In this document: one piece after another, positions 1 through 64,000 of the stretch
How the letters are laid out: every line of letters starts with the position of its first letter
How positions within the stretch are numbered: the stretch's first letter is position 1
NCBI RefSeq assembly: GCF_002020135.1
Contig: NZ_MPZS01000001.1
Span: 1,488,001 to 1,552,000, forward strand
Origin: Thioclava marina
GTDB taxonomy: Bacteria > Pseudomonadota > Alphaproteobacteria > Rhodobacterales > Rhodobacteraceae
Direction of reading: 5' to 3'
DNA length: 64,000 nt
Notes under the pieces: model-generated
Database searches by the model: none
What the model was told of the DNA's origin: nothing
The model's input: the letters and a program-made list of their open reading frames with translations, nothing else
Made by a program: the position numbers and the translations under genes

Positions 1-812
1 TGGGCCGCAAGGTGCTGCTCAATGTCACCAAGACGCCCGCGCAACCGGGCAAGACGGTGCTGGAAGTCGAAAACCTGCGCGTGGTCGATGAAGACCGGGT
101 CGAGAGGCTCAAGGGCATCAACCTGACGATCCGCGCCGGAGAGATCCTCGGCATCGCGGGTGTGGCGGGCAATGGCCAGTCGGAATTGCTCGAGGTGCTG
201 GGCGGGTTCGCCAAGGGCACCGGCACGATCCGCATCAACGGCGAAGAGATTGACCTGACCGGCAAGCATTCCGACGGGCAGTCGCGCCGCCGCCGGGGCA
301 TTTCCCATGTCCCCGAGGACCGCCATCACCTTGGCCTGATCCTCGATTTCGCCGCATGGGAGAACATGATCTTCGGCTATCACAAGGATGCGGCGTATCA
401 GAAGAACGCCTTCATCATGGATAACGCCGGAATCGTGAAGCACACGCAAGAAGCGATGGAGCGCTTCGACGTACGCCCGCCGATCCCGACGCTGCCCGCG
501 AAAAGCTTCTCGGGCGGCAACCAGCAAAAGATCGTGCTGGCGCGCGAGATCGAACGCAGCCCGGCGCTGCTTCTCGTGGGCCAGCCCACGCGCGGCGTCG
601 ACATCGGTGCGATCGAGTTCATCCACAAGCGCATCGTGGAGCTGCGCGACGAGGGTGCGGCGATCCTGCTCGTCTCGGTCGAGCTTGACGAGATCCGCTC
701 GCTCTCGGACCGGATCGCGGTGATGTTCGACGGCCAGATCATGGGGGAGCGTCTCCCCGAGGAAACCGACGAGAAGGAACTGGGTCTGATGATGGCCGGG
801 GTGGTGAACTGA
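1..812 (+). CDS. Nucleoside ABC transporter ATP-binding protein (5' part outside window)
   Basis: This is the C-terminal half of a double-ATPase import protein of the BMP/nucleoside (NupA, YufO) and sugar type; it powers uptake through the two permeases that follow. The frame is open from base 3 upstream of the GTG at 12, and the protein there is linker sequence, so the real start lies outside the window. The visible part is one nucleotide-binding domain with a degenerate P-loop (GVAGNGQSELL), an FSGGNQQK signature, and LLVGQPTRGVDIGA at the Walker B/D-loop position, where Q replaces the usual catalytic Glu. A weakened site in one of the two domains is common in this family. The stop overlaps the next ATG by one base (TGATG), so the genes are translationally coupled. 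Confidence 0.9.
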   Translation, partial: GRKVLLNVTKTPAQPGKTVLEVENLRVVDEDRVERLKGINLTIRAGEILGIAGVAGNGQSELLEVLGGFAKGTGTIRINGEEIDLTGKHSDGQSRRRRGISHVPEDRHHLGLILDFAAWENMIFGYHKDAAYQKNAFIMDNAGIVKHTQEAMERFDVRPPIPTLPAKSFSGGNQQKIVLAREIERSPALLLVGQPTRGVDIGAIEFIHKRIVELRDEGAAILLVSVELDEIRSLSDRIAVMFDGQIMGERLPEETDEKELGLMMAGVVN

Positions 813-1909
813 TGGAAAAGACACCGAAATGGGTCGATGTGGCCCTTATCCCCTTCCTCAACCTTCTGATTGCCTTCGTGATTTCCGGCATCGTGGTGCT
901 GCTGATCGGGGAAGACCCGATCAAGGCGATCAAGGTGATGGTCTCTGGCGCGCTCGGCTCGCCCTATGGCTGGGGTTACACGCTCTATTACGCCACGAAC
1001 TTCATCTTCACCGGTCTTGCGGTCGCGGTCGCCTATCACGCCAGCCAGTTCAATATCGGCGGCGAGGGACAGGCGACACTGGGCGGTCTTGGTGTGGCGT
1101 TGGTCTGCCTCGCCCTGCCCTGGCCGCATTGGTCGGTCGCGCTTGTCGCGGCGATGATCGGCGGCGCGCTTTTCGGCGCGGCTTGGGCTGCCATCCCCGC
1201 CTGGCTGCAGGCCAAGCGCGGCAGCCATATCGTGATCACCACGATCATGTTCAACTTCATCGGCGCCTCGCTTCTCAATTACATGCTGGTCAACGTGCTG
1301 CGCCCGCGCGGTGCGATGGATCCGGCAACCGCGCGCTTCGCCAGAGAAACCTATCTGCCGACCTTCCATGACCTGCCGGTGATCGGACAGTTCTTCTCGA
1401 AATCGGTCCCGGCGAATATCTCCTTCTTCATCGCGCTACTGGCCTGCTGGCTGGTCTGGATCCTGATCTGGCGCACCAAGCTCGGCTTCGAGATCCGCGC
1501 CTACGGGCGTTCGGAATCGGCGGCGCGCTATGCCGGGATCTCGCCGGTGAAGGTGATCATGGTGGCGATGCTGATCTCGGGCGGGCTCGCCGGTCTGATG
1601 GCGATCAACAACGTGATGGGCCAAGGCCACCGCCTCGTGCTGAACTCGGTCGAGGGGGCGGGCTTCATCGGGATCGCAGTCGCGCTGATGGGGCGCAATC
1701 ACCCGGTTGGGGTCTTCCTCGCGGCGATCCTGTTCGGCTTCCTCTATCAGGGCGGCGGTGAGCTGGCGCTGGAAACGACGATCCCGCGCGAGCTGATCAC
1801 CGTGATCCAGGCGCTGGTGATCCTCTTCACAGGGGCGTTCGACAACATGCTGCGCGCGCCGATCGAGAGCTTCTTCGTCGCCCGCGCCAATGCCCGGAAG
1901 GAGGCCTGA
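812..1909 (+). CDS. Nucleoside ABC transporter permease, first subunit
   Basis: Inner-membrane permease of the BPD_transp_2 (ribose/nucleoside, NupB/YufP) family, 365 residues, with about nine hydrophobic segments beginning at residue 10. It contains the family-typical stretch FNIGGEGQATLGGLG, the loop predicted to contact substrate and ATPase, and GRSESAARYAGISP before the later helices. It lies between the ATPase and the second permease with one-base spacing on either side. The purine nucleoside phosphorylase in the same operon argues for nucleosides over sugars as substrate; this is inferred from context, not from a binding-site residue. Confidence 0.9.
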   Translation: MEKTPKWVDVALIPFLNLLIAFVISGIVVLLIGEDPIKAIKVMVSGALGSPYGWGYTLYYATNFIFTGLAVAVAYHASQFNIGGEGQATLGGLGVALVCLALPWPHWSVALVAAMIGGALFGAAWAAIPAWLQAKRGSHIVITTIMFNFIGASLLNYMLVNVLRPRGAMDPATARFARETYLPTFHDLPVIGQFFSKSVPANISFFIALLACWLVWILIWRTKLGFEIRAYGRSESAARYAGISPVKVIMVAMLISGGLAGLMAINNVMGQGHRLVLNSVEGAGFIGIAVALMGRNHPVGVFLAAILFGFLYQGGGELALETTIPRELITVIQALVILFTGAFDNMLRAPIESFFVARANARKEA

Positions 1910-1910
1910 G

Positions 1911-2876
1911 ATGGATTTCGGAACAATCGTCGAAATTCTCGATAGCGCCGTGCGTCTGGGCACGCCGCTTTTGCTGGCCTGCCTTGCAGGCCTTTTCTCG
2001 GAACGTGCGGGCATCTTCGACATCGGGCTCGAGGGGAAGATGCTGATGGCGGCGTTCTTCTCGGGTGCGGTGGCCGCCGTGACGGGCAGCGCCTGGCTCG
2101 GGCTTCTGGCCGGCGTCGGAGGTTCGATGAGCCTTGCGATGGTGCACGGGCTCGCCTCGATCACCTTCCGCGGCAATCAGCTGATCTCGGGGGTCGCAGT
2201 GAACTTCCTCGCCTCGGGTTTCACGGTGCTGATCGCGCAAAGCTGGTTCCAGCAGGGCGGACGCACACCGCAGCTTTCGGGCCATGCCCGGTTCGAGCCG
2301 ATCACCCTGCCCGGTGCGAGCGCCGTGAAGGATGTGCCGGTCATCGGGCCGCTTTATTCCAACCTGATCTCGGGCCATACGATCCTGGTCTATGTCGCCT
2401 TCGCAATGGTGCCGCTGACCTGGTGGGTGCTGTTCCGGACGCGCTTCGGCCTGCGCCTGCGCGCGGTGGGCGAGAACCCGGAATCGGTCGATACCGCCGG
2501 GGTCTCGGTGATCCGCCTGCGCTATACCGCCGTGGCGATCACCGGTGTTCTGGCGGGGCTCGCAGGAACCTATCTCGCGACCGGTCTCGCGGCGGGCTTC
2601 GTGAAAGAGATGACGGCGGGCCGCGGCTATATTGCGCTGGCCGCCCTGATCTTCGCGAAATGGCGCCCGGTTCCGGCGCTGGGAGCGACGATGCTCTTTG
2701 GCCTGCTGGAAGCGATCTCGAACCGCTATCCGAATATCGACCTCGGAGTCGTGACCCTGCCGATCCAGTTCATGCAGGCGGTGCCCTATATCCTGACCGT
2801 GGTCATCCTTGCCGGTTTCATCGGCAAGGCGATCCCGCCGCGCGCCGGAGGACAGCCCTATGTCAAAGAGCGTTGA
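1911..2876 (+). CDS. Nucleoside ABC transporter permease, second subunit
   Basis: Second membrane subunit of the importer (NupC/YufQ type), 321 residues, nine or so hydrophobic segments. The motif IFDIGLEGKMLMAAFF is the equivalent of the GGEGQ loop in its partner, and the RAVGENPESVDTAGVSV loop is typical of the family. The ATG at 1911 is preceded by GGAAGGAGG, a strong ribosome-binding site, and begins just after the TGA of the first permease. An upstream in-frame start at 1890 would overlap the previous gene and has no such site. The 3' end overlaps the phosphorylase gene by 17 bases, which supports one transcript. Confidence 0.9.
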   Translation: MDFGTIVEILDSAVRLGTPLLLACLAGLFSERAGIFDIGLEGKMLMAAFFSGAVAAVTGSAWLGLLAGVGGSMSLAMVHGLASITFRGNQLISGVAVNFLASGFTVLIAQSWFQQGGRTPQLSGHARFEPITLPGASAVKDVPVIGPLYSNLISGHTILVYVAFAMVPLTWWVLFRTRFGLRLRAVGENPESVDTAGVSVIRLRYTAVAITGVLAGLAGTYLATGLAAGFVKEMTAGRGYIALAALIFAKWRPVPALGATMLFGLLEAISNRYPNIDLGVVTLPIQFMQAVPYILTVVILAGFIGKAIPPRAGGQPYVKER

Positions 2877-3660
2877 GCTTGCCGCCCTCCTCCGTGAACG
2901 CGCGGGAAGCGAGCCCCCGCGTCTCGGCCTGATCCTCGGCTCCGGTCTCGGCCATCTGGCCGAGCAAGTCGAAGGCGTCGCGATCCCCTACACGGAGCTT
3001 CCGGGTTTCCCGGATGCGGGCGTATCGGGGCATAACCCGAAGCTGGTGATCGGTACGCTGGAAGGCGTCCGTGTCGCAGTCTTCGGCGGCCGGGTTCACT
3101 ATTACGAGCACGGCAACCCCGCCGAGATGCGCCTGCCGCTGGAAATCCTAAAGGAGCTTGGCTGCGAGAGCCTGCTCCTGACGAACGCGGCGGGAAGTCT
3201 GCGCGAGGATATCCGCCCCGGCGGGCTGATGATGCTGAACGATCACATCAATTTTTCGGGAAACAACCCGCTGATCGGCGAGCCCTCGGATGCGCGCTTC
3301 GTGCCGTTGACCGAGGCGCATGACCCTGACATCCGCGCCGCCCTGAAAGCCGCCGCAGAGGCCGAGGGGATCGAGCTTCCGGAGGGCGTCTACTGCTGGT
3401 TCTCCGGCCCCACTTTCGAGACCCCGGCCGAGATCCGCGCCGCCAAGATCTTCGGGGCCGATGCGGTGGGCATGTCCACCGTGCCGGAAGTGATCCTCGC
3501 GCGCTTCCTCGGGCTGCGCGTGGCGGCCATCTCGGTGATCACGAATATGGGGGCAGGCATGGCCGACGAAAACATCAGCCACGAGCAGACAAAGGCAATC
3601 GCGCCGATGGGGGCCGCCAAGCTTGAACGGGTGCTCCGACGATATCTGCAACAGTTGTAA
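2860..3660 (+). CDS. punA: Purine nucleoside phosphorylase (trimeric, 6-oxopurine type)
   Basis: Cytosolic enzyme that splits inosine, guanosine or xanthosine with phosphate to give base and ribose-1-phosphate. 266 residues, the usual length. Visible motifs are the phosphate-binding GLILGSGLGHL near the N terminus, LLTNAAGSL, GPTFETPAEIRA, and VITNMGAGM, whose Asn normally contacts the 6-oxo group. Together these point to the COG0005 class with 6-oxopurine preference. The start at 2860 lies inside the end of the permease gene behind GGAGGA. Position after three nucleoside-transporter genes makes it the first catabolic step for the imported nucleosides. Confidence 0.93.
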   Translation: MSKSVELAALLRERAGSEPPRLGLILGSGLGHLAEQVEGVAIPYTELPGFPDAGVSGHNPKLVIGTLEGVRVAVFGGRVHYYEHGNPAEMRLPLEILKELGCESLLLTNAAGSLREDIRPGGLMMLNDHINFSGNNPLIGEPSDARFVPLTEAHDPDIRAALKAAAEAEGIELPEGVYCWFSGPTFETPAEIRAAKIFGADAVGMSTVPEVILARFLGLRVAAISVITNMGAGMADENISHEQTKAIAPMGAAKLERVLRRYLQQL

Positions 3661-3738
3661 ACTCGCGCGCATACGCGGGTTTGACTCCGAAGGCCCTTGC
3701 GGGCAAAGACGTTGCAACCTCCTCAGCCGGTGCGGCCC

Positions 3739-4659
3739 ATGCAGATCTACCTGCCCATCGCCGAAGTCTCGGTCAACATGTTCACCCTTCTGGGGCTTGG
3801 CGGCATTGTCGGGCTTTTGTCGGGGCTCTTCGGCGTGGGCGGCGGCTTCCTGATCACGCCGCTTCTGTTCTTCATAGGTATCCCGCCCTCGGTGGCGGTG
3901 GCGACGGGCGCGAACCAGGTGGTGGCCTCGTCCGTCTCGGGCGTTCTGGCCCAGCTCAAACGCAAGGCGGTCGACATTCCGATGGGGCTGGTGCTGCTGG
4001 TGGGCGGCATCCTCGGCTCGGCAGGCGGTATCTGGGTGTTCAACCTGCTTACCCAGCTCGGCCAGATCGACCTCGCGGTGCAGCTTTGCTACGTCGTCTT
4101 CCTCGGCCTGATCGGCCTCTTGATGCTGCAAGAAGCAGTCCGCACGCTGCAAAAGCAAAGAAAAGGCACCAGCGTGCGCAAGAAACGCGTGCAGCATACC
4201 TGGGTGCACAAACTGCCCTTCAAGCTCAAGTTCCGCGCCTCGGGGCTCTATATCTCGGTGATCCCGCCACTTCTGGTAGGTATCTCGGTCGGCGTTCTCG
4301 CGGCGATCATGGGCGTGGGCGGCGGCTTCATCATGGTTCCGGCCATGATCTACCTGCTGAACATGCCGACCAAGGTCGTGATCGGCACCTCGCTGTTCCA
4401 GATCCTGTTCGTGTCGGCCTTCACGACCCTCATGCACGCGATCACCAACCAGACGGTCGACGTGATGCTCGCGCTGCTCCTGATCGTCGGCGGCGTGGTG
4501 GGCGCGCAGATCGGCTCGCGGCTGGGCGCTCGGCTCAAGGCCGAGCAATTGCGCATCCTTCTGGCGCTCCTGGTGATCATCGTCGCGGCCAAGCTGGGCC
4601 TCGACCTGATCCTGCGCCCCTCGGACCTGTTCTCGATCACCACGGGAGGGGAAGGATGA
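3739..4659 (+). CDS. TSUP (TauE/SafE) family permease
   Basis: Inner-membrane protein of the sulfite/sulfonate or organic-anion exporter family, 306 residues from the ATG at 3739. It shows the internal duplication expected of TSUP proteins: LFGVGGGFLITPLL near the N terminus and IMGVGGGFIMVPAM about 160 residues later, each opening a set of four hydrophobic helices. A polar loop rich in Lys/Gln (around residues 145-165) separates the halves. Substrate cannot be read from sequence; sulfite, sulfoacetate and taurine-derived ions are family possibilities. ATGA overlap with the next gene indicates coupling. Confidence 0.85.
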   Translation: MQIYLPIAEVSVNMFTLLGLGGIVGLLSGLFGVGGGFLITPLLFFIGIPPSVAVATGANQVVASSVSGVLAQLKRKAVDIPMGLVLLVGGILGSAGGIWVFNLLTQLGQIDLAVQLCYVVFLGLIGLLMLQEAVRTLQKQRKGTSVRKKRVQHTWVHKLPFKLKFRASGLYISVIPPLLVGISVGVLAAIMGVGGGFIMVPAMIYLLNMPTKVVIGTSLFQILFVSAFTTLMHAITNQTVDVMLALLLIVGGVVGAQIGSRLGARLKAEQLRILLALLVIIVAAKLGLDLILRPSDLFSITTGGEG

Positions 4660-5474
4660 TCCGCGCCACGCTTCTTTCCCTCGCATTCGCGGCGACCGCC
4701 CTGCCCACCTTGGCGCAGGAGGCCCCCACCCCCGCGCCCGCGCCCGCCCCCGCGACGCCCGCCCCCGCGCCCGAACAAATCGTCGCCGGTCTCAGCCGCG
4801 ACAACATCGGCATCACCACCTCCTTTGACGGCTCGCAGATCCTCATCTACGGCGCCGTCAAGCGTGAAGCACCCGAACCGGACGATGAAAAACTCGCGGT
4901 GATCGTCACCCTCGAAGGCCCGCTCGGTCCGGTCACGATCCGCCGCAAGTCACGCGAGTTCGGCATCTGGGTAAACACCGCTTCGGTTGGCGTCGCCGCC
5001 GCACCCAGCTATTACGCCGTTGCCACCTCCGGCCCGATGGATGAGATCCTCCCCCCCCGCGTAGACACGCAGCAACGCATTTCGATCCCGCTCGCGATGC
5101 GCGCTTTCTCCGGCCCGCTCGAGGTCGAGGACAGCAAGCCCTTCACCGAGGCCCTGCTGCGCATTCGAGAGCGCCAGGGGCTCTACGAGATGGAAACGGG
5201 CGGGGTGCATATCGTCGACAACACGCTCTTCCGAGCGGATTTCGATCTGCCTGCGAACCTCACCGAGGGCGACTACAAGACCCGCATCTTCCTGTTGCGC
5301 GGCGGCAAGCTCGTGGACCAGTATCAATCCGCAATCGAGGTGCGCAAGGTCGGGCTCGAACGCTGGCTCTACACGCTGGCGCATCAGCAAGCGGCCCTCT
5401 ACGGGCTCTTGTCGCTCGCGCTCGCCGTCTTTGCCGGTTGGGCCGCCGCCGCGATCTTCCGCTTCGTGCGCTAA
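4656..5474 (+). CDS. TIGR02186-like exported/membrane-anchored protein
   Basis: 272 residues with an N-terminal signal peptide (cleavage probably after LPTLAQ), then an Ala/Pro repeat linker (PAPAPAPATPAP), a soluble domain of roughly 190 residues predicted to face the periplasm, and one C-terminal membrane helix near residues 245-267. The pattern and content match the alphaproteobacterial TIGR02186 family, which I recall as regularly encoded beside TSUP permeases. The ATG at 4656 overlaps the permease stop. Function is unknown; a periplasmic accessory subunit of the permease is the simplest inference. Its stop overlaps by three bases the stop of the convergent SDR gene. Confidence 0.75.
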   Translation: MIRATLLSLAFAATALPTLAQEAPTPAPAPAPATPAPAPEQIVAGLSRDNIGITTSFDGSQILIYGAVKREAPEPDDEKLAVIVTLEGPLGPVTIRRKSREFGIWVNTASVGVAAAPSYYAVATSGPMDEILPPRVDTQQRISIPLAMRAFSGPLEVEDSKPFTEALLRIRERQGLYEMETGGVHIVDNTLFRADFDLPANLTEGDYKTRIFLLRGGKLVDQYQSAIEVRKVGLERWLYTLAHQQAALYGLLSLALAVFAGWAAAAIFRFVR

Positions 5475-6187
5475 CCGCGCCCGACGAAGGGCATCCCGCT
5501 CGCCATCACCGTCATGTTGAGCACATTCGCCTCGAGCGGCAGCGACGCCATGTGCAGGACCGAGCGCGCCACATCACCCACATCCATCGTCGGCTCCGCG
5601 GTCTTGGTGGCTGCCGCATCGATATTCGCCAAAAGCCCCGTGCGCGCATTGCCGACGTCGATCTGTCCGCAGGCGATGTCGAACTCGCGCCCATCAAGCG
5701 CGATCTGCTTCGTCATTCCGTTGATCGCGTGTTTCGTGACGGTATAGGCGAGCGATTTCGCACGCGGCACCTGACCCGAGATCGACCCGTTATTGATGAT
5801 CCGCCCGCCGCGCGGGCTCTGTCCCCGCATCTGCCCGAAGGCAGCCCGGGCACACAGGAACATCCCCGTCAGGTTCACCGCGATACACGCGTCCCAATCG
5901 GCCATCTTGACCTCGTCGGGCAAGACAGCCGGCGGGAACATCCCCGCATTGTTGAAGAGCACATCGATGCGCCCGAACCGCGCTACCACCTGCGCGAACG
6001 CCCGACCGACCGCCGCCTCATCACTCACATCGCAGGCCACGGCCAGTCCGTCGCCCTGCGCGGCAACCTCGGCCAGCTTGTCCTCGGAGCGCGCCAGGCA
6101 GGCCACCTGCCACCCGTCAGCCAAGGCCTTCTCGGCCACGGCCCGCCCGATCCCGGCGCTCGCCCCGGTCACAACCATCACACCCAT
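5471..6187 (-). CDS. SDR family NAD(P)-dependent oxidoreductase
   Basis: Classical short-chain dehydrogenase of 238 residues. The N terminus carries the dinucleotide-binding TGASAGIGRAV; NNAG follows at about residue 90, a Ser in NGSISGQ is the likely catalytic Ser, and the YTVTK segment gives the Tyr-x-x-x-Lys pair. The start at 6187 has GGGAGGA upstream at good spacing; a longer form starting at 6214 would run into the intergenic repeat. Substrate is unknown. It lies downstream of the helicase on the same strand, separated by 51 bases that hold a copy of the dispersed repeat. Confidence 0.88.
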   Translation of the reverse strand: MGVMVVTGASAGIGRAVAEKALADGWQVACLARSEDKLAEVAAQGDGLAVACDVSDEAAVGRAFAQVVARFGRIDVLFNNAGMFPPAVLPDEVKMADWDACIAVNLTGMFLCARAAFGQMRGQSPRGGRIINNGSISGQVPRAKSLAYTVTKHAINGMTKQIALDGREFDIACGQIDVGNARTGLLANIDAAATKTAEPTMDVGDVARSVLHMASLPLEANVLNMTVMASGMPFVGRG

Positions 6188-6198
6188 CGCAGTCCTCC

Positions 6199-6236
6199 CT
6201 TCCTCTTGGCCCAAATATCCCCGCCGGAGGCTCCTG
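6199..6236 (-). repeat. Dispersed 3'-end repeat, class B copy (R1)
   Basis: Read on the minus strand, downstream of the helicase stop, this copy runs GAGCCTCCGGCGGGGATATT followed by TGGGCCAAGAGGAAG. It has the conserved GGATATTTGGGCCAA block and purine tail of the family but lacks the GGGGGC-GCT-GCCCCC stem, so it is listed as class B with the copies at 7860 and 56790. It fills almost the whole gap between the helicase and the SDR gene. Confidence 0.7.
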
Positions 6237-6238
6237 CC

Positions 6239-7783
6239 CTACCCGTCCTGCGGCTCGGCCTGCAATTCCAGCTTTCCGCCGCCACGCGGCAGATCGTCGA
6301 TCGACAGCGGCGCCGAGGGGCGCGCCAGCCGCGCCCGCACCACCCAGAGCAGGCGATGTTGCGCCCGGGTAATCGCCACGTAAGCCAGCCGCTTCCACAG
6401 CGGAATGCCCGCCTCGACGCGGCCCGCCCGCGCTGCGGCATAGATATCCGGCGCGAAGACCTGCACATCTTCCCATTGGGACCCTTGCGCCTTGTGGATC
6501 GTCACCGCCGCGCCATGCAGGAAGGTCGCTCCCATCCGCGCGGCGAAGGGGATGAACGGCTCCTCCTCGTCCGGCATCTCGATCTTCACGATCGAGGCCG
6601 CAGACAGGCGCGGATCCTCCGCCCCCATCACATGCAGCCGCGAGAAACCGGGCTTCTTGCCGGGGCCGAGATAGATCACCTGCGCGCCCTTGATCAGCCC
6701 GCGCGCCTCCAGGTCGATCCGCTTCTTGCGATGCTTCACCGGCAGCTCGATCCCGTCGCAGATCAGAGGCTCGCCCGGCAGCATCATGTCGGCCGGCGCG
6801 GAATGCGCTGCGCGAAACGCATGGATCAGCCGGATCCGCGTCGCGTTGCGCCAGACCAGCACAGGCGAGCGCGCCATCAGGTCGCTCTCCACCCGCTCGG
6901 CCCAGACGACGCGGTCATCCTTTGCCGCCGCCTTCTCGATCTCGCGCTCGAACTGCTCGAAGGTCAGAGATTCATCGCCCAGCATATGCGCCAGATCGAG
7001 GATCGGGTTGTCCTCGGCCTGCCGGTGGATCCGGTGCAGGATATGCTTTCGACTGTCGGGCAGGCGCTCGAAGACCATCTCCCCCGACTGGTTGACGGGC
7101 GCCAGCTGTGCCGGATCGCCGAACAGCACGAGCGTCGGGAAGATCTCGCGCAGATCGTCGAACTGGCGCTCGTCGAGCATCGAAGCCTCGTCGACAAACC
7201 CGATATCGAGCGGGTCTTCGCGCCGCTTCCAGCCATTGATGAAATCCGAACCCCGCAGCCCTGCCGAGGCCAGCGCCGCCGGGATCGACTTGTGAAGATC
7301 GTAGAACGCCTTGGCGCGGTCTAAAGCTTCCTCGGTCAGCCCCATCTCGCTCAGCAGATCGGGCTTGGGCCGCTCGCCCTGCCCCGTCAGCCATTCCGCG
7401 ATCCGTTCATATTCCGGATCGTAAACAGGCGTGTAAAGAATGCGGTGAATGGTCGTCGCCGGCACCCCGCGCGAGCGCAACACGCTCGCCGCCTTGTTCG
7501 TGGGTGCGAGGATCGCCAACGTGCGCCGCTCCTTGCGCCGCTTGCCCTCGAAATCACCCGAGACCAGATCAACCCCGGCGGCTTCGAGCGCCTTGTAAAG
7601 CTCGGCCAGCAGAAGCGTCTTGCCCGAGCCCGCCTTGCCGATCACCGAAAGCACGCGATTGCCGCCGCCGTCCGGCGAAAGCGAGCCTTCGAGAATATCG
7701 ACGCCCGCCGCCTCCAAAGCCTCGGCCACGGCATCCCAGGCCTCGGCCTGATCATCGGAAAACTGGATCGCTGGGGTCGTCAT
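6239..7783 (-). CDS. RecD-like ATP-dependent DNA helicase
   Basis: Superfamily 1 helicase of 514 residues. Walker A is GKAGSGKTLL at about residue 50; APTNKAA (motif Ia), VDEASM (motif II, DEAS variant) and LFGDPAQLAP (motif III) follow, then a C-terminal UvrD_C_2-type segment with TIHKAQGSQWEDV and YVAITRAQHRLL. This is the layout of RecD/Dda-like helicases without the RecBCD-binding N terminus. Probable role is DNA repair or replication restart; no partner subunit is adjacent. The N terminus at 7783 opens into a repeat-filled gap. Motif assignment is firm, biological role is not. Confidence 0.85.
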   Translation of the reverse strand: MTTPAIQFSDDQAEAWDAVAEALEAAGVDILEGSLSPDGGGNRVLSVIGKAGSGKTLLLAELYKALEAAGVDLVSGDFEGKRRKERRTLAILAPTNKAASVLRSRGVPATTIHRILYTPVYDPEYERIAEWLTGQGERPKPDLLSEMGLTEEALDRAKAFYDLHKSIPAALASAGLRGSDFINGWKRREDPLDIGFVDEASMLDERQFDDLREIFPTLVLFGDPAQLAPVNQSGEMVFERLPDSRKHILHRIHRQAEDNPILDLAHMLGDESLTFEQFEREIEKAAAKDDRVVWAERVESDLMARSPVLVWRNATRIRLIHAFRAAHSAPADMMLPGEPLICDGIELPVKHRKKRIDLEARGLIKGAQVIYLGPGKKPGFSRLHVMGAEDPRLSAASIVKIEMPDEEEPFIPFAARMGATFLHGAAVTIHKAQGSQWEDVQVFAPDIYAAARAGRVEAGIPLWKRLAYVAITRAQHRLLWVVRARLARPSAPLSIDDLPRGGGKLELQAEPQDG

Positions 7784-7855
7784 GGCGCGACCTTACCTGC
7801 GCGCCTTGGGAGGCGGAAGAGCGAAAGGCCGAGGCTTCGCGCCGCTTGCAGCTTC

Positions 7856-7951
7856 GAGAGCCTCCGGCGGGGATATTTAGGACCAAATCGAAGGATGGTT
7901 TTCGATTTGGCCCAAATATCCCGGGGGTCCGGGGGCAGCGCCCCCGGCGGC
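7856..7951. repeat. Dispersed 3'-end repeat, inverted pair (R2)
   Basis: Two copies face each other. The left one (7859-7894) is class B, GCCTCCGGCGGGGATATTTA plus a GACCAAATCGAAGG tail. The right one is its imperfect inverse, with GGCCCAAATATCCCGGGGG and then CCGGGGGC-AGC-GCCCCCGG (7929-7947), a perfect eight-pair stem directly behind the ecm stop at 7954. The right copy lacks the variable second stem seen elsewhere. The left copy is the only one not placed behind a gene's 3' end; it sits in front of the helicase. Confidence 0.75.
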
Positions 7952-7953
7952 GT

Positions 7954-9924
7954 TCAGGCAGCTTTTTCCGCCGGGGTGGCGAGCGCCACGATATCCATCA
8001 TGATCCGGTTCAGCTCGAAATCCTTGGGGGTATAGACGCGCGCCACGCCGAATCCCTTGAGCTTGACCGCGTCTTCGTCGGGGATGATCCCGCCGACGAC
8101 CACGGGGACATGGTCAAGGCCAGCCGCGCGCATCCGCTCCATCAGCTCCTCGACCAGAGGGATATGCGAGCCCGAGAGGATCGACAGGCCCACCACATGC
8201 GCTTCGTCCTCGATGGCTTTCGCGACGATCTGTTCGGGCGTCAGGCGGATGCCGTCATAGGTGATGTCCATCCCGCAATCGCGGGCGCGGAAGGCGATCT
8301 GTTCGGCGCCGTTGGAATGGCCATCTAGCCCCGGCTTGCCGACGAGGAATTTCAGGCGGCGACCAAGCTGGGTGCTGACCGCATCGACGGCCTCGCGGAT
8401 GTCTTCGAGACCTTCGGTCTGGTTCGAGGGCGAACGCGAGACGCCCGTGGGGCCGCGATACTCGCCATGAACGGCACGCATCACGCCGGCCCATTCGCCG
8501 GTTGTGGCACCCGCCTTGGCGGCGGCAATCGAGGCGTCCATGATGTTCTTGCCCGCCTTCGCGTCCGCCTTGAGCTGCGCGAGAGCGACCTGCACTGCGG
8601 CCTCGTCACGCTCGGCGCGCCAGGCATTGAGGCGCTCGATCTGCTCCTGCTCCACCGCCGGATCGACGACCATGATGCCGCCGTCGCCTGCGGTCAGCGG
8701 CGAGGGCTCGCCCTGCTGCCAGCGATTCACGCCGACGACGATGGTTTCCTCGGCCTCGATACGGTTGATCCGGGCGGCATTCGATTCCACCAGACGCGAT
8801 TTCATGTAGTCGATCGCGGCAATCGCGCCGCCCATCGAGTCGAGCGTTTCCAGCTCGGCGCGCGCGCCATCCTTCAGCGCCTCGACCTTCGCGGTCACGG
8901 CCGGGTTGCCATCGAACAGATCGCCATATTCGAGAAGGTCGGTCTCATAGGCCATGATCTGCTGCATCCGCAGCGACCATTGCTGATCCCACGGGCGCGG
9001 CAGGCCGAGCGCCTCGTTCCAGGCGGGCAGCTGTACCGCGCGGGCGCGGGCGTTCTTCGAGAGCGTCACGGCCAGCATCTCGATCAGGATGCGGTAGACA
9101 TTGTTTTCGGGCTGCTGCTCGGTCAGGCCGAGCGAGTTCACCTGCACGCCATAGCGGAAACGGCGAAATTTCTCTTCTTCGATGCCATAGCGCTCGCGGG
9201 TGATCTCGTCCCAGAGCTCGGTGAAGGCGCGCATCTTGCACATCTCGGTCACGAAGCGGATGCCCGCGTTCACGAAGAAGGAGATCCGCCCCACCATCGC
9301 GGGGAACTGATCGGCGGGGACCTTGGTCTTCAGATCGTCGAGCACGGCAATTGCGGTCGCGAGCGCGAAGGCCAGCTCCTGCTCGGGCGTCGCACCAGCC
9401 TCTTGCAGGTGGTAGGAACACACGTTCATCGGGTTCCATTTCGGAAGATGCTCACGCGTATAGGCGGCGACATCGGTGATCATCGCGAGCGAGGGCTTGG
9501 GCGGGCAGATATAGGTGCCGCGGCTCAGATATTCCTTCACCAGATCATTCTGCACCGTGCCTTGCAGTTTCGAGATATCCGCGCCCTGCTCCTCGGCCAC
9601 CGCGATATAGAGCGACAGAAGCCAGGGCGCGGTCGCGTTGATCGTCATCGAGGTGTTCATCTGCTCGAGCGGGATTTGATCGAAAAGCGCGCGCATGTCG
9701 CCCAGATGGCAGACCGGCACGCCGACCTTGCCCACTTCGCCACGTGACAGCGTATGGTCGCTGTCATAGCCGGTCTGGGTGGGCAGATCGAAGGCGACCG
9801 AAAGACCGGTCTGACCTTTCGAGAGGTTCGTGCGATAGAGCTCGTTCGATTTCTTCGCCGTGGAGTGGCCCGCATAGGTGCGGAAAAGCCAGGGACGGTC
9901 TTTGGCGGGCATCGTGTCGGTCAT
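7954..9924 (-). CDS. ecm: (2R)-ethylmalonyl-CoA mutase
   Basis: Adenosylcobalamin enzyme that turns (2R)-ethylmalonyl-CoA into methylsuccinyl-CoA in the ethylmalonyl-CoA pathway for acetate or C1 assimilation. 656 residues from the ATG at 9924, which has GGAGG at the right distance; the upstream in-frame ATG at 9936 has none. The N-terminal two thirds is the TIM-barrel with RTYAGHSTAKKSNELYR and DLPTQTGYDSDH. The C terminus is the B12-binding domain with DGHSNG (DxHxxG), SILSGSH and VVVGGIIP. Adjacency to ccr separates it from ordinary methylmalonyl-CoA mutase, which belongs to the same superfamily. Confidence 0.93.
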   Translation of the reverse strand: MTDTMPAKDRPWLFRTYAGHSTAKKSNELYRTNLSKGQTGLSVAFDLPTQTGYDSDHTLSRGEVGKVGVPVCHLGDMRALFDQIPLEQMNTSMTINATAPWLLSLYIAVAEEQGADISKLQGTVQNDLVKEYLSRGTYICPPKPSLAMITDVAAYTREHLPKWNPMNVCSYHLQEAGATPEQELAFALATAIAVLDDLKTKVPADQFPAMVGRISFFVNAGIRFVTEMCKMRAFTELWDEITRERYGIEEEKFRRFRYGVQVNSLGLTEQQPENNVYRILIEMLAVTLSKNARARAVQLPAWNEALGLPRPWDQQWSLRMQQIMAYETDLLEYGDLFDGNPAVTAKVEALKDGARAELETLDSMGGAIAAIDYMKSRLVESNAARINRIEAEETIVVGVNRWQQGEPSPLTAGDGGIMVVDPAVEQEQIERLNAWRAERDEAAVQVALAQLKADAKAGKNIMDASIAAAKAGATTGEWAGVMRAVHGEYRGPTGVSRSPSNQTEGLEDIREAVDAVSTQLGRRLKFLVGKPGLDGHSNGAEQIAFRARDCGMDITYDGIRLTPEQIVAKAIEDEAHVVGLSILSGSHIPLVEELMERMRAAGLDHVPVVVGGIIPDEDAVKLKGFGVARVYTPKDFELNRIMMDIVALATPAEKAA

Positions 9925-10496
9925 GGCGGCCTCCATCGGCTTGCGAATCTCGTTTGCGCAATATTGTTGCGCGCTGACACGGTTTAAATTGAAGTTTGTG
10001 ATCCTGTCAATTCGCTGCGATGCGGCGATAGGTATGAAAATCGTCTCTGCCGCGGCATCCCGTCAGTCTTTGGCGAGTAGCTCAGGAAGTTGGTCGCGGG
10101 AATTGAGCCGGGTGGAGTGCCCGGAAAGCCGCCACGCGCGCGCCCGCGCGCGAAGCGTTCATGTCTCCATCTCGGCTGCAATTGCATCGCGGTCGGGGCC
10201 GTCCGGGACCAGTTCGAGCAGCGCGAAACCGAATCGGATCTTTTCGAGCGGAACGACCATTCAGAGATGACGTAACGTCCCCCCGGCCGCACGCCCTGCA
10301 CGCCTGACCCGCTCGGATTCGGTTCTGCCGCCATTTATGCCGCAATTGCAGCATGAAAGGTGCAAATGAAAATCCGCCAAGACATAAAATTACAAAATCT
10401 CTCGTTCGGGGATTGCAAAGTTGCGCAGCGATGCGTATCCCTCAGGTCGAACACCGCCCGATTCTGCGGCGCGGCAAGGACAAACAGGAGAGAGCC
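9925..10496. promoter_or_regulatory. Divergent ecm/ccr regulatory region
   Basis: This 572-bp gap between divergent genes holds no convincing gene: a minus-strand reading frame of 116 codons (9984-10334) has no family resemblance. It contains several TTGC-rich palindromic sites. Near ecm, TTTGCGCAATATTGTTGCGC spans 9953-9972 and includes the perfect inverted repeat GCGCAA-N5-TTGCGC. TGCAATTGCA lies at 10177-10186 and GCAATTGC at 10342-10349. ATTGCAAAGTTGCGCAG is at 10412-10428, about 70 bases before the ccr start. Such TTTGC/GCAAA words resemble what I recall for ScfR/RamB-type acyl-CoA-responsive regulators. Assignment of a regulator is inference. Confidence 0.6.
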
Positions 10497-11789
10497 ATGG
10501 CCCTTGACCAAGAAACCGGTATCGCCCCCTACGACGCGCCGGAGAAGGACCTTTACGAGATCGGCGAGATGCCGCCCCTCGGCTACGTCCCCAAGAACAT
10601 GTACGCATGGGCGATCCGCCGCGAGCGCCATGGCGAGCCCGAGCAATCCTTCCAGGTGGAGGTCGTGCCGACCTGGGAAATCGACAGCCATGAAGTGCTC
10701 GTCCTCGTGATGGCCGCTGGCGTGAACTACAACGGCATCTGGGCCGGTCTGGGCGTTCCGATCTCGCCCTTCGACGGCCACAAGCAGCCCTATCACATCG
10801 CAGGCTCCGACGCCTCGGGCATCGTGTGGAAAGTGGGCGACAAGGTCAAACGCTGGAAAGTCGGCGACGAGGTGGTGATCCACTGCAACCAGGACGATGG
10901 CGACGACGAGGAGTGCAACGGCGGCGACCCGATGTTCTCGCCCAGCCAGCGCATCTGGGGCTACGAGACCCATGACGGCTCGTTCTCGCAATTCACCCGC
11001 GTTCAGGCCCAGCAGCTGATGCCGCGCCCCAAGCACCTGACCTGGGAAGAGGCGGCCTGCTACACGCTGACGCTGGCCACCGCCTACCGGATGCTCTTCG
11101 GCCACGAGCCGCATGACCTCAAGCCCGGCCAGAACGTGCTGGTCTGGGGCGCCTCGGGGGGCCTTGGCTCCTTCGCGATCCAGCTGGCGAATGCCGCGGG
11201 CGCGAACGCGATCGGCGTGATCTCGGACGAGGACAAGCGCGACTTCGTGATGAGCCTCGGCGCCAAGGGCGTGATCAACCGCAAGGACTTCAAGTGCTGG
11301 GGTCAGCTGCCCAAGGTGAACTCGGAAGAGTACAACGCCTGGCTGAAGGAAGCGCGCAAGTTCGGCAAGGCGATCTGGGACATCACCGGCAAGGGCGTGA
11401 ACGTGGACATGGTCTTCGAACACCCCGGCGAGGCGACCTTCCCTGTCTCGACGCTGGTGGTGAAGAAAGGTGGCATGGTCGTGATCTGCGCCGGCACCTC
11501 GGGCTTCAACTGCACCTTCGACGTGCGCTACATGTGGATGCACCAGAAGCGTCTGCAGGGCTCGCACTTCGCGCATCTCAAGCAGGCGTCGGCCGCCAAC
11601 AAGCTGGTGATCGAACGCCGCATCGATCCGTGCATGTCGGAAGTCTTCCCGTGGGACGAGATCCCGCAGGCCCATACCAAGATGCTGCGCAACGAGCACA
11701 AGCCCGGCAACATGGCGGTGCTCGTGCAGGCTCCGAAAACCGGGTTGCGCACCTTCGAGGACGCGCTGGAGGCTGGCCCCAAGGCGTAA
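10497..11789 (+). CDS. ccrA: Crotonyl-CoA carboxylase/reductase
   Basis: Medium-chain dehydrogenase/reductase family enzyme that reduces crotonyl-CoA with NADPH while fixing CO2 to form (2S)-ethylmalonyl-CoA, the defining step of the ethylmalonyl-CoA pathway. 430 residues from the ATG at 10497, which follows AGGAGAGAG. The N-terminal GroES-like part includes MAAGVNYNGIWAGLG, the Rossmann part has VWGASGGLGSFAIQLA, and the C-terminal stretch RYMWMHQKRLQGSHFAHLKQ is characteristic of Ccr rather than simple quinone reductases. Longer in-frame starts upstream would run through the putative operator. Ecm, divergent, acts two steps later. Confidence 0.95.
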   Translation: MALDQETGIAPYDAPEKDLYEIGEMPPLGYVPKNMYAWAIRRERHGEPEQSFQVEVVPTWEIDSHEVLVLVMAAGVNYNGIWAGLGVPISPFDGHKQPYHIAGSDASGIVWKVGDKVKRWKVGDEVVIHCNQDDGDDEECNGGDPMFSPSQRIWGYETHDGSFSQFTRVQAQQLMPRPKHLTWEEAACYTLTLATAYRMLFGHEPHDLKPGQNVLVWGASGGLGSFAIQLANAAGANAIGVISDEDKRDFVMSLGAKGVINRKDFKCWGQLPKVNSEEYNAWLKEARKFGKAIWDITGKGVNVDMVFEHPGEATFPVSTLVVKKGGMVVICAGTSGFNCTFDVRYMWMHQKRLQGSHFAHLKQASAANKLVIERRIDPCMSEVFPWDEIPQAHTKMLRNEHKPGNMAVLVQAPKTGLRTFEDALEAGPKA

Positions 11790-11813
11790 TGATGCGCCTG
11801 GTCTCCAGAGTGA

Positions 11814-11848
11814 AACCCGCGCCTGAGAGGGCGCGGGTTCTTTCTTTT
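11814..11848 (+). terminator. Rho-independent terminator of ccrA
   Basis: AACCCGCGCC, six-base loop, GGCGCGGGTT (11814-11839), then CTTTCTTTT. A ten-pair stem followed by a T-rich run, 24 bases after the ccr stop. Confidence 0.85.
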
Positions 11849-11888
11849 GGATGTTCGCTCGCGCGGTATACCCGGTTCTGAGCACCGC

Positions 11889-13253
11889 TCAGGCGGCGGG
11901 GAAACTCAGCGTCACGGACAGGCCGGGATGATTGTCGCCAAGGGTCAGCTCGGCTTCGTGCAACCCCGCCACAGCCTGAACCAGCGCCAGACCCAGCCCG
12001 TTGCCCGGCGTGGTTCGCGACCGCTCCAGCCGATAGAGCCGCCGCAGCACCTTGGCGCGTTCCGCCTCCGGGATCCCCGGCCCGTGATCACGCACGACAA
12101 GGTCCACCCGTCCTTCGCGACGCGCCAGCTCGACGCGGATCTGCGGCGCAGGTCCAGCATGGCGGATCGCGTTCTCGATCAGGTTCGACAGCATCTGACC
12201 GAGCAATCCCCGGTCCCCCTGAACGGTACACGCTCCTTCCGGGCGCGACAGGGTGAGCGTGCCGCCCGCCTCTTCGGCAGATGCCTCGTATAGCTCGGTG
12301 ATATCGCTCGCCAGGGCGCCGAGATCGACGGTAGCGAACCGCGATTTCGGGCTGCCTCCCTCGATCTGCGCGATGCGCAGCAACGAATGGAACACCGCCA
12401 CCGCGCCTTCCGCCTCGATGCCCGCGCGCTCGGCCAGATGGCGCGCCTCTCCCTCGGGCAGGCTGTCGCGAAGCTCCGCAAGCAGGACCGAAATCCGCTG
12501 CATCGGCGTTTTCAGATCATGCGCGATATCGGCCGAGACCTGACGCAGCGCTGCAACCGTCGCCTCTTGCGTTTCGGCCATCGCATTCAGCCGCGCCCCG
12601 ATCCGCGCGAGATCGTCGCCGCGCGCCGATTTCACCTCATCCTCGGGCACGCGCGCCTCAAGTCGACCCTCGGTCAGCTGATCGAGCGTCTCCTCGATCG
12701 CGCTCACCCTCCGGCGCGCCCGCATCCCCGCCCAGGCGCCATAGGCGGCCGAGATCAGCAGCGACGGCACGAAAGAGAAGATCAGGATCGCGAGAAAGGT
12801 CGAGCTCAGCTCGGCAATCGGTGCGCGGCTTTCCCCGATCACCAGCAGACCGCCCGCCAGCGGCATGGTCAGGGTAAAATAGCCATGTTTCGAGAGCGGC
12901 TCATAATCGGGATGGCGCGAGACGACCCATTGATCTCCCTGATGGATCACCCGCACATTGCCGACCTGCCGCCCGTCGGGAAGCACGAAGGCGATGGCAC
13001 GTTCGGAGGGGTCGGAGGCCCGCGCCTCGGCCGAGACGATCACCGAAAGCGTCTCGGGATTGGCCGCGACCTGAAACACCGCAGTCTGCTGTTTCAGATC
13101 GGCCTGAATGGCATCTTCGGTCGAGGTTCGCAGTGCGACATAGGCAAAGCCCAGCGTCACCAGCAGAATCGCGAAGACGATCCCCATGAGTCCAAGCGCC
13201 TGCCGCAGCGGCGTCGAGGCGAGGATCGCCGCGCGATTGAGCCGACCGCTCAT
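11889..13253 (-). CDS. Sensor histidine kinase of an OmpR-type two-component system
   Basis: Inner-membrane kinase of 454 residues. Helices at about 19-41 and 150-173 frame a periplasmic sensor domain of roughly 110 residues. A HAMP linker follows, then HisKA with SADIAHDLKTP (His245 likely phosphorylated), and an HATPase domain with NLIENAIRHA, DHGPGIP and GNGLGLALV. Its ATG overlaps the regulator stop (ATGA), so both proteins are made from one message. The regulator promoter faces the DegP-type protease, so periplasmic protein stress is a plausible signal; that link is inference. Confidence 0.88.
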   Translation of the reverse strand: MSGRLNRAAILASTPLRQALGLMGIVFAILLVTLGFAYVALRTSTEDAIQADLKQQTAVFQVAANPETLSVIVSAEARASDPSERAIAFVLPDGRQVGNVRVIHQGDQWVVSRHPDYEPLSKHGYFTLTMPLAGGLLVIGESRAPIAELSSTFLAILIFSFVPSLLISAAYGAWAGMRARRRVSAIEETLDQLTEGRLEARVPEDEVKSARGDDLARIGARLNAMAETQEATVAALRQVSADIAHDLKTPMQRISVLLAELRDSLPEGEARHLAERAGIEAEGAVAVFHSLLRIAQIEGGSPKSRFATVDLGALASDITELYEASAEEAGGTLTLSRPEGACTVQGDRGLLGQMLSNLIENAIRHAGPAPQIRVELARREGRVDLVVRDHGPGIPEAERAKVLRRLYRLERSRTTPGNGLGLALVQAVAGLHEAELTLGDNHPGLSVTLSFPAA

Positions 13254-13924
13254 CAGCCCTCGATCCGGTAGCCCGCGCCGCGCACGGTGTGGATCAGATC
13301 ACGCTCGAACGGCTTGTCGACCTTGTTCCTGAGCCGTGAGATATGGGTCTCGACCACATTGGTCTGGGGATCGAAATTCAGATCCCACACCCCTTCGAGC
13401 AGCATCGTGCGGGTTTGCACGCGGCCCTTGCGGCGCAGCAGAAATTCCAGCAGCGCAAATTCCCGCGGCAACAGGTCGATCTCCCGCCCTGCCCGCGTCA
13501 CCTTGCGCGCGATCAGATCCATCTTCAGATCCGCGGCCTCGAGAACGACCTGCTCCGCCTGCGCCTGCGGACGCCGCGCCAGCGCCGCGAGCCGGGCGGA
13601 GAGCTCTCCGAAGGCGAAAGGCTTCACGAGGTAGTCGTCGCCACCGGCATTGAGTCCCTCGATCCGATCATCCACTCCGCCGATTGCGGTGAGAAAGATC
13701 ACCGGTGTCGCGACCTTGGCCGCACGCACCGCGCGCACGATCGACAGCCCATCGAGCTCGGGGAGCATCCGGTCCACGATCATCACGTCATATTCGCCCG
13801 CGAGCGCCTGGGTCAGACCCTCGCGCCCGTTGGCGAGGTGATCGACCGTGTGACCTTCCTCGCGCAGCCCGCGCGTGACGTAATCGGCCGTCGTCGCATC
13901 GTCTTCGATCAGCAGGAGCTTCAT
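13253..13924 (-). CDS. OmpR-family response regulator
   Basis: DNA-binding regulator of 223 residues: receiver domain with acidic pair ED at 8-9, phosphoacceptor Asp51 in IVDRMLPELDG, and Lys in VKPF; then a winged-helix effector domain ending ETHISRLRNKVDKPFE. The chosen start is the ATG at 13924 (MKLLLIEDD). An upstream start at 13951 would add nine residues with no family match. It is cotranscribed with the kinase and is divergent from the degP-like gene across a 165-bp gap that contains inverted repeats. Confidence 0.9.
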   Translation of the reverse strand: MKLLLIEDDATTADYVTRGLREEGHTVDHLANGREGLTQALAGEYDVMIVDRMLPELDGLSIVRAVRAAKVATPVIFLTAIGGVDDRIEGLNAGGDDYLVKPFAFGELSARLAALARRPQAQAEQVVLEAADLKMDLIARKVTRAGREIDLLPREFALLEFLLRRKGRVQTRTMLLEGVWDLNFDPQTNVVETHISRLRNKVDKPFERDLIHTVRGAGYRIEG

Positions 13925-14089
13925 TGCGTCTTCTTTCTCGTTGCCCGACATAAGTGGCCGCAGAGCGCGCGCAAGTCACGCCCCCCTCGCCCAAAGGTGA
14001 AAAGGATTACACGACTGCAATCTTTCCGCAGTCTCCCTGACAGGCTAGGCCCCAAGATGGGATGCATCCCTGTCATAAAGGAGAGAGAG
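13925..14089. promoter_or_regulatory. Divergent regulator/degP intergenic region with two palindromes
   Basis: Two symmetrical sites lie on the degP side. GACTGC-N9-GCAGTC occupies 14013-14033, and the perfect 12-base palindrome GGGATGCATCCC occupies 14059-14070, 20 bases before the degP start. Either may be an operator for the adjacent response regulator or shape the 5' leader. No tested regulator is known to me for these exact words. Confidence 0.5.
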
Positions 14090-15250
14090 ATGCAGGACAT
14101 TCGCAAAACCCGTCTGCTGCGCACCCTGGCGGTCACCGCGATGATCGGCGCGGGCTCGGTCGCGACGAGCGGTCTGGCACTGGCGCCGAACATGGCCTCG
14201 GCCGAGACGTTCACCAACACCGTCGATCTGGTGAAGAAGGTGATGCCCGCCGTCGTCACCATCGAGATCAAGAAACAGGCCGACGATCAGGAAATGGCGC
14301 AGATGGGGATGCCGCAGGATTTCCCCTTCGAGTATTTCTCGCGCCGCTTCGGCGTACCGATGCCCAACGGCGTCCCGAACGGTCAGGACCAGCAGATGCA
14401 GCGCCCCGAGATTACGGGCCTCGGCACCGGCTTCGTGATTGAAAAAGACGGCCATATCGTCACCAACGCCCATGTCGTCGATGGCGCCGAGAGCGTGAAG
14501 GTCACCTTCTCGGACGGCTCGACTGCGGACGCGAAGGTCATCGGCGTCGACAAGGCCACCGACATCGCGCTGATCAAGGTCGATACCGACAAGGATCTGC
14601 AAACCGTGGGCTTCGGCGACTCGGACAAGGCCGAGGTGGGCGAGCCGGTCGTGGCGATCGGCAACCCGTTCGGCCTGGGCACCTCGGTGTCGACCGGCAT
14701 TGTCTCGGCCAAGGGCCGCGACCTGCAATCGGGTCCTTTCGACAACTACATCCAGACCGACGCGGCGATCAACAAGGGCAACTCGGGCGGTCCGCTCTTT
14801 GATGCCGATGGCGAGGTGATCGGCATGAACACCGCGATCGTGTCGCCCACCGGCGGCTCGGTCGGGATCGGCTTCTCGGTGCCGTCCGATACGATCAAAT
14901 CGGTCGTTGCGGACCTTCAGGATGACGGCACCGTCAAGCGCGGCTTCCTCGGCGTCTCGATCCAGCCGGTCAGCGAAGACATTGCCGCGGCCCTCGGCCT
15001 CGACAAGCCCGAGGGCGTGCTCGTGGCCGATGTCTCCGACGACACCCCGGCCAAGAAGGCGGGCCTGAAGCGCGGTGACATCATCGTCGCGGTCGACGGC
15101 AAGCCGATGAAGGCCCCGCGCGATCTGACCCGCGCGATCGGCTCGGACGTACCGGGCTCCGAAGTGCAGCTCTCGTTGCTGCGCGCGAACAAGCCGCTCA
15201 CTCTCTCCGTCACTCTCGATGAGCGGCCCACCGAGAAGACGCCGTCGTAA
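14090..15250 (+). CDS. degP: DegP/DegQ-type (Do family) periplasmic serine protease
   Basis: Periplasmic protease/chaperone for misfolded envelope proteins. 386 residues with a long signal region (cleavage probably after NMASA near residue 38). The trypsin-like domain has the triad His128 (TNAHVV), Asp158 (KATDIALIKV) and Ser232 (GNSGGPLF). One PDZ domain follows (about 280-375). Typical DegP and DegQ have two PDZ domains in 440-500 residues, so this is a short single-PDZ form closer in layout to DegS, yet with a cleavable signal instead of an anchor. The start follows AAGGAGAGAG. Confidence 0.9.
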   Translation: MQDIRKTRLLRTLAVTAMIGAGSVATSGLALAPNMASAETFTNTVDLVKKVMPAVVTIEIKKQADDQEMAQMGMPQDFPFEYFSRRFGVPMPNGVPNGQDQQMQRPEITGLGTGFVIEKDGHIVTNAHVVDGAESVKVTFSDGSTADAKVIGVDKATDIALIKVDTDKDLQTVGFGDSDKAEVGEPVVAIGNPFGLGTSVSTGIVSAKGRDLQSGPFDNYIQTDAAINKGNSGGPLFDADGEVIGMNTAIVSPTGGSVGIGFSVPSDTIKSVVADLQDDGTVKRGFLGVSIQPVSEDIAAALGLDKPEGVLVADVSDDTPAKKAGLKRGDIIVAVDGKPMKAPRDLTRAIGSDVPGSEVQLSLLRANKPLTLSVTLDERPTEKTPS

Positions 15251-15274
15251 GACGCGCGCTCTATCGGTTTGACG

Positions 15275-15312
15275 TCACGCCCGGAGCCAAGGCTTCGGGC
15301 GTGATGCGTTTT
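15275..15312 (+). terminator. Terminator of degP
   Basis: TCACGCCCGGAGCC (15275-15288), two-base gap, GGCTTCGGGCGTGA (15291-15304), then TGCGTTTT. Fourteen pairs with one G-T mismatch. The T run is short, so efficiency is uncertain. Confidence 0.7.
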
Positions 15313-15375
15313 GCGCTTGCCTGACGCGGGCCACGCTTTGCCGCCCAGCCGCGCGATCGCCGTCCTGCGAACGCC

Positions 15376-17031
15376 TTATTGCGCGGCCTCAGGTTGTGCG
15401 GGCGCAGGTTGCGCGGGCACGGGCACGGGGGCCGGATCCGACGCGGGCTCCGGCGCAGGCGCGATCGTCGCGGCCACCTGATAGAGCCGCCAGTCGCGCT
15501 GACGGAAATGCCGCTCGGCGATTTCGGTTAGCCCGTCGACGCCTTCGAGCGCTTTCGGCGCCAGCACCAGCCCGCCCGGATGATCGGCCATCCATCGCCC
15601 CAGATCGGCGCTGTTATCGAGCACGTTCACCGGCGTCTCGAGCCGCGCGGCATAGGAGAACTGCCCGGCATAGTTTCCATCGGTCGTGGCCACCCCTTGT
15701 GCCGAATGCGAGGCGATCAGCTCTGCGATCGGGCGCGTATCGTAGACCGACCACAGGATCTGCCAGAGCATCGCCTGGATCGCCACCAACACCAGCGGCG
15801 CGACAAAGGCCTCGGCGCGCCAGCCCTCACGCGCGCGCATCAGAACGAACCCCGCGAACGCAAGGATCACCAGCCCCACGATCAGGAAGAGCCACGAACC
15901 AGACCCCTCGGGCAGCTCCGGGAAAGCGCCGAAATGCACCGCGACCGCCCCGATCGCGACGAGGATGCCGGGCAGCAGCCAGAGCAGCCGAAGCGCGCGC
16001 ATCCGCGGCTCCGCAGTCGGCAGCAAGCCCGACAGCAGCAGTGCCAGCGCCGGCAGTTCGGGCAGAAGGTAGTGCGCCTGCTTGCCCGAGATCAGCGAAA
16101 AGGCGACCAGCGCCGACACCGCCCAGATCGTCACCATGCGCGAACCTGCATCGGCCCACAGATGCGACGGCTTGAGCGCGGCCAGCCCCGCACGGCTCCA
16201 ACCCCAGGGCCAGAGATAGGCGGGCAGAAGTGCGATGAAGAACCAGATCGGACGGCCATGGGCGAAACTCTCTACCATGCGGCCAGCACTCTGCTTCCAA
16301 AGGATCTGTTCGCGATATTCCGCGCCCCCCAGCACCACCGCCGGGCCAAGCCAGAACAGCACGAGCGCGAAGCCGATCAGGAAGGCGATCCCGATCCGCC
16401 CGTACCAGCCCTTGAGCGCCGGGCGCCCCTCGCCACGCGCCCAAAGCGGCATCAGCAGCGCGGCAGGCATGACATGCACGAGGATCACCGGCCCCTTGGC
16501 CAGAACCCCCAGACCGAGTGCGAACCCGAGCCCGATCACCGGCCCCGTGCGCAGCCCGTCCTTGAGCCCCCAGATCGCGATCATCCCGAGAAGCGTCGCC
16601 GCGCTCAGCATCGTGTCGAACATCGTCGTCGAGCCGAAGATCAGGAACACCCCGGTCGTGGCGAGGATCAGCGCGGCCAGCCCCGCGCGTTCGGGCGCTT
16701 CGGGCCAGAGCTTGCGCGCGAGAACCGACACCAGCCAGACCGACAGCAAACCGAAGAAGGGCGCGACCAGCCGCGCCACCCATTCGCTTTGGCCGAACAC
16801 GCCCCAGACGAGATTGATCAGCCAGAATAGCAGCGGCGGCTTGTCGCTGTAGATCCCGCCATTGAGATGCGGGATGATCTTCGAGCTTCCCGTCCACATC
16901 TCCCAGGCGACGGTGAGATAGCGCGTCTCGTCGATCGCCATCAGCGGACGCATGATCATCAGCACCGTCGCGGCGAGGGCGAAAGTCACGAGCGCACCGA
17001 TCAGCGGGACGCGCCAGGCGGAAGAGGTCAT
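15376..17031 (-). CDS. Family 39 glycosyltransferase (ArnT/PMT-like)
   Basis: Polytopic membrane glycosyltransferase of 551 residues, GT-C fold, using a polyprenyl-linked sugar donor. The acidic motif of the first extracytoplasmic loop is seen in AIDETRYLTVAWEMW, followed by GGIYSDKPPLLFWL, both typical of ArnT-type enzymes. About eleven hydrophobic segments follow. The last 30 residues are an Ala/Pro-rich tail. Whether the acceptor is lipid A or another envelope lipid cannot be told. The start at 17031 has AAAGG upstream; the alternative at 17061 adds ten charged residues with no support. Confidence 0.85.
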   Translation of the reverse strand: MTSSAWRVPLIGALVTFALAATVLMIMRPLMAIDETRYLTVAWEMWTGSSKIIPHLNGGIYSDKPPLLFWLINLVWGVFGQSEWVARLVAPFFGLLSVWLVSVLARKLWPEAPERAGLAALILATTGVFLIFGSTTMFDTMLSAATLLGMIAIWGLKDGLRTGPVIGLGFALGLGVLAKGPVILVHVMPAALLMPLWARGEGRPALKGWYGRIGIAFLIGFALVLFWLGPAVVLGGAEYREQILWKQSAGRMVESFAHGRPIWFFIALLPAYLWPWGWSRAGLAALKPSHLWADAGSRMVTIWAVSALVAFSLISGKQAHYLLPELPALALLLSGLLPTAEPRMRALRLLWLLPGILVAIGAVAVHFGAFPELPEGSGSWLFLIVGLVILAFAGFVLMRAREGWRAEAFVAPLVLVAIQAMLWQILWSVYDTRPIAELIASHSAQGVATTDGNYAGQFSYAARLETPVNVLDNSADLGRWMADHPGGLVLAPKALEGVDGLTEIAERHFRQRDWRLYQVAATIAPAPEPASDPAPVPVPAQPAPAQPEAAQ

Positions 17032-17225
17032 CGGTTCGGGCCTTTCTTTGCGGGCGCGCACGTGCGCGTTATCGCATGCAAGAGGCCAATCCGGGCCGCC
17101 CTGTCAAGCCCGCGTGGCGTCTCGGTCCGATCACGAATGCCGCGCGCGAAATTGAGATTGCATGGAACAAGGCTCTTGCGGGCGGCGTTTAGAGGCCAGA
17201 CTGACATCCAAGGGAGACGTGTTCC

Positions 17226-17489
17226 ATGAAAAAGATCCTGCTTGTTCTGCCGCTCACGGCGAGCGTTGCCGCCTGCCAGATGACGCCGGAAAACCAGTCC
17301 GCCGTGACCGGCGGCGTGGCCGGTGCCGCTATCGGCGCCGCCGTGTCCGATGACGGCGATCGCCTCGAAGGCGCGGCGCTCGGTGCGGCCGTGGGCACCG
17401 CGGCGGGCGCGCTCATCGGTGCGGCCAACCAGCCGGGCCAGTGCCGCTATCGTGACGCCTATGGCCGCGAATATATCGCGCCCTGCTAA
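17226..17489 (+). CDS. Small glycine-zipper lipoprotein
   Basis: 87-residue lipoprotein. The signal peptide ends in the lipobox-like TASVAAC, with Cys17 as the probable lipidated residue. The middle is a glycine zipper (GGVAGAAIGAAV, then GAALGAAVGTAAGALIGAA), which in related YMGG/Gly-zipper proteins inserts in or packs against membranes. Two C-terminal Cys residues flank YRDAYGREYIAP and could form a disulfide. The start follows AAGGGAG. No operon partner; it stands alone between a divergent glycosyltransferase and its own terminator. Confidence 0.8.
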   Translation: MKKILLVLPLTASVAACQMTPENQSAVTGGVAGAAIGAAVSDDGDRLEGAALGAAVGTAAGALIGAANQPGQCRYRDAYGREYIAPC

Positions 17490-17512
17490 GGCCCCGATAC
17501 AGATAACCCTCG

Positions 17513-17550
17513 AAAGCCGTTCGGGCCCCGTGCCCGGACGGTTTTTCTTT
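17513..17550 (+). terminator. Terminator of the glycine-zipper gene
   Basis: CCGTTCGGG (17517-17525), short loop, CCCGGACGG (17533-17541), then TTTTTCTTT. Nine pairs with one G-T wobble plus a clear T run, 24 bases after the stop. Confidence 0.85.
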
Positions 17551-17646
17551 GTTCCGAGCCCGTCCCGAAGCGGCACGGATTGTCGCACTCCATTGCCGCA
17601 CGGGGCTCTGTCCTCTATCTGGCCCCTCAAAGCCGGATAGGAAACG

Positions 17647-19332
17647 ATGACAAGCGCGACCGAAGCCCCGAAGCCGAAGACCATCCTCAACCGCATCGCC
17701 GCTCCCGTGTCGGGCAAGCTACGCGCCGCAGGCTGGATCGGGGTCGCCGCCGCGCTGGTCTGGCCCGCACAGGCCGCGCTGGTCGGTTTGGTGCTGGGCA
17801 ATCTGGTCGCGCCGGGCGTGAGCCCGCCGCTCTCTCCGCTTGCCGGGGCCGCCGGGTTCGTGGCGCTCGCGCTGCTGCGCATCGTGCTCGACTGGATATC
17901 GCAGAAACTCAGCGCGGATGCGGCCGAGATCGTGCTGCGCGAGGCGCGCGGCAAGCTGATCACCCGCTCGCTGCGCCAGGCCAGCGGCGCAGCCGCGCTG
18001 TCGCCCGCCGAGCTCGCCTCGCTGGCCGCCGAGAAACTGGCGGCCCTGGGCCCCTGGGCCACGCGCTATCAGCCCGCCTTCCTGCGCGCGAAATTTGTCC
18101 CCCTCGCATTCCTGCTCCTCGCGGCCACGCAAAGCTGGGCGGCCGCCGGCATCCTTCTGATCGCAGGACCGCTGATCCCGGTCTTCATGGCGCTGGTCGG
18201 CATGGCCGCGCAGGAGGCCTCGGAAAAGCAGATGGTCGAGATCGGTTCGCTCAACAAGCTGCTGATCGACCGCATCGCCGCGATCACCGACCTTCGGCTT
18301 CTGGGAGCCGAGGCCCGCTCGCGGGCCGATCTGGAGATGAAATCCGACGACCTGCGCGTACGCACGATGGCGGTGTTGCGGGTTGCGTTCTTGTCTTCCA
18401 CCACGTTGGAGCTTTTCGCCGCGATCGGGGTGGCGTTGATGGCGGTCTTTGTCGGCTTTTCGCTGATCGGCTGGATGAATTTCGGCACCTGGGGTACGAA
18501 GATGACCCCTGCCGAGGGCATCTTCCTGCTGATGATCGCGCCCGAATTCTTCCAGCCGCTGCGCGATCTCGCCGCCGCATGGCATGACCGCGCAGCCGCC
18601 CTTGCCGTGGCCTCCGAGCTCGACACGGCCGAGGCCGAGATCGCGCAATCGGCAACGCTTCTGGGAAGCGGCGGCGAAGGCACCGCACCGGCGCTCGGCA
18701 CGCTCCGCTGGCAGGGGCTACGCGTCCCGCCCGGCCACGCTGCCGAGCCGATCGTTTTGCCCGACGGGCAGGTCTCCCCGGGAGAGGCGGTGGCGATCAC
18801 CGGCCTTTCGGGCGCAGGCAAGACGACACTGCTGACAGCACTGGTCGGGCTGATCCGCCCTGAGGCGGGCACGATCCGTCTGGGCGATCTGGCACTGAGC
18901 GACGAGAGCGCGGACGACTGGCGCGCAGTGTTCGGCTGGATCCCGCAAAGCCCGCGCTTCGCCGATGCCACCCTGCGCGAGCTGATCACGCTGGGCCGTC
19001 CGGGCGATCTCGAGGCAGCGCTCGACGCCGCGCAAGCCGCCGAGGTGGTCGCGGGGCTTCCCGGCGGGCTCGAGGCCCGGCTGGGAGATATGGGCGGCGG
19101 TGTTTCCGGCGGTGAGGCCCGGCGCTTGCTGATCGCGCGCGCCCATTACGCGAACCGACCGATCGTGCTGGCCGACGAACCGACCGCGGATCTCGACCCC
19201 GAAACCGGCGCGAAGATCATCCAGGGCCTGCTGGCGCTGCGTGCGCGCGGCGCGTCGGTGATCGTCGCAAGCCATGACCCCGCGCTGATCGCCGCGATGG
19301 ATCGCCGGATCGAGCTGGAGGGCGCGGCATGA
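17647..19332 (+). CDS. cydD: Thiol reductant ABC exporter, CydD subunit
   Basis: One half of the heterodimeric CydDC exporter that moves cysteine or glutathione to the periplasm and is needed to assemble cytochrome bd. 561 residues: a six-helix membrane domain (about 1-310) and a nucleotide-binding domain with Walker A GLSGAGKTTLL, signature VSGGEARRL, and Walker B IVLADEPTADLD. The ATG of cydC overlaps its stop (ATGA). The order cydD-cydC-cydA-cydB-cydX places maturation genes ahead of the oxidase. Confidence 0.93.
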   Translation: MTSATEAPKPKTILNRIAAPVSGKLRAAGWIGVAAALVWPAQAALVGLVLGNLVAPGVSPPLSPLAGAAGFVALALLRIVLDWISQKLSADAAEIVLREARGKLITRSLRQASGAAALSPAELASLAAEKLAALGPWATRYQPAFLRAKFVPLAFLLLAATQSWAAAGILLIAGPLIPVFMALVGMAAQEASEKQMVEIGSLNKLLIDRIAAITDLRLLGAEARSRADLEMKSDDLRVRTMAVLRVAFLSSTTLELFAAIGVALMAVFVGFSLIGWMNFGTWGTKMTPAEGIFLLMIAPEFFQPLRDLAAAWHDRAAALAVASELDTAEAEIAQSATLLGSGGEGTAPALGTLRWQGLRVPPGHAAEPIVLPDGQVSPGEAVAITGLSGAGKTTLLTALVGLIRPEAGTIRLGDLALSDESADDWRAVFGWIPQSPRFADATLRELITLGRPGDLEAALDAAQAAEVVAGLPGGLEARLGDMGGGVSGGEARRLLIARAHYANRPIVLADEPTADLDPETGAKIIQGLLALRARGASVIVASHDPALIAAMDRRIELEGAA

Positions 19333-20993
19333 AAACGCTTCTGACCCTGACGACGCGTCTGATTGCGGGCCAGAAATGGTCCTTCCTGCGCGGGCTCGCG
19401 CTCTCATTCCTCGTGCTTGCGATGGGCGCGGCGCTGCTGGGCCTGTCGGGCTGGTTCGTCACCGCCGCCGCCGTGGCCGGCATCACCGGGCTCGGGCTCG
19501 ACTTCGATTTCTTCCGCCCCTCGGCGGGGGTGCGGGGCCTCGCGCTTGGCCGCGCCGTCGCGCGCTATGGCGAGCGGCTGCTGACCCATGACGCCACGCT
19601 GCGCGCACTGGCCGATCTGCGTATCGCCCTGATGGATGGGGTCGCGCGGCGACCACATGAGGAACAGGCGCGGCTGCGCGGTGCACAGGCGCTCAACCGG
19701 TTGACCTCGGATGTGGATGCGCTGGACGGGTTGCTGCTGCGGCTCGTTCTGCCCTTCCTCGCGGCGGGCATGGTGCAGCTGTCGGCGCTGCTGATGCTGT
19801 GGTGGCTCGAAGGGCTGCCGATCGGCCTTGCGGTCTTCCTGATTTACCTCGTCGGTGGCGGCTTCGGGCTGATCTGGGTGGCGCGCGCAGCGCGTCATGA
19901 CGCACGCGCCGCCGAAACCGCGCTTCAGAACATTCGCCGTCGCGCGCTGGAAACGATGCGTGCGCGCGCCGATCTCGCCGTCGCGGGTCAACTGGAAGCG
20001 GCAACCGCGCAGACCCTCGCCGAGGTCGAGGCCGATGCGCTCGCACGGCGCAATCTCGAGGCGCTCGACCGGCGCGTGGCGGCGGTGATCTCGCTGACGA
20101 CCGCGCTGGCGGGGGCCGCTGCACTTGCAATCGCGGGGCAGATGGCGATGGCCGGACAGATCACCCCGGCGCGCGCCGCCGTGGGCCTGTTCGTCGCGCT
20201 CGCGCTCGCCGAGTCGCTGATGCTGTTGCGCCGGGGTATGGCCGAGATCGGCCGGATGCAGGAGGCGGGCGCGCGGGTGCTTGCACTCACCGATACGCCC
20301 GAGCGTACCGAGCCCGAAAACCCTCGCAGCGCACCGGATCCGACCGCACCGCTTCTTGTGGCCCGCGCGCTCAGCTTCACCCGGCCCGCGGCCGCCCGCC
20401 CTGTTTTCACCAACCTCACGCTGGAATTGCACCCGGGCGAGACGGTCTTCCTCACCGGCCCCTCCGGTGCGGGCAAATCCACCGCGCTCGCCGTGCTCGC
20501 GGGGCTGATGGCACCCGATGACGGAGAGCTGATGTTGGCCGGGCAGCCGCTGGCGCACTGGCCCGAGGCGAAACTGCGCTCGATGCTCACGATGGTGCCG
20601 CAACGCAGCCAGCTGATCGGCGGCACGATTGCCGAAAACCTCGCTCTGGCCCTGCCGATGGGCGAAGACCTGCCCGACGCCGAGGCCTGGGCTGCGCTGC
20701 GCGCGGTCGCGCTCGATGAGGTGATCGACGCGCGCGGCGGGCTTGGTGCGCTGCTCGGCGAAGGCGGCACTGGTCTCTCTGGCGGGCAATCGAAGCGTCT
20801 CGCGCTTGCCCGCGCGGCGCTCAGAAAGCCGAAAATCCTTCTCCTCGACGAGCCGACCGAAGGCCTCGATGCCGAAACCGCGCGCGCGACTCTCACCGGC
20901 CTGCGCGCCCTTCTGCCTGAGTCGGCCTTCCTCGTCGTGTCGCACAGAACTCCCGATCTGGCCCTCGCGACTCGTTCCATTCCCTTGGGTTAA
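19329..20993 (+). CDS. cydC: Thiol reductant ABC exporter, CydC subunit
   Basis: Partner of CydD, 554 residues. The N-terminal membrane domain opens with a helix that includes LGLSGWFVTAAAVAGI, a motif common in CydC. The nucleotide-binding domain has Walker A GPSGAGKSTAL, signature LSGGQSKRLALARA and Walker B ILLLDEPTEGLD. Strong match in layout to CydD with both ATP sites intact. The 207-bp gap to cydA carries its own control signals, so cydABX may be transcribed separately from cydDC. Confidence 0.93.
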   Translation: MKTLLTLTTRLIAGQKWSFLRGLALSFLVLAMGAALLGLSGWFVTAAAVAGITGLGLDFDFFRPSAGVRGLALGRAVARYGERLLTHDATLRALADLRIALMDGVARRPHEEQARLRGAQALNRLTSDVDALDGLLLRLVLPFLAAGMVQLSALLMLWWLEGLPIGLAVFLIYLVGGGFGLIWVARAARHDARAAETALQNIRRRALETMRARADLAVAGQLEAATAQTLAEVEADALARRNLEALDRRVAAVISLTTALAGAAALAIAGQMAMAGQITPARAAVGLFVALALAESLMLLRRGMAEIGRMQEAGARVLALTDTPERTEPENPRSAPDPTAPLLVARALSFTRPAAARPVFTNLTLELHPGETVFLTGPSGAGKSTALAVLAGLMAPDDGELMLAGQPLAHWPEAKLRSMLTMVPQRSQLIGGTIAENLALALPMGEDLPDAEAWAALRAVALDEVIDARGGLGALLGEGGTGLSGGQSKRLALARAALRKPKILLLDEPTEGLDAETARATLTGLRALLPESAFLVVSHRTPDLALATRSIPLG

Positions 20994-21200
20994 CGCCGAA
21001 GCTGCGACACTAAGCCACGGTGAAACTGAGACAAATCGTCCATCACGCCCGTTCACAGGGGCGTGCGACACATCGTCAATTTGATTTGGCTCAAGGTGAG
21101 GCGCAGACCCCCGCCCATAAGTTGCATCCGGGAAAAACATTTCCGGGAAACTCGGCTTTTCACAAAACCGAGAGCAAGTAGGGAAACTGGAGAACGAGAT
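20994..21200 (+). promoter_or_regulatory. cydA promoter region with FNR-type box
   Basis: TTGATTTGGCTCAA at 21081-21094 matches the FNR consensus TTGAT-N4-ATCAA except for one base in the right half. CATAAG at 21115-21120 could be a -10 element; the box would then be centred near -41, the class II activator position. CACGCCC and GGGCGTG (21044-21065) form a hairpin after cydC without a T run. Just before cydA, CTCGGCTTTTCACAAAACCG runs from 21151 and folds with the AG at 21171-21172 into a leader stem with one bulge. Oxygen-responsive control by FnrL is inferred. Confidence 0.7.
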
Positions 21201-22811
21201 ATGGATTTCGGGATCGTCGAGCTGTCACGGCTGCAATTTGCCATGACCGCGATGTATCACTTCCTCTTCGTGCCGCTGACGCTTGGTCTGTCGATCATCG
21301 TCGCGATCATGGAGACGGTCTACGTCATGACCAACCGCCCCATCTGGCGGCAAATGACCAAGTTCTGGGCCACCCTGTTCGGCATCAACTTCGTGTTGGG
21401 CGTGGCCACGGGCATCACCATGGAATTCCAGTTCGGCATGAACTGGAGCTACTACTCGCATTACGTGGGTGACATCTTCGGCGCACCGCTCGCCATCGAG
21501 GGCCTGATGGCCTTCTTCATGGAAGCGACCTTCGTCGGCCTGATGTTCTTCGGCTGGGAAAAGCTCTCGCCGGTCAAGCACCTCGTTGTGACCTGGTTGG
21601 TGGCGATTGGCTCGAACTTCTCGGCGCTCTGGATCCTCATTGCGAATGGCTGGATGCAGAACCCCGTCGGCTCCGAATTCAACCCCCTCACGATGCGCAT
21701 GGAAATGACCTCGTTCTTCGACGTCGTCTTCAACCCGGTTGCGCAGGCGAAATTCGTGCACACGGTTTCGGCCGGTTACGTGACCGCCGCCGTCTTCGTG
21801 CTGGGCGTGTCGAGCTGGTACATGCTCAAGGGCCGTCACTTCGAACTCGCCCGCCGCTCGATCGCTGTGGCCGCGTCCTTCGGTCTGGCCTCGGCGCTCT
21901 CGGTCGTCATTCTCGGCGACGAGTCGGGCTATGAGACGACCCACAACCAGAAAATGAAGCTCGCCGCGATGGAAGCCATGTGGGACACCGAGCCCGCGCC
22001 GGCCTCTTTCACCCTCTTCGGCATTCCCGATCAGCAGGCGCGCGAAACCAAATACGCGATCCATATTCCGTGGGTCATGGGCCTCATCGGCACCCGCTCG
22101 CTGACCGATCAGATCGAGGGTATCAACGATCTCGTCAAAGGGTCGGAAGAGCGGATCCGCAACGGGATCGTCGCCTATGATGACCTGCTGAAGATCCACG
22201 AAGCGAAGGGCGACGTCACCCCCGAGGTCAAGGCGCAGTTCGAAGCGAACGCGGGCGATCTGGGCTATGCCTACCTGCTCAAGCGCTACGTCGATGACCC
22301 GCGTCAGGCGACCGACGCGCAAATCAAGATGGCCGCGGATGACACAGTTCCGACCGTCTGGCCGATCTTCTGGTCGTTCCGCCTGATGGTGGCGCTTGGC
22401 TTCTCCTTCATCGCGCTGATGATCTACTTCTTCGTCATCGCGAACTGGAAAGGCATGCAATATCCGCGTTGGGCGCTGCGCATGGCCGTGATCGTCATCC
22501 CGGCGCCGTGGATCGCTGCGGAACTGGGCTGGTTCACCGCAGAATTCGGTCGCCAACCCTGGACTGTCGACGGCGTGTTGCCGACGGCGCTCTCGGTCAG
22601 CCACCTCTCGGTAGGCGACCTTCTGGTGACGCTGGCAGGCTTCGTGGCCTTCTACACCGTGCTCTTCATCATCGAGATGGGCCTGATGATCAAATACATC
22701 AAGAAAGGCCCCTATCAGGATGTCGAGATCACCCAGGAATGGCAAACGCGCCATGAAAACCGTCTCGCGGGCCGCAAGAACGACCCCCTCGTGACCATGC
22801 CTGCGGAGTAA
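21201..22811 (+). CDS. cydA: Cytochrome bd ubiquinol oxidase subunit I
   Basis: Quinol-oxidising, haem-bearing subunit of the high-affinity terminal oxidase in the inner membrane. 536 residues from the ATG at 21201. Haem ligand candidates are His20 (MYHFLF), His187 (FVHTVSAGYV) and the Met in the later GRQPW region; Glu100 and Glu108 match the conserved proton-channel acids. The quinol loop between helices VI and VII is long, with HEAKGDVTPEVKAQ and LGYAYLLKRY, so this is the L-type (E. coli-like) enzyme rather than the short-loop cyanide-insensitive type. The upstream in-frame start at 21063 would include the FNR box. Confidence 0.95.
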   Translation: MDFGIVELSRLQFAMTAMYHFLFVPLTLGLSIIVAIMETVYVMTNRPIWRQMTKFWATLFGINFVLGVATGITMEFQFGMNWSYYSHYVGDIFGAPLAIEGLMAFFMEATFVGLMFFGWEKLSPVKHLVVTWLVAIGSNFSALWILIANGWMQNPVGSEFNPLTMRMEMTSFFDVVFNPVAQAKFVHTVSAGYVTAAVFVLGVSSWYMLKGRHFELARRSIAVAASFGLASALSVVILGDESGYETTHNQKMKLAAMEAMWDTEPAPASFTLFGIPDQQARETKYAIHIPWVMGLIGTRSLTDQIEGINDLVKGSEERIRNGIVAYDDLLKIHEAKGDVTPEVKAQFEANAGDLGYAYLLKRYVDDPRQATDAQIKMAADDTVPTVWPIFWSFRLMVALGFSFIALMIYFFVIANWKGMQYPRWALRMAVIVIPAPWIAAELGWFTAEFGRQPWTVDGVLPTALSVSHLSVGDLLVTLAGFVAFYTVLFIIEMGLMIKYIKKGPYQDVEITQEWQTRHENRLAGRKNDPLVTMPAE

Positions 22812-22816
22812 GACAA

Positions 22817-23980
22817 ATGATCCTTTATGAACTCTTCAGCTTCGACTTCCTTCGTGTCGTCTGGTGGATCCTGCTCGGGGTGCTGCTGATCGGTTTCGCG
22901 CTGACCGACGGCTTCGACATGGGCGTGGGCGCATTGCTCCCCTTCGTCGGCAAGACCGATGTCGAGCGTCGCGTGGCGATCAACACCATCGGCCCTGTCT
23001 GGGAAGGCAACCAGGTATGGTTCATCCTTGGCGGGGGCGCGATCTTCGCGGCCTGGCCACCGCTCTACGCGGTGAGCTTCTCGGGCTTCTACCTCGCGAT
23101 GTTCCTGATCCTCGCGGCGCTGATCCTGCGTCCCGTCGGCTTCAAGTACCGCTCCAAACGGGACTCGGCTGCATGGCGCAACGGTTGGGACTGGGCGCTC
23201 TTCGTGGGCGGTGCGGTTCCGGCGCTGGTCTTCGGCGTCGCGGTCGGCAACGTGCTCCAGGGCGTGCCGTTCGAGCTGAACGACATGCTTATGCCGCTCT
23301 ACCCGGGCAACTTCATCATGAAGCTTCTGGGCCTGCTGAACCCCTATGCGCTGCTTGCGGGTGTGGTGTCGCTGTCGATGCTGATGATGCACGGCGCGGC
23401 GTGGCTGACGCTGAAAACCGAAGGCCCGGTGCAGGAACGTGCCCGCGCCATCGGCTCGGTGGCAGGGATGGTGGCTTTCGTCACCTACATCCTCGCCGGC
23501 ATCTGGCTCGCCTTTGGCATCAAGGGCTACCAGATCACGTCGGTCGTTCCCGCGAACGGCCCTTCCAACCCGCTCTTCTCGACTGTCGAGCATGGCGGCA
23601 GCTGGATGCAGGCCTATGCCGACCGTCCCTGGATCGCGATTGCTCCGATCCTCGGTCTGGCCGGGATCGCGCTGGCCACGATGGGCTTGCGTGCGGGCAA
23701 GGAAGTCTCGACGCTGCTGTGGTCGAAACTGGGCATCTTCGGCGTGATCTCCTCGGTCGGCCTGACGATGTTCCCCTTCATCCTGCCGAGCTCGAAACAG
23801 CCTGACGCCTCGCTGACGGTCTGGGACAGCTCCTCCTCGCACCAGACGCTGTTCGTGATGCTCGTCTGCGCGCTGATCTTCATGCCGATCATTCTCGCCT
23901 ACACCGCATGGGTCTATAAGGTCCTGTGGGGCAAGGTGACGGTTGAAGATGTCGAGCGTGACAGCCACTCGGTTTACTAA
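22817..23980 (+). CDS. cydB: Cytochrome bd ubiquinol oxidase subunit II
   Basis: Second core subunit of cytochrome bd, 387 residues with about eight or nine helices. The start region (WWILLGVLLIGFALTDGFDMGVGALLPF) and GPVWEGNQVWFILGGGAIFAAWP are hallmarks of CydB. It begins five bases after the cydA stop and is followed after 13 bases by cydX, consistent with one cydABX message ending at the terminator at 24137. Confidence 0.95.
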   Translation: MILYELFSFDFLRVVWWILLGVLLIGFALTDGFDMGVGALLPFVGKTDVERRVAINTIGPVWEGNQVWFILGGGAIFAAWPPLYAVSFSGFYLAMFLILAALILRPVGFKYRSKRDSAAWRNGWDWALFVGGAVPALVFGVAVGNVLQGVPFELNDMLMPLYPGNFIMKLLGLLNPYALLAGVVSLSMLMMHGAAWLTLKTEGPVQERARAIGSVAGMVAFVTYILAGIWLAFGIKGYQITSVVPANGPSNPLFSTVEHGGSWMQAYADRPWIAIAPILGLAGIALATMGLRAGKEVSTLLWSKLGIFGVISSVGLTMFPFILPSSKQPDASLTVWDSSSSHQTLFVMLVCALIFMPIILAYTAWVYKVLWGKVTVEDVERDSHSVY

Positions 23981-23993
23981 GGAGACGCAAGAT

Positions 23994-24113
23994 ATGTGGT
24001 ATTTCGCATGGATCCTCGGGCTTCCGCTGGCCGCACTGGTCGCCGTCGCCAACGCGATGTGGCTCGAGATGCAGAACGACTGCAAGATCGCCGGTGAATG
24101 CAAGAAGGACTGA
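23994..24113 (+). CDS. cydX: Cytochrome bd small subunit CydX
   Basis: 39-codon gene. The N terminus MWYFAWILGLPLA and the internal NAMWLEMQND closely follow the CydX/YbgT pattern: a single membrane helix with a conserved Trp near the start and a Glu past the helix. The last third (CKIAGECKKD) is charged and has two Cys. A good ribosome-binding site (AAGGAGACG) precedes the ATG at 23994. In E. coli CydX stabilises the oxidase and its haems. Too short for many gene callers, but position and sequence make it secure. Confidence 0.9.
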   Translation: MWYFAWILGLPLAALVAVANAMWLEMQNDCKIAGECKKD

Positions 24114-24136
24114 TCCTTCCCGGTATGAAAACCTTG

Positions 24137-24162
24137 AAAGGCCGCCTCGGGGCGGCCTTTTT
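24137..24162 (+). terminator. Terminator of cydABX
   Basis: AAAGGCCGCC (24137-24146), TCGG loop, GGCGGCCTTT (24151-24160) then TT. A perfect ten-pair stem with a tetraloop and T tail. Confidence 0.92.
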
Positions 24163-24200
24163 CATGGCCCGGTTACCGGCTCAGGGCGACGCTGCGGCAA

Positions 24201-24223
24201 TTTGCGCAGGCCGCTAGCGCAAA
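24201..24223 (+). promoter_or_regulatory. Inverted repeat TTTGCGC-N9-GCGCAAA upstream of etfBA
   Basis: A perfect seven-base inverted repeat, 136 bases before the etfB start. The half-site TTTGCGC is the same word as at 9953 before ecm. Since etfBA and ecm serve related acyl-CoA routes, a shared regulator is possible. The rest of the 24163-24358 gap shows nothing else I can name. Confidence 0.5.
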
Positions 24224-24358
24224 CAGTCGAAAAGACGTGACGTTTCAGTGCCAAAACGGGGCGTTTTCCCCCTGTCCCTCCGGGTCTCGCTCTTGTAACA
24301 AAATTGCCGAAAGAATCCGTTCGCCGCAATTTGGCGGACCAGACAAGGGAGACACGCC

Positions 24359-25117
24359 ATGAAGGTTCTCGTGCCTGTGAAGCGCGTGATCGACTATAAC
24401 GTGAAAGCCCGCGTGAAAGCGGACGGTAGCGGTGTCGATCTCGCCAATGTCAAAATGTCGATGAACCCGTTCGACGAAATCGCTGTCGAAGAGGCGATCC
24501 GTCTGAAGGAGAAGGGTGCCGTCGAGGAGATCGTCGTGGTCTCGATCGGCGTGAAGCAGGCGCAGGAAACGCTGCGCACGGCGCTGGCGATGGGCGCGGA
24601 TCGCGCGATCCTCGTCGTGGCCGCCGATGACGTGCACACCGATATCGAACCGCTGGCCGTGGCGAAGATCCTCGCCAAGATCGTCGAGGAAGAAGCGCCC
24701 AAGATGGTGATCCTCGGCAAGCAGGCGATCGACAACGACATGAACGCGACCGGCCAGATGCTGGCAGCACTTCTGGGCTGGGGTCAGGCGACCTTCGCCT
24801 CGGAAGTCGTGGTCGAGGGCGAGGCCGCGAACGTCACCCGCGAAGTCGACGGCGGCCTGCAGACCATCGAGGTCAAGCTGCCCGCGATCGTCACCACCGA
24901 CCTGCGCCTGAACGAGCCGCGCTACGCGTCGCTCCCGAACATCATGAAGGCGAAGAAGAAGCCGCTCGACGAGAAGACCGCCGCCGATTACGGCGTCGAC
25001 GTCTCGCCGCGCCTCGAAGTGGTGAAAACCACCGAGCCCGAAGCGCGTCAGGCCGGCGAGATGGTGCCGGATGTCGATACGCTCATTGCGAAACTCAAAG
25101 AGAAGGGGGTCGTGTGA
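24359..25117 (+). CDS. etfB: Electron transfer flavoprotein subunit beta
   Basis: AMP-binding subunit of the ETF heterodimer that carries electrons from acyl-CoA and related dehydrogenases to ETF-ubiquinone oxidoreductase. 252 residues, the standard length, with the N-terminal [16 protein letters not shown] and the ETF-beta signature region [21 protein letters not shown]. The start is preceded by AAGGGAGACACGCC. The stop overlaps the etfA ATG by one base. Confidence 0.95.
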
Positions 25118-26043
25118 TGGCCGTTCTGCTGCTGGGTGAAGTGAATAATGGCGAACTGTCGGTCGACGCGACCGCCAAGGCCGTGACCGCCGCGAAAAGC
25201 CTGGGCGATGTGACCGTGCTCTGCGCGGGCGCCTCGGCTGCCGCCGCCGGCGAAGCCGCTGCCAAGATCGACGGCGTCGCGAAGGTCCTCGTGGCCGAGG
25301 ACGCGTCGCTGAGCCACCGTCTTGCCGAACCGACCGCCGCGCTGATCGTGTCGCTCGCGGGCGATTATTCGCATATCGTGGCGCCCGCCACGACCGATGC
25401 AAAGAACGTGATGCCTCGCGTCGCGGCCCTGCTTGACGTGATGGTGATCTCGGATGTCTCGGGCGTCGTCGACGCCGACACGTTCGAGCGCCCGATCTAC
25501 GCCGGCAACGCGATCCAGACCGTGAAGTCGAAGGATTCCAAGAAGGTCATCACCTTCCGCACCTCGACTTTCGATGCGGCTGGCGAAGGTGGTTCAGCCG
25601 CGGTCGAGACCGTGAGCGTCTCGGATGCGCCGTCGCTGTCGTCCTGGATCGAGGACAAGGTTGCCGAGAGCGATCGTCCCGAACTCACCTCGGCGAAGAT
25701 CGTCGTCTCGGGTGGCCGTGGCGTCGGCTCGGAAGAAGACTTCAAGGTGATCGAAGCGCTGGCCGACAAGCTCGGCGCCGCTGTCGGCGCCTCGCGCGCC
25801 GCCGTCGACTCGGGCTTTGCGCCGAACGACTGGCAGGTCGGCCAGACCGGCAAGGTCGTGGCCCCCGAGCTCTATATCGCCGCCGGCATCTCGGGCGCGA
25901 TCCAGCACCTTGCGGGGATGAAGGACTCGAAGATCATCGTCGCGATCAACAAGGACGAAGAAGCGCCGATCTTCCAGGTCGCCGATTTCGGCCTCGTCGC
26001 GGATCTCTTCGACGCCGTGCCGGAACTGACCTCGAAGCTCTGA
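25117..26043 (+). CDS. etfA: Electron transfer flavoprotein subunit alpha
   Basis: FAD-binding subunit of ETF, 308 residues. The C-terminal domain has [12 protein letters not shown] and the ETF-alpha signature [20 protein letters not shown], which contacts FAD. The ATG at 25117 shares its first base with the etfB stop; a GTG one codon earlier is possible but unnecessary. The pair would accept electrons from crotonyl/butyryl-CoA or methylsuccinyl-CoA dehydrogenation, which fits the ethylmalonyl-CoA genes in the window. Confidence 0.95.
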
Positions 26044-26067
26044 TCCGCACCGGATCGACAAATCATG

Positions 26068-26094
26068 AAGGGCCGGGATTTCCCGGCCCTTTTG
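26068..26094 (+). terminator. Terminator of etfBA
   Basis: AAGGGCCGGGA, TTT loop, TCCCGGCCC followed by TTTT. It lies two bases before the convergent stop at 26097. The A run on the other side lets it act in both directions. Confidence 0.9.
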
Positions 26095-26096
26095 CA

Positions 26097-26918
26097 TCAG
26101 AGGTAGCGCGGAACCACCCGGCCCAGCGCCTCCGCGATCTCGCGATGCACCATCGGCCCCGGAACCATCGCCGCAGCAGGTTCCTCAAGAGCCGAGAACT
26201 GCATCCCCGCCGTGCCCGCGCTACGCGCCATCACAGAGGGCTCCACCCGCAGGATTTCGGTCGCGAGGGGACGTAGCTCGTCCACCATCCGCTCGGTAAC
26301 CAGAAGCGGCTCGGCCCCCAACGGATCGGCCATTTCGGGCGGGTGATAATCCCCCATCCAGAGCAGGATCTTCACCCCCTCGATCTTGGTCAGAAGCGTT
26401 TTCATCCGCTGCACCCAGGAAGCCTGCAAGTCCTGCACGAGAAATTCGAACTTCTCGGGCTCGCGCTGCTTGAGAGCCCCCAGCATATGTCGGGTGAAAT
26501 TGAATTCGGTGAAATCGATCCCGCGGAAGGCCGTCCGCATCTGGTTCGAGGCGCGCAGGAAGCGATCATTGCGGCGCGGATGAACGGCATAGTAGGGATT
26601 CGACATGTTCTGCGCACCCAGAAGCTGGATCACCGTAAGCTTTGCCGCCTTTGACGCCGCCGCAAGCTGCGGTTCCTGCAAGAACACGTCGATACCCGCG
26701 TTGAGCACCCCGAAATTCACCACCGGACGGCCCAGACCCGCCTCAAGCAACGAAGGCCAGGGTTCTGCCACGAATTTCCCATAGGTCTCCGTTCCGCCCA
26801 TCGCGGCGATGAACTCCCCCTCGAGAGCCCGGCGTGGACCGCGAAAGAGCAGTTTCGATTTGCCATATCGGCACGGAAAATAATCAAGGGCGCCATCGCC
26901 CGCATATTCGAAAGCCAT
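26097..26918 (-). CDS. DUF6473-like conserved protein
   Basis: 273 residues with no signal peptide and no membrane helix. The N terminus (YAGDGALDYFPCRYGKSKL, then FRGPRR) and MGGTETYGKF followed by NFGVLNAGIDVFL look like the Rhodobacteraceae family I know as DUF6473, whose GGTETYG and NxGxxNAG segments recall SGNH-hydrolase-like blocks I (near Gly-x-x-x-Tyr) and III. No function is established that I know of. The ATG at 26918 has GAGG upstream. It converges on etfA and is divergent from hbdA with a 155-bp gap. Confidence 0.65.
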   Translation of the reverse strand: MAFEYAGDGALDYFPCRYGKSKLLFRGPRRALEGEFIAAMGGTETYGKFVAEPWPSLLEAGLGRPVVNFGVLNAGIDVFLQEPQLAAASKAAKLTVIQLLGAQNMSNPYYAVHPRRNDRFLRASNQMRTAFRGIDFTEFNFTRHMLGALKQREPEKFEFLVQDLQASWVQRMKTLLTKIEGVKILLWMGDYHPPEMADPLGAEPLLVTERMVDELRPLATEILRVEPSVMARSAGTAGMQFSALEEPAAAMVPGPMVHREIAEALGRVVPRYL

Positions 26919-27073
26919 CAACCCGCCTCAGTCCAGTTCGACTCGTTCACGGCCAGATTGCGCCCAAATCGTTACCAAAGGCCTAATCTTAAAATTCTCT
27001 CAATCGAGCGTTTCGCTTGCATGCCGGTGCGTGCTGATTATGGTCAGGGCGAAACTCAGCGAGAGAGATGGAT

Positions 27074-27949
27074 ATGGCGATCGAAAAAGTGGGTATCGTG
27101 GGCGCAGGCCAGATGGGCAACGGGATCGCCCATGTCTTCGCGCTGGCGGGCTATCAGGTTCTGCTCAACGATATCAGCGAGGATGCGCTGGCAAAGGCCG
27201 TCGCCGTCATCACCAAGAATCTCGATCGCCAGGTCTCGCGCGGCAAGATTTCCGAGGAGGAAAAGAACGCCGCGCTGGGGCGCATCTCGACCACGACGAA
27301 GCTCACCGATCTCGGCCCCACCGATCTCGTGATCGAGGCCGCGACCGAGCGAGAAACCGTCAAACAGGCGATCTTCGAGGATCTGTTGCCGCATCTGAAA
27401 CCGACCACGATCCTGACCTCGAACACGTCTTCGATCTCGATCACGCGCCTTGCCTCGCGCACCGACCGGCCCGAGAAATTCATGGGGTTCCACTTCATGA
27501 ACCCGGTGCCGGTGATGCAACTGGTCGAACTGATCCGCGGCATTGCCACCGATCAGGACACCTACGAGCAGCTGCTGGCCGTCGTCGAGAAGCTCGGCAA
27601 GACTGCGGCCTCGGCCGAAGATTTCCCCGCCTTCATCGTGAACCGCATCCTGATGCCGATGATCAACGAGGCGGTCTACACGCTCTATGAAGGCGTGGGC
27701 AATGTGCGCTCTATCGACGAGTCGATGAAGCTTGGCGCGAACCATCCGATGGGGCCGCTCGAACTGGCCGACTTCATCGGGCTCGATACCTGCCTTGCAA
27801 TCATGAACGTGCTCCATGACGGGCTGGCCGACACGAAATACCGCCCCTGTCCGCTTCTGACGAAATATGTCGAGGCGGGCTGGCTTGGCCGCAAGACCGG
27901 GCGCGGCTTCTACGACTACCGCGGCGAGACCCCGGTTCCGACGCGCTGA
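27074..27949 (+). CDS. hbdA: 3-hydroxybutyryl-CoA dehydrogenase
   Basis: NAD-dependent enzyme that interconverts (S)-3-hydroxybutyryl-CoA and acetoacetyl-CoA. 291 residues from the ATG at 27074, the family's usual length; an ATG two codons earlier (27068) is also possible. The Rossmann motif is GIVGAGQMGNGIAHV. The catalytic His-Glu region is in FMGFHFMNPVPVMQLVELI, and NRILMPMINEA starts the C-terminal domain. It feeds or drains the same C4-CoA pool as Ccr and ETF. Confidence 0.95.
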   Translation: MAIEKVGIVGAGQMGNGIAHVFALAGYQVLLNDISEDALAKAVAVITKNLDRQVSRGKISEEEKNAALGRISTTTKLTDLGPTDLVIEAATERETVKQAIFEDLLPHLKPTTILTSNTSSISITRLASRTDRPEKFMGFHFMNPVPVMQLVELIRGIATDQDTYEQLLAVVEKLGKTAASAEDFPAFIVNRILMPMINEAVYTLYEGVGNVRSIDESMKLGANHPMGPLELADFIGLDTCLAIMNVLHDGLADTKYRPCPLLTKYVEAGWLGRKTGRGFYDYRGETPVPTR

Positions 27950-27962
27950 AGCGCGCCGGCCC

Positions 27963-28105
27963 GCGAGGGGGCCCTGCCCCCTCTTTGCTCACGCAAATTC
28001 ACCCCCGAGATATTTGGTTCAAGAAGAAGATAGGATTTCTCCTTCCTCTTGGCTGAAATATCCCGGGGGAGTCTGCCGTCAGGCAGACGGGGGCAGCGCC
28101 CCCCT
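27963..28105. repeat. Dispersed 3'-end repeat, tail-to-tail pair (R3)
   Basis: Two full copies between the convergent hbdA and acyltransferase genes. Left copy, read with hbdA: GAGGGGGC-CCT-GCCCCCTC (27965-27983), second stem TTTGC-TCAC-GCAAA, then CACCCCCGAGATATTTGG and an AAGAAGAAG tail. Right copy, read with the acyltransferase: GGGGGC-GCT-GCCCCC (28089-28103), second stem GTCTGCC-TGAC-GGCAGAC (28071-28088), then TCCCCCGGGATATTT and a GAGGAAG tail. The second stems share no sequence yet both pair perfectly. Confidence 0.85.
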
Positions 28106-28164
28106 GTTCGGCCATCATCTGTCACCCTCCGGCAAGGAAGGCCGCACGCCCTTCCTCCAGCCTT

Positions 28165-29019
28165 TCAGAGCGCCAGCGTTTCCTTGCGCAGATCGGAGAG
28201 GAACTTGCGCGGATTCTTCAGCGGCTCGGCGATCTCTTCGGCAGATTTGGCATGGCCGATCACCGGATGTTGCGGCTTGTAGAGCGCGCGCTTGATCTCA
28301 TAGAGCAACAGCCCCTGACGCACCGTCGCCGAGAGCTTGTTTGCGATCTGATAGGCGCGCGAGTTGCGGCCCGGAAAATGGATCGGCAGCACAGAGGCCC
28401 CCGATCGCGCGAGCATCTTCGCGGTGAAAGGGTTCCATTCCTGCTCGATCACCGGCCCCATCAGAGTCTCGGAATGGGCAACCTGGCCGGCCGGGAAGAG
28501 CACCACGACGCCACCGCGCTTGAGCTGTGCCATGCAGGCGGCGCGCATCTTCAAGCTGTCCTCGCGCGCGTTTTCCTCATGCGGGAAAGGTACCGGCAGC
28601 ATGTATTGCTCGATTTCGGGGATCCCGGTCAGCAATGAGCGCGTGAGGATCAGGTAGTCATCGCGCACCTGACCGATCAGGTAGGCCAGCACCATCCCGT
28701 CCACCAGCCCGTGCGGATGGTTCGCGACCACGACGAGCGGGCCCTCCTTGGGGATGCGCGCGATTTGTTCGGGCGGGGTGGTGACCTCGATCCCCATCAC
28801 GTCGAGCGCCTGCGGCCAGAACTCCGCCCCCACCGGCGCGCCGCGTTTCTCGAACTTGCGGATCAGGCGAAGCAGGTGGGTCTTGGCGGTGAGCCATTCC
28901 AGGGTCTGGATCGTGCCGACCTTGAAAGGGTTCGTGAACGTGCCCGCATAGGACAAGCGACGCTTGTCATAGGGTTTGGACAGGGCTTGGGCTTCGGCGA
29001 TTTCGACCTGTTGATCCAC
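28165..29019 (-). CDS. Lysophospholipid acyltransferase family protein
   Basis: PlsC-like acyltransferase of 284 residues, probably a peripheral or single-pass inner-membrane enzyme. The catalytic block I appears as ANHPHGLVDG, a spaced variant of the usual NH-x4-D, and the glycerol-phosphate block as FPAGQ in place of FPEGT. These changes suggest an acceptor other than ordinary lysophosphatidic acid, for instance a lyso-ornithine lipid. It is the last gene of the seven-gene chvI operon, 26 bases after HPr; a metabolic link to the PTS genes is not obvious. Confidence 0.8.
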   Translation of the reverse strand: MDQQVEIAEAQALSKPYDKRRLSYAGTFTNPFKVGTIQTLEWLTAKTHLLRLIRKFEKRGAPVGAEFWPQALDVMGIEVTTPPEQIARIPKEGPLVVVANHPHGLVDGMVLAYLIGQVRDDYLILTRSLLTGIPEIEQYMLPVPFPHEENAREDSLKMRAACMAQLKRGGVVVLFPAGQVAHSETLMGPVIEQEWNPFTAKMLARSGASVLPIHFPGRNSRAYQIANKLSATVRQGLLLYEIKRALYKPQHPVIGHAKSAEEIAEPLKNPRKFLSDLRKETLAL

Positions 29020-29045
29020 GACCGGACCTCTTGGCTATGCGCGGG

Positions 29046-29318
29046 TCACATGCCTTCGCCGAACTTGTCCTCCACGAGCGCCTGCAGCGCATCGGCGAGC
29101 TTCTCGGCCTCGGCCCCGCTTGTCGTGACCTCAATAGTGGTTCCGCGCGAGGCTGCCAACATCAAAAGCCCCATGATGCTGTCTCCCGAGACCGACTGGC
29201 CATCCTTTGCCACCTCGGCCCGCGCGTCGTGATCCTCGACAACCTCGACGAAGCGGGCGGAGGCGCGCGCGTGGAGCCCCTTCTCGTTCACAATCTCGAG
29301 GCGGCGGATCACGGACAT
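29046..29318 (-). CDS. ptsH: HPr phosphocarrier protein
   Basis: 90-residue phosphocarrier. His16 in KGLHARAS is the site phosphorylated by enzyme I (here PtsP), and Ser47 in GDSIMGLL is the HprK target site. Both sites present means it can integrate PEP-dependent and kinase-dependent signals. It overlaps the EIIA gene by ten bases and shares the operon with HprK and RapZ. No sugar permease is present in the window. Confidence 0.93.
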   Translation of the reverse strand: MSVIRRLEIVNEKGLHARASARFVEVVEDHDARAEVAKDGQSVSGDSIMGLLMLAASRGTTIEVTTSGAEAEKLADALQALVEDKFGEGM

Positions 29319-29716
29319 TTGGCAGCTCCTTCGCGGGCGTTGTAGCTGTTGATGTATTTGCGGCCCGCATCGAGCGCGGCCTCGACGGCCGCGTGCACGC
29401 CAAGGCTGCGTGATTTCGCGAGCTTGATCAGCAACGGCAGGTTGGCACCGTAGATGATTTCCCGGTCGCAGGCCTCGCAGGCCATAAGGGAGAGATTGGA
29501 GGGCGAGCCGCCGAACATGTCGGTGACGACCACGACACCCTCGCCGCTATCGACCGCATCGGCGGCGGCGCGAATCTCGGCCTGTTTTCCCGCGCGGTCG
29601 TGATCATCCTCGATGGTGATGGCGCGGATACCGTTCTGGGGGCCGACGACATGTTCGACCGCTGCGAGATATTCCCGCGCAAGCCCCCCATGTGCCACGA
29701 TCACGATCCCGATCAC
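29309..29716 (-). CDS. PTS EIIA component, mannose type (stand-alone)
   Basis: 135-residue EIIA-Man domain with the phosphorylatable His9 in [10 protein letters not shown] and the family stretch [17 protein letters not shown]. In sugar PTS this domain is fused or linked to IIB/IIC/IID; here it is single and sits between rapZ and HPr, so it is presumably a regulatory phospho-acceptor. Overlaps with both neighbours (4 bases with rapZ, 10 with HPr) indicate strict coexpression. Confidence 0.93.
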
Positions 29717-30639
29717 GCGCCCGTCCTCACACTCGTACCGGCGCCCTCAGGCGCGCGACGTTCCAATTCTCTATGACGTTTAGACACTTGCCACCCGGCT
29801 TCCGCAAGCGCTTTGGCAATGCTTTCGGTCATCGCGACCGAGCGGTGTTGCCCCCCGGTGCAACCGAAGCCAATCGAGAGATGCGTCTTGCCCTCGGCCA
29901 CATAGGCCGGAAGGAGAAACAGCAACAGATCGAGCACGCGCTGGTGAAATTCACCGTAGCGGGGATCGTCTGCCACATACTCCGCCACGGCGGCATCGCG
30001 ACCGTCATGCGGGCGCAGCGCCGGCTCCCAATGCGGGTTCGCAAGAAATCGACAATCGAACATGAGATCGAGCCCGCGCGGCACCCCGCGCTTGTAGCTG
30101 AAGGAATTGACCGAGACGGAGAGCTTTTCGATCTGGCCGGTATCGAAGAACCGGCCGATCTCGGCGCGCAGGTCATGCGGGCTCATCTCGGAGGTGTCGA
30201 TCAATACATCGGCGCGCAGCTTGATCGGGGCCAGGATGTCGAGCTCCTGCACGATGCCCGCACCCGGATCGTCGTCGCGGGCGAGCGGATGGCGGCGGCG
30301 TGTCTCGGAATAGCGCCGCTCGAGCACCTCGGGACGCGCATCGAGATAGACGAGCTCGAGGTTGAGTTCGGGCAGGCGGGTAAGCGCGTCGATCAGCTCG
30401 ATCAAGGCCGAGGCCGAAAAATCGCGCGCACGCACATCGACACCAAGCGCCACCGGATGCGGCAAGTGGCCCGAGAGCAGGCGCGGAACGAGGCCGAGGG
30501 GCAGGTTCGTGATCGGCTCATAGCCGAGATCCTCGAGCGCGCCGATCGCGGTCGTGCGCCCGGCCCCCGAAGGTCCGGTCACCAGAACCACGCGCTGGCC
30601 CGACTGTGTCCATGCCGGATCGGATCGGGTCACGCCCAT
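29713..30639 (-). CDS. rapZ: RapZ family RNase adapter/nucleotide-binding protein
   Basis: 308 residues. The Walker A is GPSGAGRTT, with Arg where Lys is usual; this substitution is seen in some alphaproteobacterial relatives, as I recall. [16 protein letters not shown] and the C-terminal [14 protein letters not shown] are strong RapZ signatures. In E. coli RapZ delivers small RNAs to RNase E to set glucosamine synthase levels; in this lineage its role is not settled. The ATG at 30639 has AAAGGAGG at five bases, making it better than the ATG at 30657. Confidence 0.9.
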
Positions 30640-31067
30640 CGGCCTCCTTTGAGCCATTGCAGAATTGCCACGTCAAAATGATCATGTTGCACCCGCAGCA
30701 CAAGAGGAAGTTCGACCCCCAAGAGACTGTCTTTTCGACAGTTCGGAAGGCGCTCGGTCTCCTCTCGGTCGAGATCGACGCTCAGGGTGATGCGCGCATG
30801 CGACAGCGGATCGGCACGCAGGATACCCACGCCGCGCGCTTCGATCCGGCCAGCGATCGGTGTGGGCGCGCGCGCGATCAGGTGCCCTCCTTCGACAGTC
30901 AGATTGGTCCGGTCATCCGCCACGAGCCGCGCGCCATATGCCATCAGTCTCAGCGCGAGCAGGGATTTTCCCGTGCCCGATGCGCCTTTGATCAAAACGC
31001 CGCGCTCGGGATCGAGCGCGACGACGCTGGCGTGAAGATTGAGAGAGGCGGTGCCGGGCCCGCCCAT
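30630..31067 (-). CDS. hprK: HPr kinase/phosphorylase, short alphaproteobacterial form
   Basis: 145-residue kinase domain only; Gram-positive HprK has an extra N-terminal domain of about 130 residues. Walker A is [10 protein letters not shown] near residue 29, and LVADDRTNL holds the Asp pair that binds Mg2+ and acts as base. It would phosphorylate Ser47 of the HPr encoded in the same operon. The start at 31067 lies four bases after the chvG stop; a longer form to 31130 would overlap chvG by about 60 bases. The end overlaps rapZ by ten bases. Confidence 0.9.
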
Positions 31068-31071
31068 CGGA

Positions 31072-32793
31072 TCAGACCGGCAAACCGACGACGAAACGCG
31101 CTCCGAGCGGATCGGAGGTCGGGTCGGCATCGGTCGGCCGGATATTCTCTGCCCAGATCACGCCGCCATGCGCCTCGACGATCTGCTTCGAGATCGCGAG
31201 GCCGAGACCGGAGTGGTCGCCGAACTGGCCCACGGGGCGTTCCGAATAGAAGCGTTTGAAGACCTTAGTCAGCGCCTCTTCGGGAATCCCAGGCCCCGTA
31301 TCCTCGACCACGACCAGCACGCGATTGTCGCGTTGGCGGGCCCAGACACGGACCGCGTCGCCCTCTTCGCAGAAAGAGGTCGCGTTAGTGATCAGGTTGA
31401 CGAAAACCTGCGCAAGCCGCGCTTCCAGCCCCGAGATCACCACAGGTTGCTGCGGCAGGTCGGTGATGAAATCGACGCCCTTCTCGCGCGCCTGCTGACC
31501 GAGATACTCGCTGAGGTTCGCCACCATCTTGATCAGGTCGAACGGCTCTTCCTCTTCCTTCACAAGCTCGGAATCGAGCCGCGAGGCATTGGAAATGTCG
31601 CTCACCAGACGGTCGAGGCGGCGCACGTCGTGATCGATCACCTCAAGCAGGCGTGTGCGCTGCTCATCTTTCTTGACCATGTGCAGCGACGCCACCGCAG
31701 AGCGCAGGCTGGCCAGCGGGTTCTTGATCTCATGGGCCACGTCGGCCGCGAATTGCTCGTTCGCGTCGATACGTTCGTAAAGCGCGCCCACCATGCCGCG
31801 CATCGCGCCCGAAAGCCGCCCAATCTCGTCGGGCCGTGCGGTCAGGTCGGGGATGCGCACGCGCGACGGCGACATCTTGCGGGCGTTCTTGTCGCGCCCG
31901 ATCTCGGCAGCGGCGGCCAGATCGGACAGCGGGTTGGCGATGGTCGAGGCCAGAACCAGCGACAGACCGATAGAGACGATGATCGCGATCACGAACATCT
32001 GGAGCACCTGTTCGCGCTCGACCCGGACCAGCGCGTCGATCTGACCCGCCACCGAGCTCAGGCCGACGACGCCCACCACACGCTCGCCCTGACGGATCGG
32101 GGTGGCGACGGCGAAGATCGTCGAGCCGGAAGCGTTCTTCTTCGATGCGATCTGGGTGCGCCCATCAAGTGCCGCGGGAACGAGCGCGCGCACCATTTCG
32201 AGCGCGCTGTCGCCATTCGTGCCGCCTCCGCGCGAAATCAACTGCGCGACGCCATCCCAGGCGCGGCCCAGAACATCGGTGAGGAAGGTCGAGCGATGAT
32301 CGAGATCGAGGCCCTCGACCTTCTCGACCGGTGCGCGGTCTCCGCTGGTCGTGGTGCCGATCAGCGCCTGACCCGGATCGAAGAGAAACAGATCGGCCCC
32401 GTCGGGCAGCTCGATCCCGCGGATCGTGGCGAGCGGGTCGATCCCGTCACCGGCCGCGAGATTGACCGGCGCGCCCGCAGGCAGCTGCGCCTCGAACACG
32501 TCGGCGGCGAGCTGAGCCTCGTTCACCAGGCCGCTTTCGCGTTGCAGCACGAGACTGTCGCGGAAGGGATTGAGATACAGCACCCCCGCCACCAACACGA
32601 TCATCGCCAACAGGTTGAAGGTGATGATCTTGCGCGCAAGCGGGGAGCGGTTGAGCGAAATGATCGTGCGCCGGGCGCGCCCCTGACGCAGATCGTCGTC
32701 GATCATGCCATCGGGCGCGACCCAGTCTTCACCCAGGACGACATCCGTCTCCAGCGCCTTTCTCGGCACCTTTCGGGGGTTCTTGCGCCCCAT
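31072..32793 (-). CDS. chvG: Sensor histidine kinase ChvG/ExoS type
   Basis: Membrane sensor of 573 residues. Helix one is IITFNLLAMIVLVAGVLYL after a basic N terminus; a periplasmic domain of about 220 residues is closed by a second helix near IAIIVSIGLSLVLAS; HAMP, HisKA with AADVAHEIKNPLASL, and HATPase follow (NLITNATSF, EDTGPGIPE, HSGLGLAIS). In rhizobia and Caulobacter this system responds to acid or envelope stress. The ATG at 32793 has GGGGAGGG six bases upstream; an ATG at 32817 gives eight more residues. The periplasmic inhibitor ExoR is not in the window. Confidence 0.92.
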   Translation of the reverse strand: MGRKNPRKVPRKALETDVVLGEDWVAPDGMIDDDLRQGRARRTIISLNRSPLARKIITFNLLAMIVLVAGVLYLNPFRDSLVLQRESGLVNEAQLAADVFEAQLPAGAPVNLAAGDGIDPLATIRGIELPDGADLFLFDPGQALIGTTTSGDRAPVEKVEGLDLDHRSTFLTDVLGRAWDGVAQLISRGGGTNGDSALEMVRALVPAALDGRTQIASKKNASGSTIFAVATPIRQGERVVGVVGLSSVAGQIDALVRVEREQVLQMFVIAIIVSIGLSLVLASTIANPLSDLAAAAEIGRDKNARKMSPSRVRIPDLTARPDEIGRLSGAMRGMVGALYERIDANEQFAADVAHEIKNPLASLRSAVASLHMVKKDEQRTRLLEVIDHDVRRLDRLVSDISNASRLDSELVKEEEEPFDLIKMVANLSEYLGQQAREKGVDFITDLPQQPVVISGLEARLAQVFVNLITNATSFCEEGDAVRVWARQRDNRVLVVVEDTGPGIPEEALTKVFKRFYSERPVGQFGDHSGLGLAISKQIVEAHGGVIWAENIRPTDADPTSDPLGARFVVGLPV

Positions 32794-32827
32794 TCCGACC
32801 CTCCCCGCGATACTCATGAGGCTGGGA

Positions 32828-33529
32828 TCACTCTTCGTTGTAGCGATAACCGATGCCGTAGAGTGTCTCGATCGCCGAGAACTCCTCGTCCACCGACCGC
32901 ATCTTCTTGCGCAGCCGCTTGATATGGCTGTCGATCGTGCGGTCGTCGACATAGACCTGATCGTCATAGGCCACGTCCATCAGCTGATCGCGCGACTTCA
33001 CGAAGCCTGGCCGCTGGGCAAGCGCCTGAAGCAGCAGGAATTCGGTCACGGTCAGCGTGACGTCCCGCCCCTTCCACATCACCGCGTGACGCAGCGGGTC
33101 CATCTCGAGCGAGCCGCGCACCATCACCTTGGTGTCTTCGGTCGTCGCCACCTCGCCGGTCGAAATCGCTTCCTGACGGCGCAGCAGCGCGCGGATGCGT
33201 TCGACCAGAAGACGCTGGCTGAAGGGCTTCTTGACGTAATCGTCGGCGCCCATGCGCAGGCCGAGAACCTCGTCGATCTCGTCATCCTTGGAGGTGAGGA
33301 AAATCACCGGCATCGCGGTCTTCTGGCGCAGCTTCTGCAGCAGCTCCATTCCGTCCATCCGCGGCATCTTGATGTCGAGAACGGCCATGTCGGGCAGACG
33401 CTTGGTGAACGCATCGAAGGCCGCCTGACCATCGTTGTAGGTCTCTACATCATACCCCTCAGCTTCGAGAGTCATCGAAACGGAAGTCAGAATATTGCGG
33501 TCGTCATCGACCAGCGCGATCCTCGACAT
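32828..33529 (-). CDS. chvI: Response regulator ChvI
   Basis: 233-residue OmpR-type regulator and first gene of the seven-gene operon. The receiver has DDD at 8-10, phosphoacceptor Asp52 ([12 protein letters not shown]) and KKPFSQ. The effector domain contains [18 protein letters not shown] and ends [14 protein letters not shown], a good match to ChvI. The promoter region is shared with the divergent pckA, and ChvI is known in some relatives to influence central carbon genes, so a direct effect on pckA is worth considering. Confidence 0.93.
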
Positions 33530-33876
33530 GGCGGAAAATCCCTTTACTGCTCTTGTTTGTTATTGGCAGCCATCATCATCTTTCAGAACGGCCAAATCAA
33601 CAGGAACGTGCGAATCAGACTGTTTTCACGAATCATCCGTCGCGAAAATCCTGATGGATTGACTAATTTGCCTCACCTTTCCGCGACAATCCGCTCTGGT
33701 GGCGCTAAACGTGACAATGGTTGCGCTAACTGCGTCAATGCTTCCTGTTCCTTCGCAAAATTGTCATGCTATAGGGCGGCCATCCGAGTAAGATTATTGC
33801 TCGGATCGGCGCTCCGAGACCCCGAAGCGCCGGGAGGAACCCAATGAACGCCGCGAGACGGCATCGGGAGCGAGAG
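33530..33876. promoter_or_regulatory. Divergent chvI/pckA control region
   Basis: 347 bp without a gene. An 18-base imperfect direct repeat (GCGCTAAACGTGACAATG at 33702-33719 and GCGCTAACTGCGTCAATG at 33723-33740, 14 of 18 identical) has a period of 21 bases, two helical turns, as expected for an OmpR-family dimer pair. Nearer pckA, ATCCGAG (33782-33788) can pair with CTCGGAT (33800-33806), and CTCGGA (33800-33805) can instead pair with TCCGAG (33813-33818): two mutually exclusive stems in the likely leader. Confidence 0.6.
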
Positions 33877-35475
33877 ATGAGCATCGGACGTGTGAACCCG
33901 GCGAAACGCCTTGAAGATCAAGGTATCACTGGTCTCGGCAACGTTTATTACAACCTGATTGAGCCGGCACTGATCGAGCACGCCCTGAAGCGTGAAGAAG
34001 GCGTTCTGGGCAAGGGTGGCGCCTTTTATTGCTCGACCGGTCAGCACACTGGCCGCTCGCCGAAGGACAAGTTCGTCGTTCGCACTCCGTCCGTCGAAAA
34101 CACGATCTGGTGGGAAAACAACAAGCCGATGGCGGCTGACGCGTTCGACCGCCTGCATGCCGACATGCTCGCCCACATGCAGGGCAAGGACTATTTCGTC
34201 GAGGATCTCTACGGCGGTGCCGATCCGGAGCATCGCCTCGACGTGCGCCTCGTGGCCGAGCTTGCGTGGCACGGGTTGTTCCTGCGCACCATGCTGCGCC
34301 GCCCCGAGCGCGCCGAGCTTGATACGTTCGAGCCGGAATGGACGATCATCAACTGCCCGTCGTTCAAAGCCGACCCCGAACGCCATGGCTGCCGCACCGA
34401 AACCGTCATCGCGCTCAACTTCGACAAGAAGCTGATCCTCATCGGCAACACGGCCTATGCGGGCGAGAACAAGAAAGGCGTGTTCACGCTTCTCAACTAC
34501 ATCCTGCCCGGCAAGGGCATCATGGCGATGCACTGCTCGGCGAACCACGCGATCGGCAACCCCGATGACTCGGCGGTCTTCTTCGGCCTGTCGGGCACCG
34601 GCAAGACCACGCTTTCGGCCGATCCCTCGCGCGTGCTGATCGGCGATGACGAGCATGGCTGGTCGGAAAACGGCATCTTCAACTTCGAAGGTGGTTGCTA
34701 CGCCAAGACGATCAACCTCTCGAAGGAAGCCGAACCCGACATCTACAACACCTGCTCGATGTTCGGCACCGTGGTCGAGAACATGGTCTACGATCCCGAG
34801 ACCCTGGAGCTGGACTTCGAAGACAACTCGCTGACCGACAACATGCGCTGCGCCTATCCGCTGCATTACATCTCGAATGCCTCGGAGACCTCGCTCGGTG
34901 GTCATCCGAAGAACGTGATCATGCTGACCTGCGACGCTTATGGCGTGCTGCCGCCGATCGCGCGTCTGACCCCGGCGCAGGCGATGTATCACTTCCTCTC
35001 GGGCTTCACCTCGAAGACCCCGGGCACTGAAGTGGGCGTGACCGAACCGCTTCCGACCTTCTCGACCTGCTTCGGCGCGCCCTTCATGCCGCGCCGTCCC
35101 GAGGTCTACGGCAAGCTGCTTCAGGAGAAGATCCACGAGCATGGCGCCTCGTGCTGGCTGGTCAACACCGGCTGGACCGGCGGCGCCTTCGGCACCGGGT
35201 CGCGCATGCCGATCCGCGCCACACGCGCGTTGCTGACCGCCGCGCTCGACGGCTCGCTGCACGATGTCGAATTCCGCAAGGACGAGAACTTCGGCTTCGA
35301 CGTGCCGGTCGCGGTTCCGGGCGTCTCTGACGTCCTGCTCGACCCGCGCCGCACCTGGGACGACAAGGACGCCTATGACGCGCAGGCGGCCAAGCTCGTG
35401 CAGATGTTCGCCGACAATTTCGCGCAATACGTCCCCTATATCGATGACGAGGTGAAGGCCGTCGCCATCGGCTGA
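33877..35475 (+). CDS. pckA: Phosphoenolpyruvate carboxykinase (ATP)
   Basis: Gluconeogenic enzyme converting oxaloacetate and ATP to PEP, CO2 and ADP. 532 residues. [12 protein letters not shown], the P-loop [19 protein letters not shown] (Mg2+/Mn2+ site) and NTGWTGG are all intact. The N terminus is uncertain: the ATG at 33877 (MSIGRVNP) agrees with homologues, but an in-frame ATG at 33844 has a better ribosome-binding site (GGGAGGAACCCA) and would add [11 protein letters not shown]. The gene is essential for growth on acetate or C4 acids, which fits the ethylmalonyl-CoA genes. Confidence 0.95.
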
Positions 35476-35497
35476 TCCTACGCGAACACGAAATTGA

Positions 35498-35527
35498 AAG
35501 GGCCGGCATTTTTGCCGGCCCTTTTTT
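35498..35527 (+). terminator. Terminator of pckA
   Basis: AAAGGGCCGGCA, short T loop, TGCCGGCCC, then TTTTTT. Stem of nine pairs, 23 bases after the pckA stop. Confidence 0.93.
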
Positions 35528-35555
35528 CATTCCAAACAGGGACTTCCCCAACTCC

Positions 35556-35582
35556 ATGATCCCGCTACATGATGCGGGTCAT
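35556..35582 (+). promoter_or_regulatory. Hairpin enclosing the start codon of the phospholipase D-like gene
   Basis: ATGA-T-CCCGC, loop TACATGAT, GCGGG-TCAT: a nine-pair stem with one bulged T. The loop carries the ATG at 35569. No recognisable ribosome-binding site precedes it. This could limit initiation or indicate a leaderless message. Confidence 0.5.
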
Positions 35583-37176
35583 GGTGTTCTCGCTGATCCT
35601 TATCCTCGCGCTGTCGGCCGTAGCCGCACTCATCGGGCTCATCGGCCTGACCCTGGTGGTGGCACGACTCTCTCATCGCCTCCCGAGAGGGCCTTTCCCG
35701 CATGGCGAAATCCGGATGGCACCCGAAACGGGCCGCATCGCACGCGCTCTCGCGGCCCGGCTCGCCAAAGCGGCTGACAAGAACGCGGTCCAGCTCCTGA
35801 CCGACCCTGTGGACGCGCTTGCGGCACGGCTCGAGCTTGTTGCTGCGGCCGAGGCCTCACTCGATCTGCAATACTACATCTGGCAAGACGACATCGCGGG
35901 AGCGCTAATGCTGGGCGCGTTGAGGGCTGCCGCAGCGCGAGGCGTCCGGGTGCGGCTCCTGATCGACGACAATGGCACGGCAGGGCTGGACCGCACGCTC
36001 GCGGCTCTCGATCAGCTTCCGAATATCGAAGTGCGGCTCTTCAATCCCTTCCCGATCCGGCGCGCACGGGTGCTGGGCTACCTGTCGGATTTCCGCCGCC
36101 TGAACCGGCGCATGCACAACAAGGCGATGATCGCCGACGGGCGAATCGCGATCCTTGGCGGGCGCAATATCGGAGACGACTATTTCAACGACCTTTCTTC
36201 CGCCGGCCTCTACATGGACATGGATGTTGCCGTCGCGGGCCCGGTTCTCCCGCAGGTCGGTCGTCAGTTCGATCTCTATTGGAACGCCCCGTCGGCAATT
36301 CCGGCCAGAGTGATGCTCGGCGGCTGCGCCGAAGAGGAGGCCCGCGCCATCGTGGAGAACGAAGAGTTGCGGCTGTGCTCCCCCGACGCCAGCGCCTATG
36401 CCGCAGCCATTGCGAGCCCAGAACGCGGGAAACGGATCCTCGACCCGGATGCGCCGAACATCGCCGCCGAGGCGCAGCTCATCTACGACCACCCCTCGAA
36501 GATCCATGGGCTTCTGAAAGGTCGCAAGCTGCTTTGGGAATATCTCATCCGCGCGCTCGGCACGCCGACGCAGGAACTGGTGCTGATCACGCCTTACCTC
36601 GTGCCGACGCGTGCCGGGGTGGGCTACCTGCGCCGGATCGCGAAAGCGGGCGCGAAGATCCGGGTGCTCACCAACTCATATGCCGCGACCGATGTTCCGC
36701 TCGTGCATTCTGGCTATGCGCATCGCCGCAAGAGCCTCCTGCGCGCTGGGATCGAGCTTTACGAATACGCCCCGGACGCCGAGGCAAGACTCCCCACGCG
36801 GCTCCGGCCGGGGCAGTTCGTGGGCTCGGATATTCGCGGCACCTCCCCCTTTTCGCGCAACAAGCTGCACGCGAAAGTCTTTGCGGCGGATCGTGAGCGC
36901 GTCTTCATCGGGTCATTCAACTTCGATCCCCGCTCGATGCGGCTCAATACCGAGCTGGGGCTGGTGCTCGTATCGCCCGAGATCGCAGCGCATATCTCCG
37001 ATGCCTTCCGCGAGTTCTTCCCCGAGCGCGCATGGCGGCTACGCCTGACGCGCACGCAGCAACTGCGCTGGTCGCGCCCCGGTCAGCCGGTGCTCAAACG
37101 CGAACCGGGCGTGCCGCTGACACACCGCATCGTGCTCTGGATCGCCCAGCGCCTGCCGATCGAGTGGATGCTGTAG
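35569..37176 (+). CDS. Phospholipase D / cardiolipin synthase-like protein
   Basis: 535 residues with one N-terminal membrane helix (about 5-30) and two HKD half-sites: HNKAMIADGRIAILGGRN near residue 183 and HAKVFAADRERVFIGSFN near residue 433. Both have the HxK-x4-D pattern, so the active site is complete. Bacterial members join or exchange phosphatidyl groups (cardiolipin synthase) or hydrolyse phospholipids; which applies here is open. The start could be either ATG at 35569 or 35572, or the ATG at 35581. It converges on rnr with a three-base gap between stops. Confidence 0.82.
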   Translation: MMRVMVFSLILILALSAVAALIGLIGLTLVVARLSHRLPRGPFPHGEIRMAPETGRIARALAARLAKAADKNAVQLLTDPVDALAARLELVAAAEASLDLQYYIWQDDIAGALMLGALRAAAARGVRVRLLIDDNGTAGLDRTLAALDQLPNIEVRLFNPFPIRRARVLGYLSDFRRLNRRMHNKAMIADGRIAILGGRNIGDDYFNDLSSAGLYMDMDVAVAGPVLPQVGRQFDLYWNAPSAIPARVMLGGCAEEEARAIVENEELRLCSPDASAYAAAIASPERGKRILDPDAPNIAAEAQLIYDHPSKIHGLLKGRKLLWEYLIRALGTPTQELVLITPYLVPTRAGVGYLRRIAKAGAKIRVLTNSYAATDVPLVHSGYAHRRKSLLRAGIELYEYAPDAEARLPTRLRPGQFVGSDIRGTSPFSRNKLHAKVFAADRERVFIGSFNFDPRSMRLNTELGLVLVSPEIAAHISDAFREFFPERAWRLRLTRTQQLRWSRPGQPVLKREPGVPLTHRIVLWIAQRLPIEWML

Positions 37177-37179
37177 GCC

Positions 37180-39462
37180 CTATTTCTTGCGGGTGCGCTT
37201 GACCTTGCGCGCGATGGCCTTCTTCTTCGCCGCATCGCGGGCCGGCTTGCGCGGCGGGCGCGTACCCGGACGACGGCCCTTGCGGCGCTTGCCATTGCCC
37301 GAGGGCATCCCCTGCCCCTCGACCTCCAAGAGCTCCAGCATCAGCCCGCCCGTGATCGGCACGGCCTCTGCGAGTCGCACCCGGACACGCTGGCCGATGG
37401 TGATCGTCATGCCGGTCTCCGAGCCCACCAGTTCCTGCGCCTCGCGGTCGAAATGGAAGAACTCGCGCCCGATCTCGCGGATCGGGATCAGCCCGTCGGC
37501 TCCGGTTTCGTCGAGTTTCACGAAGGCGCCGAATTTCTGCACGCCCGAGATGCGTCCGGTGAACTCGCTGCCCACCCGATCCGACAGGTAAGCCGCGAGG
37601 TAGCGGTCGGTCGTGTCGCGCTCGGCGGCCATCGAACGGCGCTCGGTGTCGGAGATCTGCTGCGCGGTCTCTTCGAGATTGTCGATATCCCACTGGCTCA
37701 GCCCGTCCTTGCCCCAGCCATGACCGAGGATCAGCGCGCGATGCACGATCAGGTCGGAATAGCGCCGGATCGGCGAGGTGAAATGTGCGTAGGATCGCAG
37801 CGCGAGGCCGAAATGCCCGTAATTCGTCGGCGCGTAATAGGCCTGCGTCATCGAGCGCAGCGTCGAGATATTGATCAGCTCGTCGAACTCGGAACCCTCG
37901 GACTGGCTGAGCAGGTTGTTGAGATGCGCGGTTTGGAGCACCTGCCCCTTGGCCAGCGTGAACCCCGACGCCTGCGCCACCTCGCGCAGCGCCTCGATCT
38001 TCTCGAGGCTGGGCTCTTCGTGGACGCGATAAAGCAGCGGACGGCGCAGCTTTTCGAGTTCCTCGGCGGCCGCGACATTGGCCAGCACCATGAATTCCTC
38101 GATCAGCTTGTGGGCATCGAGACGCGTCTTGAACTGGATCGAGGTGACATGCCCGTCATCCCCGATCACGATCTGCCGCTCGGGCAGGTCCAGCTCCAGC
38201 GGCTGACGCAGCGCGCGGGCACGCTTGAGCGCCTCATAGGCCTCGTAGATCGGGTCGATGATCTCCTCGACCATGGCTTCGGTCTTCTCGTCCGGGTTGC
38301 CGTCACGCGCCGATTGCACCTGCCCGTATTCCAGCGAGCCCACCGAACGGATCATGCCCCGCGTGAAGCGATGGCTCAGCTTGCGGCCATGTTCGTCGAT
38401 CTTCATCCGAACCGCGAGAACCGCGCGGTCGACATTTTCATGCAAAGAGCACAAATCGCCCGAAAGCCGGTCGGGCAGCATCGGCACGACGCGGTCGGGG
38501 AAATAGGTCGAATTCCCTCGTTTACGCGCCTCACGATCGAGCGCGGAGCCCGGCGTCACGTAATGCGCCACGTCCGCGATCGCGACCCAGATCAGGAAGC
38601 CGTTTTCGTTCTTCGGATCGTCATCGCGCTCGACGAGCACCGCATCGTCGCGGTCGCGCGCATCCGCCGGGTCGATCGTCACGAAGGGCAGCTTGCGCAG
38701 GTCTTCGCGATCGCCCAGAGGCGCCGGTTCGGCAGCGTCTGCCTCGGCCACGACCTCATCGGGGAAATCGTCGGGGATGCCGTGTTGGTGGATCGCGATG
38801 AGCGAGACGGCCTTGGGCGCCGACGGATCGCCCAGCACCTCGAGCACCCGCGCGCGCGGCAGCCCCATGCGACCACGCGGACCGGTCTGCTCGGCCTCGA
38901 CCAGTTCGCCATCCTTGGCGCCTTCGGTCACGGCGGCGGGCACCTGCCATTCGCTCTCGGCACCCTTGTCGATCGGCATGATCCGCCCGCCTTCGGCGGT
39001 CTTGCGGAAGATGCCGACAATGCGATGGGAGGCGGTGCCGATCTTGCGGATCAGACGCGCCACATAGCCATAGCTTTCATCTTCGACCGGCGTGAGACGC
39101 CCGAGAACCCGGTCACCCTGCGCCAAAGCGGGATCGCCTTCGCGGCGCACATAAAGCACGACCGGCGCCGGCCCCTCGCCCGTCCATTCGGCGGGCTCGG
39201 CCCATTGGTCGCCCTGGCTGTCCTCGCGCAGCATCCGCAGCACCGTCACCGGCGGCAGCGTGCTCGGATCACGGAACTGGCGGCGGCGCTTCTCGATCAG
39301 CCCCTCGGCCTCCATCTCGCGCAGGATCCGCTTGAGCTCGATCTTCGCTTGCCCCTTGACGCCGAAGGCCCGCGCGATGTCGCGCTTGGCCGTCTGGTCG
39401 GGGTTATCGTTGAGCCAGTCGAGGATCTGCTGGCGCGAGGGAATGGGGGCGGCTTTGCTCAT
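37180..39462 (-). CDS. rnr: Ribonuclease R
   Basis: 3'-to-5' exoribonuclease of the RNB family that degrades structured RNA. 760 residues: N-terminal winged-helix (RQQILDWLNDNPDQTAKRDI), cold-shock-like domains, RNB catalytic core with DPADARDRDDAVL supplying the metal-binding Asp cluster, and a C-terminal S1 domain (FTGRISGVQKFGAFVKL). The tail is a very basic Lys/Arg/Gly/Pro stretch typical of RNase R. Start at 39462 gives MSKAAPIPSR; five extra residues upstream are unlikely. Confidence 0.94.
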   Translation of the reverse strand: MSKAAPIPSRQQILDWLNDNPDQTAKRDIARAFGVKGQAKIELKRILREMEAEGLIEKRRRQFRDPSTLPPVTVLRMLREDSQGDQWAEPAEWTGEGPAPVVLYVRREGDPALAQGDRVLGRLTPVEDESYGYVARLIRKIGTASHRIVGIFRKTAEGGRIMPIDKGAESEWQVPAAVTEGAKDGELVEAEQTGPRGRMGLPRARVLEVLGDPSAPKAVSLIAIHQHGIPDDFPDEVVAEADAAEPAPLGDREDLRKLPFVTIDPADARDRDDAVLVERDDDPKNENGFLIWVAIADVAHYVTPGSALDREARKRGNSTYFPDRVVPMLPDRLSGDLCSLHENVDRAVLAVRMKIDEHGRKLSHRFTRGMIRSVGSLEYGQVQSARDGNPDEKTEAMVEEIIDPIYEAYEALKRARALRQPLELDLPERQIVIGDDGHVTSIQFKTRLDAHKLIEEFMVLANVAAAEELEKLRRPLLYRVHEEPSLEKIEALREVAQASGFTLAKGQVLQTAHLNNLLSQSEGSEFDELINISTLRSMTQAYYAPTNYGHFGLALRSYAHFTSPIRRYSDLIVHRALILGHGWGKDGLSQWDIDNLEETAQQISDTERRSMAAERDTTDRYLAAYLSDRVGSEFTGRISGVQKFGAFVKLDETGADGLIPIREIGREFFHFDREAQELVGSETGMTITIGQRVRVRLAEAVPITGGLMLELLEVEGQGMPSGNGKRRKGRRPGTRPPRKPARDAAKKKAIARKVKRTRKK

Positions 39463-39598
39463 GGCCCTGCCTAGCATGGGCTTGGCGGGCCGTCACGCGG
39501 GGAAATCGCAACACTGGCACCGCGAGAGCCGCTCAGGATTCCGCTTGCGGGGGCGGCGGCGCAGGCCTAGCCTCCGCGCGAAACTGATGGAGGCCCTC

Positions 39599-40057
39599 AT
39601 GGCAAAAATCGAAGCCCGTCTGGCAGAACTTGGAATCAGCTTGCCCGATGCGCCGATGCCCGCAGCGAATTACGTGCCCTTCGTGCGCAGCGGCAACCAG
39701 CTTTTCGTGTCGGGCCAGATCTCGAACGGCCCCGAAGGCCTGATCCTCGGCAAGCTCGGTGACAGCATGGACGTGGCCGAGGGCGCGATGGCCGCGCGGT
39801 TCTGCGGCCTCGCGCTGATCGCACAGGCCAAAGCGGCGCTTGGCGATCTCGACAAGGTCAAGCGCGTGGTAAAGCTCGTGGGCTTCGTCAATTCCACGTC
39901 TGATTTCACCGACCAGCCCAAAGTGGTCAACGGCTGCTCGGACCTGATGGTCGAGGTCTTCGGCGAGGCTGGCCGTCACGCTCGCTCCGCGGTCTCCGCC
40001 GGGTCTCTCCCGCTTGGCGTCTCGGTCGAGATCGAGGCGATTTTCGAGGTCGAGTGA
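39599..40057 (+). CDS. RidA family protein
   Basis: 152 residues of the YjgF/YER057c/UK114 fold, the long RidA subgroup (near YoaB or Rid4-7), with NQLFVSGQISNGPEG and KRVVKLVGFVNSTSDF. RidA proteins hydrolyse reactive enamines and imines made by PLP enzymes, though several subgroups lack that activity. The ATG at 39599 follows GGAGGCC; the in-frame ATG at 39587 is poorer. The stop overlaps the next ATG (TGATG). Confidence 0.87.
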   Translation: MAKIEARLAELGISLPDAPMPAANYVPFVRSGNQLFVSGQISNGPEGLILGKLGDSMDVAEGAMAARFCGLALIAQAKAALGDLDKVKRVVKLVGFVNSTSDFTDQPKVVNGCSDLMVEVFGEAGRHARSAVSAGSLPLGVSVEIEAIFEVE

Positions 40058-40821
40058 TGGCGCTGCACCCCGATTTTCTTCGCCTGCCGATCGCGCATCG
40101 GGCGTTGCATGATTTCGCGCTCGGCCGGCCCGAGAACAGCCGCGGGGCGATCCGGGCGGCGATCGCGGCGGGCTACGGGATCGAGATCGACGTGCAGCTT
40201 TCGGCCGATGGCGTGCCGATGGTGTTTCACGACTACTCGCTGCATCGGCTGACCGGTGAGACCGGGCCGGTGCGCGGGCGCACGGCGGCGGAACTGGGGG
40301 CGATCACGCTCAAAGGCACGGAAGAAGGCATCCCGACGCTGGCTGAAGTGCTCGAGATCGTCGCCGGTCAGGTGCCGCTTCTGGTCGAGATCAAGGATCA
40401 GGATGGCGCGCTCGGACTACAGGTCGGCCCGCTCGAAGAGGCAACCGCGAAGCTGCTGAGCACCTATGACGGCCCCGTCGCGGTGATGTCCTTCAACCCG
40501 CATGCGATCGAGGCTTTCGGCAAGTTCGCGCCGGGGGTGCCGGTGGGGCTGACGACTTCCGCCTATCAGCCCCATGACTGGGCCCTCCTGCCGGCCGCGC
40601 GCGGCGATGAGCTGCGCCACATCCCGGATTTCGAACGGCTCGGGGCGGCCTTCATTTCGCATGAGGCCAAAGATCTGACCGCGGCGCGCGTGACCGAGCT
40701 GAAAGGTCTCGGCGTGCCGGTTCTGTGCTGGACGATCCGCTCCGTCGACGAAGAGGCGCTGGCGCGGCAGGTGGCCGACAATGTGACCTTCGAGGGATAT
40801 CTTTCGGCGCTGCCTGCTTGA
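40057..40821 (+). CDS. Glycerophosphodiester phosphodiesterase family protein
   Basis: 254-residue GDPD TIM barrel. Catalytic residues are visible: His-Arg in IAHRALHDF, Glu-Asp in YGIEIDVQ, and His in MVFHDYSLHRLTG. No signal peptide, so probably cytosolic. Cleaves glycerophosphodiesters to glycerol-3-phosphate and alcohol. Coupled to the RidA gene by one-base overlap, a pairing for which I know no metabolic reason. Confidence 0.9.
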   Translation: MALHPDFLRLPIAHRALHDFALGRPENSRGAIRAAIAAGYGIEIDVQLSADGVPMVFHDYSLHRLTGETGPVRGRTAAELGAITLKGTEEGIPTLAEVLEIVAGQVPLLVEIKDQDGALGLQVGPLEEATAKLLSTYDGPVAVMSFNPHAIEAFGKFAPGVPVGLTTSAYQPHDWALLPAARGDELRHIPDFERLGAAFISHEAKDLTAARVTELKGLGVPVLCWTIRSVDEEALARQVADNVTFEGYLSALPA

Positions 40822-40880
40822 CCGATGGGCCGAAGGGCCCAGATTCAGCGCAAAGACCTCGCAACCTCCCCCGGGGGATC

Positions 40881-42059
40881 ATGGATCAAAGCGTTGAAAT
40901 CACGCTTCATTCGGATATTTCCGAAATAAGTGAAGTCGACTGGAACGCCTGCGCCTGCCCCGAAACCGGGGATGGGCGGCGGGCGTTCGACCCTTTCACC
41001 ACCCATCGCTTCCTTGCCGCACTGGAGACCTCGGGGTCTGTCGGGCCGGGGACGGGCTGGGACGCGCGCCATGTTGTCGCGCGCATGGGTGGGCAGGTGA
41101 TCGCCGTCGCCCCGCTCTATGTCAAATCGCACAGCCAGGGAGAATATGTCTTCGACCACGGCTGGGCCGACGCCTATGAGCGCGCGGGCGGGCACTATTA
41201 TCCCAAGCTGCAATGCGCCGTGCCGTTTACCCCGGTTGCGGGGCCGCGCCTTCTGACCTTGCCGGGGCTGGAAGACGCGGGCAAGCGCGCGCTGCTGGCG
41301 GGTATGGAGCAGATCGCCAGCGGCGCGGGCGTTTCCTCCGTCCACATCACCTTCTGCACCGAGGACGAGGCAGAACTGGCCGCGGACGTGGGCTGGCTGC
41401 ACCGGATCGGTCAGCAATTCCACTGGATCAATCGCGACTACCCCAGTTTCGACGCCTTCCTTGGCGAGCTCAGCTCCCGCAAGCGCAAGGCGCTGCGCAA
41501 GGAACGTCAGCGCGCCCAGGCCTTCGGCGGCGAGATCGTGCAGCTCTCCGGCGACGACATCAGCCCCGAGCATTGGGATGCGTTCTGGGCGTTTTACCAG
41601 GATACCGGCAGCCGGAAATGGGGCCGCCCCTACCTGACGCGCGACTTCTTCGACCGCTTGCACGAGATGCGCGAGGACGTGCTGCTCGTACTGGCGATGA
41701 ACGGACCACGTCCGATCGCGGGGGCACTCAACTTGATCGGGCGCGAGGCGCTCTTCGGCCGCTATTGGGGCTGCGTCGAGGACCACCCGTTCCTGCATTT
41801 CGAGCTTTGTTACCATCAGGCCGTCGATTACGCGATCGCCCATGGCCTGAAACGTGTCGAGGCCGGTGCACAAGGCGAGCACAAGCTGGCGCGCGGCTAC
41901 CTGCCTGTCGCGACCCATTCCGCGCATTGGATCGCTCATCCGGGTCTGCGCCGCGCCGTGTCCGAGTATCTCGAAGCTGAACGCGCCGCCGTGGACGAGG
42001 ATATCGAGATCCTGACCGAGATGGGCCCGTTCCGCAGCCCTTCGGAACCCGAACGCTAA
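40881..42059 (+). CDS. FemAB/GNAT-like protein (DUF482, peptidogalycan type)
   Basis: 392 residues. The arrangement of LGELSSRKRKALRKERQRA followed by DAFWAFYQDTGSRKWGRPYL and later GALNLIGREALFGRYWGC marks the DUF482 family of FemAB-like acyltransferases with a double GNAT fold. Substrate unknown; members are often annotated as peptidogalycan biosynthesis or N-acetyltransferase on weak grounds. Start at 40881 gives a protein of the family's normal length. It follows GDPD after 59 bases. Confidence 0.82.
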   Translation: MDQSVEITLHSDISEISEVDWNACACPETGDGRRAFDPFTTHRFLAALETSGSVGPGTGWDARHVVARMGGQVIAVAPLYVKSHSQGEYVFDHGWADAYERAGGHYYPKLQCAVPFTPVAGPRLLTLPGLEDAGKRALLAGMEQIASGAGVSSVHITFCTEDEAELAADVGWLHRIGQQFHWINRDYPSFDAFLGELSSRKRKALRKERQRAQAFGGEIVQLSGDDISPEHWDAFWAFYQDTGSRKWGRPYLTRDFFDRLHEMREDVLLVLAMNGPRPIAGALNLIGREALFGRYWGCVEDHPFLHFELCYHQAVDYAIAHGLKRVEAGAQGEHKLARGYLPVATHSAHWIAHPGLRRAVSEYLEAERAAVDEDIEILTEMGPFRSPSEPER

Positions 42060-42097
42060 GCCGGCGTTTGTCACAAGACATATGACAGGAGAGACGA

Positions 42098-42979
42098 ATG
42101 AACCTTGAGGACCTGACCCAAGTCAGCAGCTGGCTGACGCAGGATCGGATCGACGCCGCGATCATGGTCGCGGTGAACGTGGTGGCGGCGCTGGTGATCT
42201 TGTTGGTCGCGATAGCGATCTCGGCCTGGGCGAAGCGTCGCATCGTGGCGCTCTCGAACCGATATGCGCGGCTCGACGACACGCTCTTCGGCTTCCTCGG
42301 GAACATGGTCAAATACCTGGTCCTCGCGATCGGGGTGATTTTCATCCTCAACCGCTTCGGCATCCAGACCACTTCGCTTGCCGCCCTCGTCGGCGCTGCC
42401 GGTCTTGCCATCGGCCTCGCGCTGCAAGGCACGCTGTCGAACCTCGCCGCAGGTGTGATGATCATTCTCTTCCGCCCGTTCCGGCAGGGTGACTTCATCG
42501 CGGCCGGGTCGGAAAGCGGCACTGTCACCGAGATACAGCTCTTTTATACGGTGCTGACCACCTATGACGGCATCCAGATCATCGTGCCCAACGGCGATAT
42601 CTGGTCGAAGTCGATCATCAACTATTCCGCCAACCCGACCCGGATGATGGATCTGACGATCGGCGTCGCCTATGACGCCGATCTGAAGAAGACGCAGGAA
42701 GTGCTGGAGCGCATCTCGCTTTCGGACGAGCGCGCCCTGAAAGACCCGGCGCCGACGATCCGGGTGAAGGCTCTTGGCGACAGCTCGGTGGATTTCACCT
42801 TCCGCGTCTGGGCAAATTCCTCGGATTTCTGGGCCTTGCAGGCCGATTACACCCGCAAGATCAAGGAAGAGTTCGACGCGAACGGCATCGGCATTCCCTT
42901 CCCGACCCGTACGCTCGAAGTGGTTCAGGTGCCCAAGATCGAAACTGCCCCGGTAAAATCCGAGGGCAGCGCTGCGTGA
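42098..42979 (+). CDS. Small-conductance mechanosensitive channel (MscS)
   Basis: 293 residues in the size range of E. coli MscS (286). Three helices: about 20-45, 62-85, and the pore helix with AALVGAAGLAIGLALQGTLS, whose Ala/Gly pattern lines the pore. The beta domain follows (VTEIQLFYTVLTTYDG), then the C-terminal alpha/beta part. Releases solutes on hypo-osmotic shock. CAGGAGAG precedes the ATG. Confidence 0.93.
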   Translation: MNLEDLTQVSSWLTQDRIDAAIMVAVNVVAALVILLVAIAISAWAKRRIVALSNRYARLDDTLFGFLGNMVKYLVLAIGVIFILNRFGIQTTSLAALVGAAGLAIGLALQGTLSNLAAGVMIILFRPFRQGDFIAAGSESGTVTEIQLFYTVLTTYDGIQIIVPNGDIWSKSIINYSANPTRMMDLTIGVAYDADLKKTQEVLERISLSDERALKDPAPTIRVKALGDSSVDFTFRVWANSSDFWALQADYTRKIKEEFDANGIGIPFPTRTLEVVQVPKIETAPVKSEGSAA

Positions 42980-43035
42980 TCTGGTCAGAGGCGCGCAAGA
43001 TGCTACCATTGACCCAAAGCTGAAGGGAGCGAGCC

Positions 43036-43398
43036 ATGACATCAAAGCTTGACGCCGAAGAACGCAAGGCCCTTCTGGGCGCACTCGAAGACAGCGGCTG
43101 GCGCGCCGCCGAAGAGGGCGACGCGATGGTCAAGCGGCTGATCTTCAAAGATTTCTCGGCCGCCTGGGGGCTCATGTCGCGCGCCGCGCTCTGCGCCGAG
43201 ACGATGAACCATCATCCCGACTGGCGCAATGTCTACAACAAGCTCGAGATCACGCTTTCGACCCATGATTGCGGCGGGGTGAGCGTGCTCGACATCGAGC
43301 TCGCCCGCGCGCTGGATGCTTTGGCCGAAGGTGTGGCGGAGGTCGACCGCGATATCGGTCGTCCGCTGATGCGGCTTGCCGATCAGGTCGAGGACTGA
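43036..43398 (+). CDS. Pterin-4a-carbinolamine dehydratase-like protein
   Basis: 120 residues. The active-site motif is NHHPDWRNVYNKLEI, followed by STHDCGGVSVLDIELA, typical of PCD/DCoH. The C terminus runs about 20 residues past the usual end (VAEVDRDIGRPLMRLADQ). No aromatic amino-acid hydroxylase is in the window, so its role here may be in molybdopterin or general pterin chemistry. Start preceded by AAGGGAGCG. Confidence 0.88.
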   Translation: MTSKLDAEERKALLGALEDSGWRAAEEGDAMVKRLIFKDFSAAWGLMSRAALCAETMNHHPDWRNVYNKLEITLSTHDCGGVSVLDIELARALDALAEGVAEVDRDIGRPLMRLADQVED

Positions 43399-43426
43399 AC
43401 GCGAGCCTCGAAGCCAGCCCGAATGA

Positions 43427-43453
43427 AAACGCCCGGCAGATTGCCGGGCGTTT
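43427..43453. terminator. Bidirectional terminator between the pterin dehydratase and peroxiredoxin genes
   Basis: AAACGCCCGGCA-GAT-TGCCGGGCGTTT, a perfect palindrome between two convergent genes, with A and T ends on either side suited to both directions. Confidence 0.85.
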
Positions 43454-43474
43454 CCGTTTACAGCGCAAGCGCGA

Positions 43475-43963
43475 TCACATCTCGGCCAGCAAACCCTCAC
43501 CCGCCGAGGCCTCGCAAGTGCCGGGGCTCTCCTCGACATGCAGGACCTTCACAACCCCGTCCTCGACGAGCATCGCATAGCGACGCGAGCGGTTGATGAG
43601 CCCGGCCGGCGGAGCGGTGAAATCCATTTCGATCGCCTGGGTGAACGCCGCTTCGGCATCGGCGAGCATCGTGATCCCGGCAGCCTCCGCGCCGGTCGCC
43701 TCGCCCCAGGCCTTCATCACGAAGGGATCGTTCACTGCGATGCAGATGATCTCGTCCACGCCCTTCGCGGCGAACGCCTCCTTGGTGCGGATGAAGCTCG
43801 GCACATGGGCGGTGGTGCACACGCCCGTATAGGCGCCGGGCACCGCGAAGATCACGACCTTGCGGCCCTTCATCTTATCGCCAAGGCTCACGGGTTGCGG
43901 CCCCTCCGGCCCCATCACGAGGAAAGTCGCGCCGGGAAGGGTGTCGCCAGTCGTTAAGGTCAT
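43475..43963 (-). CDS. Peroxiredoxin (Prx5/PrxII type)
   Basis: Thiol peroxidase of 162 residues that reduces peroxides. The peroxidatic Cys49 lies in PGAYTGVCTTAH and a second Cys in SPGTCEASAGE matches the Prx5 resolving position. No fused glutaredoxin domain, so reduction would come from free glutaredoxin or thioredoxin. Start at 43963 has GGAGC at seven bases. It is divergent from the flavoprotein that follows, with an 82-bp gap. Confidence 0.92.
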   Translation of the reverse strand: MTLTTGDTLPGATFLVMGPEGPQPVSLGDKMKGRKVVIFAVPGAYTGVCTTAHVPSFIRTKEAFAAKGVDEIICIAVNDPFVMKAWGEATGAEAAGITMLADAEAAFTQAIEMDFTAPPAGLINRSRRYAMLVEDGVVKVLHVEESPGTCEASAGEGLLAEM

Positions 43964-44045
43964 GGAAAGCTCCGATGCTGTCGCGTTGCGTTTGTTCCGC
44001 AGCTCGATATAGGGTCGGGCGCGAAACGGGCCAGTGGAGAATGAG

Positions 44046-45245
44046 ATGAGCGGGATCGTGATCGTCGGAGCGGGTCAGGCGGCAGCCTCGATGGCCGCCA
44101 AGCTGCGCGCCTTGGGCCATGAGGGAACGATCACCATTATCGGCTCGGAGTCGCTCCCGCCCTATCAGCGCCCACCGCTCTCGAAGGCCTATCTGCTGGG
44201 CGACATGGGCGTCGAGCGGCTGACGCTTCGCGCGCCGGACTGGTGGGAAGAAAACGCCATCACCTTGCGGCTCGGCACCTCCGTCACCGCGATCGACACC
44301 GAGGCGCAGCGCGTCACCCTTTCCGACGGCGAAAGCCTCGCCTATTCCGAACTCGCTATTTGCACCGGCGCCACACCGCGCCGACTGCCTGCCGCGATCG
44401 GCGGCGAACTGGGCAATGTCTTCACCGTCCGCAACCTCGCCGATGTCGATGCGATGCGACCGCTCTTCGACGCGGGCAAACGCCTCGTCGTCGTGGGCGG
44501 TGGCTATATCGGGCTCGAAGCGGCGGCCGTCGCACGCAAGCTCGGCCTTGAGGTCACCCTGATCGAGGCAGCTCCGCGCATCCTCGGCCGCGTCGCCTGC
44601 GCGCAAACGGCCGATGCGATCCGTGCCTTGCACCAAAGCCACGGCGTCGAGATCCTCGAAGGCATCGGCCTTGCGCGGCTCACCGGCGAGACCGATGTCA
44701 CAGGCGCAGAACTGGCAGACGGGCGCACTCTCCCGGCCGATTTCGTGATCGTCGGCATAGGCGTGACCCCCGATGAAGCGATCGCCCGCGAGGCCGGTAT
44801 CCAGTGCGAAAACGGCGTCGCTGTGGACGCCCAGGGACAAAGCTCGACCCCCCATGTCTGGGCGGCGGGCGACTGCGCTTCCTTCCCCGGACCGGAGGAG
44901 CGGTTGCGCCTCGAATCCGTGGGCAACGCGATCGACATGGGCGAATTGGTCGCCGCCAACATGCTCGGCGCGGCCAAGGATTACGCTCCCAAACCGTGGT
45001 TCTGGTCGGACCAGTTCGACGCGAAGCTCCAGATCGCGGGGCTCAACGCAGACTATGACCGGGTCGTCACCCGCCACGATGACGGCGCGAGCTTCTGGTA
45101 TTTCCGCGACGGCCGCCTGATCGCCGTCGACGCGCTCAACGACGCGCGCGCCTACATGGTCGGCAAACGCCTGATCGAAGCCGCGAAACCCGTCACCCCC
45201 GAGCAGGTCGAAACCACGCCCGAGCTGAAGGCGCTGATGAAATGA
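44046..45245 (+). CDS. Ferredoxin/rubredoxin reductase-like FAD protein
   Basis: 399 residues of the NAD(P)H-dependent ferredoxin-reductase family (BphA4/ThcD/CamA type). FAD motif IVIVGAGQAAASMA at the N terminus, PYQRPPLSKAYL, then the NAD motif VVVGGGYIGLEAAAVARKL, and VWAAGDCASFP near the second FAD segment. The C-terminal dimer domain starts around residue 320. No ferredoxin or P450 gene is adjacent, so its partner is unknown. The stop overlaps rsmD (ATGA). Confidence 0.88.
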   Translation: MSGIVIVGAGQAAASMAAKLRALGHEGTITIIGSESLPPYQRPPLSKAYLLGDMGVERLTLRAPDWWEENAITLRLGTSVTAIDTEAQRVTLSDGESLAYSELAICTGATPRRLPAAIGGELGNVFTVRNLADVDAMRPLFDAGKRLVVVGGGYIGLEAAAVARKLGLEVTLIEAAPRILGRVACAQTADAIRALHQSHGVEILEGIGLARLTGETDVTGAELADGRTLPADFVIVGIGVTPDEAIAREAGIQCENGVAVDAQGQSSTPHVWAAGDCASFPGPEERLRLESVGNAIDMGELVAANMLGAAKDYAPKPWFWSDQFDAKLQIAGLNADYDRVVTRHDDGASFWYFRDGRLIAVDALNDARAYMVGKRLIEAAKPVTPEQVETTPELKALMK

Positions 45246-45805
45246 GGATCATCGGGGGCGAACGGCGCGGGTTGAAACTGGCCGATGTCGGTGAAGGCGA
45301 TGCGGCGGCGCATCTGCGCCCGACGACGGACCGCGTGCGTGAAAGCATCTTCAACCTTCTGATCAATGGCAGCCACGGCAATCCCGTGCCCGGCGCCCGG
45401 GTACTCGATCTCTTCGCAGGCACCGGCGCTCTGGGCCTCGAGGCGCTCTCGCGCGGCGCGGCGCGCGTGGCCTTCGTCGATGACGGCGCCACGGCCCGCG
45501 CGCTCTTGCGCCGCAATATCGAGGCGATGCGCGCGATGGGCGTCACGGATGTCTGGCGTCGCGACGCGACCAATATGGGCCCCAATCGCGGCCCCGGTTA
45601 CGACCTGATCTTTCTCGATCCGCCCTATGGAATGGGGCTGGGCGAACGCGCCATCGCGTCGTGCCTCGAAGGCGGCTGGTTCGCTCCGGGCGCCACCATC
45701 GTCTGGGAAGAAAACACCCCGCCGATCCTCGCCCAACCCCTGATTCAACTCGACCAACGTCGCTATGGCGATACGCTGGTCACCCTCGCCCGGATGCCAG
45801 AATGA
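45242..45805 (+). CDS. rsmD: 16S rRNA (guanine(966)-N(2))-methyltransferase
   Basis: SAM-dependent rRNA methylase of 187 residues. MRIIGGERRGLKL is the typical RsmD start; VLDLFAGTGALGLEALSRGA is SAM motif I and FLDPPYGMG the catalytic DPPY motif. Translationally coupled on both sides by ATGA overlaps, with the flavoprotein before and the HAD gene after. Confidence 0.94.
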   Translation: MRIIGGERRGLKLADVGEGDAAAHLRPTTDRVRESIFNLLINGSHGNPVPGARVLDLFAGTGALGLEALSRGAARVAFVDDGATARALLRRNIEAMRAMGVTDVWRRDATNMGPNRGPGYDLIFLDPPYGMGLGERAIASCLEGGWFAPGATIVWEENTPPILAQPLIQLDQRRYGDTLVTLARMPE

Positions 45806-46455
45806 TCCCGCAAGCCGTTCTCTTCGACTGCGACGGAGTGCTCGTCGACAGCGAGCCCGCCACCTTCCTGCTGATCCAGCAGGAATTCGCCCGCCACGGC
45901 GTCGAGAAATCAATCCCCGAGCTTGAAGAGGCCTTCATCGGCTCGACGATCGAACATGTCGCCAGCTGGGGCCGCGCGCGCGGTGCCGCCCTGCCCGAAA
46001 CCTGGGTCGATGACTATTACGAGGCGCTTTACTCACGGCTGCGCGCGGGCACCGACCTGATGCCCGGCATCCCGGCATTACTGGCCCGCCTCGACGCCTC
46101 CGGCATCCCCTTCGCGGTCGGCTCGAATGGGCGGCAGGCGAAGATGGAGGCGACGCTCGGCCAACACCCCGAGATCCGCGCCCGGCTCGACGGGCTTCTG
46201 TTCTCGGGACAGGACCTGAACATGCCCAAGCCGAAACCCGATCTCTACCTCCATGCCGCCTCCGTGCTCGGCGCCGATCCGCAGGCTTGCGTCGTGATCG
46301 AGGACAGCCCAACGGGTGCACGCGCCGCGAAAGCGGCCGGGATGCGCTGCCTCGGTTATGCCCCTCAAGGCGCGAACCCGCGCCTCGCGGCCGAGGGCGC
46401 AGAGTTGTTCACCGACATTGCAGATGTGCCGCGCCTGATCGGGCTCGAGACCTGA
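45802..46455 (+). CDS. HAD family hydrolase (beta-phosphoglucomutase-like)
   Basis: 217 residues. HAD motif I is LFDCDGVLVDSEP (nucleophile Asp and acid Asp), motif II the Ser in VGSNGRQ, motif III the Lys in NMPKPKPDLYL, motif IV IEDSPTGARAA. The cap-domain insert is after motif I, as in subfamily I phosphatases and phosphoglucomutases. Substrate unknown. Start at 45802 overlaps the rsmD stop. Confidence 0.88.
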   Translation: MIPQAVLFDCDGVLVDSEPATFLLIQQEFARHGVEKSIPELEEAFIGSTIEHVASWGRARGAALPETWVDDYYEALYSRLRAGTDLMPGIPALLARLDASGIPFAVGSNGRQAKMEATLGQHPEIRARLDGLLFSGQDLNMPKPKPDLYLHAASVLGADPQACVVIEDSPTGARAAKAAGMRCLGYAPQGANPRLAAEGAELFTDIADVPRLIGLET

Positions 46456-46465
46456 AAGCGCTTCG

Positions 46466-46530
46466 CTTCTTCTTGATGAAAATATCTCGGGGGTGAGGCG
46501 CGCAACGCGCCGAGGGGGCAGCGCCCCCTC
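46466..46530 (-). repeat. Dispersed 3'-end repeat, single full copy (R4)
   Basis: Read with the GMC gene on the minus strand: GAGGGGGC-GCT-GCCCCCTC (46512-46530), second stem GGCGCG-TTG-CGCGCC, then TCACCCCCGAGATATTTTCA and a CAAGAAGAAG tail. It fills the gap between the convergent HAD and GMC genes, with the G-rich stem nearest the GMC stop. Confidence 0.85.
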
Positions 46531-46583
46531 CTACCCTCCGACGATCGCGATCCCGCGTCGGATGAGGCCGCTCCCCCTCTTTC

Positions 46584-48179
46584 TCAGCCCTTGGCGTCCT
46601 CGAGGATCATCTGCGCCGCCTTCTCCGCAATCATCATCGTCGGCGCGTTTGTATTGCCCGAGGTGATCGTCGGCATGATCGAGGCATCCGCGATGCGCAA
46701 GCCTTTCAGGGCCTTCAGACGCAGGCGCGGATCGACAACCGCCGCGTCATCCGCGCCCATCCGGCAGGTTCCGACGGGGTGGAAGATCGTGGTGCCGATC
46801 TCGCCTGCGGCTTTCACCAGATCCTCTTCGGACTGGTAATCCGGGCCGGGCTTGTATTCCTCGGGGTGGTATTTCGCGAAAGCGGGCTGCTGCGCCACGC
46901 GACGCACCTGACGGATCGCCTCGGCGGCGACGCGCTTGTCTCCCTCGGTCGAGAGGTAGTTCGGCGCGATCTCCGGATGGGCACGGAAATCGGGCGAAGT
47001 GATGTGAACATGTCCACGGCTTTCGGGGCGCAGGTTGCACACGCTCGCCGTCATGCCGGGGAAGGGGTGCACGGGGTCGCCGAACTTCTCGAGGCTCACA
47101 GGCTGGACATGGTATTCCAGATCCGGCGTTTCCTTTTCCGGGAAGCTCCGGGTGAAGACACCCGCCTGGCTCGGCGACATCGACATCGGGCCCGAGCGGA
47201 ACAGCGCGTATTCCATCCCGATCTTCGCCTTGCCCCAGAGTGTCGATGACATGGTGTTGAGGCTTTTCACCCCCTGCACCTTGTAGACGAGGCGCAGTTG
47301 CAGGTGATCTTGAAGGTTCTCGCCCACGCCATTCACCTCGGCGACCGGGGTAATCCCATGCGCGGAAAGCACATCGCCGCACCCGATGCCCGACAGCTCG
47401 AGGATCTGGACCGAGCCGATCGCGCCCGCCGAGAGCACCGTCTCGCCCGCCTTCACGTCATGGCTCTGACCGTTGCGGTTGTAGCGGATGCCGGTGACGC
47501 GGCCCTCCTCGATCAGCAGCTTCTCGACCTGGGCATGCGTCTCGATGCGGAGGTTCGGGCGGTTCATCGCGGGCTTGAGGAAAGCCTTCACCGCGTTCCA
47601 GCGCCAGCCCGCCTTCTGCGTGACATGGAAATAACCGCCGCCCTCATTGGTGCCGGCGTTGAAATCATCGGTGCGCGGGAAACCTGCCTGTTCGGCGGCT
47701 TCGAGGAAAGAGTCGAGCAGATCCCAGCGCACCCGCGCCTCTTCCACGCGCAGCTCGCCGCCCGCGCCATGCAGGTCGCTCTCGCCGCGATAGAAATCTT
47801 CCTGCTTCTTGAACAAGGGCAGCACGTCATCCCAGCCCCAGCCCGGATTGCCAGCCTGCGCCCACATGTCGTAGTCGCGCGCCTGGCCGCGCATGTAGAT
47901 CATGCCGTTGATCGAGGAACAGCCGCCGAGGATACGCCCGCGCGGATAGAGCAGCTGGCGCCCGTTCAGCCCCGTGTCGGCGGCGGTCTTGTAGCCCCAG
48001 TCGGTGCGCGGATTGCCGATGCAGTAAAGATAGCCCACCGGGATATGAACCCAGTGGTAATTGTCGCGCCCCCCCGCTTCGAGCAGAAGCACCTTGTTCT
48101 TCGGATTTTCCGAAAGCCGATTGGCCAGAACGCAACCCGCGCTGCCCGCGCCCACGACGATATAATCGTATTGATCCAT
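46584..48179 (-). CDS. GMC family oxidoreductase (choline dehydrogenase-like)
   Basis: FAD-dependent alcohol oxidoreductase of 531 residues. The N-terminal FAD motif is [18 protein letters not shown], followed by [18 protein letters not shown] (GMC signature 1) and [15 protein letters not shown] (signature 2). HPVGTCRMG carries the conserved catalytic His, and the end [17 protein letters not shown] is typical of the choline/alcohol dehydrogenase branch. Substrate cannot be assigned; no betB or betI is adjacent. The ATG at 48179 has GGGAGGGGATC upstream; longer forms are not supported. Confidence 0.87.
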
Positions 48180-48319
48180 GATCCCCTCCCGCGATGCGCC
48201 TCCGTCCTCGTTTTCGCAAGCAAGCGACGCTGCGGCAAGGGCCGCACCGGGGCAATCGCGCAAAATCGCTTTGCACAAACGCAAGGAAGGGCTTGCCTGT
48301 CAGGGGGGTGATCCGTTCT

Positions 48320-49555
48320 ATGGCGCAAACCTCTCGGAGCCATCCCGTGTTCGCCTATCGCCTCCTCGTAAGCTTCGCGACCCTGCCGGTTCTGGTCCGG
48401 CTGGGCTGGCGCGTGCTGCGCGGCAAGGAAAGCGCGCAGGCGGCGGGTGAACGGCTTGGCGGGGGGGAAGCTGCACCCGGGCGGGTCTGGCTGCACGCCG
48501 CATCGAATGGCGAACTGACCTCGGCGCGCCCGCTGATAGAGGCGATGCTGGCGCGCGATCCGGAGTTGCGGCTCATGGTGACGGTGAACACCGCGACGGC
48601 GCGCGCGATGGGAGAGGGCTGGGCCGATCCGCGCATCGCGATACGCATGGCGCCGCTCGATCATCGCGCGGTGCTGGGTCGGTTCCTGCGCCGCCATGCG
48701 CCGCGCGCGCTGATCGTGATCGAGAATGAGCTTTGGCCGAACCGGATGGCGCTGGCGGCGCGGGCGGGCTTGCCGATCCTCGTGATCGGGGCGCGGATCT
48801 CCGAACGCTCGGCGGCGCGCTGGGGCAAGACCGGGCTCGGGCAGAAGATGGTCGCGCAGATCGGGGCGCTCTCGGCGCAGGATGCGGGGTCGGAAAGCCG
48901 GTTCGTGAAACTTGGCCTGTCGCCCGAGCGGCTCTTGCCACAGGCGAACCTGAAAACCGCGATCACGCTGGAGCGCGGCGCGCCGCTTGATTGGGATCGC
49001 AGCGAGACGGTGCTCGCCGCGTCGACGCATGAGGGCGAGGAGACGCTGGTTCTGAGCGCCTTCGCCGAGGCCCGCACCCGCCGCCCCGGGTTGCGCCTGA
49101 TCCTCGCCCCACGCCATCCGCGCCGCGCCCCCGAGATCGCGGCACTGATCGCGAAGGCGGGGCTGTCTCATACCAGCCGCTCGAAGGATGAGCCGCCCGC
49201 AGCAGAGGTCTATCTTGCCGATACGATGGGCGAGATGGGGCGCTGGTATGCAAGCGCCGGGATCTGTTTCGTAGGCGGTTCGCTCGTCGAGAAAGGCGGG
49301 CACACGCCCTACGAACCTGCGGGCTTCGACAGTGCGATCCTGCACGGGCCGCATGTCGCGAATTTCCGCGAGGCTTACGGCGCCCTTGATGAACAAGGCG
49401 GTGCAACGCTTTGCAAGGATGTGGCGGACCTCGCGGAGCAATTCGCGACGCTCGACGCCCCCGAGCAGGCGGAGATGGCCCGCGCGGCGCGGGCGGCGCT
49501 TGGCCCGCCCGCCGATATCGAGGCGTTGTCGCAGGCCGTGCTCGACCGGCTCTGA
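48320..49555 (+). CDS. waaA: 3-deoxy-D-manno-octulosonic acid transferase
   Basis: Inner-membrane glycosyltransferase that adds Kdo to lipid IVA. 411 residues; the N-terminal anchor YRLLVSFATLPVLVRLGW precedes WLHAASNGELTSARPL, with the acidic residue in the position of the catalytic Glu, and VIENELWPN. The C-terminal domain has GEMGRWYASAGICFVGGSL and GGHTPYEPA, standard for KdtA. The ATG at 48320 follows a G-rich site. The product indicates a lipid A with Kdo. Confidence 0.92.
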   Translation: MAQTSRSHPVFAYRLLVSFATLPVLVRLGWRVLRGKESAQAAGERLGGGEAAPGRVWLHAASNGELTSARPLIEAMLARDPELRLMVTVNTATARAMGEGWADPRIAIRMAPLDHRAVLGRFLRRHAPRALIVIENELWPNRMALAARAGLPILVIGARISERSAARWGKTGLGQKMVAQIGALSAQDAGSESRFVKLGLSPERLLPQANLKTAITLERGAPLDWDRSETVLAASTHEGEETLVLSAFAEARTRRPGLRLILAPRHPRRAPEIAALIAKAGLSHTSRSKDEPPAAEVYLADTMGEMGRWYASAGICFVGGSLVEKGGHTPYEPAGFDSAILHGPHVANFREAYGALDEQGGATLCKDVADLAEQFATLDAPEQAEMARAARAALGPPADIEALSQAVLDRL

Positions 49556-49624
49556 GCCGCGCGAGAGGCTTGCATTGCAGGCCAAAACGCTTATCTGCTC
49601 AGACATTCTGGAGATGATGCGCAG

Positions 49625-50068
49625 ATGATCCGTTACACGCTGCAATGCGATCAGGACCACCGTTTTGAAAGCTGGTTCCCCTCGGCCGACGGGTTCGAGG
49701 CGCTAAAGGCTGCCGGTCAGCTGGAATGCGCGATCTGCGGCTCGCGCAGGGTCGAGAAATCGCTGATGGCGCCCTCGGTGACGCCCGCGCGCAAGAAGGC
49801 CGACGCGCCCGAGGCAAAGCCCGAACGCCCGCTGTCGGAACCCCAGTCGGAAGCCGAAAAGGCCTTCGCCGCGATGCGCCGCCACATCGAGGAGAACTCG
49901 GATTACGTCGGCATGAACTTCGCCAGCGAGGCCCGCGCCATGCATGCCGGCGAGACCGAAGCCCGCGCCATCCATGGCGAGGCGAAACTTGAAGAAGCGC
50001 GCGAGATGCTCGAAGAAGGCTTGCCCGTTCTTCCGCTCCCGTTCCTGACCCGCCGCAAGACGAACTGA
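49625..50068 (+). CDS. DUF1178 family protein
   Basis: 147 residues. A zinc-ribbon-like N terminus: YTLQCDQDHRFESWFPS then ECAICGSRRVEKSLMAPS, with three Cys and one His as likely metal ligands. The rest is charged and helical (EAEKAFAAMRRHIEENSDYVG and onward). It matches DUF1178, found widely in alphaproteobacteria without an assigned role. It stands 69 bases after waaA on the same strand and converges on the next GMC gene. Confidence 0.85.
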   Translation: MIRYTLQCDQDHRFESWFPSADGFEALKAAGQLECAICGSRRVEKSLMAPSVTPARKKADAPEAKPERPLSEPQSEAEKAFAAMRRHIEENSDYVGMNFASEARAMHAGETEARAIHGEAKLEEAREMLEEGLPVLPLPFLTRRKTN

Positions 50069-50074
50069 GCCCGC

Positions 50075-51736
50075 TCAGCCCGCGATCTGCTCCGCCTGCC
50101 GCAACGCCAGCGCGCCGATGGTGAGCGAAGGGGCCTCGCCGCCTCCGGTCGAGGAGAAAAGGCTCGCATCCGAGATCCACAGGTTCGCGTGATCGTGGCT
50201 GCGCCCGAACGCATCGGCGACCGAGCTCGCACTGTCCGTCCCCATCCGCGCCGTGCCAAAGACGTGGGTTGCGGAAAAGCTGTCCCAGCTGCCGCGCTCC
50301 TCGAGCAGGGCCCCGGCCCCGGTTGCGCGCAAAAGGCTTCGGCAACCCTCGGCCATCTTGCGCAGCAGCGCGAGGCTGTTTTGCGTCAAAACCGAGCTAA
50401 TCACCGGTAGCGGCACACCGTTGGCGTCGCGTCGTTCGGGCGAAAGTGTCACGTGGCTGCGCTCGTCAGGGATCACCGCCCCTATCGCCGCAACCGTGAT
50501 CGCCGAACCGAACTGCGCCTGCATCGCCCGATGAAACGCGGCACCATGCCCCGGCACCAGTCGCTGTGCATAACCAATCGGCCCGCTCAGGCCCAGCTCG
50601 CGCACTGCAGAGGTGTAACGACATCCGCCTACAGCGCCCTGCACCCCGTCCGGCGCGGATTGCGCCCAGCAGATTGCGTCTGCGGGCAGACCCATATGAC
50701 TATTCTCGAGCCCCGGCAGAATGGCCGTGCTCGACCAGCCCAGCGTTTCCATGAAGTTGCGCCCGACCTGCCCCGAGCCGTTCGCCACACCGTCGGGGGC
50801 ACCGGGTTGGGCGCTCGCCAGCAGCAGGCGCGGGGTCTGTACGGCACCGCCCGAAAGGATGAGGATCGGGGTCTCCTGCCGAACCGTCCGTCCCGCATGG
50901 ACATAGTGAACCGCCGCCGCCCGCCCGTTCGGGCCGAGCTCGATCCGCGTCACCGGCGCGTTCGCGATCAGCGTCAGGTGTCCGCTTTCCTGCGCATGAC
51001 GCAGATATGTGACATCGGCCGAGCCCTTGTCGCCCAGCGGACAGCCCCGGCTGCACTGGCCACAATAATTGCACGAGGGCCGGCCGTCATAGGGCACGCT
51101 GTTGGCCGCACGCATATTGGCCTCGAAGGGCAGGCCGACCTTGCCCCCCGCCTCGACCAGACGCCGTGCGGGCGGGCTGAGCGGATGAGCGGGCAAAGGC
51201 GGCGGCGCGGCGCGCGGACGGGCATCGCTCCCCGACGGCTCCGCAGGCCCGGCCACCCCCATCATCGCCTCGGCCTGCACATAATAGGGCGCGAGTTCGT
51301 CATAGGAGAGCGGCCAGTCCGCCCCGACGCCATGATCGCGCGCAAGGTGAAAGCTCGCGGGATGGAGACGATGCGCCTCGCCCACGAAATGCAGCGTGCT
51401 TCCACCGACCCCCATCACATGCGCATAGCCGATGCCACCCGCCTCGCGAGACGCGGGTGGAGGCTGGCGCGGCGTCACGGCATCAAAGCTTTGAAGATCG
51501 CGGTCCGCTGGATCGAGCCGCCCCAAGTCGCCATACAGGATCTCGCCCCGGCTGCCCGGAGGAGCGGGGAACAGATGGCGCTCCCAGTCGGTATTGGTAA
51601 GCGAGTAATCCCTGACCGGATCGAAGACCGGCCCCGCCTCGAGCAAGAGAACTGAAAGCCCCCGCTTGGTCAGCGCCCAGGCAGAGGCCGCACCGCCCGC
51701 TCCCGAGCCAATGATCACGACATCGGGCGCATTCAT
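50075..51736 (-). CDS. GMC oxidoreductase with ferredoxin-like Cys motif
   Basis: 553 residues of the gluconate 2-dehydrogenase/fructose dehydrogenase branch of the GMC family. The FAD motif is VVIIGSGAGGAASAWAL. A cluster motif CNYCGQCSRGC (Cys 222, 225, 228, 232; C-x2-C-x2-C-x3-C) lies at 51041-51073 and resembles an iron-sulfur ligand set. The C terminus has ATHVFGTARMG with the catalytic His and the FAD-closing NLWISDASLFSSTGG. The start at 51736 overlaps the stop of the Tat partner (ATGA). Substrate unknown; sugars or sugar acids are typical. Confidence 0.85.
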   Translation of the reverse strand: MNAPDVVIIGSGAGGAASAWALTKRGLSVLLLEAGPVFDPVRDYSLTNTDWERHLFPAPPGSRGEILYGDLGRLDPADRDLQSFDAVTPRQPPPASREAGGIGYAHVMGVGGSTLHFVGEAHRLHPASFHLARDHGVGADWPLSYDELAPYYVQAEAMMGVAGPAEPSGSDARPRAAPPPLPAHPLSPPARRLVEAGGKVGLPFEANMRAANSVPYDGRPSCNYCGQCSRGCPLGDKGSADVTYLRHAQESGHLTLIANAPVTRIELGPNGRAAAVHYVHAGRTVRQETPILILSGGAVQTPRLLLASAQPGAPDGVANGSGQVGRNFMETLGWSSTAILPGLENSHMGLPADAICWAQSAPDGVQGAVGGCRYTSAVRELGLSGPIGYAQRLVPGHGAAFHRAMQAQFGSAITVAAIGAVIPDERSHVTLSPERRDANGVPLPVISSVLTQNSLALLRKMAEGCRSLLRATGAGALLEERGSWDSFSATHVFGTARMGTDSASSVADAFGRSHDHANLWISDASLFSSTGGGEAPSLTIGALALRQAEQIAG

Positions 51737-52236
51737 GCCGTCCCCCATGGCGGCGGATATCCCAAGGGTTGCGGCGCAGGTTCGAGCGGCAAACCGGCAA
51801 GCGCCTCGGGATGGATGAAATAGTAGCCCACGGCAAGAAGCCGCGTCACATGATAGAACCTGCCCGGGATCTCGTTGTAATCCGCCTGCGCGAGCCAGTC
51901 GACGATCTCGTCACGCGCGGCGGGCGGCAGATCGGCAAAGCGCGCGGGCCCGACGCTGTCGAGAAAACCGGTCCCCGCGGCAATCAATCGCTCAGTGAGG
52001 CTGCCCGGCTCGATCTCTGCGCGCAGCTCCGCCCCGACGCCAAGTTCGCTTGCCGAGGGAACGCCCTCGAAACCGGGCAAAAGACTGTCGAGAAAGGCGT
52101 CGAACGTTGCGGGCGCGATGGTGGGCGACCCGAGATCTTGCGCGCGCAACACCCCCGGCGCGAGCCCCGAGGCAATCCCCGCCGCCATGGCGAGCAATGT
52201 GGCACGTCGCGTTGGATTACCGATGGCCCGACCCAT
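51733..52236 (-). CDS. Gluconate 2-dehydrogenase subunit 3-like Tat protein
   Basis: 167 residues with a twin-arginine signal (TRRATLLAMAAGIAS; cleavage probably near LRAQ). The mature part ITEMS such as FDAFLDSLLPG and YNEIPGRFYHVTRLL fit the small subunit that escorts GMC dehydrogenases through the Tat pathway. The GMC protein itself has no signal, so it would be carried along. The third, cytochrome c subunit of classical enzymes is missing, leaving the electron acceptor unknown. Confidence 0.82.
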   Translation of the reverse strand: MGRAIGNPTRRATLLAMAAGIASGLAPGVLRAQDLGSPTIAPATFDAFLDSLLPGFEGVPSASELGVGAELRAEIEPGSLTERLIAAGTGFLDSVGPARFADLPPAARDEIVDWLAQADYNEIPGRFYHVTRLLAVGYYFIHPEALAGLPLEPAPQPLGYPPPWGTA

Positions 52237-52385
52237 GCAATTACCGGCCTTTCCTGTGATATTTCGGCCAAACTGCGGAGAACCTTACCCGTGGAAGCAC
52301 TCGCGTTTCCTTGCGTAAACTCACGCTTTGGTGAATGCTTGCCGCGAAACCAAAAGAAATTCCACCCAGAATGACGGAGATCTGG

Positions 52386-52886
52386 ATGAAACGCCTCGCA
52401 AGCGCAGCAATCATCGCCCTGACCACCCTCGCATCGGCCGCACATGCCGGCGAAATCATGCCGCCGATCTTCGGACCGAGCAAGAATTCCGAAAGCGAAA
52501 CGCGCCTCTTTGCCGGTCTGAACTGGACCTTCGGCAAGCAGGGCGGCGGGCTGTCGACCCGCGTCGGCGCGATCTATACCGACATCGATTCCGACGATGA
52601 CGTGCAAGGCGCGCGCGTCTTTCTCGATCTCGACCTGTTCAAGCAGGGCGGCACTCCCAGCGTCTTCGTGACGGGCTTCAAGGGGACGACCTATGGCATG
52701 GGCGAGCTGGGTCTGGGTTACGACTTCGGCAACGGCGAGATGATCGGCCAGTTCGGCGGTCTGATGAACCATTTCGAAATCGGCGGAAATTACGGCTTTT
52801 CGGGCAGCGGCATGAACGGCTACGTGGGCGTCACGAGCTTCAAGTTCGACAAGGTCCAGCCGAATGCCCCGTATGAAATGTACTGA
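52386..52886 (+). CDS. Small exported protein, possible outer-membrane beta-barrel
   Basis: 166 residues with signal peptide MKRLASAAIIALTTLASAAH (cleavage near AHA-G). The mature 145 residues alternate polar and non-polar residues in short Gly-rich strands (TRLFAGLNWTFG, STRVGAIYTDID, YGMGELGLGYDFG, QFGGLMNHFEIGGNYGF), as in eight-stranded barrels. No family I can name. Start at 52386 has GGAG upstream; the ATG at 52371 is an alternative. Single gene in front of a strong hairpin. Confidence 0.6.
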   Translation: MKRLASAAIIALTTLASAAHAGEIMPPIFGPSKNSESETRLFAGLNWTFGKQGGGLSTRVGAIYTDIDSDDDVQGARVFLDLDLFKQGGTPSVFVTGFKGTTYGMGELGLGYDFGNGEMIGQFGGLMNHFEIGGNYGFSGSGMNGYVGVTSFKFDKVQPNAPYEMY

Positions 52887-52925
52887 TAAAGACCCGCTCT
52901 AGATCAGATCGGTAGTCAAAGCCAA

Positions 52926-52952
52926 CTCTGCGCGAGCCCGCCTCGCGCAGAG
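52926..52952 (+). terminator. Strong hairpin downstream of the exported-protein gene
   Basis: CTCTGCGCGAG, CCCGC loop, CTCGCGCAGAG: a perfect eleven-pair stem 40 bases after the stop. No T run follows, so it may be a processing or stability structure instead of an intrinsic terminator. The rest of the 52887-53106 gap shows no gene. Confidence 0.55.
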
Positions 52953-53106
52953 GTCCCGACCGGCGCGGACGCCACGTCCCCCCGGCACCACCTTTTCCAA
53001 CGTCTTCGCGGGTTTGCCTCGCCCCTTTCCCCGACGCCAAGCAAATCTCTTGCGCGCGCCAACTGCTTGGGCTAGCAGGGGCGCGACTCTGCCCAAGGGG
53101 GTTTCC

Positions 53107-54366
53107 ATGCCAATTCTGGTGATGAAATTCGGCGGCACTTCGGTCGCTGATCTCGACCGGATCGCCAACGCCGCCGAAAAGGTGAAGCGCGAGGTCGAGC
53201 GCGGCTATGACGTGATCGTCATCGTCTCGGCGATGTCGGGCAAGACCAATGAGCTGGTGAACTGGGTCGAAACGACCTCGCCGCTCTATGATGCCCGCGA
53301 ATACGACGCGGTCGTTGCCTCGGGCGAGAACGTCACCGCCGGTCTGATGGCGCTGCGCCTGCAGGAGATGGGCGTCTCGGCGCGCAGCTGGCAGGGCTGG
53401 CAGGTTCCGATCAACACCACCTCGGCGCATAGCGCCGCGCGTTTCGTGTCGATCCCGCGCGACAATATCGATGCCAAGTTCGCCGAAGGCTTCCGCGTCG
53501 CGGTCGTCGCCGGCTTCCAGGGCCTTTCGGCCGAGGGCCGGATCACCACACTGGGCCGCGGCGGCTCGGACACCACGGCGGTGGCCTTCGCCGCCGCCTT
53601 CGGCGCGGAGCGTTGCGACATCTACACCGATGTCGACGGCATCTACACGACCGACCCGCGCATCTCTTCCAAGGCGCGCAAGCTCGACAAGATCGCCTTC
53701 GAGGAGATGCTCGAGCTCGCATCTCTCGGCGCGAAGGTGCTGCAAACCCGCTCGGTCGAGCTCGCGATGCGCTACAATGTGCGCCTGCGGGTGCTCTCCT
53801 CCTTCGAGGAGACCGATGAAAACTCTGGAACCCTCGTTTGCGGTGAGGATGAAATCATGGAATCGAAAGTCGTCTCCGGCGTCGCCTATTCGCGTGACGA
53901 GGCCAAGATCACGCTCTTCACCATCGAAGACCGCCCCGGCATCGCCTCGGCAATCTTCGGACCGCTGGCGGAGGCCGGGATCAACGTGGACATGATCGTC
54001 CAGAACATCTCCGAGAAGGACTATGACGACGCCCATACCGGCGCCGTGACCGACATGACCTTCTCCTGCCCGACCAACCAGGTCGCCCGCGCCCGCAAGG
54101 CGATGGAAGACGCGATGGCCGCGGGTCTGATCAAATATGACGACCTGATCATCGACACCGAGGTCGCCAAGATCTCCGTGGTCGGCATCGGCATGCGCAG
54201 CCATGCGGGCGTCGCGGCGAAGATGTTCGAGGCGCTGGCTGCTGAAAACGTCAACATCAAGGTCATCGCAACGTCCGAAATCAAGATTTCGGTGCTCGTC
54301 GACCGCAAATATCTGGAACTGGCGGTTCAGGCCCTGCATGATGCCTTCGAGCTCGACAAGGCCTGA
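53107..54366 (+). CDS. lysC: Aspartate kinase
   Basis: First enzyme of the aspartate family pathway (Lys, Thr, Met). 419 residues: kinase domain with the KFGGTSV start and GRGGSDTTAVAFAAAFGAERC near the active site, then two ACT domains (from TLFTIEDRPG and from ISVVGIGMRSHAGVA) that bind inhibitor amino acids. AAGGGGG precedes the ATG at 53107. Upstream in-frame codons to 53014 have no support. Adjacent to ptsP, a pairing I know from other alphaproteobacteria. Confidence 0.95.
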   Translation: MPILVMKFGGTSVADLDRIANAAEKVKREVERGYDVIVIVSAMSGKTNELVNWVETTSPLYDAREYDAVVASGENVTAGLMALRLQEMGVSARSWQGWQVPINTTSAHSAARFVSIPRDNIDAKFAEGFRVAVVAGFQGLSAEGRITTLGRGGSDTTAVAFAAAFGAERCDIYTDVDGIYTTDPRISSKARKLDKIAFEEMLELASLGAKVLQTRSVELAMRYNVRLRVLSSFEETDENSGTLVCGEDEIMESKVVSGVAYSRDEAKITLFTIEDRPGIASAIFGPLAEAGINVDMIVQNISEKDYDDAHTGAVTDMTFSCPTNQVARARKAMEDAMAAGLIKYDDLIIDTEVAKISVVGIGMRSHAGVAAKMFEALAAENVNIKVIATSEIKISVLVDRKYLELAVQALHDAFELDKA

Positions 54367-54406
54367 CTGACCGGCGGCCTTCATCAAACGGGGGCAGACT
54401 TTACAG

Positions 54407-56650
54407 ATGGTGGAACTGAGCGAAAGTGACAGTCGCACGCTGCTTCGACGGCTGCGCGACACGCTGGCCACCGAGGGGAGCGGTCAGGATCGCCTGAACC
54501 ACATCACCCGGATCATCGCGGATTCGATGGGCACGCAGGTGTGCTCGATCTACCTGTTCCGCGACCCCGAGACGCTGGAGCTTTGCGCCACCGAGGGCCT
54601 CAAACCCGAGGCCGTCCACCACACGCGGATGCGGCTGGGCGAGGGTCTCGTGGGCCGCGTCGCGCGGTCTGGCCGCCCGATCAACTCCGCCGATGCGCCC
54701 TCCGAGCCCGGTTTCCGCTACATGCCCGAGACCGGCGAAGAGATCTATTCCAGCTTCGTCGGCGTGCCGATCCAGCGCGTAGGCGAAAAACTCGGCGTGT
54801 TGGTCGTGCAATCGAAAGAGAAGCGCTCCTTCTCCGATGACGAGCTTTACGGGCTCGAAGTCGTCGCGATGGTGCTGGCCGAGATGACCGAGCTTGGCGC
54901 CTTCGTAGGCGGCGAGAATTCGGAAATCGGCGCGACCCACCGTTTCCCCGTGATGTTTCGCGGCGCGACCGGACAGGAGGGCGCGGCGGAAGGCCGGGTC
55001 TGGCTGCACGAGCCCCGCGTGGTCGTGACCAACCCGGTGGGCGAAGACCCGGAGGCCGAGGCGTCACGTCTCGAGGCCGCGATCAAGGAATTGCGTGGGC
55101 AGATCGACACCATGCTCAAGAGCCCGACCCTGATCGACAAGGATCAGCGTCAGGTTCTCGAGACCTTCAAGATGCTCGCCGCCTCGAAGGGCTGGAAGCG
55201 GCGTATGCTCGAGGATATCGCGGCGGGCCTCTCGGCCGAAGCCGCGGTCGAGAAGGAACAGAACGCCGCCCGCGACCGGATGGCGAAATCGCCCGATCCC
55301 TATCTGCGCGAGCGGCTCAACGATCTCGACGATCTGTCCAACCGGCTGCTGCGCCAACTCACGGGTCAGGGCACCGATACCGGCGCCGAACTCCCCGCCA
55401 ACCCGGTGCTGATCGCGCGCAATATCGGCCCGGCGGAGCTGCTCGATTACGACCGCAAGCTCAAGGGGATCGTGCTCGAGGAAGGCTCGGTCGGGTCTCA
55501 CGCCGCGATCGTGGCGCGCGCCCTGTCGATCCCGCTGGTGATCCATGCGGGCCGGATCACGGCCGAAGCCCTCAACGGAGACCCGATCCTCGTCGATGGC
55601 GATCAGGGTGTGGTGCATCTGCGCCCCGAGGAAAGCGTGACCCACGCCTTCCGCGACAAGATCGCGATGCAGGCCGAGGCACAGAAGCGCTATGCCAGCC
55701 TGCGCGACCTGCCCGCGCAGGACCGCAACGGCACCACCATCTCGCTGATGATGAACGCAGGTCTCATGGCCGACCTGCCCTCGCTGAAAGGCTCGGGCGC
55801 GGACGGTGTCGGCCTCTTCCGCACCGAGCTGCAATTTCTCACCCGCACCCGCGTGCCGCGCCGCGACGAGCTCGCCCAGCTCTATCGCCGCGTGATGGAT
55901 GCGGCCGACGGCAAGCGGGTCCATTTCCGCACGCTCGATATCGGATCGGACAAGGTCGTGCCCTACATGAAACCGCAAGACGAGCCGAACCCCGCGATGG
56001 GCTGGCGCGCGCTGCGCGTGGGGCTCGACAAACCCGGCGTTCTGCGAATGCAGCTCCAGGCGCTGCTGCGCGCGGGCAATGGGCGGCCGATGTCGATCAT
56101 GTTCCCCTTCATCGCGCTTCCCGAGGAGTTCACCGCCGCGCGCGACATGCTGCTGCGCGTACGCGATCGCGAAGCGCAGCTGGGTCGCCCCGTCCCCGAG
56201 GATCTCCGTGTCGGCGCGATGCTTGAGACCCCTTCACTCGGCTTCGCCCCCGACAGCTTCTATCGCGACTGCGATTTCATCTCGATCGGCGGCAATGACC
56301 TCAAGCAGTTCTTCTTCGCCGCCGACCGCGAGAACGAGCGCGTGCGCCGTCGCTACGACACGCTCGACGGCTCTTTCCTGAATTTCCTCGAACGGATCAT
56401 CGCGCGCTGCTCGGTCTCGGGCACGCCGCTGAGTTTCTGCGGCGAGGATGCCGGCCGGCCGATCGAGGCGCTGACTCTCGCAGCACTCGGGATCCGCACG
56501 CTCTCGATGCGGCCCGCCTCCATCGGTCCGGTCAAACATCTGATCCGCCGCGCGGACCTGACCGAGCTTCGCCAGGTCATTCAAAGGGCACGCAACGAAG
56601 GCCAAAGCTCCGTGCGCGGCGCTGTCACCAACTACCTCGCGCATCTCTGA
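54407..56650 (+). CDS. ptsP: Phosphoenolpyruvate-protein phosphotransferase PtsP (EI-Ntr)
   Basis: Enzyme I of the nitrogen-related PTS, 747 residues. An N-terminal GAF domain (about 20-165) may sense glutamine or 2-oxoglutarate as in related proteins. The phosphohistidine domain has His365 in SVGSHAAIVARAL. The PEP-binding barrel includes GVGLFRTELQFL, DIGSDK and the active-site Cys in FCGEDAGRP. It would phosphorylate the HPr encoded at 29046. No ptsN (EIIA-Ntr) is seen in the window. Confidence 0.94.
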   Translation: MVELSESDSRTLLRRLRDTLATEGSGQDRLNHITRIIADSMGTQVCSIYLFRDPETLELCATEGLKPEAVHHTRMRLGEGLVGRVARSGRPINSADAPSEPGFRYMPETGEEIYSSFVGVPIQRVGEKLGVLVVQSKEKRSFSDDELYGLEVVAMVLAEMTELGAFVGGENSEIGATHRFPVMFRGATGQEGAAEGRVWLHEPRVVVTNPVGEDPEAEASRLEAAIKELRGQIDTMLKSPTLIDKDQRQVLETFKMLAASKGWKRRMLEDIAAGLSAEAAVEKEQNAARDRMAKSPDPYLRERLNDLDDLSNRLLRQLTGQGTDTGAELPANPVLIARNIGPAELLDYDRKLKGIVLEEGSVGSHAAIVARALSIPLVIHAGRITAEALNGDPILVDGDQGVVHLRPEESVTHAFRDKIAMQAEAQKRYASLRDLPAQDRNGTTISLMMNAGLMADLPSLKGSGADGVGLFRTELQFLTRTRVPRRDELAQLYRRVMDAADGKRVHFRTLDIGSDKVVPYMKPQDEPNPAMGWRALRVGLDKPGVLRMQLQALLRAGNGRPMSIMFPFIALPEEFTAARDMLLRVRDREAQLGRPVPEDLRVGAMLETPSLGFAPDSFYRDCDFISIGGNDLKQFFFAADRENERVRRRYDTLDGSFLNFLERIIARCSVSGTPLSFCGEDAGRPIEALTLAALGIRTLSMRPASIGPVKHLIRRADLTELRQVIQRARNEGQSSVRGAVTNYLAHL

Positions 56651-56706
56651 GGACAGCGGGAGGCGCGGCCCTTCCCAGCGCTGGACGACGACAAAGACCG
56701 GGATGA

Positions 56707-56815
56707 GAGGGGGCGCTGCCCCCTCGGCGCTTCGCGCCTCACCCCCGAGATATTTTCGTCAAGAAGAAGCGAGACCTCTTCTTCGAGTTGGCCCAAATAT
56801 CCCTGCCGGAGGCAT
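56707..56815. repeat. Dispersed 3'-end repeat, tail-to-tail pair (R5)
   Basis: Between convergent ptsP and ecsC-like genes. Left copy, read with ptsP: GAGGGGGC-GCT-GCCCCCTC (56707-56725), second stem GGCGC-TTC-GCGCC (56726-56738), TCACCCCCGAGATATTTTCG and an AAGAAGAAG tail. Right copy, read with the ecsC gene, is class B: GCCTCCGGCAGGGATATTTG plus a GGCCAACTCGAAGAAG tail, without the G-rich stem. Confidence 0.82.
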
Positions 56816-56844
56816 CCGAAGCCCGAAAGACGTGCCCGGCCGGG

Positions 56845-57597
56845 TCACTTCGCGATGCGCGCCACCAGCTCCTCGCGTAAGAGCCCCTCATCGGTGCCGC
56901 TGTCGCGGGCGAGTCGCTTGAGCCCGAAATGGACGCGGGCGATTTCCTGATAATAGCTGGTGAAGGCATAGTTCACCGCAGCACCCGCGACCGCGCCCAG
57001 GATCGGGGCCGCCTGGGCCGCGAGTTTCTGACCGAGCACCGCCGAAAGCCGCGGAGCGACCTTGGCGATGAGGGATTTCATGCTCGGCCCGGTGATCGTG
57101 GCGCGCGCGGCGAGAAAGCTCAGATCCATCCCGTCATCGTTTTCGAGCGGCCCGGCCGAGGCGAAGACGCGCAGGCATTCGAGGCGCACCTCGTCGGACG
57201 CCGGATCGAAACCATGTTCGGCGGCGATGCCCTGGATCGCACGCAGAAGCATCGTCACGGTGAAGGGCAATTCGGCGAGCGAGCTTGCAAGACCGCCTGC
57301 GCCCCCGGCCGCGCCCATCGCCGCCGTCAGCGTACGGTTGAGCCAGTCGGGGCGGTCCGACACGATGCCGCGCGAGCGTTCGGCCGCCACCATCGCACCG
57401 GACAGCGCGCGCTCCGTCGCCCCGTCGAGCCCACCCCGGACCGGGGCCGGAAGTTTCTCCAGCAGGCTCTCAGCGGAGGTGCCGACATAGCCGATCAGCT
57501 GCATCACGACGCCGCCCGCCGCGCGGTGGCGTCTGGCCAGCGCGTCGAGCTCTCCGAGCAGTGCGGGGTCGGTCACGGGGGGAAGGATCTCGGCCAT
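56845..57597 (-). CDS. EcsC family protein
   Basis: 250 residues. Gly/Ala-rich helical segments such as AAMGAAGGAGGLASSLAELP and QAAPILGAVAGAAVNYAFTS are typical of EcsC proteins, which in Bacillus sit with an ABC exporter but here stand alone. Probably membrane-associated. The ATG at 57597 has GGAG at good spacing; the in-frame ATG at 57603 is too close to it. Repeat copies lie on both sides (56790 and 57610). Function unknown. Confidence 0.78.
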   Translation of the reverse strand: MAEILPPVTDPALLGELDALARRHRAAGGVVMQLIGYVGTSAESLLEKLPAPVRGGLDGATERALSGAMVAAERSRGIVSDRPDWLNRTLTAAMGAAGGAGGLASSLAELPFTVTMLLRAIQGIAAEHGFDPASDEVRLECLRVFASAGPLENDDGMDLSFLAARATITGPSMKSLIAKVAPRLSAVLGQKLAAQAAPILGAVAGAAVNYAFTSYYQEIARVHFGLKRLARDSGTDEGLLREELVARIAK

Positions 57598-57609
57598 GGG
57601 CATCTCCTG

Positions 57610-57646
57610 CTTTTGGCCAAATATGGGGGCAGCCGCGCCGTTCGGC
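57610..57646 (-). repeat. Degenerate dispersed repeat (R6)
   Basis: Read on the minus strand after the GNAT stop: CGGCTGCCCCCATATTTGGC followed by CAAAAG. It keeps the CCCCC-ATATTTGG-CCAA order but has lost stems. Probably a decayed copy. Confidence 0.5.
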
Positions 57647-57648
57647 AA

Positions 57649-58131
57649 TCAGGCGGCCTTCTCGACGGGGCCTTTCACGCCCTCCCAGGCGCCGGGGACA
57701 AGTTCGAGCCCGAGCACGCGGTCGGGGTTGGTGGGGGGTGGCATCTCGACCCCTTCGAGCTTTTCGAACCCGAAGCGCGAATAATAGGGCTCATCGCCGA
57801 CCAGCAGCACCCGCTCCCAGCCCAGACGATGCGCCTCGGCGAGGCTCTCATGCATCAAGAGCCCGCCCAGCCCTTCCCCCTGCCGCGTCGGGTGCACCGC
57901 GACCGGCCCCAGGAGCAACACCCGTTTGCCGCCGACGCGCACCGGCCAGTAGCGGATCACCGCGGCGAGAATGCCATCCTGGCGCAAGGTGAGGCACAGG
58001 GGCGCGACCTTTTTAACCCCGTCGCGCAGACGATAGGAGGACAGCGCCGTGCGCCCGGGCGCGAAGCAGAGGTCATAGAGCGCCTCGACTTCCCACCAGT
58101 CCTCGTCCGTTTCCTCTTCGAGCTGATACAT
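57649..58131 (-). CDS. GNAT family N-acetyltransferase
   Basis: 160 residues with the acetyl-CoA-binding motif A in LLGPVAVHPTRQGEGLGGLLM (Q/R-x-x-G-x-G/A) and a late ERVLLVGDEPYYSRFGFE, as in the YhbS-type acetyltransferases. Substrate unknown. Its last bases adjoin a decayed repeat copy; the start at 58131 is divergent from the flavin reductase gene with a 68-bp gap. Confidence 0.87.
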   Translation of the reverse strand: MYQLEEETDEDWWEVEALYDLCFAPGRTALSSYRLRDGVKKVAPLCLTLRQDGILAAVIRYWPVRVGGKRVLLLGPVAVHPTRQGEGLGGLLMHESLAEAHRLGWERVLLVGDEPYYSRFGFEKLEGVEMPPPTNPDRVLGLELVPGAWEGVKGPVEKAA

Positions 58132-58199
58132 CGCGCCCGTCCTTTTGCCCTGTTCGACGCGGTAGCACGCACTAAGATCAGGATCAAACAGGAGAAAGC

Positions 58200-58802
58200 A
58201 TGTTCTATCGACCGCAAGATGGCCATGGGCTGCCGCATAATCCCTTCAACGCGATCGTGGCGCCACGTCCGATCGGCTGGATCTCGACGCGCGGAACAAT
58301 GGGCGACAATCTCGCGCCCTATTCCTTCTTCAATGCCGTGGCCTATACGCCGCCGCAGGTGATCTTTTCCTCGACCTCGGCCAAGCCGGATCGTGAGGGC
58401 ACCAAGGACAGCGTCGCGCAGATCCGCGAGTCTGGCGTGTTCTGCGTCAATCTGGTGACCTATGCGCTGAAGGATCAGATGAACGCGTCTTGCGCCAATT
58501 TCCCCGCAGGCACGGATGAGTTTGCCGAATGTGGGATCGAGAAAGCCGAATGCGAGACGATCGACTGCCCGCGCGTGGCGGCGGCCCCTGCGAGCCTCGA
58601 ATGCCGTTTGGTGCAGGTGGTGGATCTTCTGGGCGAGGCGAACTTCCTCGTCCATGGCGAGGTCACGGGCGTTCATATCGCAGATGACTGTTTGCGCGAA
58701 GGCTTCTACCGCCCCAAGGACCGGCTGGTGCGCTTTGGCTATCGGGGGGATTATGCCGCAGTGAACGAGGCCTTCGAGATGCTGCGCCCCGCCGGGGGAT
58801 GA
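58200..58802 (+). CDS. Flavin reductase-like FMN-binding protein
   Basis: 200 residues of the flavin reductase/DIM6 family. The N-terminal APRPIGWISTRGTMGDNLAP and YSFFNAVAYTPPQV are the flavin-binding segments, and FCVNLVTYALKDQMN follows the usual pattern. Either reduces free flavin for a partner oxygenase or acts alone; no oxygenase is adjacent. CAGGAGAAAGC precedes the ATG. Confidence 0.87.
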   Translation: MFYRPQDGHGLPHNPFNAIVAPRPIGWISTRGTMGDNLAPYSFFNAVAYTPPQVIFSSTSAKPDREGTKDSVAQIRESGVFCVNLVTYALKDQMNASCANFPAGTDEFAECGIEKAECETIDCPRVAAAPASLECRLVQVVDLLGEANFLVHGEVTGVHIADDCLREGFYRPKDRLVRFGYRGDYAAVNEAFEMLRPAGG

Positions 58803-58862
58803 GCCCTGCCCTCAGGCCTCCGGCTCGCCCTCCGTCTCAGGCCCCGACCTCAAGCCCCGACC

Positions 58863-59726
58863 TCAAGCCCTGCGTGCGCGGCGGCCTTCGACCAGCGTGT
58901 AGAGCCCGCTCGCCACGATCAGCACCGCCCCCGCAATCATCGCCGCGTCCGGGCGCTCTCCGAAGACGACCGCGCCAAGGATCAGCGCGAAGATCAGGCG
59001 GGTATAGCGGAAGGGCGTGATGACCGAGACCTCGCCCATCCGCATCGCCTTGGTCAGCGACCAGTAGGCGAAAGTGCCGAAGGCGACCGCACCTGCGATA
59101 TCGCGCAGCGCGATCAGGTCCGGCGTGCTCGGCCCGCCGAAGATCATCAGGATCAGCGCGCCGGTCGGGATCAGCATCATGAACCCGTAGAAGCTGAGCT
59201 GGAAATTCGACAGCACCGGCGGGCAGGCGCGAGTCGCCAGATCGCGGCCCGCGAAGCCCAGCATCCCCAGCACCGTCCAGAGCGCGGCGGGCACGAACCC
59301 GTCGAGGCCGGGGCGCAGCACGATCAGTACGCCGAGAAAGCCGATGCCGACCGCGACCCAGCGACGCATCCCCACGCGCTCGGAAAACACCACCGCCGCG
59401 CCTGCGACCACGACCAGCGGCGTGGCCTGCAGGATGGCGGAGGCGTTCGACAGCGGCGTCAGCGCGATCCCCAGCGTATAGCCAAGACGCCCCACCACCT
59501 CGAGTACGAGCTTGATTAGCATCGGCTTCGAGAGCAGCGCCGGATGCAGCAGCCGTTGCCCGCGCGCGGTCACCAGTGTCGCGAAGACCGCCATGCCGCC
59601 AAGGCCGAACAGCATCAGCACCACGCCGACCGCGACATGGGTCGACGCTGATTTGACGAACATGTCTTCCATCGCAAAAGCCGCCATCGCGACCACCATC
59701 AGCACCGAACCGCGGATATTTTCCAT
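58863..59726 (-). CDS. DMT superfamily transporter (EamA)
   Basis: 287 residues with ten predicted helices in two EamA repeats, e.g. GSVLMVVAMAAFAMEDMFVK and FGTFAYWSLTKAMRMGEVSV. Metabolite exporter of unknown substrate. GGGAGGAGAT is placed well before the ATG at 59726. It is divergent from mtnP with a 141-bp gap. Confidence 0.87.
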   Translation of the reverse strand: MENIRGSVLMVVAMAAFAMEDMFVKSASTHVAVGVVLMLFGLGGMAVFATLVTARGQRLLHPALLSKPMLIKLVLEVVGRLGYTLGIALTPLSNASAILQATPLVVVAGAAVVFSERVGMRRWVAVGIGFLGVLIVLRPGLDGFVPAALWTVLGMLGFAGRDLATRACPPVLSNFQLSFYGFMMLIPTGALILMIFGGPSTPDLIALRDIAGAVAFGTFAYWSLTKAMRMGEVSVITPFRYTRLIFALILGAVVFGERPDAAMIAGAVLIVASGLYTLVEGRRARRA

Positions 59727-59867
59727 ATCTCCTCCCGAGGGGGCACTCCCTCGCCCCGCCTTTCGCCGATAGACCGCGCGGCAAGCGGCTGCAATCCCTC
59801 TTTCCTCCTGCGCGCCCGGGGCTTAGGCTCGCCGCGACAGTTTGCGGCTAACCGGAGGATGCGCGGG

Positions 59868-60740
59868 ATGGAGAAGATGATCGGGGTGATCGGCGGCTCG
59901 GGCGTCTACCAGATCGACGGGCTGGAAGGGGCCGAATGGGTCACGGTCGACACGCCCTTCGGCGCGCCCTCCGATCAGGTTCTGACCGGCACGCTGCACG
60001 GCGTGAAGATGGCCTTCCTGCCCCGCCACGGGCGCGGCCATGTCGAGACCCCGACCACCGTCCCCTACCGCGCCAATATCGCCGCGATGAAGCAGCTGGG
60101 CGTGACCGATCTCGTCGCGGTCTCGGCGGTGGGCTCGCTGAAAGAGGCCTATGCGCCGGGCGATTTCCTGATCGTGGATCAATATATCGACCGCACCTTC
60201 GCCCGCGAAAAATCCTTCTTCGGCCCCGGCATGGTGGGCCATGTCTCGGTCGCCCATCCCGTCTGCGCGGACCTGTCCGCCGCCTGCGCCGAGGCCGCGC
60301 GCAAGACCGGCGTAAAGGTCCATGAGGGCGGCACCTATGTCGCGATGGAAGGCCCGCAATTCTCGACAAAGGCCGAGAGCGAGCTTTACCGCCAATGGGG
60401 CGCCGACGTGATCGGCATGACCGGGATGCCCGAAGTGAAGCTCGCCCGCGAGGCGGAACTCCATTACGCCTGCGTCGCGATGATCACCGATTTCGACTGC
60501 TGGCACCCCGATCACGACGCCGTGGACGTGGCGCAGGTCGTGGCCGTCGCGATGAAGAACGCGAGCAAGGCCCGCGATCTGGTCGCGGCCCTGCCCGCAC
60601 TGCTCAAAGGCGCTGCGGGAGAATGTACGACCGGCTGCACCCGCGCGCTCGACAGCGCGATCATGACCGCGCCCGACAAGCGCTCGGCCGAGATGAAAGA
60701 GAAACTGAAGACTATCGCGGGCCGCGTGCTCGACCTCTGA
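59868..60740 (+). CDS. mtnP: S-methyl-5'-thioadenosine phosphorylase
   Basis: Splits methylthioadenosine, a polyamine and homoserine-lactone by-product, into adenine and methylthioribose-1-phosphate. 290 residues from the ATG at 59868. [30 protein letters not shown] and [19 protein letters not shown] all match MTAP rather than generic PNP. Starts at 59859 or 59877 are possible. The adenine is used by Apt, encoded seven bases on. Confidence 0.94.
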
Positions 60741-60747
60741 GGACCGA

Positions 60748-61278
60748 ATGAAAGACGTCAAAGACTATATCCGCACCATCGCCGATTTCCCGCATGAAGG
60801 GATCATGTTCCGCGATGTGACGACCCTGTTTGCCGATCCGCGCGGCTTCCGCATGGCGATCGACCAGCTTCTTCACCCCTGGGCGGGCCAGCAGATCGAC
60901 AAGGTCGTGGGGCTGGAGGCGCGCGGCTTCATCCTTGGCGGCGCGATTGCCCATCAGCTTTCGAAAGGGTTCGTGCCGATCCGCAAGAAGGGCAAACTGC
61001 CCGGCCAGACCATCAGCCAAGCCTACCAGCTCGAATATGGCGAGGCGGTGATGGAGATGCATGAAGACGCGATCCAGCCCGGCGAGAAGGTTCTGATCGT
61101 CGATGACCTTCTGGCCACGGGCGGCACCGCGCGGGCGGGCATCCAGCTGATCGAGCGCGTCGGCGGCGATATCGTCGGCCTGTCCTTCATTGTCGATCTC
61201 CCGGAACTGGGCGGGCGGAAACTGCTCGAAAGCCTCGGGATGAATGTGAACGTGCTCTGCGAGTTCGAGGGGCTGTGA
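60748..61278 (+). CDS. apt: Adenine phosphoribosyltransferase
   Basis: 176-residue enzyme that turns adenine and PRPP into AMP. The PRPP loop is [17 protein letters not shown] and the N-terminal [19 protein letters not shown] is typical of Apt. It receives adenine from MtnP. The ribosome-binding site GAGG overlaps the mtnP stop; its own stop overlaps the GTG of the NUDIX gene. Confidence 0.95.
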
Positions 61279-61703
61279 GCCCGGGTCCGGTCGCTGCCGT
61301 CCTTGCCGTGGTGATCCGCGACGGGCAGGCCCTTCTGGTGCAGCGCGCGAACCCGCCCGATGCCGGACTCTGGGGATTTCCCGGCGGCAAGATCGAGTTC
61401 GGTGAGACGCTTCTCTCGGCAGCCGAGCGCGAGCTGCGCGAAGAGACCGGCGTGCGCGCAGAGGCAACGCACGCCTTCAACGCGCTTGATGTCCTTGCAC
61501 AGGGCGCAGATGAGATGCTGGAGCATCATTACGTGCTGATCGCGGTCGAATGCCGTTGGCTGGCCGGAGAGCCAAGTGCTGCCGATGATGCGCTGGATGC
61601 CCGCTGGGTCGATCTCGACCGGATCGAGGATCTTCCCCTGAGCCGCGATGTGGCACGCGTCGCGCGGCAGGCCGCAGCACTGTACCATTCTCATTCGCGT
61701 TAA
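61275..61703 (+). CDS. NUDIX hydrolase
   Basis: 142 residues. The NUDIX box is complete: [23 protein letters not shown]. Related to MutT and ADP-ribose pyrophosphatases; [17 protein letters not shown] upstream is typical of the MutT-like group. Start is the GTG at 61275 inside the apt stop. Operon position suggests a nucleotide-cleaning or salvage role, not proven. Confidence 0.9.
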
Positions 61704-61782
61704 CCCATCGCTAATTCGAATCGCGCTAGGCTGACCGCGCCTGATGGTTCGGCTGCTTGCATACACACGTGAACCGGAATGC

Positions 61783-61813
61783 CGCGCCCCGCCTGCTCTC
61801 CTGGCGGGGCGCG
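61783..61813. terminator. Perfect hairpin between convergent NUDIX and FAD-oxidoreductase genes
   Basis: CGCGCCCCGCC, nine-base loop, GGCGGGGCGCG: eleven perfect pairs centred between two gene ends. T runs are absent on both sides, so a terminator function is likely from position but not certain. Confidence 0.6.
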
Positions 61814-61826
61814 TCTCGTCTCCACC

Positions 61827-63230
61827 TCAGCGTTCGGCCAGAACCGCGCCGGGATTGAGGATGCCTTTCGGGTCCAGCGCCGATTTGATCGCCCGCATCG
61901 CCGCCAGCTTGCCCGGATCGCCGTAACGCTCCAGATCGCCGACCTTGAGCCGCCCGATCCCATGCTCGGCCGAGATCGAGCCGCCGAAGCGATCCACCAG
62001 ATCGTAGACCGTCTCGGGAATCGCGCGGCGCAGGTTTTCGTATTCCTTGCGATCGCGCCCTTCCGCCGGGAAGGCGTTGAAATGCAGGTTGCCGTCCCCG
62101 ACATGACCGAAGCAGTTGATGCGGATATCGGCAAGCGCGCGCAGGGCCGCCTCGGCCTCTTCGATGAACTGAGCCAGCTTCGGCAGCGGCAGCGAAATGT
62201 CATGGCTGGAAATCGAGCCGATCCGCTTGTTCGCCTCCGGCAGGCTCTCGCGCAGGGTCCACATCTGGGCGCGCTGGCTCTCGGAGCTTGCGATGACCCC
62301 GTCACGTACAAGGCCCTCGCCCGCCACGAAGAGCCCCGCCAACGCTTCTTCCGGCGCCAGCCCCTCCGGCAGGCCGATCTCGATCAGCACCGACCAGTCC
62401 GGGCGCGCGGCAAATGGCTGATGCACCTCCGGGCCGACGGCATCCAGAAACCGCAGCCCCTGCCCCGAAATCAGCTCGAAAGCCGAGACACAACCCGGCA
62501 TCCGCGCTTCGGCCAGTTCCAGCAATGCCAGCGCCGCCGACGGGCTTTCGACCACCATCATCGCCGTGCCGACCGCCGCAGGTTTTGGCAACAGCCGCAA
62601 CGTCGCCGCAGTGATGATCCCCAACGTGCCCTCGGACCCGATCAGCAGGTCCTTCAGGTCGTAGCCCGTGTTGTCCTTGCGCAGATGTTTCAACCCCGAG
62701 ATCACCGTGCCATCGGCCAGCACCGCCTCGACCCCCAGGCAAAGCTCGCGGGCATTGCCATAGCGTAGCACGTTCACGCCGCCCGCATTGGTCGCCAGCA
62801 CGCCACCGATCCGCGCCGAACCTTGGCTCGCGATGGTCAGCGGGAACAGCCGTCCCGCGCGATCCGCCGCCTGCTGCGCGTCCAGAAGTGTCGCGCCCGC
62901 CTCGATCTCCAGCACATGGCCCGTGACCGCCCGCACCGACGCCATCTTCTCAAGGCTCACGATCACCGGCGCGGGGCCCTCTTCGATGATCTGCCCGCCG
63001 ACCAGCCCGGTCCCGCCGCCAAAGGGCACCACCCCTACACCCGCACTGTGGCAGGTCCGCAGAATCGCCGCGACCTGCGCCGTCGAGACGGGCTTCACCA
63101 AAACCCCGCCGCAACCCTTGTAACGCCCGCGCGGCTCCTCGAGATAAGATACCCCCGGCGCGCCGATGCTCAGCCCCGGCACCTCTGCGCGCAGCGTCTC
63201 GACAAAGCTCTCATCGGCAGGTGCGCGCAT
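61827..63230 (-). CDS. FAD-binding oxidase (GlcD/D-lactate dehydrogenase-like)
   Basis: 467-residue flavoprotein of the FAD_binding_4/FAD-oxidase_C family that oxidises 2-hydroxy acids such as glycolate or D-lactate. The FAD segment is VVPFGGGTGLVGGQI, with GSARIGGVLATNAGGVNVLRYG after it; the C-terminal domain has NCFGHVGDGNLHFN and ISAEHGIGRLK, typical of GlcD and Dld. No glcE/glcF genes are adjacent, which favours a single-subunit D-lactate or 2-hydroxyglutarate type. GGAG precedes the ATG at 63230. Confidence 0.9.
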   Translation of the reverse strand: MRAPADESFVETLRAEVPGLSIGAPGVSYLEEPRGRYKGCGGVLVKPVSTAQVAAILRTCHSAGVGVVPFGGGTGLVGGQIIEEGPAPVIVSLEKMASVRAVTGHVLEIEAGATLLDAQQAADRAGRLFPLTIASQGSARIGGVLATNAGGVNVLRYGNARELCLGVEAVLADGTVISGLKHLRKDNTGYDLKDLLIGSEGTLGIITAATLRLLPKPAAVGTAMMVVESPSAALALLELAEARMPGCVSAFELISGQGLRFLDAVGPEVHQPFAARPDWSVLIEIGLPEGLAPEEALAGLFVAGEGLVRDGVIASSESQRAQMWTLRESLPEANKRIGSISSHDISLPLPKLAQFIEEAEAALRALADIRINCFGHVGDGNLHFNAFPAEGRDRKEYENLRRAIPETVYDLVDRFGGSISAEHGIGRLKVGDLERYGDPGKLAAMRAIKSALDPKGILNPGAVLAER

Positions 63231-63240
63231 CGAACACTCC

Positions 63241-63302
63241 TTCGAATTGGCCCAAATATCCCGGGGGTGAGGCTGTCAAGCCGAGGGGGCAGCGCCCCCT
63301 TC
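63241..63302 (-). repeat. Dispersed 3'-end repeat, single full copy (R7)
   Basis: Read on the minus strand after map: AGGGGGC-GCT-GCCCCCT, second stem GGCT-TGAC-AGCC, then TCACCCCCGGGATATTTGGG and a CCAATTCGAAGG tail. The stem lies nearest the map stop, 66 bases away. Confidence 0.82.
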
Positions 63303-63367
63303 CTGACCTGTCTCATTCGTCTTGCGGCAGAGGTGTCCGCACCTCCGCCCCGTATGCGTGGCCCGCC

Positions 63368-64000
63368 TTATCGCCAGGTCGGATGGAAACGGTTCGCCGG
63401 GCTCAACGTGAAGATCTCGCAGCCATCCGCGGTCACCCCAACCGAATGCTCGAATTGCGCGCTCAGCGACTTGTCACGCGTCACGGCGGTCCAGTCATCG
63501 GCGAGAACCTTGGTTTCGGGGCGGCCTAGATTGACCATCGGCTCGATCGTAAAGATCATGCCTTCCTCGAGCACCGCACCCGAACCCGCGCGCCCGTAAT
63601 GGAGCACGTTCGGCGGTGCGTGGAAGACCTTGCCGACACCATGGCCGCAGAAGTCACGCACCACCGACATCCGGTGGCCTTCGACGAATTTCTGGATCGC
63701 ATGGCCGATATCGCCGAAGGTGTTGCCCGGCTTGACCTGTTCGATCCCGATCATCAGCGCGTCATGGGTGACCTGGATCAGCCGCTCGGCCTTCCGGCTC
63801 AGGGTACCCGCGACATACATGCGCGAGCTGTCCCCGTACCAGCCATCGAGGATCACCGTCACGTCGATATTGATGATATCGCCATCCTTGAGCTTCTTGT
63901 CGCCCGGGATGCCGTGGCAGACCACATGGTTGACCGAGATGCAGCTCGCATGGCGATACCCGCGATAGCCGATCGTGGCCGAAGTCGCGCCCAGCTCGGT
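63368..64000 (-). CDS. map: Methionine aminopeptidase type I (5' end outside window)
   Basis: C-terminal 211 residues of MetAP, which removes initiator Met. Reading continues to the window edge as TELGATSATIGYRGYRHA and SCISVNHVVCHGIPGD, standard type I sequence. Metal ligands are visible: Asp in INIDVTVILDG, Asp in GWYGDSSRMY, His in GHGVGKVFHAPPN, Glu in FTIEPMVN, and Glu in AQFEHSVGV. The start is beyond base 64000. Confidence 0.95.
   Translation of the reverse strand, partial: TELGATSATIGYRGYRHASCISVNHVVCHGIPGDKKLKDGDIINIDVTVILDGWYGDSSRMYVAGTLSRKAERLIQVTHDALMIGIEQVKPGNTFGDIGHAIQKFVEGHRMSVVRDFCGHGVGKVFHAPPNVLHYGRAGSGAVLEEGMIFTIEPMVNLGRPETKVLADDWTAVTRDKSLSAQFEHSVGVTADGCEIFTLSPANRFHPTWR

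Follow-up and report, generated by a model that had tools for sequence, protein, structure and literature searches.

The window analysed here is a 64-kb stretch (G000:C1:1488001-1552000) of a 3.65-Mb Thioclava genome (G000) assembled in five contigs. Within it, the convergent genes ptsP (stop at 56650) and ecsC (stop at 56845) enclose a gap (56651-56844) that holds two tail-to-tail copies of a hairpin repeat, and further copies lie between other genes (Table 1). Pfam matches agree with the labels ptsP, EcsC, hbdA (3-hydroxyacyl-CoA dehydrogenase), acyltransferase, HAD and GMC oxidoreductase; they make the helicase a helicase-like AAA protein and ecm a methylmalonyl-CoA-mutase-type protein. A search of the window against Rfam at gathering scores came back empty, as did one of 56600-56900 that allowed E-values up to 1.

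Table 1. Repeat copies and their parts in the 64-kb window (positions are those of the window)
Feature	Position	Strand	Details
ptsP-serving copy	56709-56769	+	hairpin 1 at 56709-56723 (GGGGGCGCTGCCCCC)
ptsP-serving copy, hairpin 2	56726-56738	+	GGCGC TTC GCGCC
ptsP-serving copy, C-run to ATATTT	56742-56755	+	
ptsP-serving copy, spacer	56756-56758	+	
ptsP-serving copy, tail	56759-56769	+	TCAAGAAGAAG
Loop between both tails of the ptsP/ecsC pair	56770-56780		11 nt
ecsC-side copy	56781-56813	-	tail CCAACTCGAAG, ATATTT, short head (GCCTCCGGCAGGG), without G-rich stem
hbdA-serving copy	27967-28029	+	hairpin 1 at 27967-27981, hairpin 2 TTTGC/GCAAA
hbdA-serving copy, core and tail	28002-28029	+	TCAAGAAGAAG
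Acyltransferase-serving copy	28042-28104	-	core and tail at 28042-28069 (CCAAGAGGAAG)
Acyltransferase-serving copy, hairpin 1	28089-28104	-	hairpin 2 is GTCTGCC/GGCAGAC
Lone copy, convergent HAD/GMC gap	46466-46528	-	hairpin 1 at 46514-46528; head toward GMC stop; synteny breakpoint
Short-head copy, same-strand ecm/helicase gap	7860-7893	+	head toward helicase start; spacer 4 nt, not 3
Copy following ecm	7900-7945	-	core and tail at 7900-7927, hairpin 1 at 7931-7945, without hairpin 2
Lone short-head copy, helicase stop to next same-strand gene's start	6199-6231	-	
Lone copy upstream of FAD-oxidase gene, after gene ending at 63368	63240-63299	-	hairpin 1 at 63285-63299; tail CCAATTCGAAG, then GAG and ATG at 63230; synteny breakpoint

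The original prediction was that convergent genes carry two inverted copies and lone genes one, each copy serving the gene that ends beside it. The inverted copies in the hbdA/acyltransferase and ptsP/ecsC gaps are indeed present, tail to tail, the latter pair within the coordinates given for it, and the convergent HAD/GMC gap does hold one copy oriented to GMC. The copies that follow the helicase gene, ecm and the gene ending at 63368 also point as claimed. As a rule, the scheme breaks down within the window itself. Only 3 of its 12 convergent junctions carry any copy, and the same-strand ecm/helicase gap, expected to hold a lone copy, contains a tail-to-tail pair (7900-7945 on the minus and 7860-7893 on the plus strand).

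The repeat is real and far above chance. Genome-wide, the tail pattern ATATTTNNNNCAANNNGAAG has 162 matches (none for the reversed pattern), the core CCCCSGRGATATTT with at most one mismatch has 135 (58 forward, 77 reverse; reversed pattern none), and a second head, CCGGCGGGGATATTT, has 29 exact matches and 61 with at most two mismatches (reversed pattern three). Within the window, six matches to the hairpin-1 pattern compare with a mean of 0.86, and a looser core pattern stands out less there (13 matches, where shuffles average 7 and reach at most 16). From the stretches around matches we aligned 174 copies in register, including a few weak matches (e.g., C1 51915), at about 139 places in the 3.65-Mb genome, or roughly one copy per 21 kb. 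Three contigs bear copies (104, 44 and 23 of 171). By the gene boundaries of a home-made codon-model gene caller, 3 of the 174 lie within predicted genes, and the family is thus extragenic. Patterns with a spacer one base longer gave just 7 and 8 matches, the second ecm/helicase copy among them, so the longer spacer is rare. Such copies at C1 282229 and window 7860-7893 stand outside the 174-copy set, and the ecm copy is thus counted as lone in what follows.

In most copies the order is hairpin 1, hairpin 2, a C-run ending in GRG, ATATTT, a 3-nt spacer and an 11-nt tail. Hairpin 1 is a GC hairpin, GGGGGCnnnGCCCCC or a relative of it, hairpin 2 is free in sequence, and ATATTT is invariant. From hairpin 1 to tail the unit measures about 60 nt in window copies with both hairpins, and short-head copies measure about 33 nt. 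There is room for hairpin 2 in 99 of the 112 examined heads that have hairpin 1, and its mean perfect stem is 5.16 bp, compared with 2.65 bp (sd 0.08) in shuffles, with 57 different 5' arms. Under a scoring that favours perfect stems, applied to all the sequence gathered, a stem of at least 4 bp is present in 180 of the 192 distinct intervals, and 175 of these are perfect; the exceptions are two T.G, two C.A and one G.A, and a stricter count gives two C.A and no G.T. With two T.G pairs beside 1,045 Watson-Crick pairs, wobble is nearly absent, and upkeep at the DNA level would explain such pairing at least as well as selection on RNA.

The spacer after ATATTT is mostly GGR, TCR or CGA and is not T-rich. 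Conservation was scored in 163 copies, leaving out 11 of the 174 that are weak matches or lie inside genes, and the tail ends in GAAG in 135 of them. Mean pairwise identity is 0.837 among lone copies (84) and 0.827 among paired ones (79). In the same 163 copies the base two before ATATTT is coupled to the first tail base (G/C 77, A/T 66, G/T 4, A/C 0, others 16); the G/T combination is found in copies from two congeners. A promoter reading of ATATTT was set aside, as no conserved -35 was noticed among the listed copies.

The family is concentrated at the 3' ends of genes. Among gaps of at least 90 nt in the stretches around copies, a copy is present in 40 of the 54 that are convergent, in 55 of the 151 between same-strand genes and in 10 of the 90 that are divergent; these stretches were chosen around copies, so the absolute fractions are inflated, and the contrast between gap types should suffer less. 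The boundary tally, which drops 7 of the 174 copies (four without both flanking genes, three inside genes), places 71 of 167 classed copies in convergent gaps, 49 sense and 33 antisense between same-strand genes, and 14 in divergent gaps. Lone copies in G000 comprise 30 in convergent and 6 in divergent gaps, 2 unclassed, and 34 sense against 19 antisense between same-strand genes (p = 0.053). The corresponding ratios are 34:15 in non-Thioclava contigs (84 copies, 70 loci) and 13:11 in further genomes (37 loci with 39 copies). Annotated plasmid sites, from 8 of 18 matching records of which 7 were annotated, give 2:5, and the four samples sum to 83:50 (p = 0.005). Sense orientation is a modest bias and no rule. 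The proposal of an element that works per gene 3' end therefore stands for the association with 3' ends (40 of 54 convergent against 10 of 90 divergent gaps) and fails for strict orientation, since 19 of 53 lone same-strand copies in G000 and 5 of 7 on annotated plasmids are antisense. The five antisense plasmid cases include two parA/parB gaps: in plasmids of Marinibacterium and Antarctobacter (L341, L343), a copy lies between parA and parB, antisense in both.

The placement of the G-rich stem beside the stop of its own gene likewise survives, though as a tendency. A stop is what the head faces in 87 copies with hairpin 1 and a start in 27; among short heads the counts are 21 and 17 (Fisher p = 0.022), and another 15 heads belong to neither kind. 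Of the 87 sense copies with hairpin 1, 44 have it beginning 0-14 nt past the stop codon, and one overlaps a called gene end; in the 27 copies whose hairpin-1 head faces a start the distance is never below 21 nt. At the other end, 10 of the lone antisense copies (19 in all) have their tail 2-12 nt from the neighbouring stop. Copies thus tend to abut genes on either side, as though the gap had been pared down to the element.

These positions raise the possibility that the element acts in the transcript, its RNA hairpins terminating transcription or shielding the mRNA 3' end and AUAUUU serving as a weak U-tract or an RNase E cut, an account that we regard as rather unlikely although it has several observations on its side. 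The strong preference for convergent gaps, the scarcity in divergent ones, the short distance from stop to hairpin 1, the heads facing stops and the sense bias would all be expected of it, and RNase E sites in Rhodobacter sphaeroides are AU-enriched, according to excerpts of PMC6238624. Like intrinsic terminators, the element has a GC hairpin that often stands shortly past a stop, and back to back between convergent genes. Unlike them, it has no U-run beyond AUAUUU, it carries a conserved tail and many of its copies are antisense; with hairpin 2 taken as the pairing, the C-run and GRG usually stand between it and ATATTT, and the spacer that follows is not T-rich. Nor does the element appear to substitute for canonical terminators, as their frequency with and without a copy is not significantly different: terminators of canonical type occur at 21 of 69 convergent ends with a sense element and 12 of 44 without (p = 0.83), and at 15 of 48 against 25 of 129 same-strand ends (p = 0.11), a weak comparison in which several matches at element ends are the element's own hairpins. 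The antisense copies, a presence limited to about 139 genomic places and the near lack of wobble pairs, which an RNA reading had led us to look for in hairpin 2, also speak against it. Termination, originally offered as a reason for the regular orientation, gains no support from the spacer, from the terminator frequencies or from a hairpin 2 almost without G.U, and a role in termination or RNA stability is unproven. Annotators should be wary of labelling GC hairpins of this family as terminators by default.

Copies also occur as 41 tail-to-tail pairs (one of the 174 copies is omitted from this analysis), 36 with a loop of 7-30 nt and 5 with an interior of 123-134 nt; one close head-to-head pair was seen. 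Pairs are not confined to convergent genes as had been supposed: 21 lie in convergent gaps, and 15 of the 40 classed pairs are in same-strand and 4 in divergent gaps (one is unclassed). In the 36 short-loop pairs, partner tails share 9.17 of 11 bases compared with 7.94 (sd 0.24) when shuffled, a value reached in none of 5000 shuffles, and partner spacers match no better than chance (0.72 of 3 shared versus 0.99). Plain duplication would match both, and so is disfavoured by tails that match and spacers that do not; the simplest reading would be a hairpin constraint on the tails. The idea of a founder doublet with one TCR and one GGR spacer per pair was dropped as too weak (7 of 15 pairs, p = 0.03).

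The family extends far beyond Thioclava. Of 390 sampled genomes of the Rhodobacterales, an ecologically important order, 308 contain its head pattern, in 123 of 139 genera and with tens of copies in many (the reversed control gives at most two per genome, and one or two matches in a genome are close to the chance level), yet a description was not found in the open-access literature searched, outside of which most subscription journals lie. The G000 tail pattern is found in 30 of the 390 genomes. Where several copies of a genome stand among the matches listed, which contain pattern-fitting tails only, their tails are almost the same, and different genomes bear different tails on a shared head: TCAAGAGGAAG occurs in a pair of congeners, CCAAGAAGAAG in two genomes from a single genus, CCAAGATGAAG across several genera and YCAATTGGAAG in one. 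Other Rhodobacterales genomes have quite different tails, mostly judged from one copy read per genome, and within G000 several tail types coexist. A phage origin was rejected; the core followed by CAAG, the one tail scanned, is present in three viral contigs of the whole IMG/VR collection. One of these contigs reads like the G000 site at C1 385650.

Such dialects could mean that the tail is a sequence tag presented by the hairpins and read by a fast-evolving, genome-specific DNA- or RNA-binding factor. We consider this improbable, even though tails uniform within and different between genomes on one shared head (among the matches listed), tails kept equally well in lone and paired copies, and the coupled change of tail and base two before ATATTT all fit it. 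The coexistence of several tail types in G000 argues against it, the tails compared are those that fit the pattern, and no factor was found. DNA uptake sequences of the Neisseriaceae also form short, genome-specific dialects, often as inverted pairs at gene ends, and occur about once per kb. The Thioclava copies (174 in 3.65 Mb) are far sparser, which also speaks against such a tag, and unlike uptake sequences they are embedded in a larger hairpin unit.

Among other repeat classes, a MITE has terminal inverted repeats with a target-site duplication. The REP, BIME and REPIN families of Escherichia and Pseudomonas resemble the Thioclava family in their more than 100 extragenic copies and in a GC-rich palindrome with head and tail (excerpts of PMC3116915), as well as in inverted doublets with a variable loop and in families that differ between genomes (excerpts of PMC3116915 and PMC2817692); the Thioclava doublets, too, would be able to form one hairpin. 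The differences are substantial. A REP unit has 20-40 bp and a GTAG or CGTC tag, whereas the Thioclava unit has about 60 nt and two tandem hairpins, and the short-head copies, which fit the REP length, do not have the tag. The Thioclava head is common to much of an order and its tail varies. REPIN singlets are more decayed than doublets, whereas lone Thioclava copies are not decayed relative to paired ones. It is accordingly very unlikely that the copies form a genuine REP/REPIN family moved by a RAYT (Y1) transposase: the extragenic, palindromic copies in excess of 100, with inverted doublets, variable loop and conserved arms, match that model as given in excerpts of PMC3116915, but tails end mostly in GAAG and not GTAG, lone copies are as conserved as paired ones, and mobilisation by RAYT is largely refuted by the absence of Y1_Tnp (PF01797) from G000 and from 19 of 20 element-rich relatives (one matches), in a search that found it in 5 of 14 control genomes. 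The GTAG- and CGTC-tagged palindromic repeats of PMC3733652 are similarly tagged at one end, and in the excerpts of that paper the CGTC class apparently has no dedicated transposase; the Thioclava tag differs in being an 11-nt tail that changes between genomes. The names Rhodobacter, Paracoccus, Ruegeria and Roseobacter do not occur in the main text of PMC3733652.

Comparison with related genomes shows that sites are retained and also rearranged. Thioclava pacifica, the closest named relative among the sequences compared, is mostly 86-92% identical to G000 over aligned stretches and keeps a copy at 14 of 16 strictly comparable sites. At these sites ATATTT is identical in 84 of 84 bases and the tail in 146 of 154, values inflated by the selection of most loci for an exact core and tail, against 25 of 42 for the spacer and 53-60% for post-tail bases. 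Between C2 388418 and its orthologous site in T. pacifica, the tail is of another type, and the base two positions ahead of ATATTT has changed along with it. We aligned window positions 44001-64000 to T. pacifica, T. sediminum and the genomes G099, G204 and G383. Blocks end at 46448-46583 in all four element-bearing genomes (the first four), at 56650-56781 in all of them but G204 and at 63143-63372 in all but T. pacifica. Breakpoints thus fall at 3 of 3 element sites. Of the 16 other gene boundaries in 44-64 kb, one has a breakpoint (p = 0.004), and counting each end of one block separately raises this to two (p = 0.010), in one 20-kb stretch and five genomes whose events are non-independent, with shared events not counted apart. 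The remaining break, at about 50070-53042, reflects a block common to G000 and T. pacifica that is absent there from T. sediminum, G099 and G383.

G383 (no tail match, a single head match) is collinear over 46587-63150. At two of the three sites its outer flanks are located elsewhere, so a genome that lacks the element is bordered by breaks too. Elements are present at several junction sequences, and the rearranged ptsP gap of G099 has none. Junctions also lie at copies in loci L064, L073, L047 and L272, a comparison made only of stretches near copies. The original judgement that the pattern is 'not random spread' is borne out by sites kept between species and has to be qualified, because the family is repetitive, turns over and marks sites of rearrangement.

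Taken together, we think it fairly probable that these are REP/BIME-like intergenic hairpin repeats without the usual transposase, spread across the Rhodobacterales and mostly at the 3' boundaries of transcription units, with copies homogenised and recombining within genomes. In a doublet, the ATATTT and tail arms of two tail-to-tail copies would pair around a loop of about 12 nt, and copies may recombine with one another. Crossovers would yield inversions and translocations that leave transcription units whole, and exchange without crossover would keep the heads and tails of one genome alike and could let a site switch tail type. Selection presumably holds copies as structured 3'-boundary DNA, and sense copies probably also as mRNA 3' structure; an RNA role would likewise account for the sense bias and for stems that stand next to stops. 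A classical REP transposase does not seem to be needed, and our searches found no spreading enzyme for the family. More tentatively, and against our expectation on balance, the family could be a new class of genome-addressed repeat, in which an order-wide head carries an 11-nt tail as the genome address, dialects are kept by exchange between copies together with a putative reader, and copies are seams for re-ordering whole transcription units. As a subject for study, the family provides a natural experiment in how short repeats evolve in concert when no transposase is known for them, and a concrete seam, open to testing, where chromosomes may be rearranged between transcription units.

The five pairs with long interiors lie at G000 C1 38709-38882, 219992-220164 and 1115362-1115532, and at C2 748278-748440 and 771281-771443. 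Their 123-134 nt interior is conserved, its ends are like intrinsic terminators in some copies, and it is perhaps a small RNA or a composite repeat; none of the five has an Rfam match. An ordinary FMN riboswitch was recognised at L118:1189-1339 on the minus strand. At G000 C1 1066550/1066604, compared with T. pacifica L055, the heads correspond and the spacers seem to have changed places, as though the doublet had been inverted at its centre.
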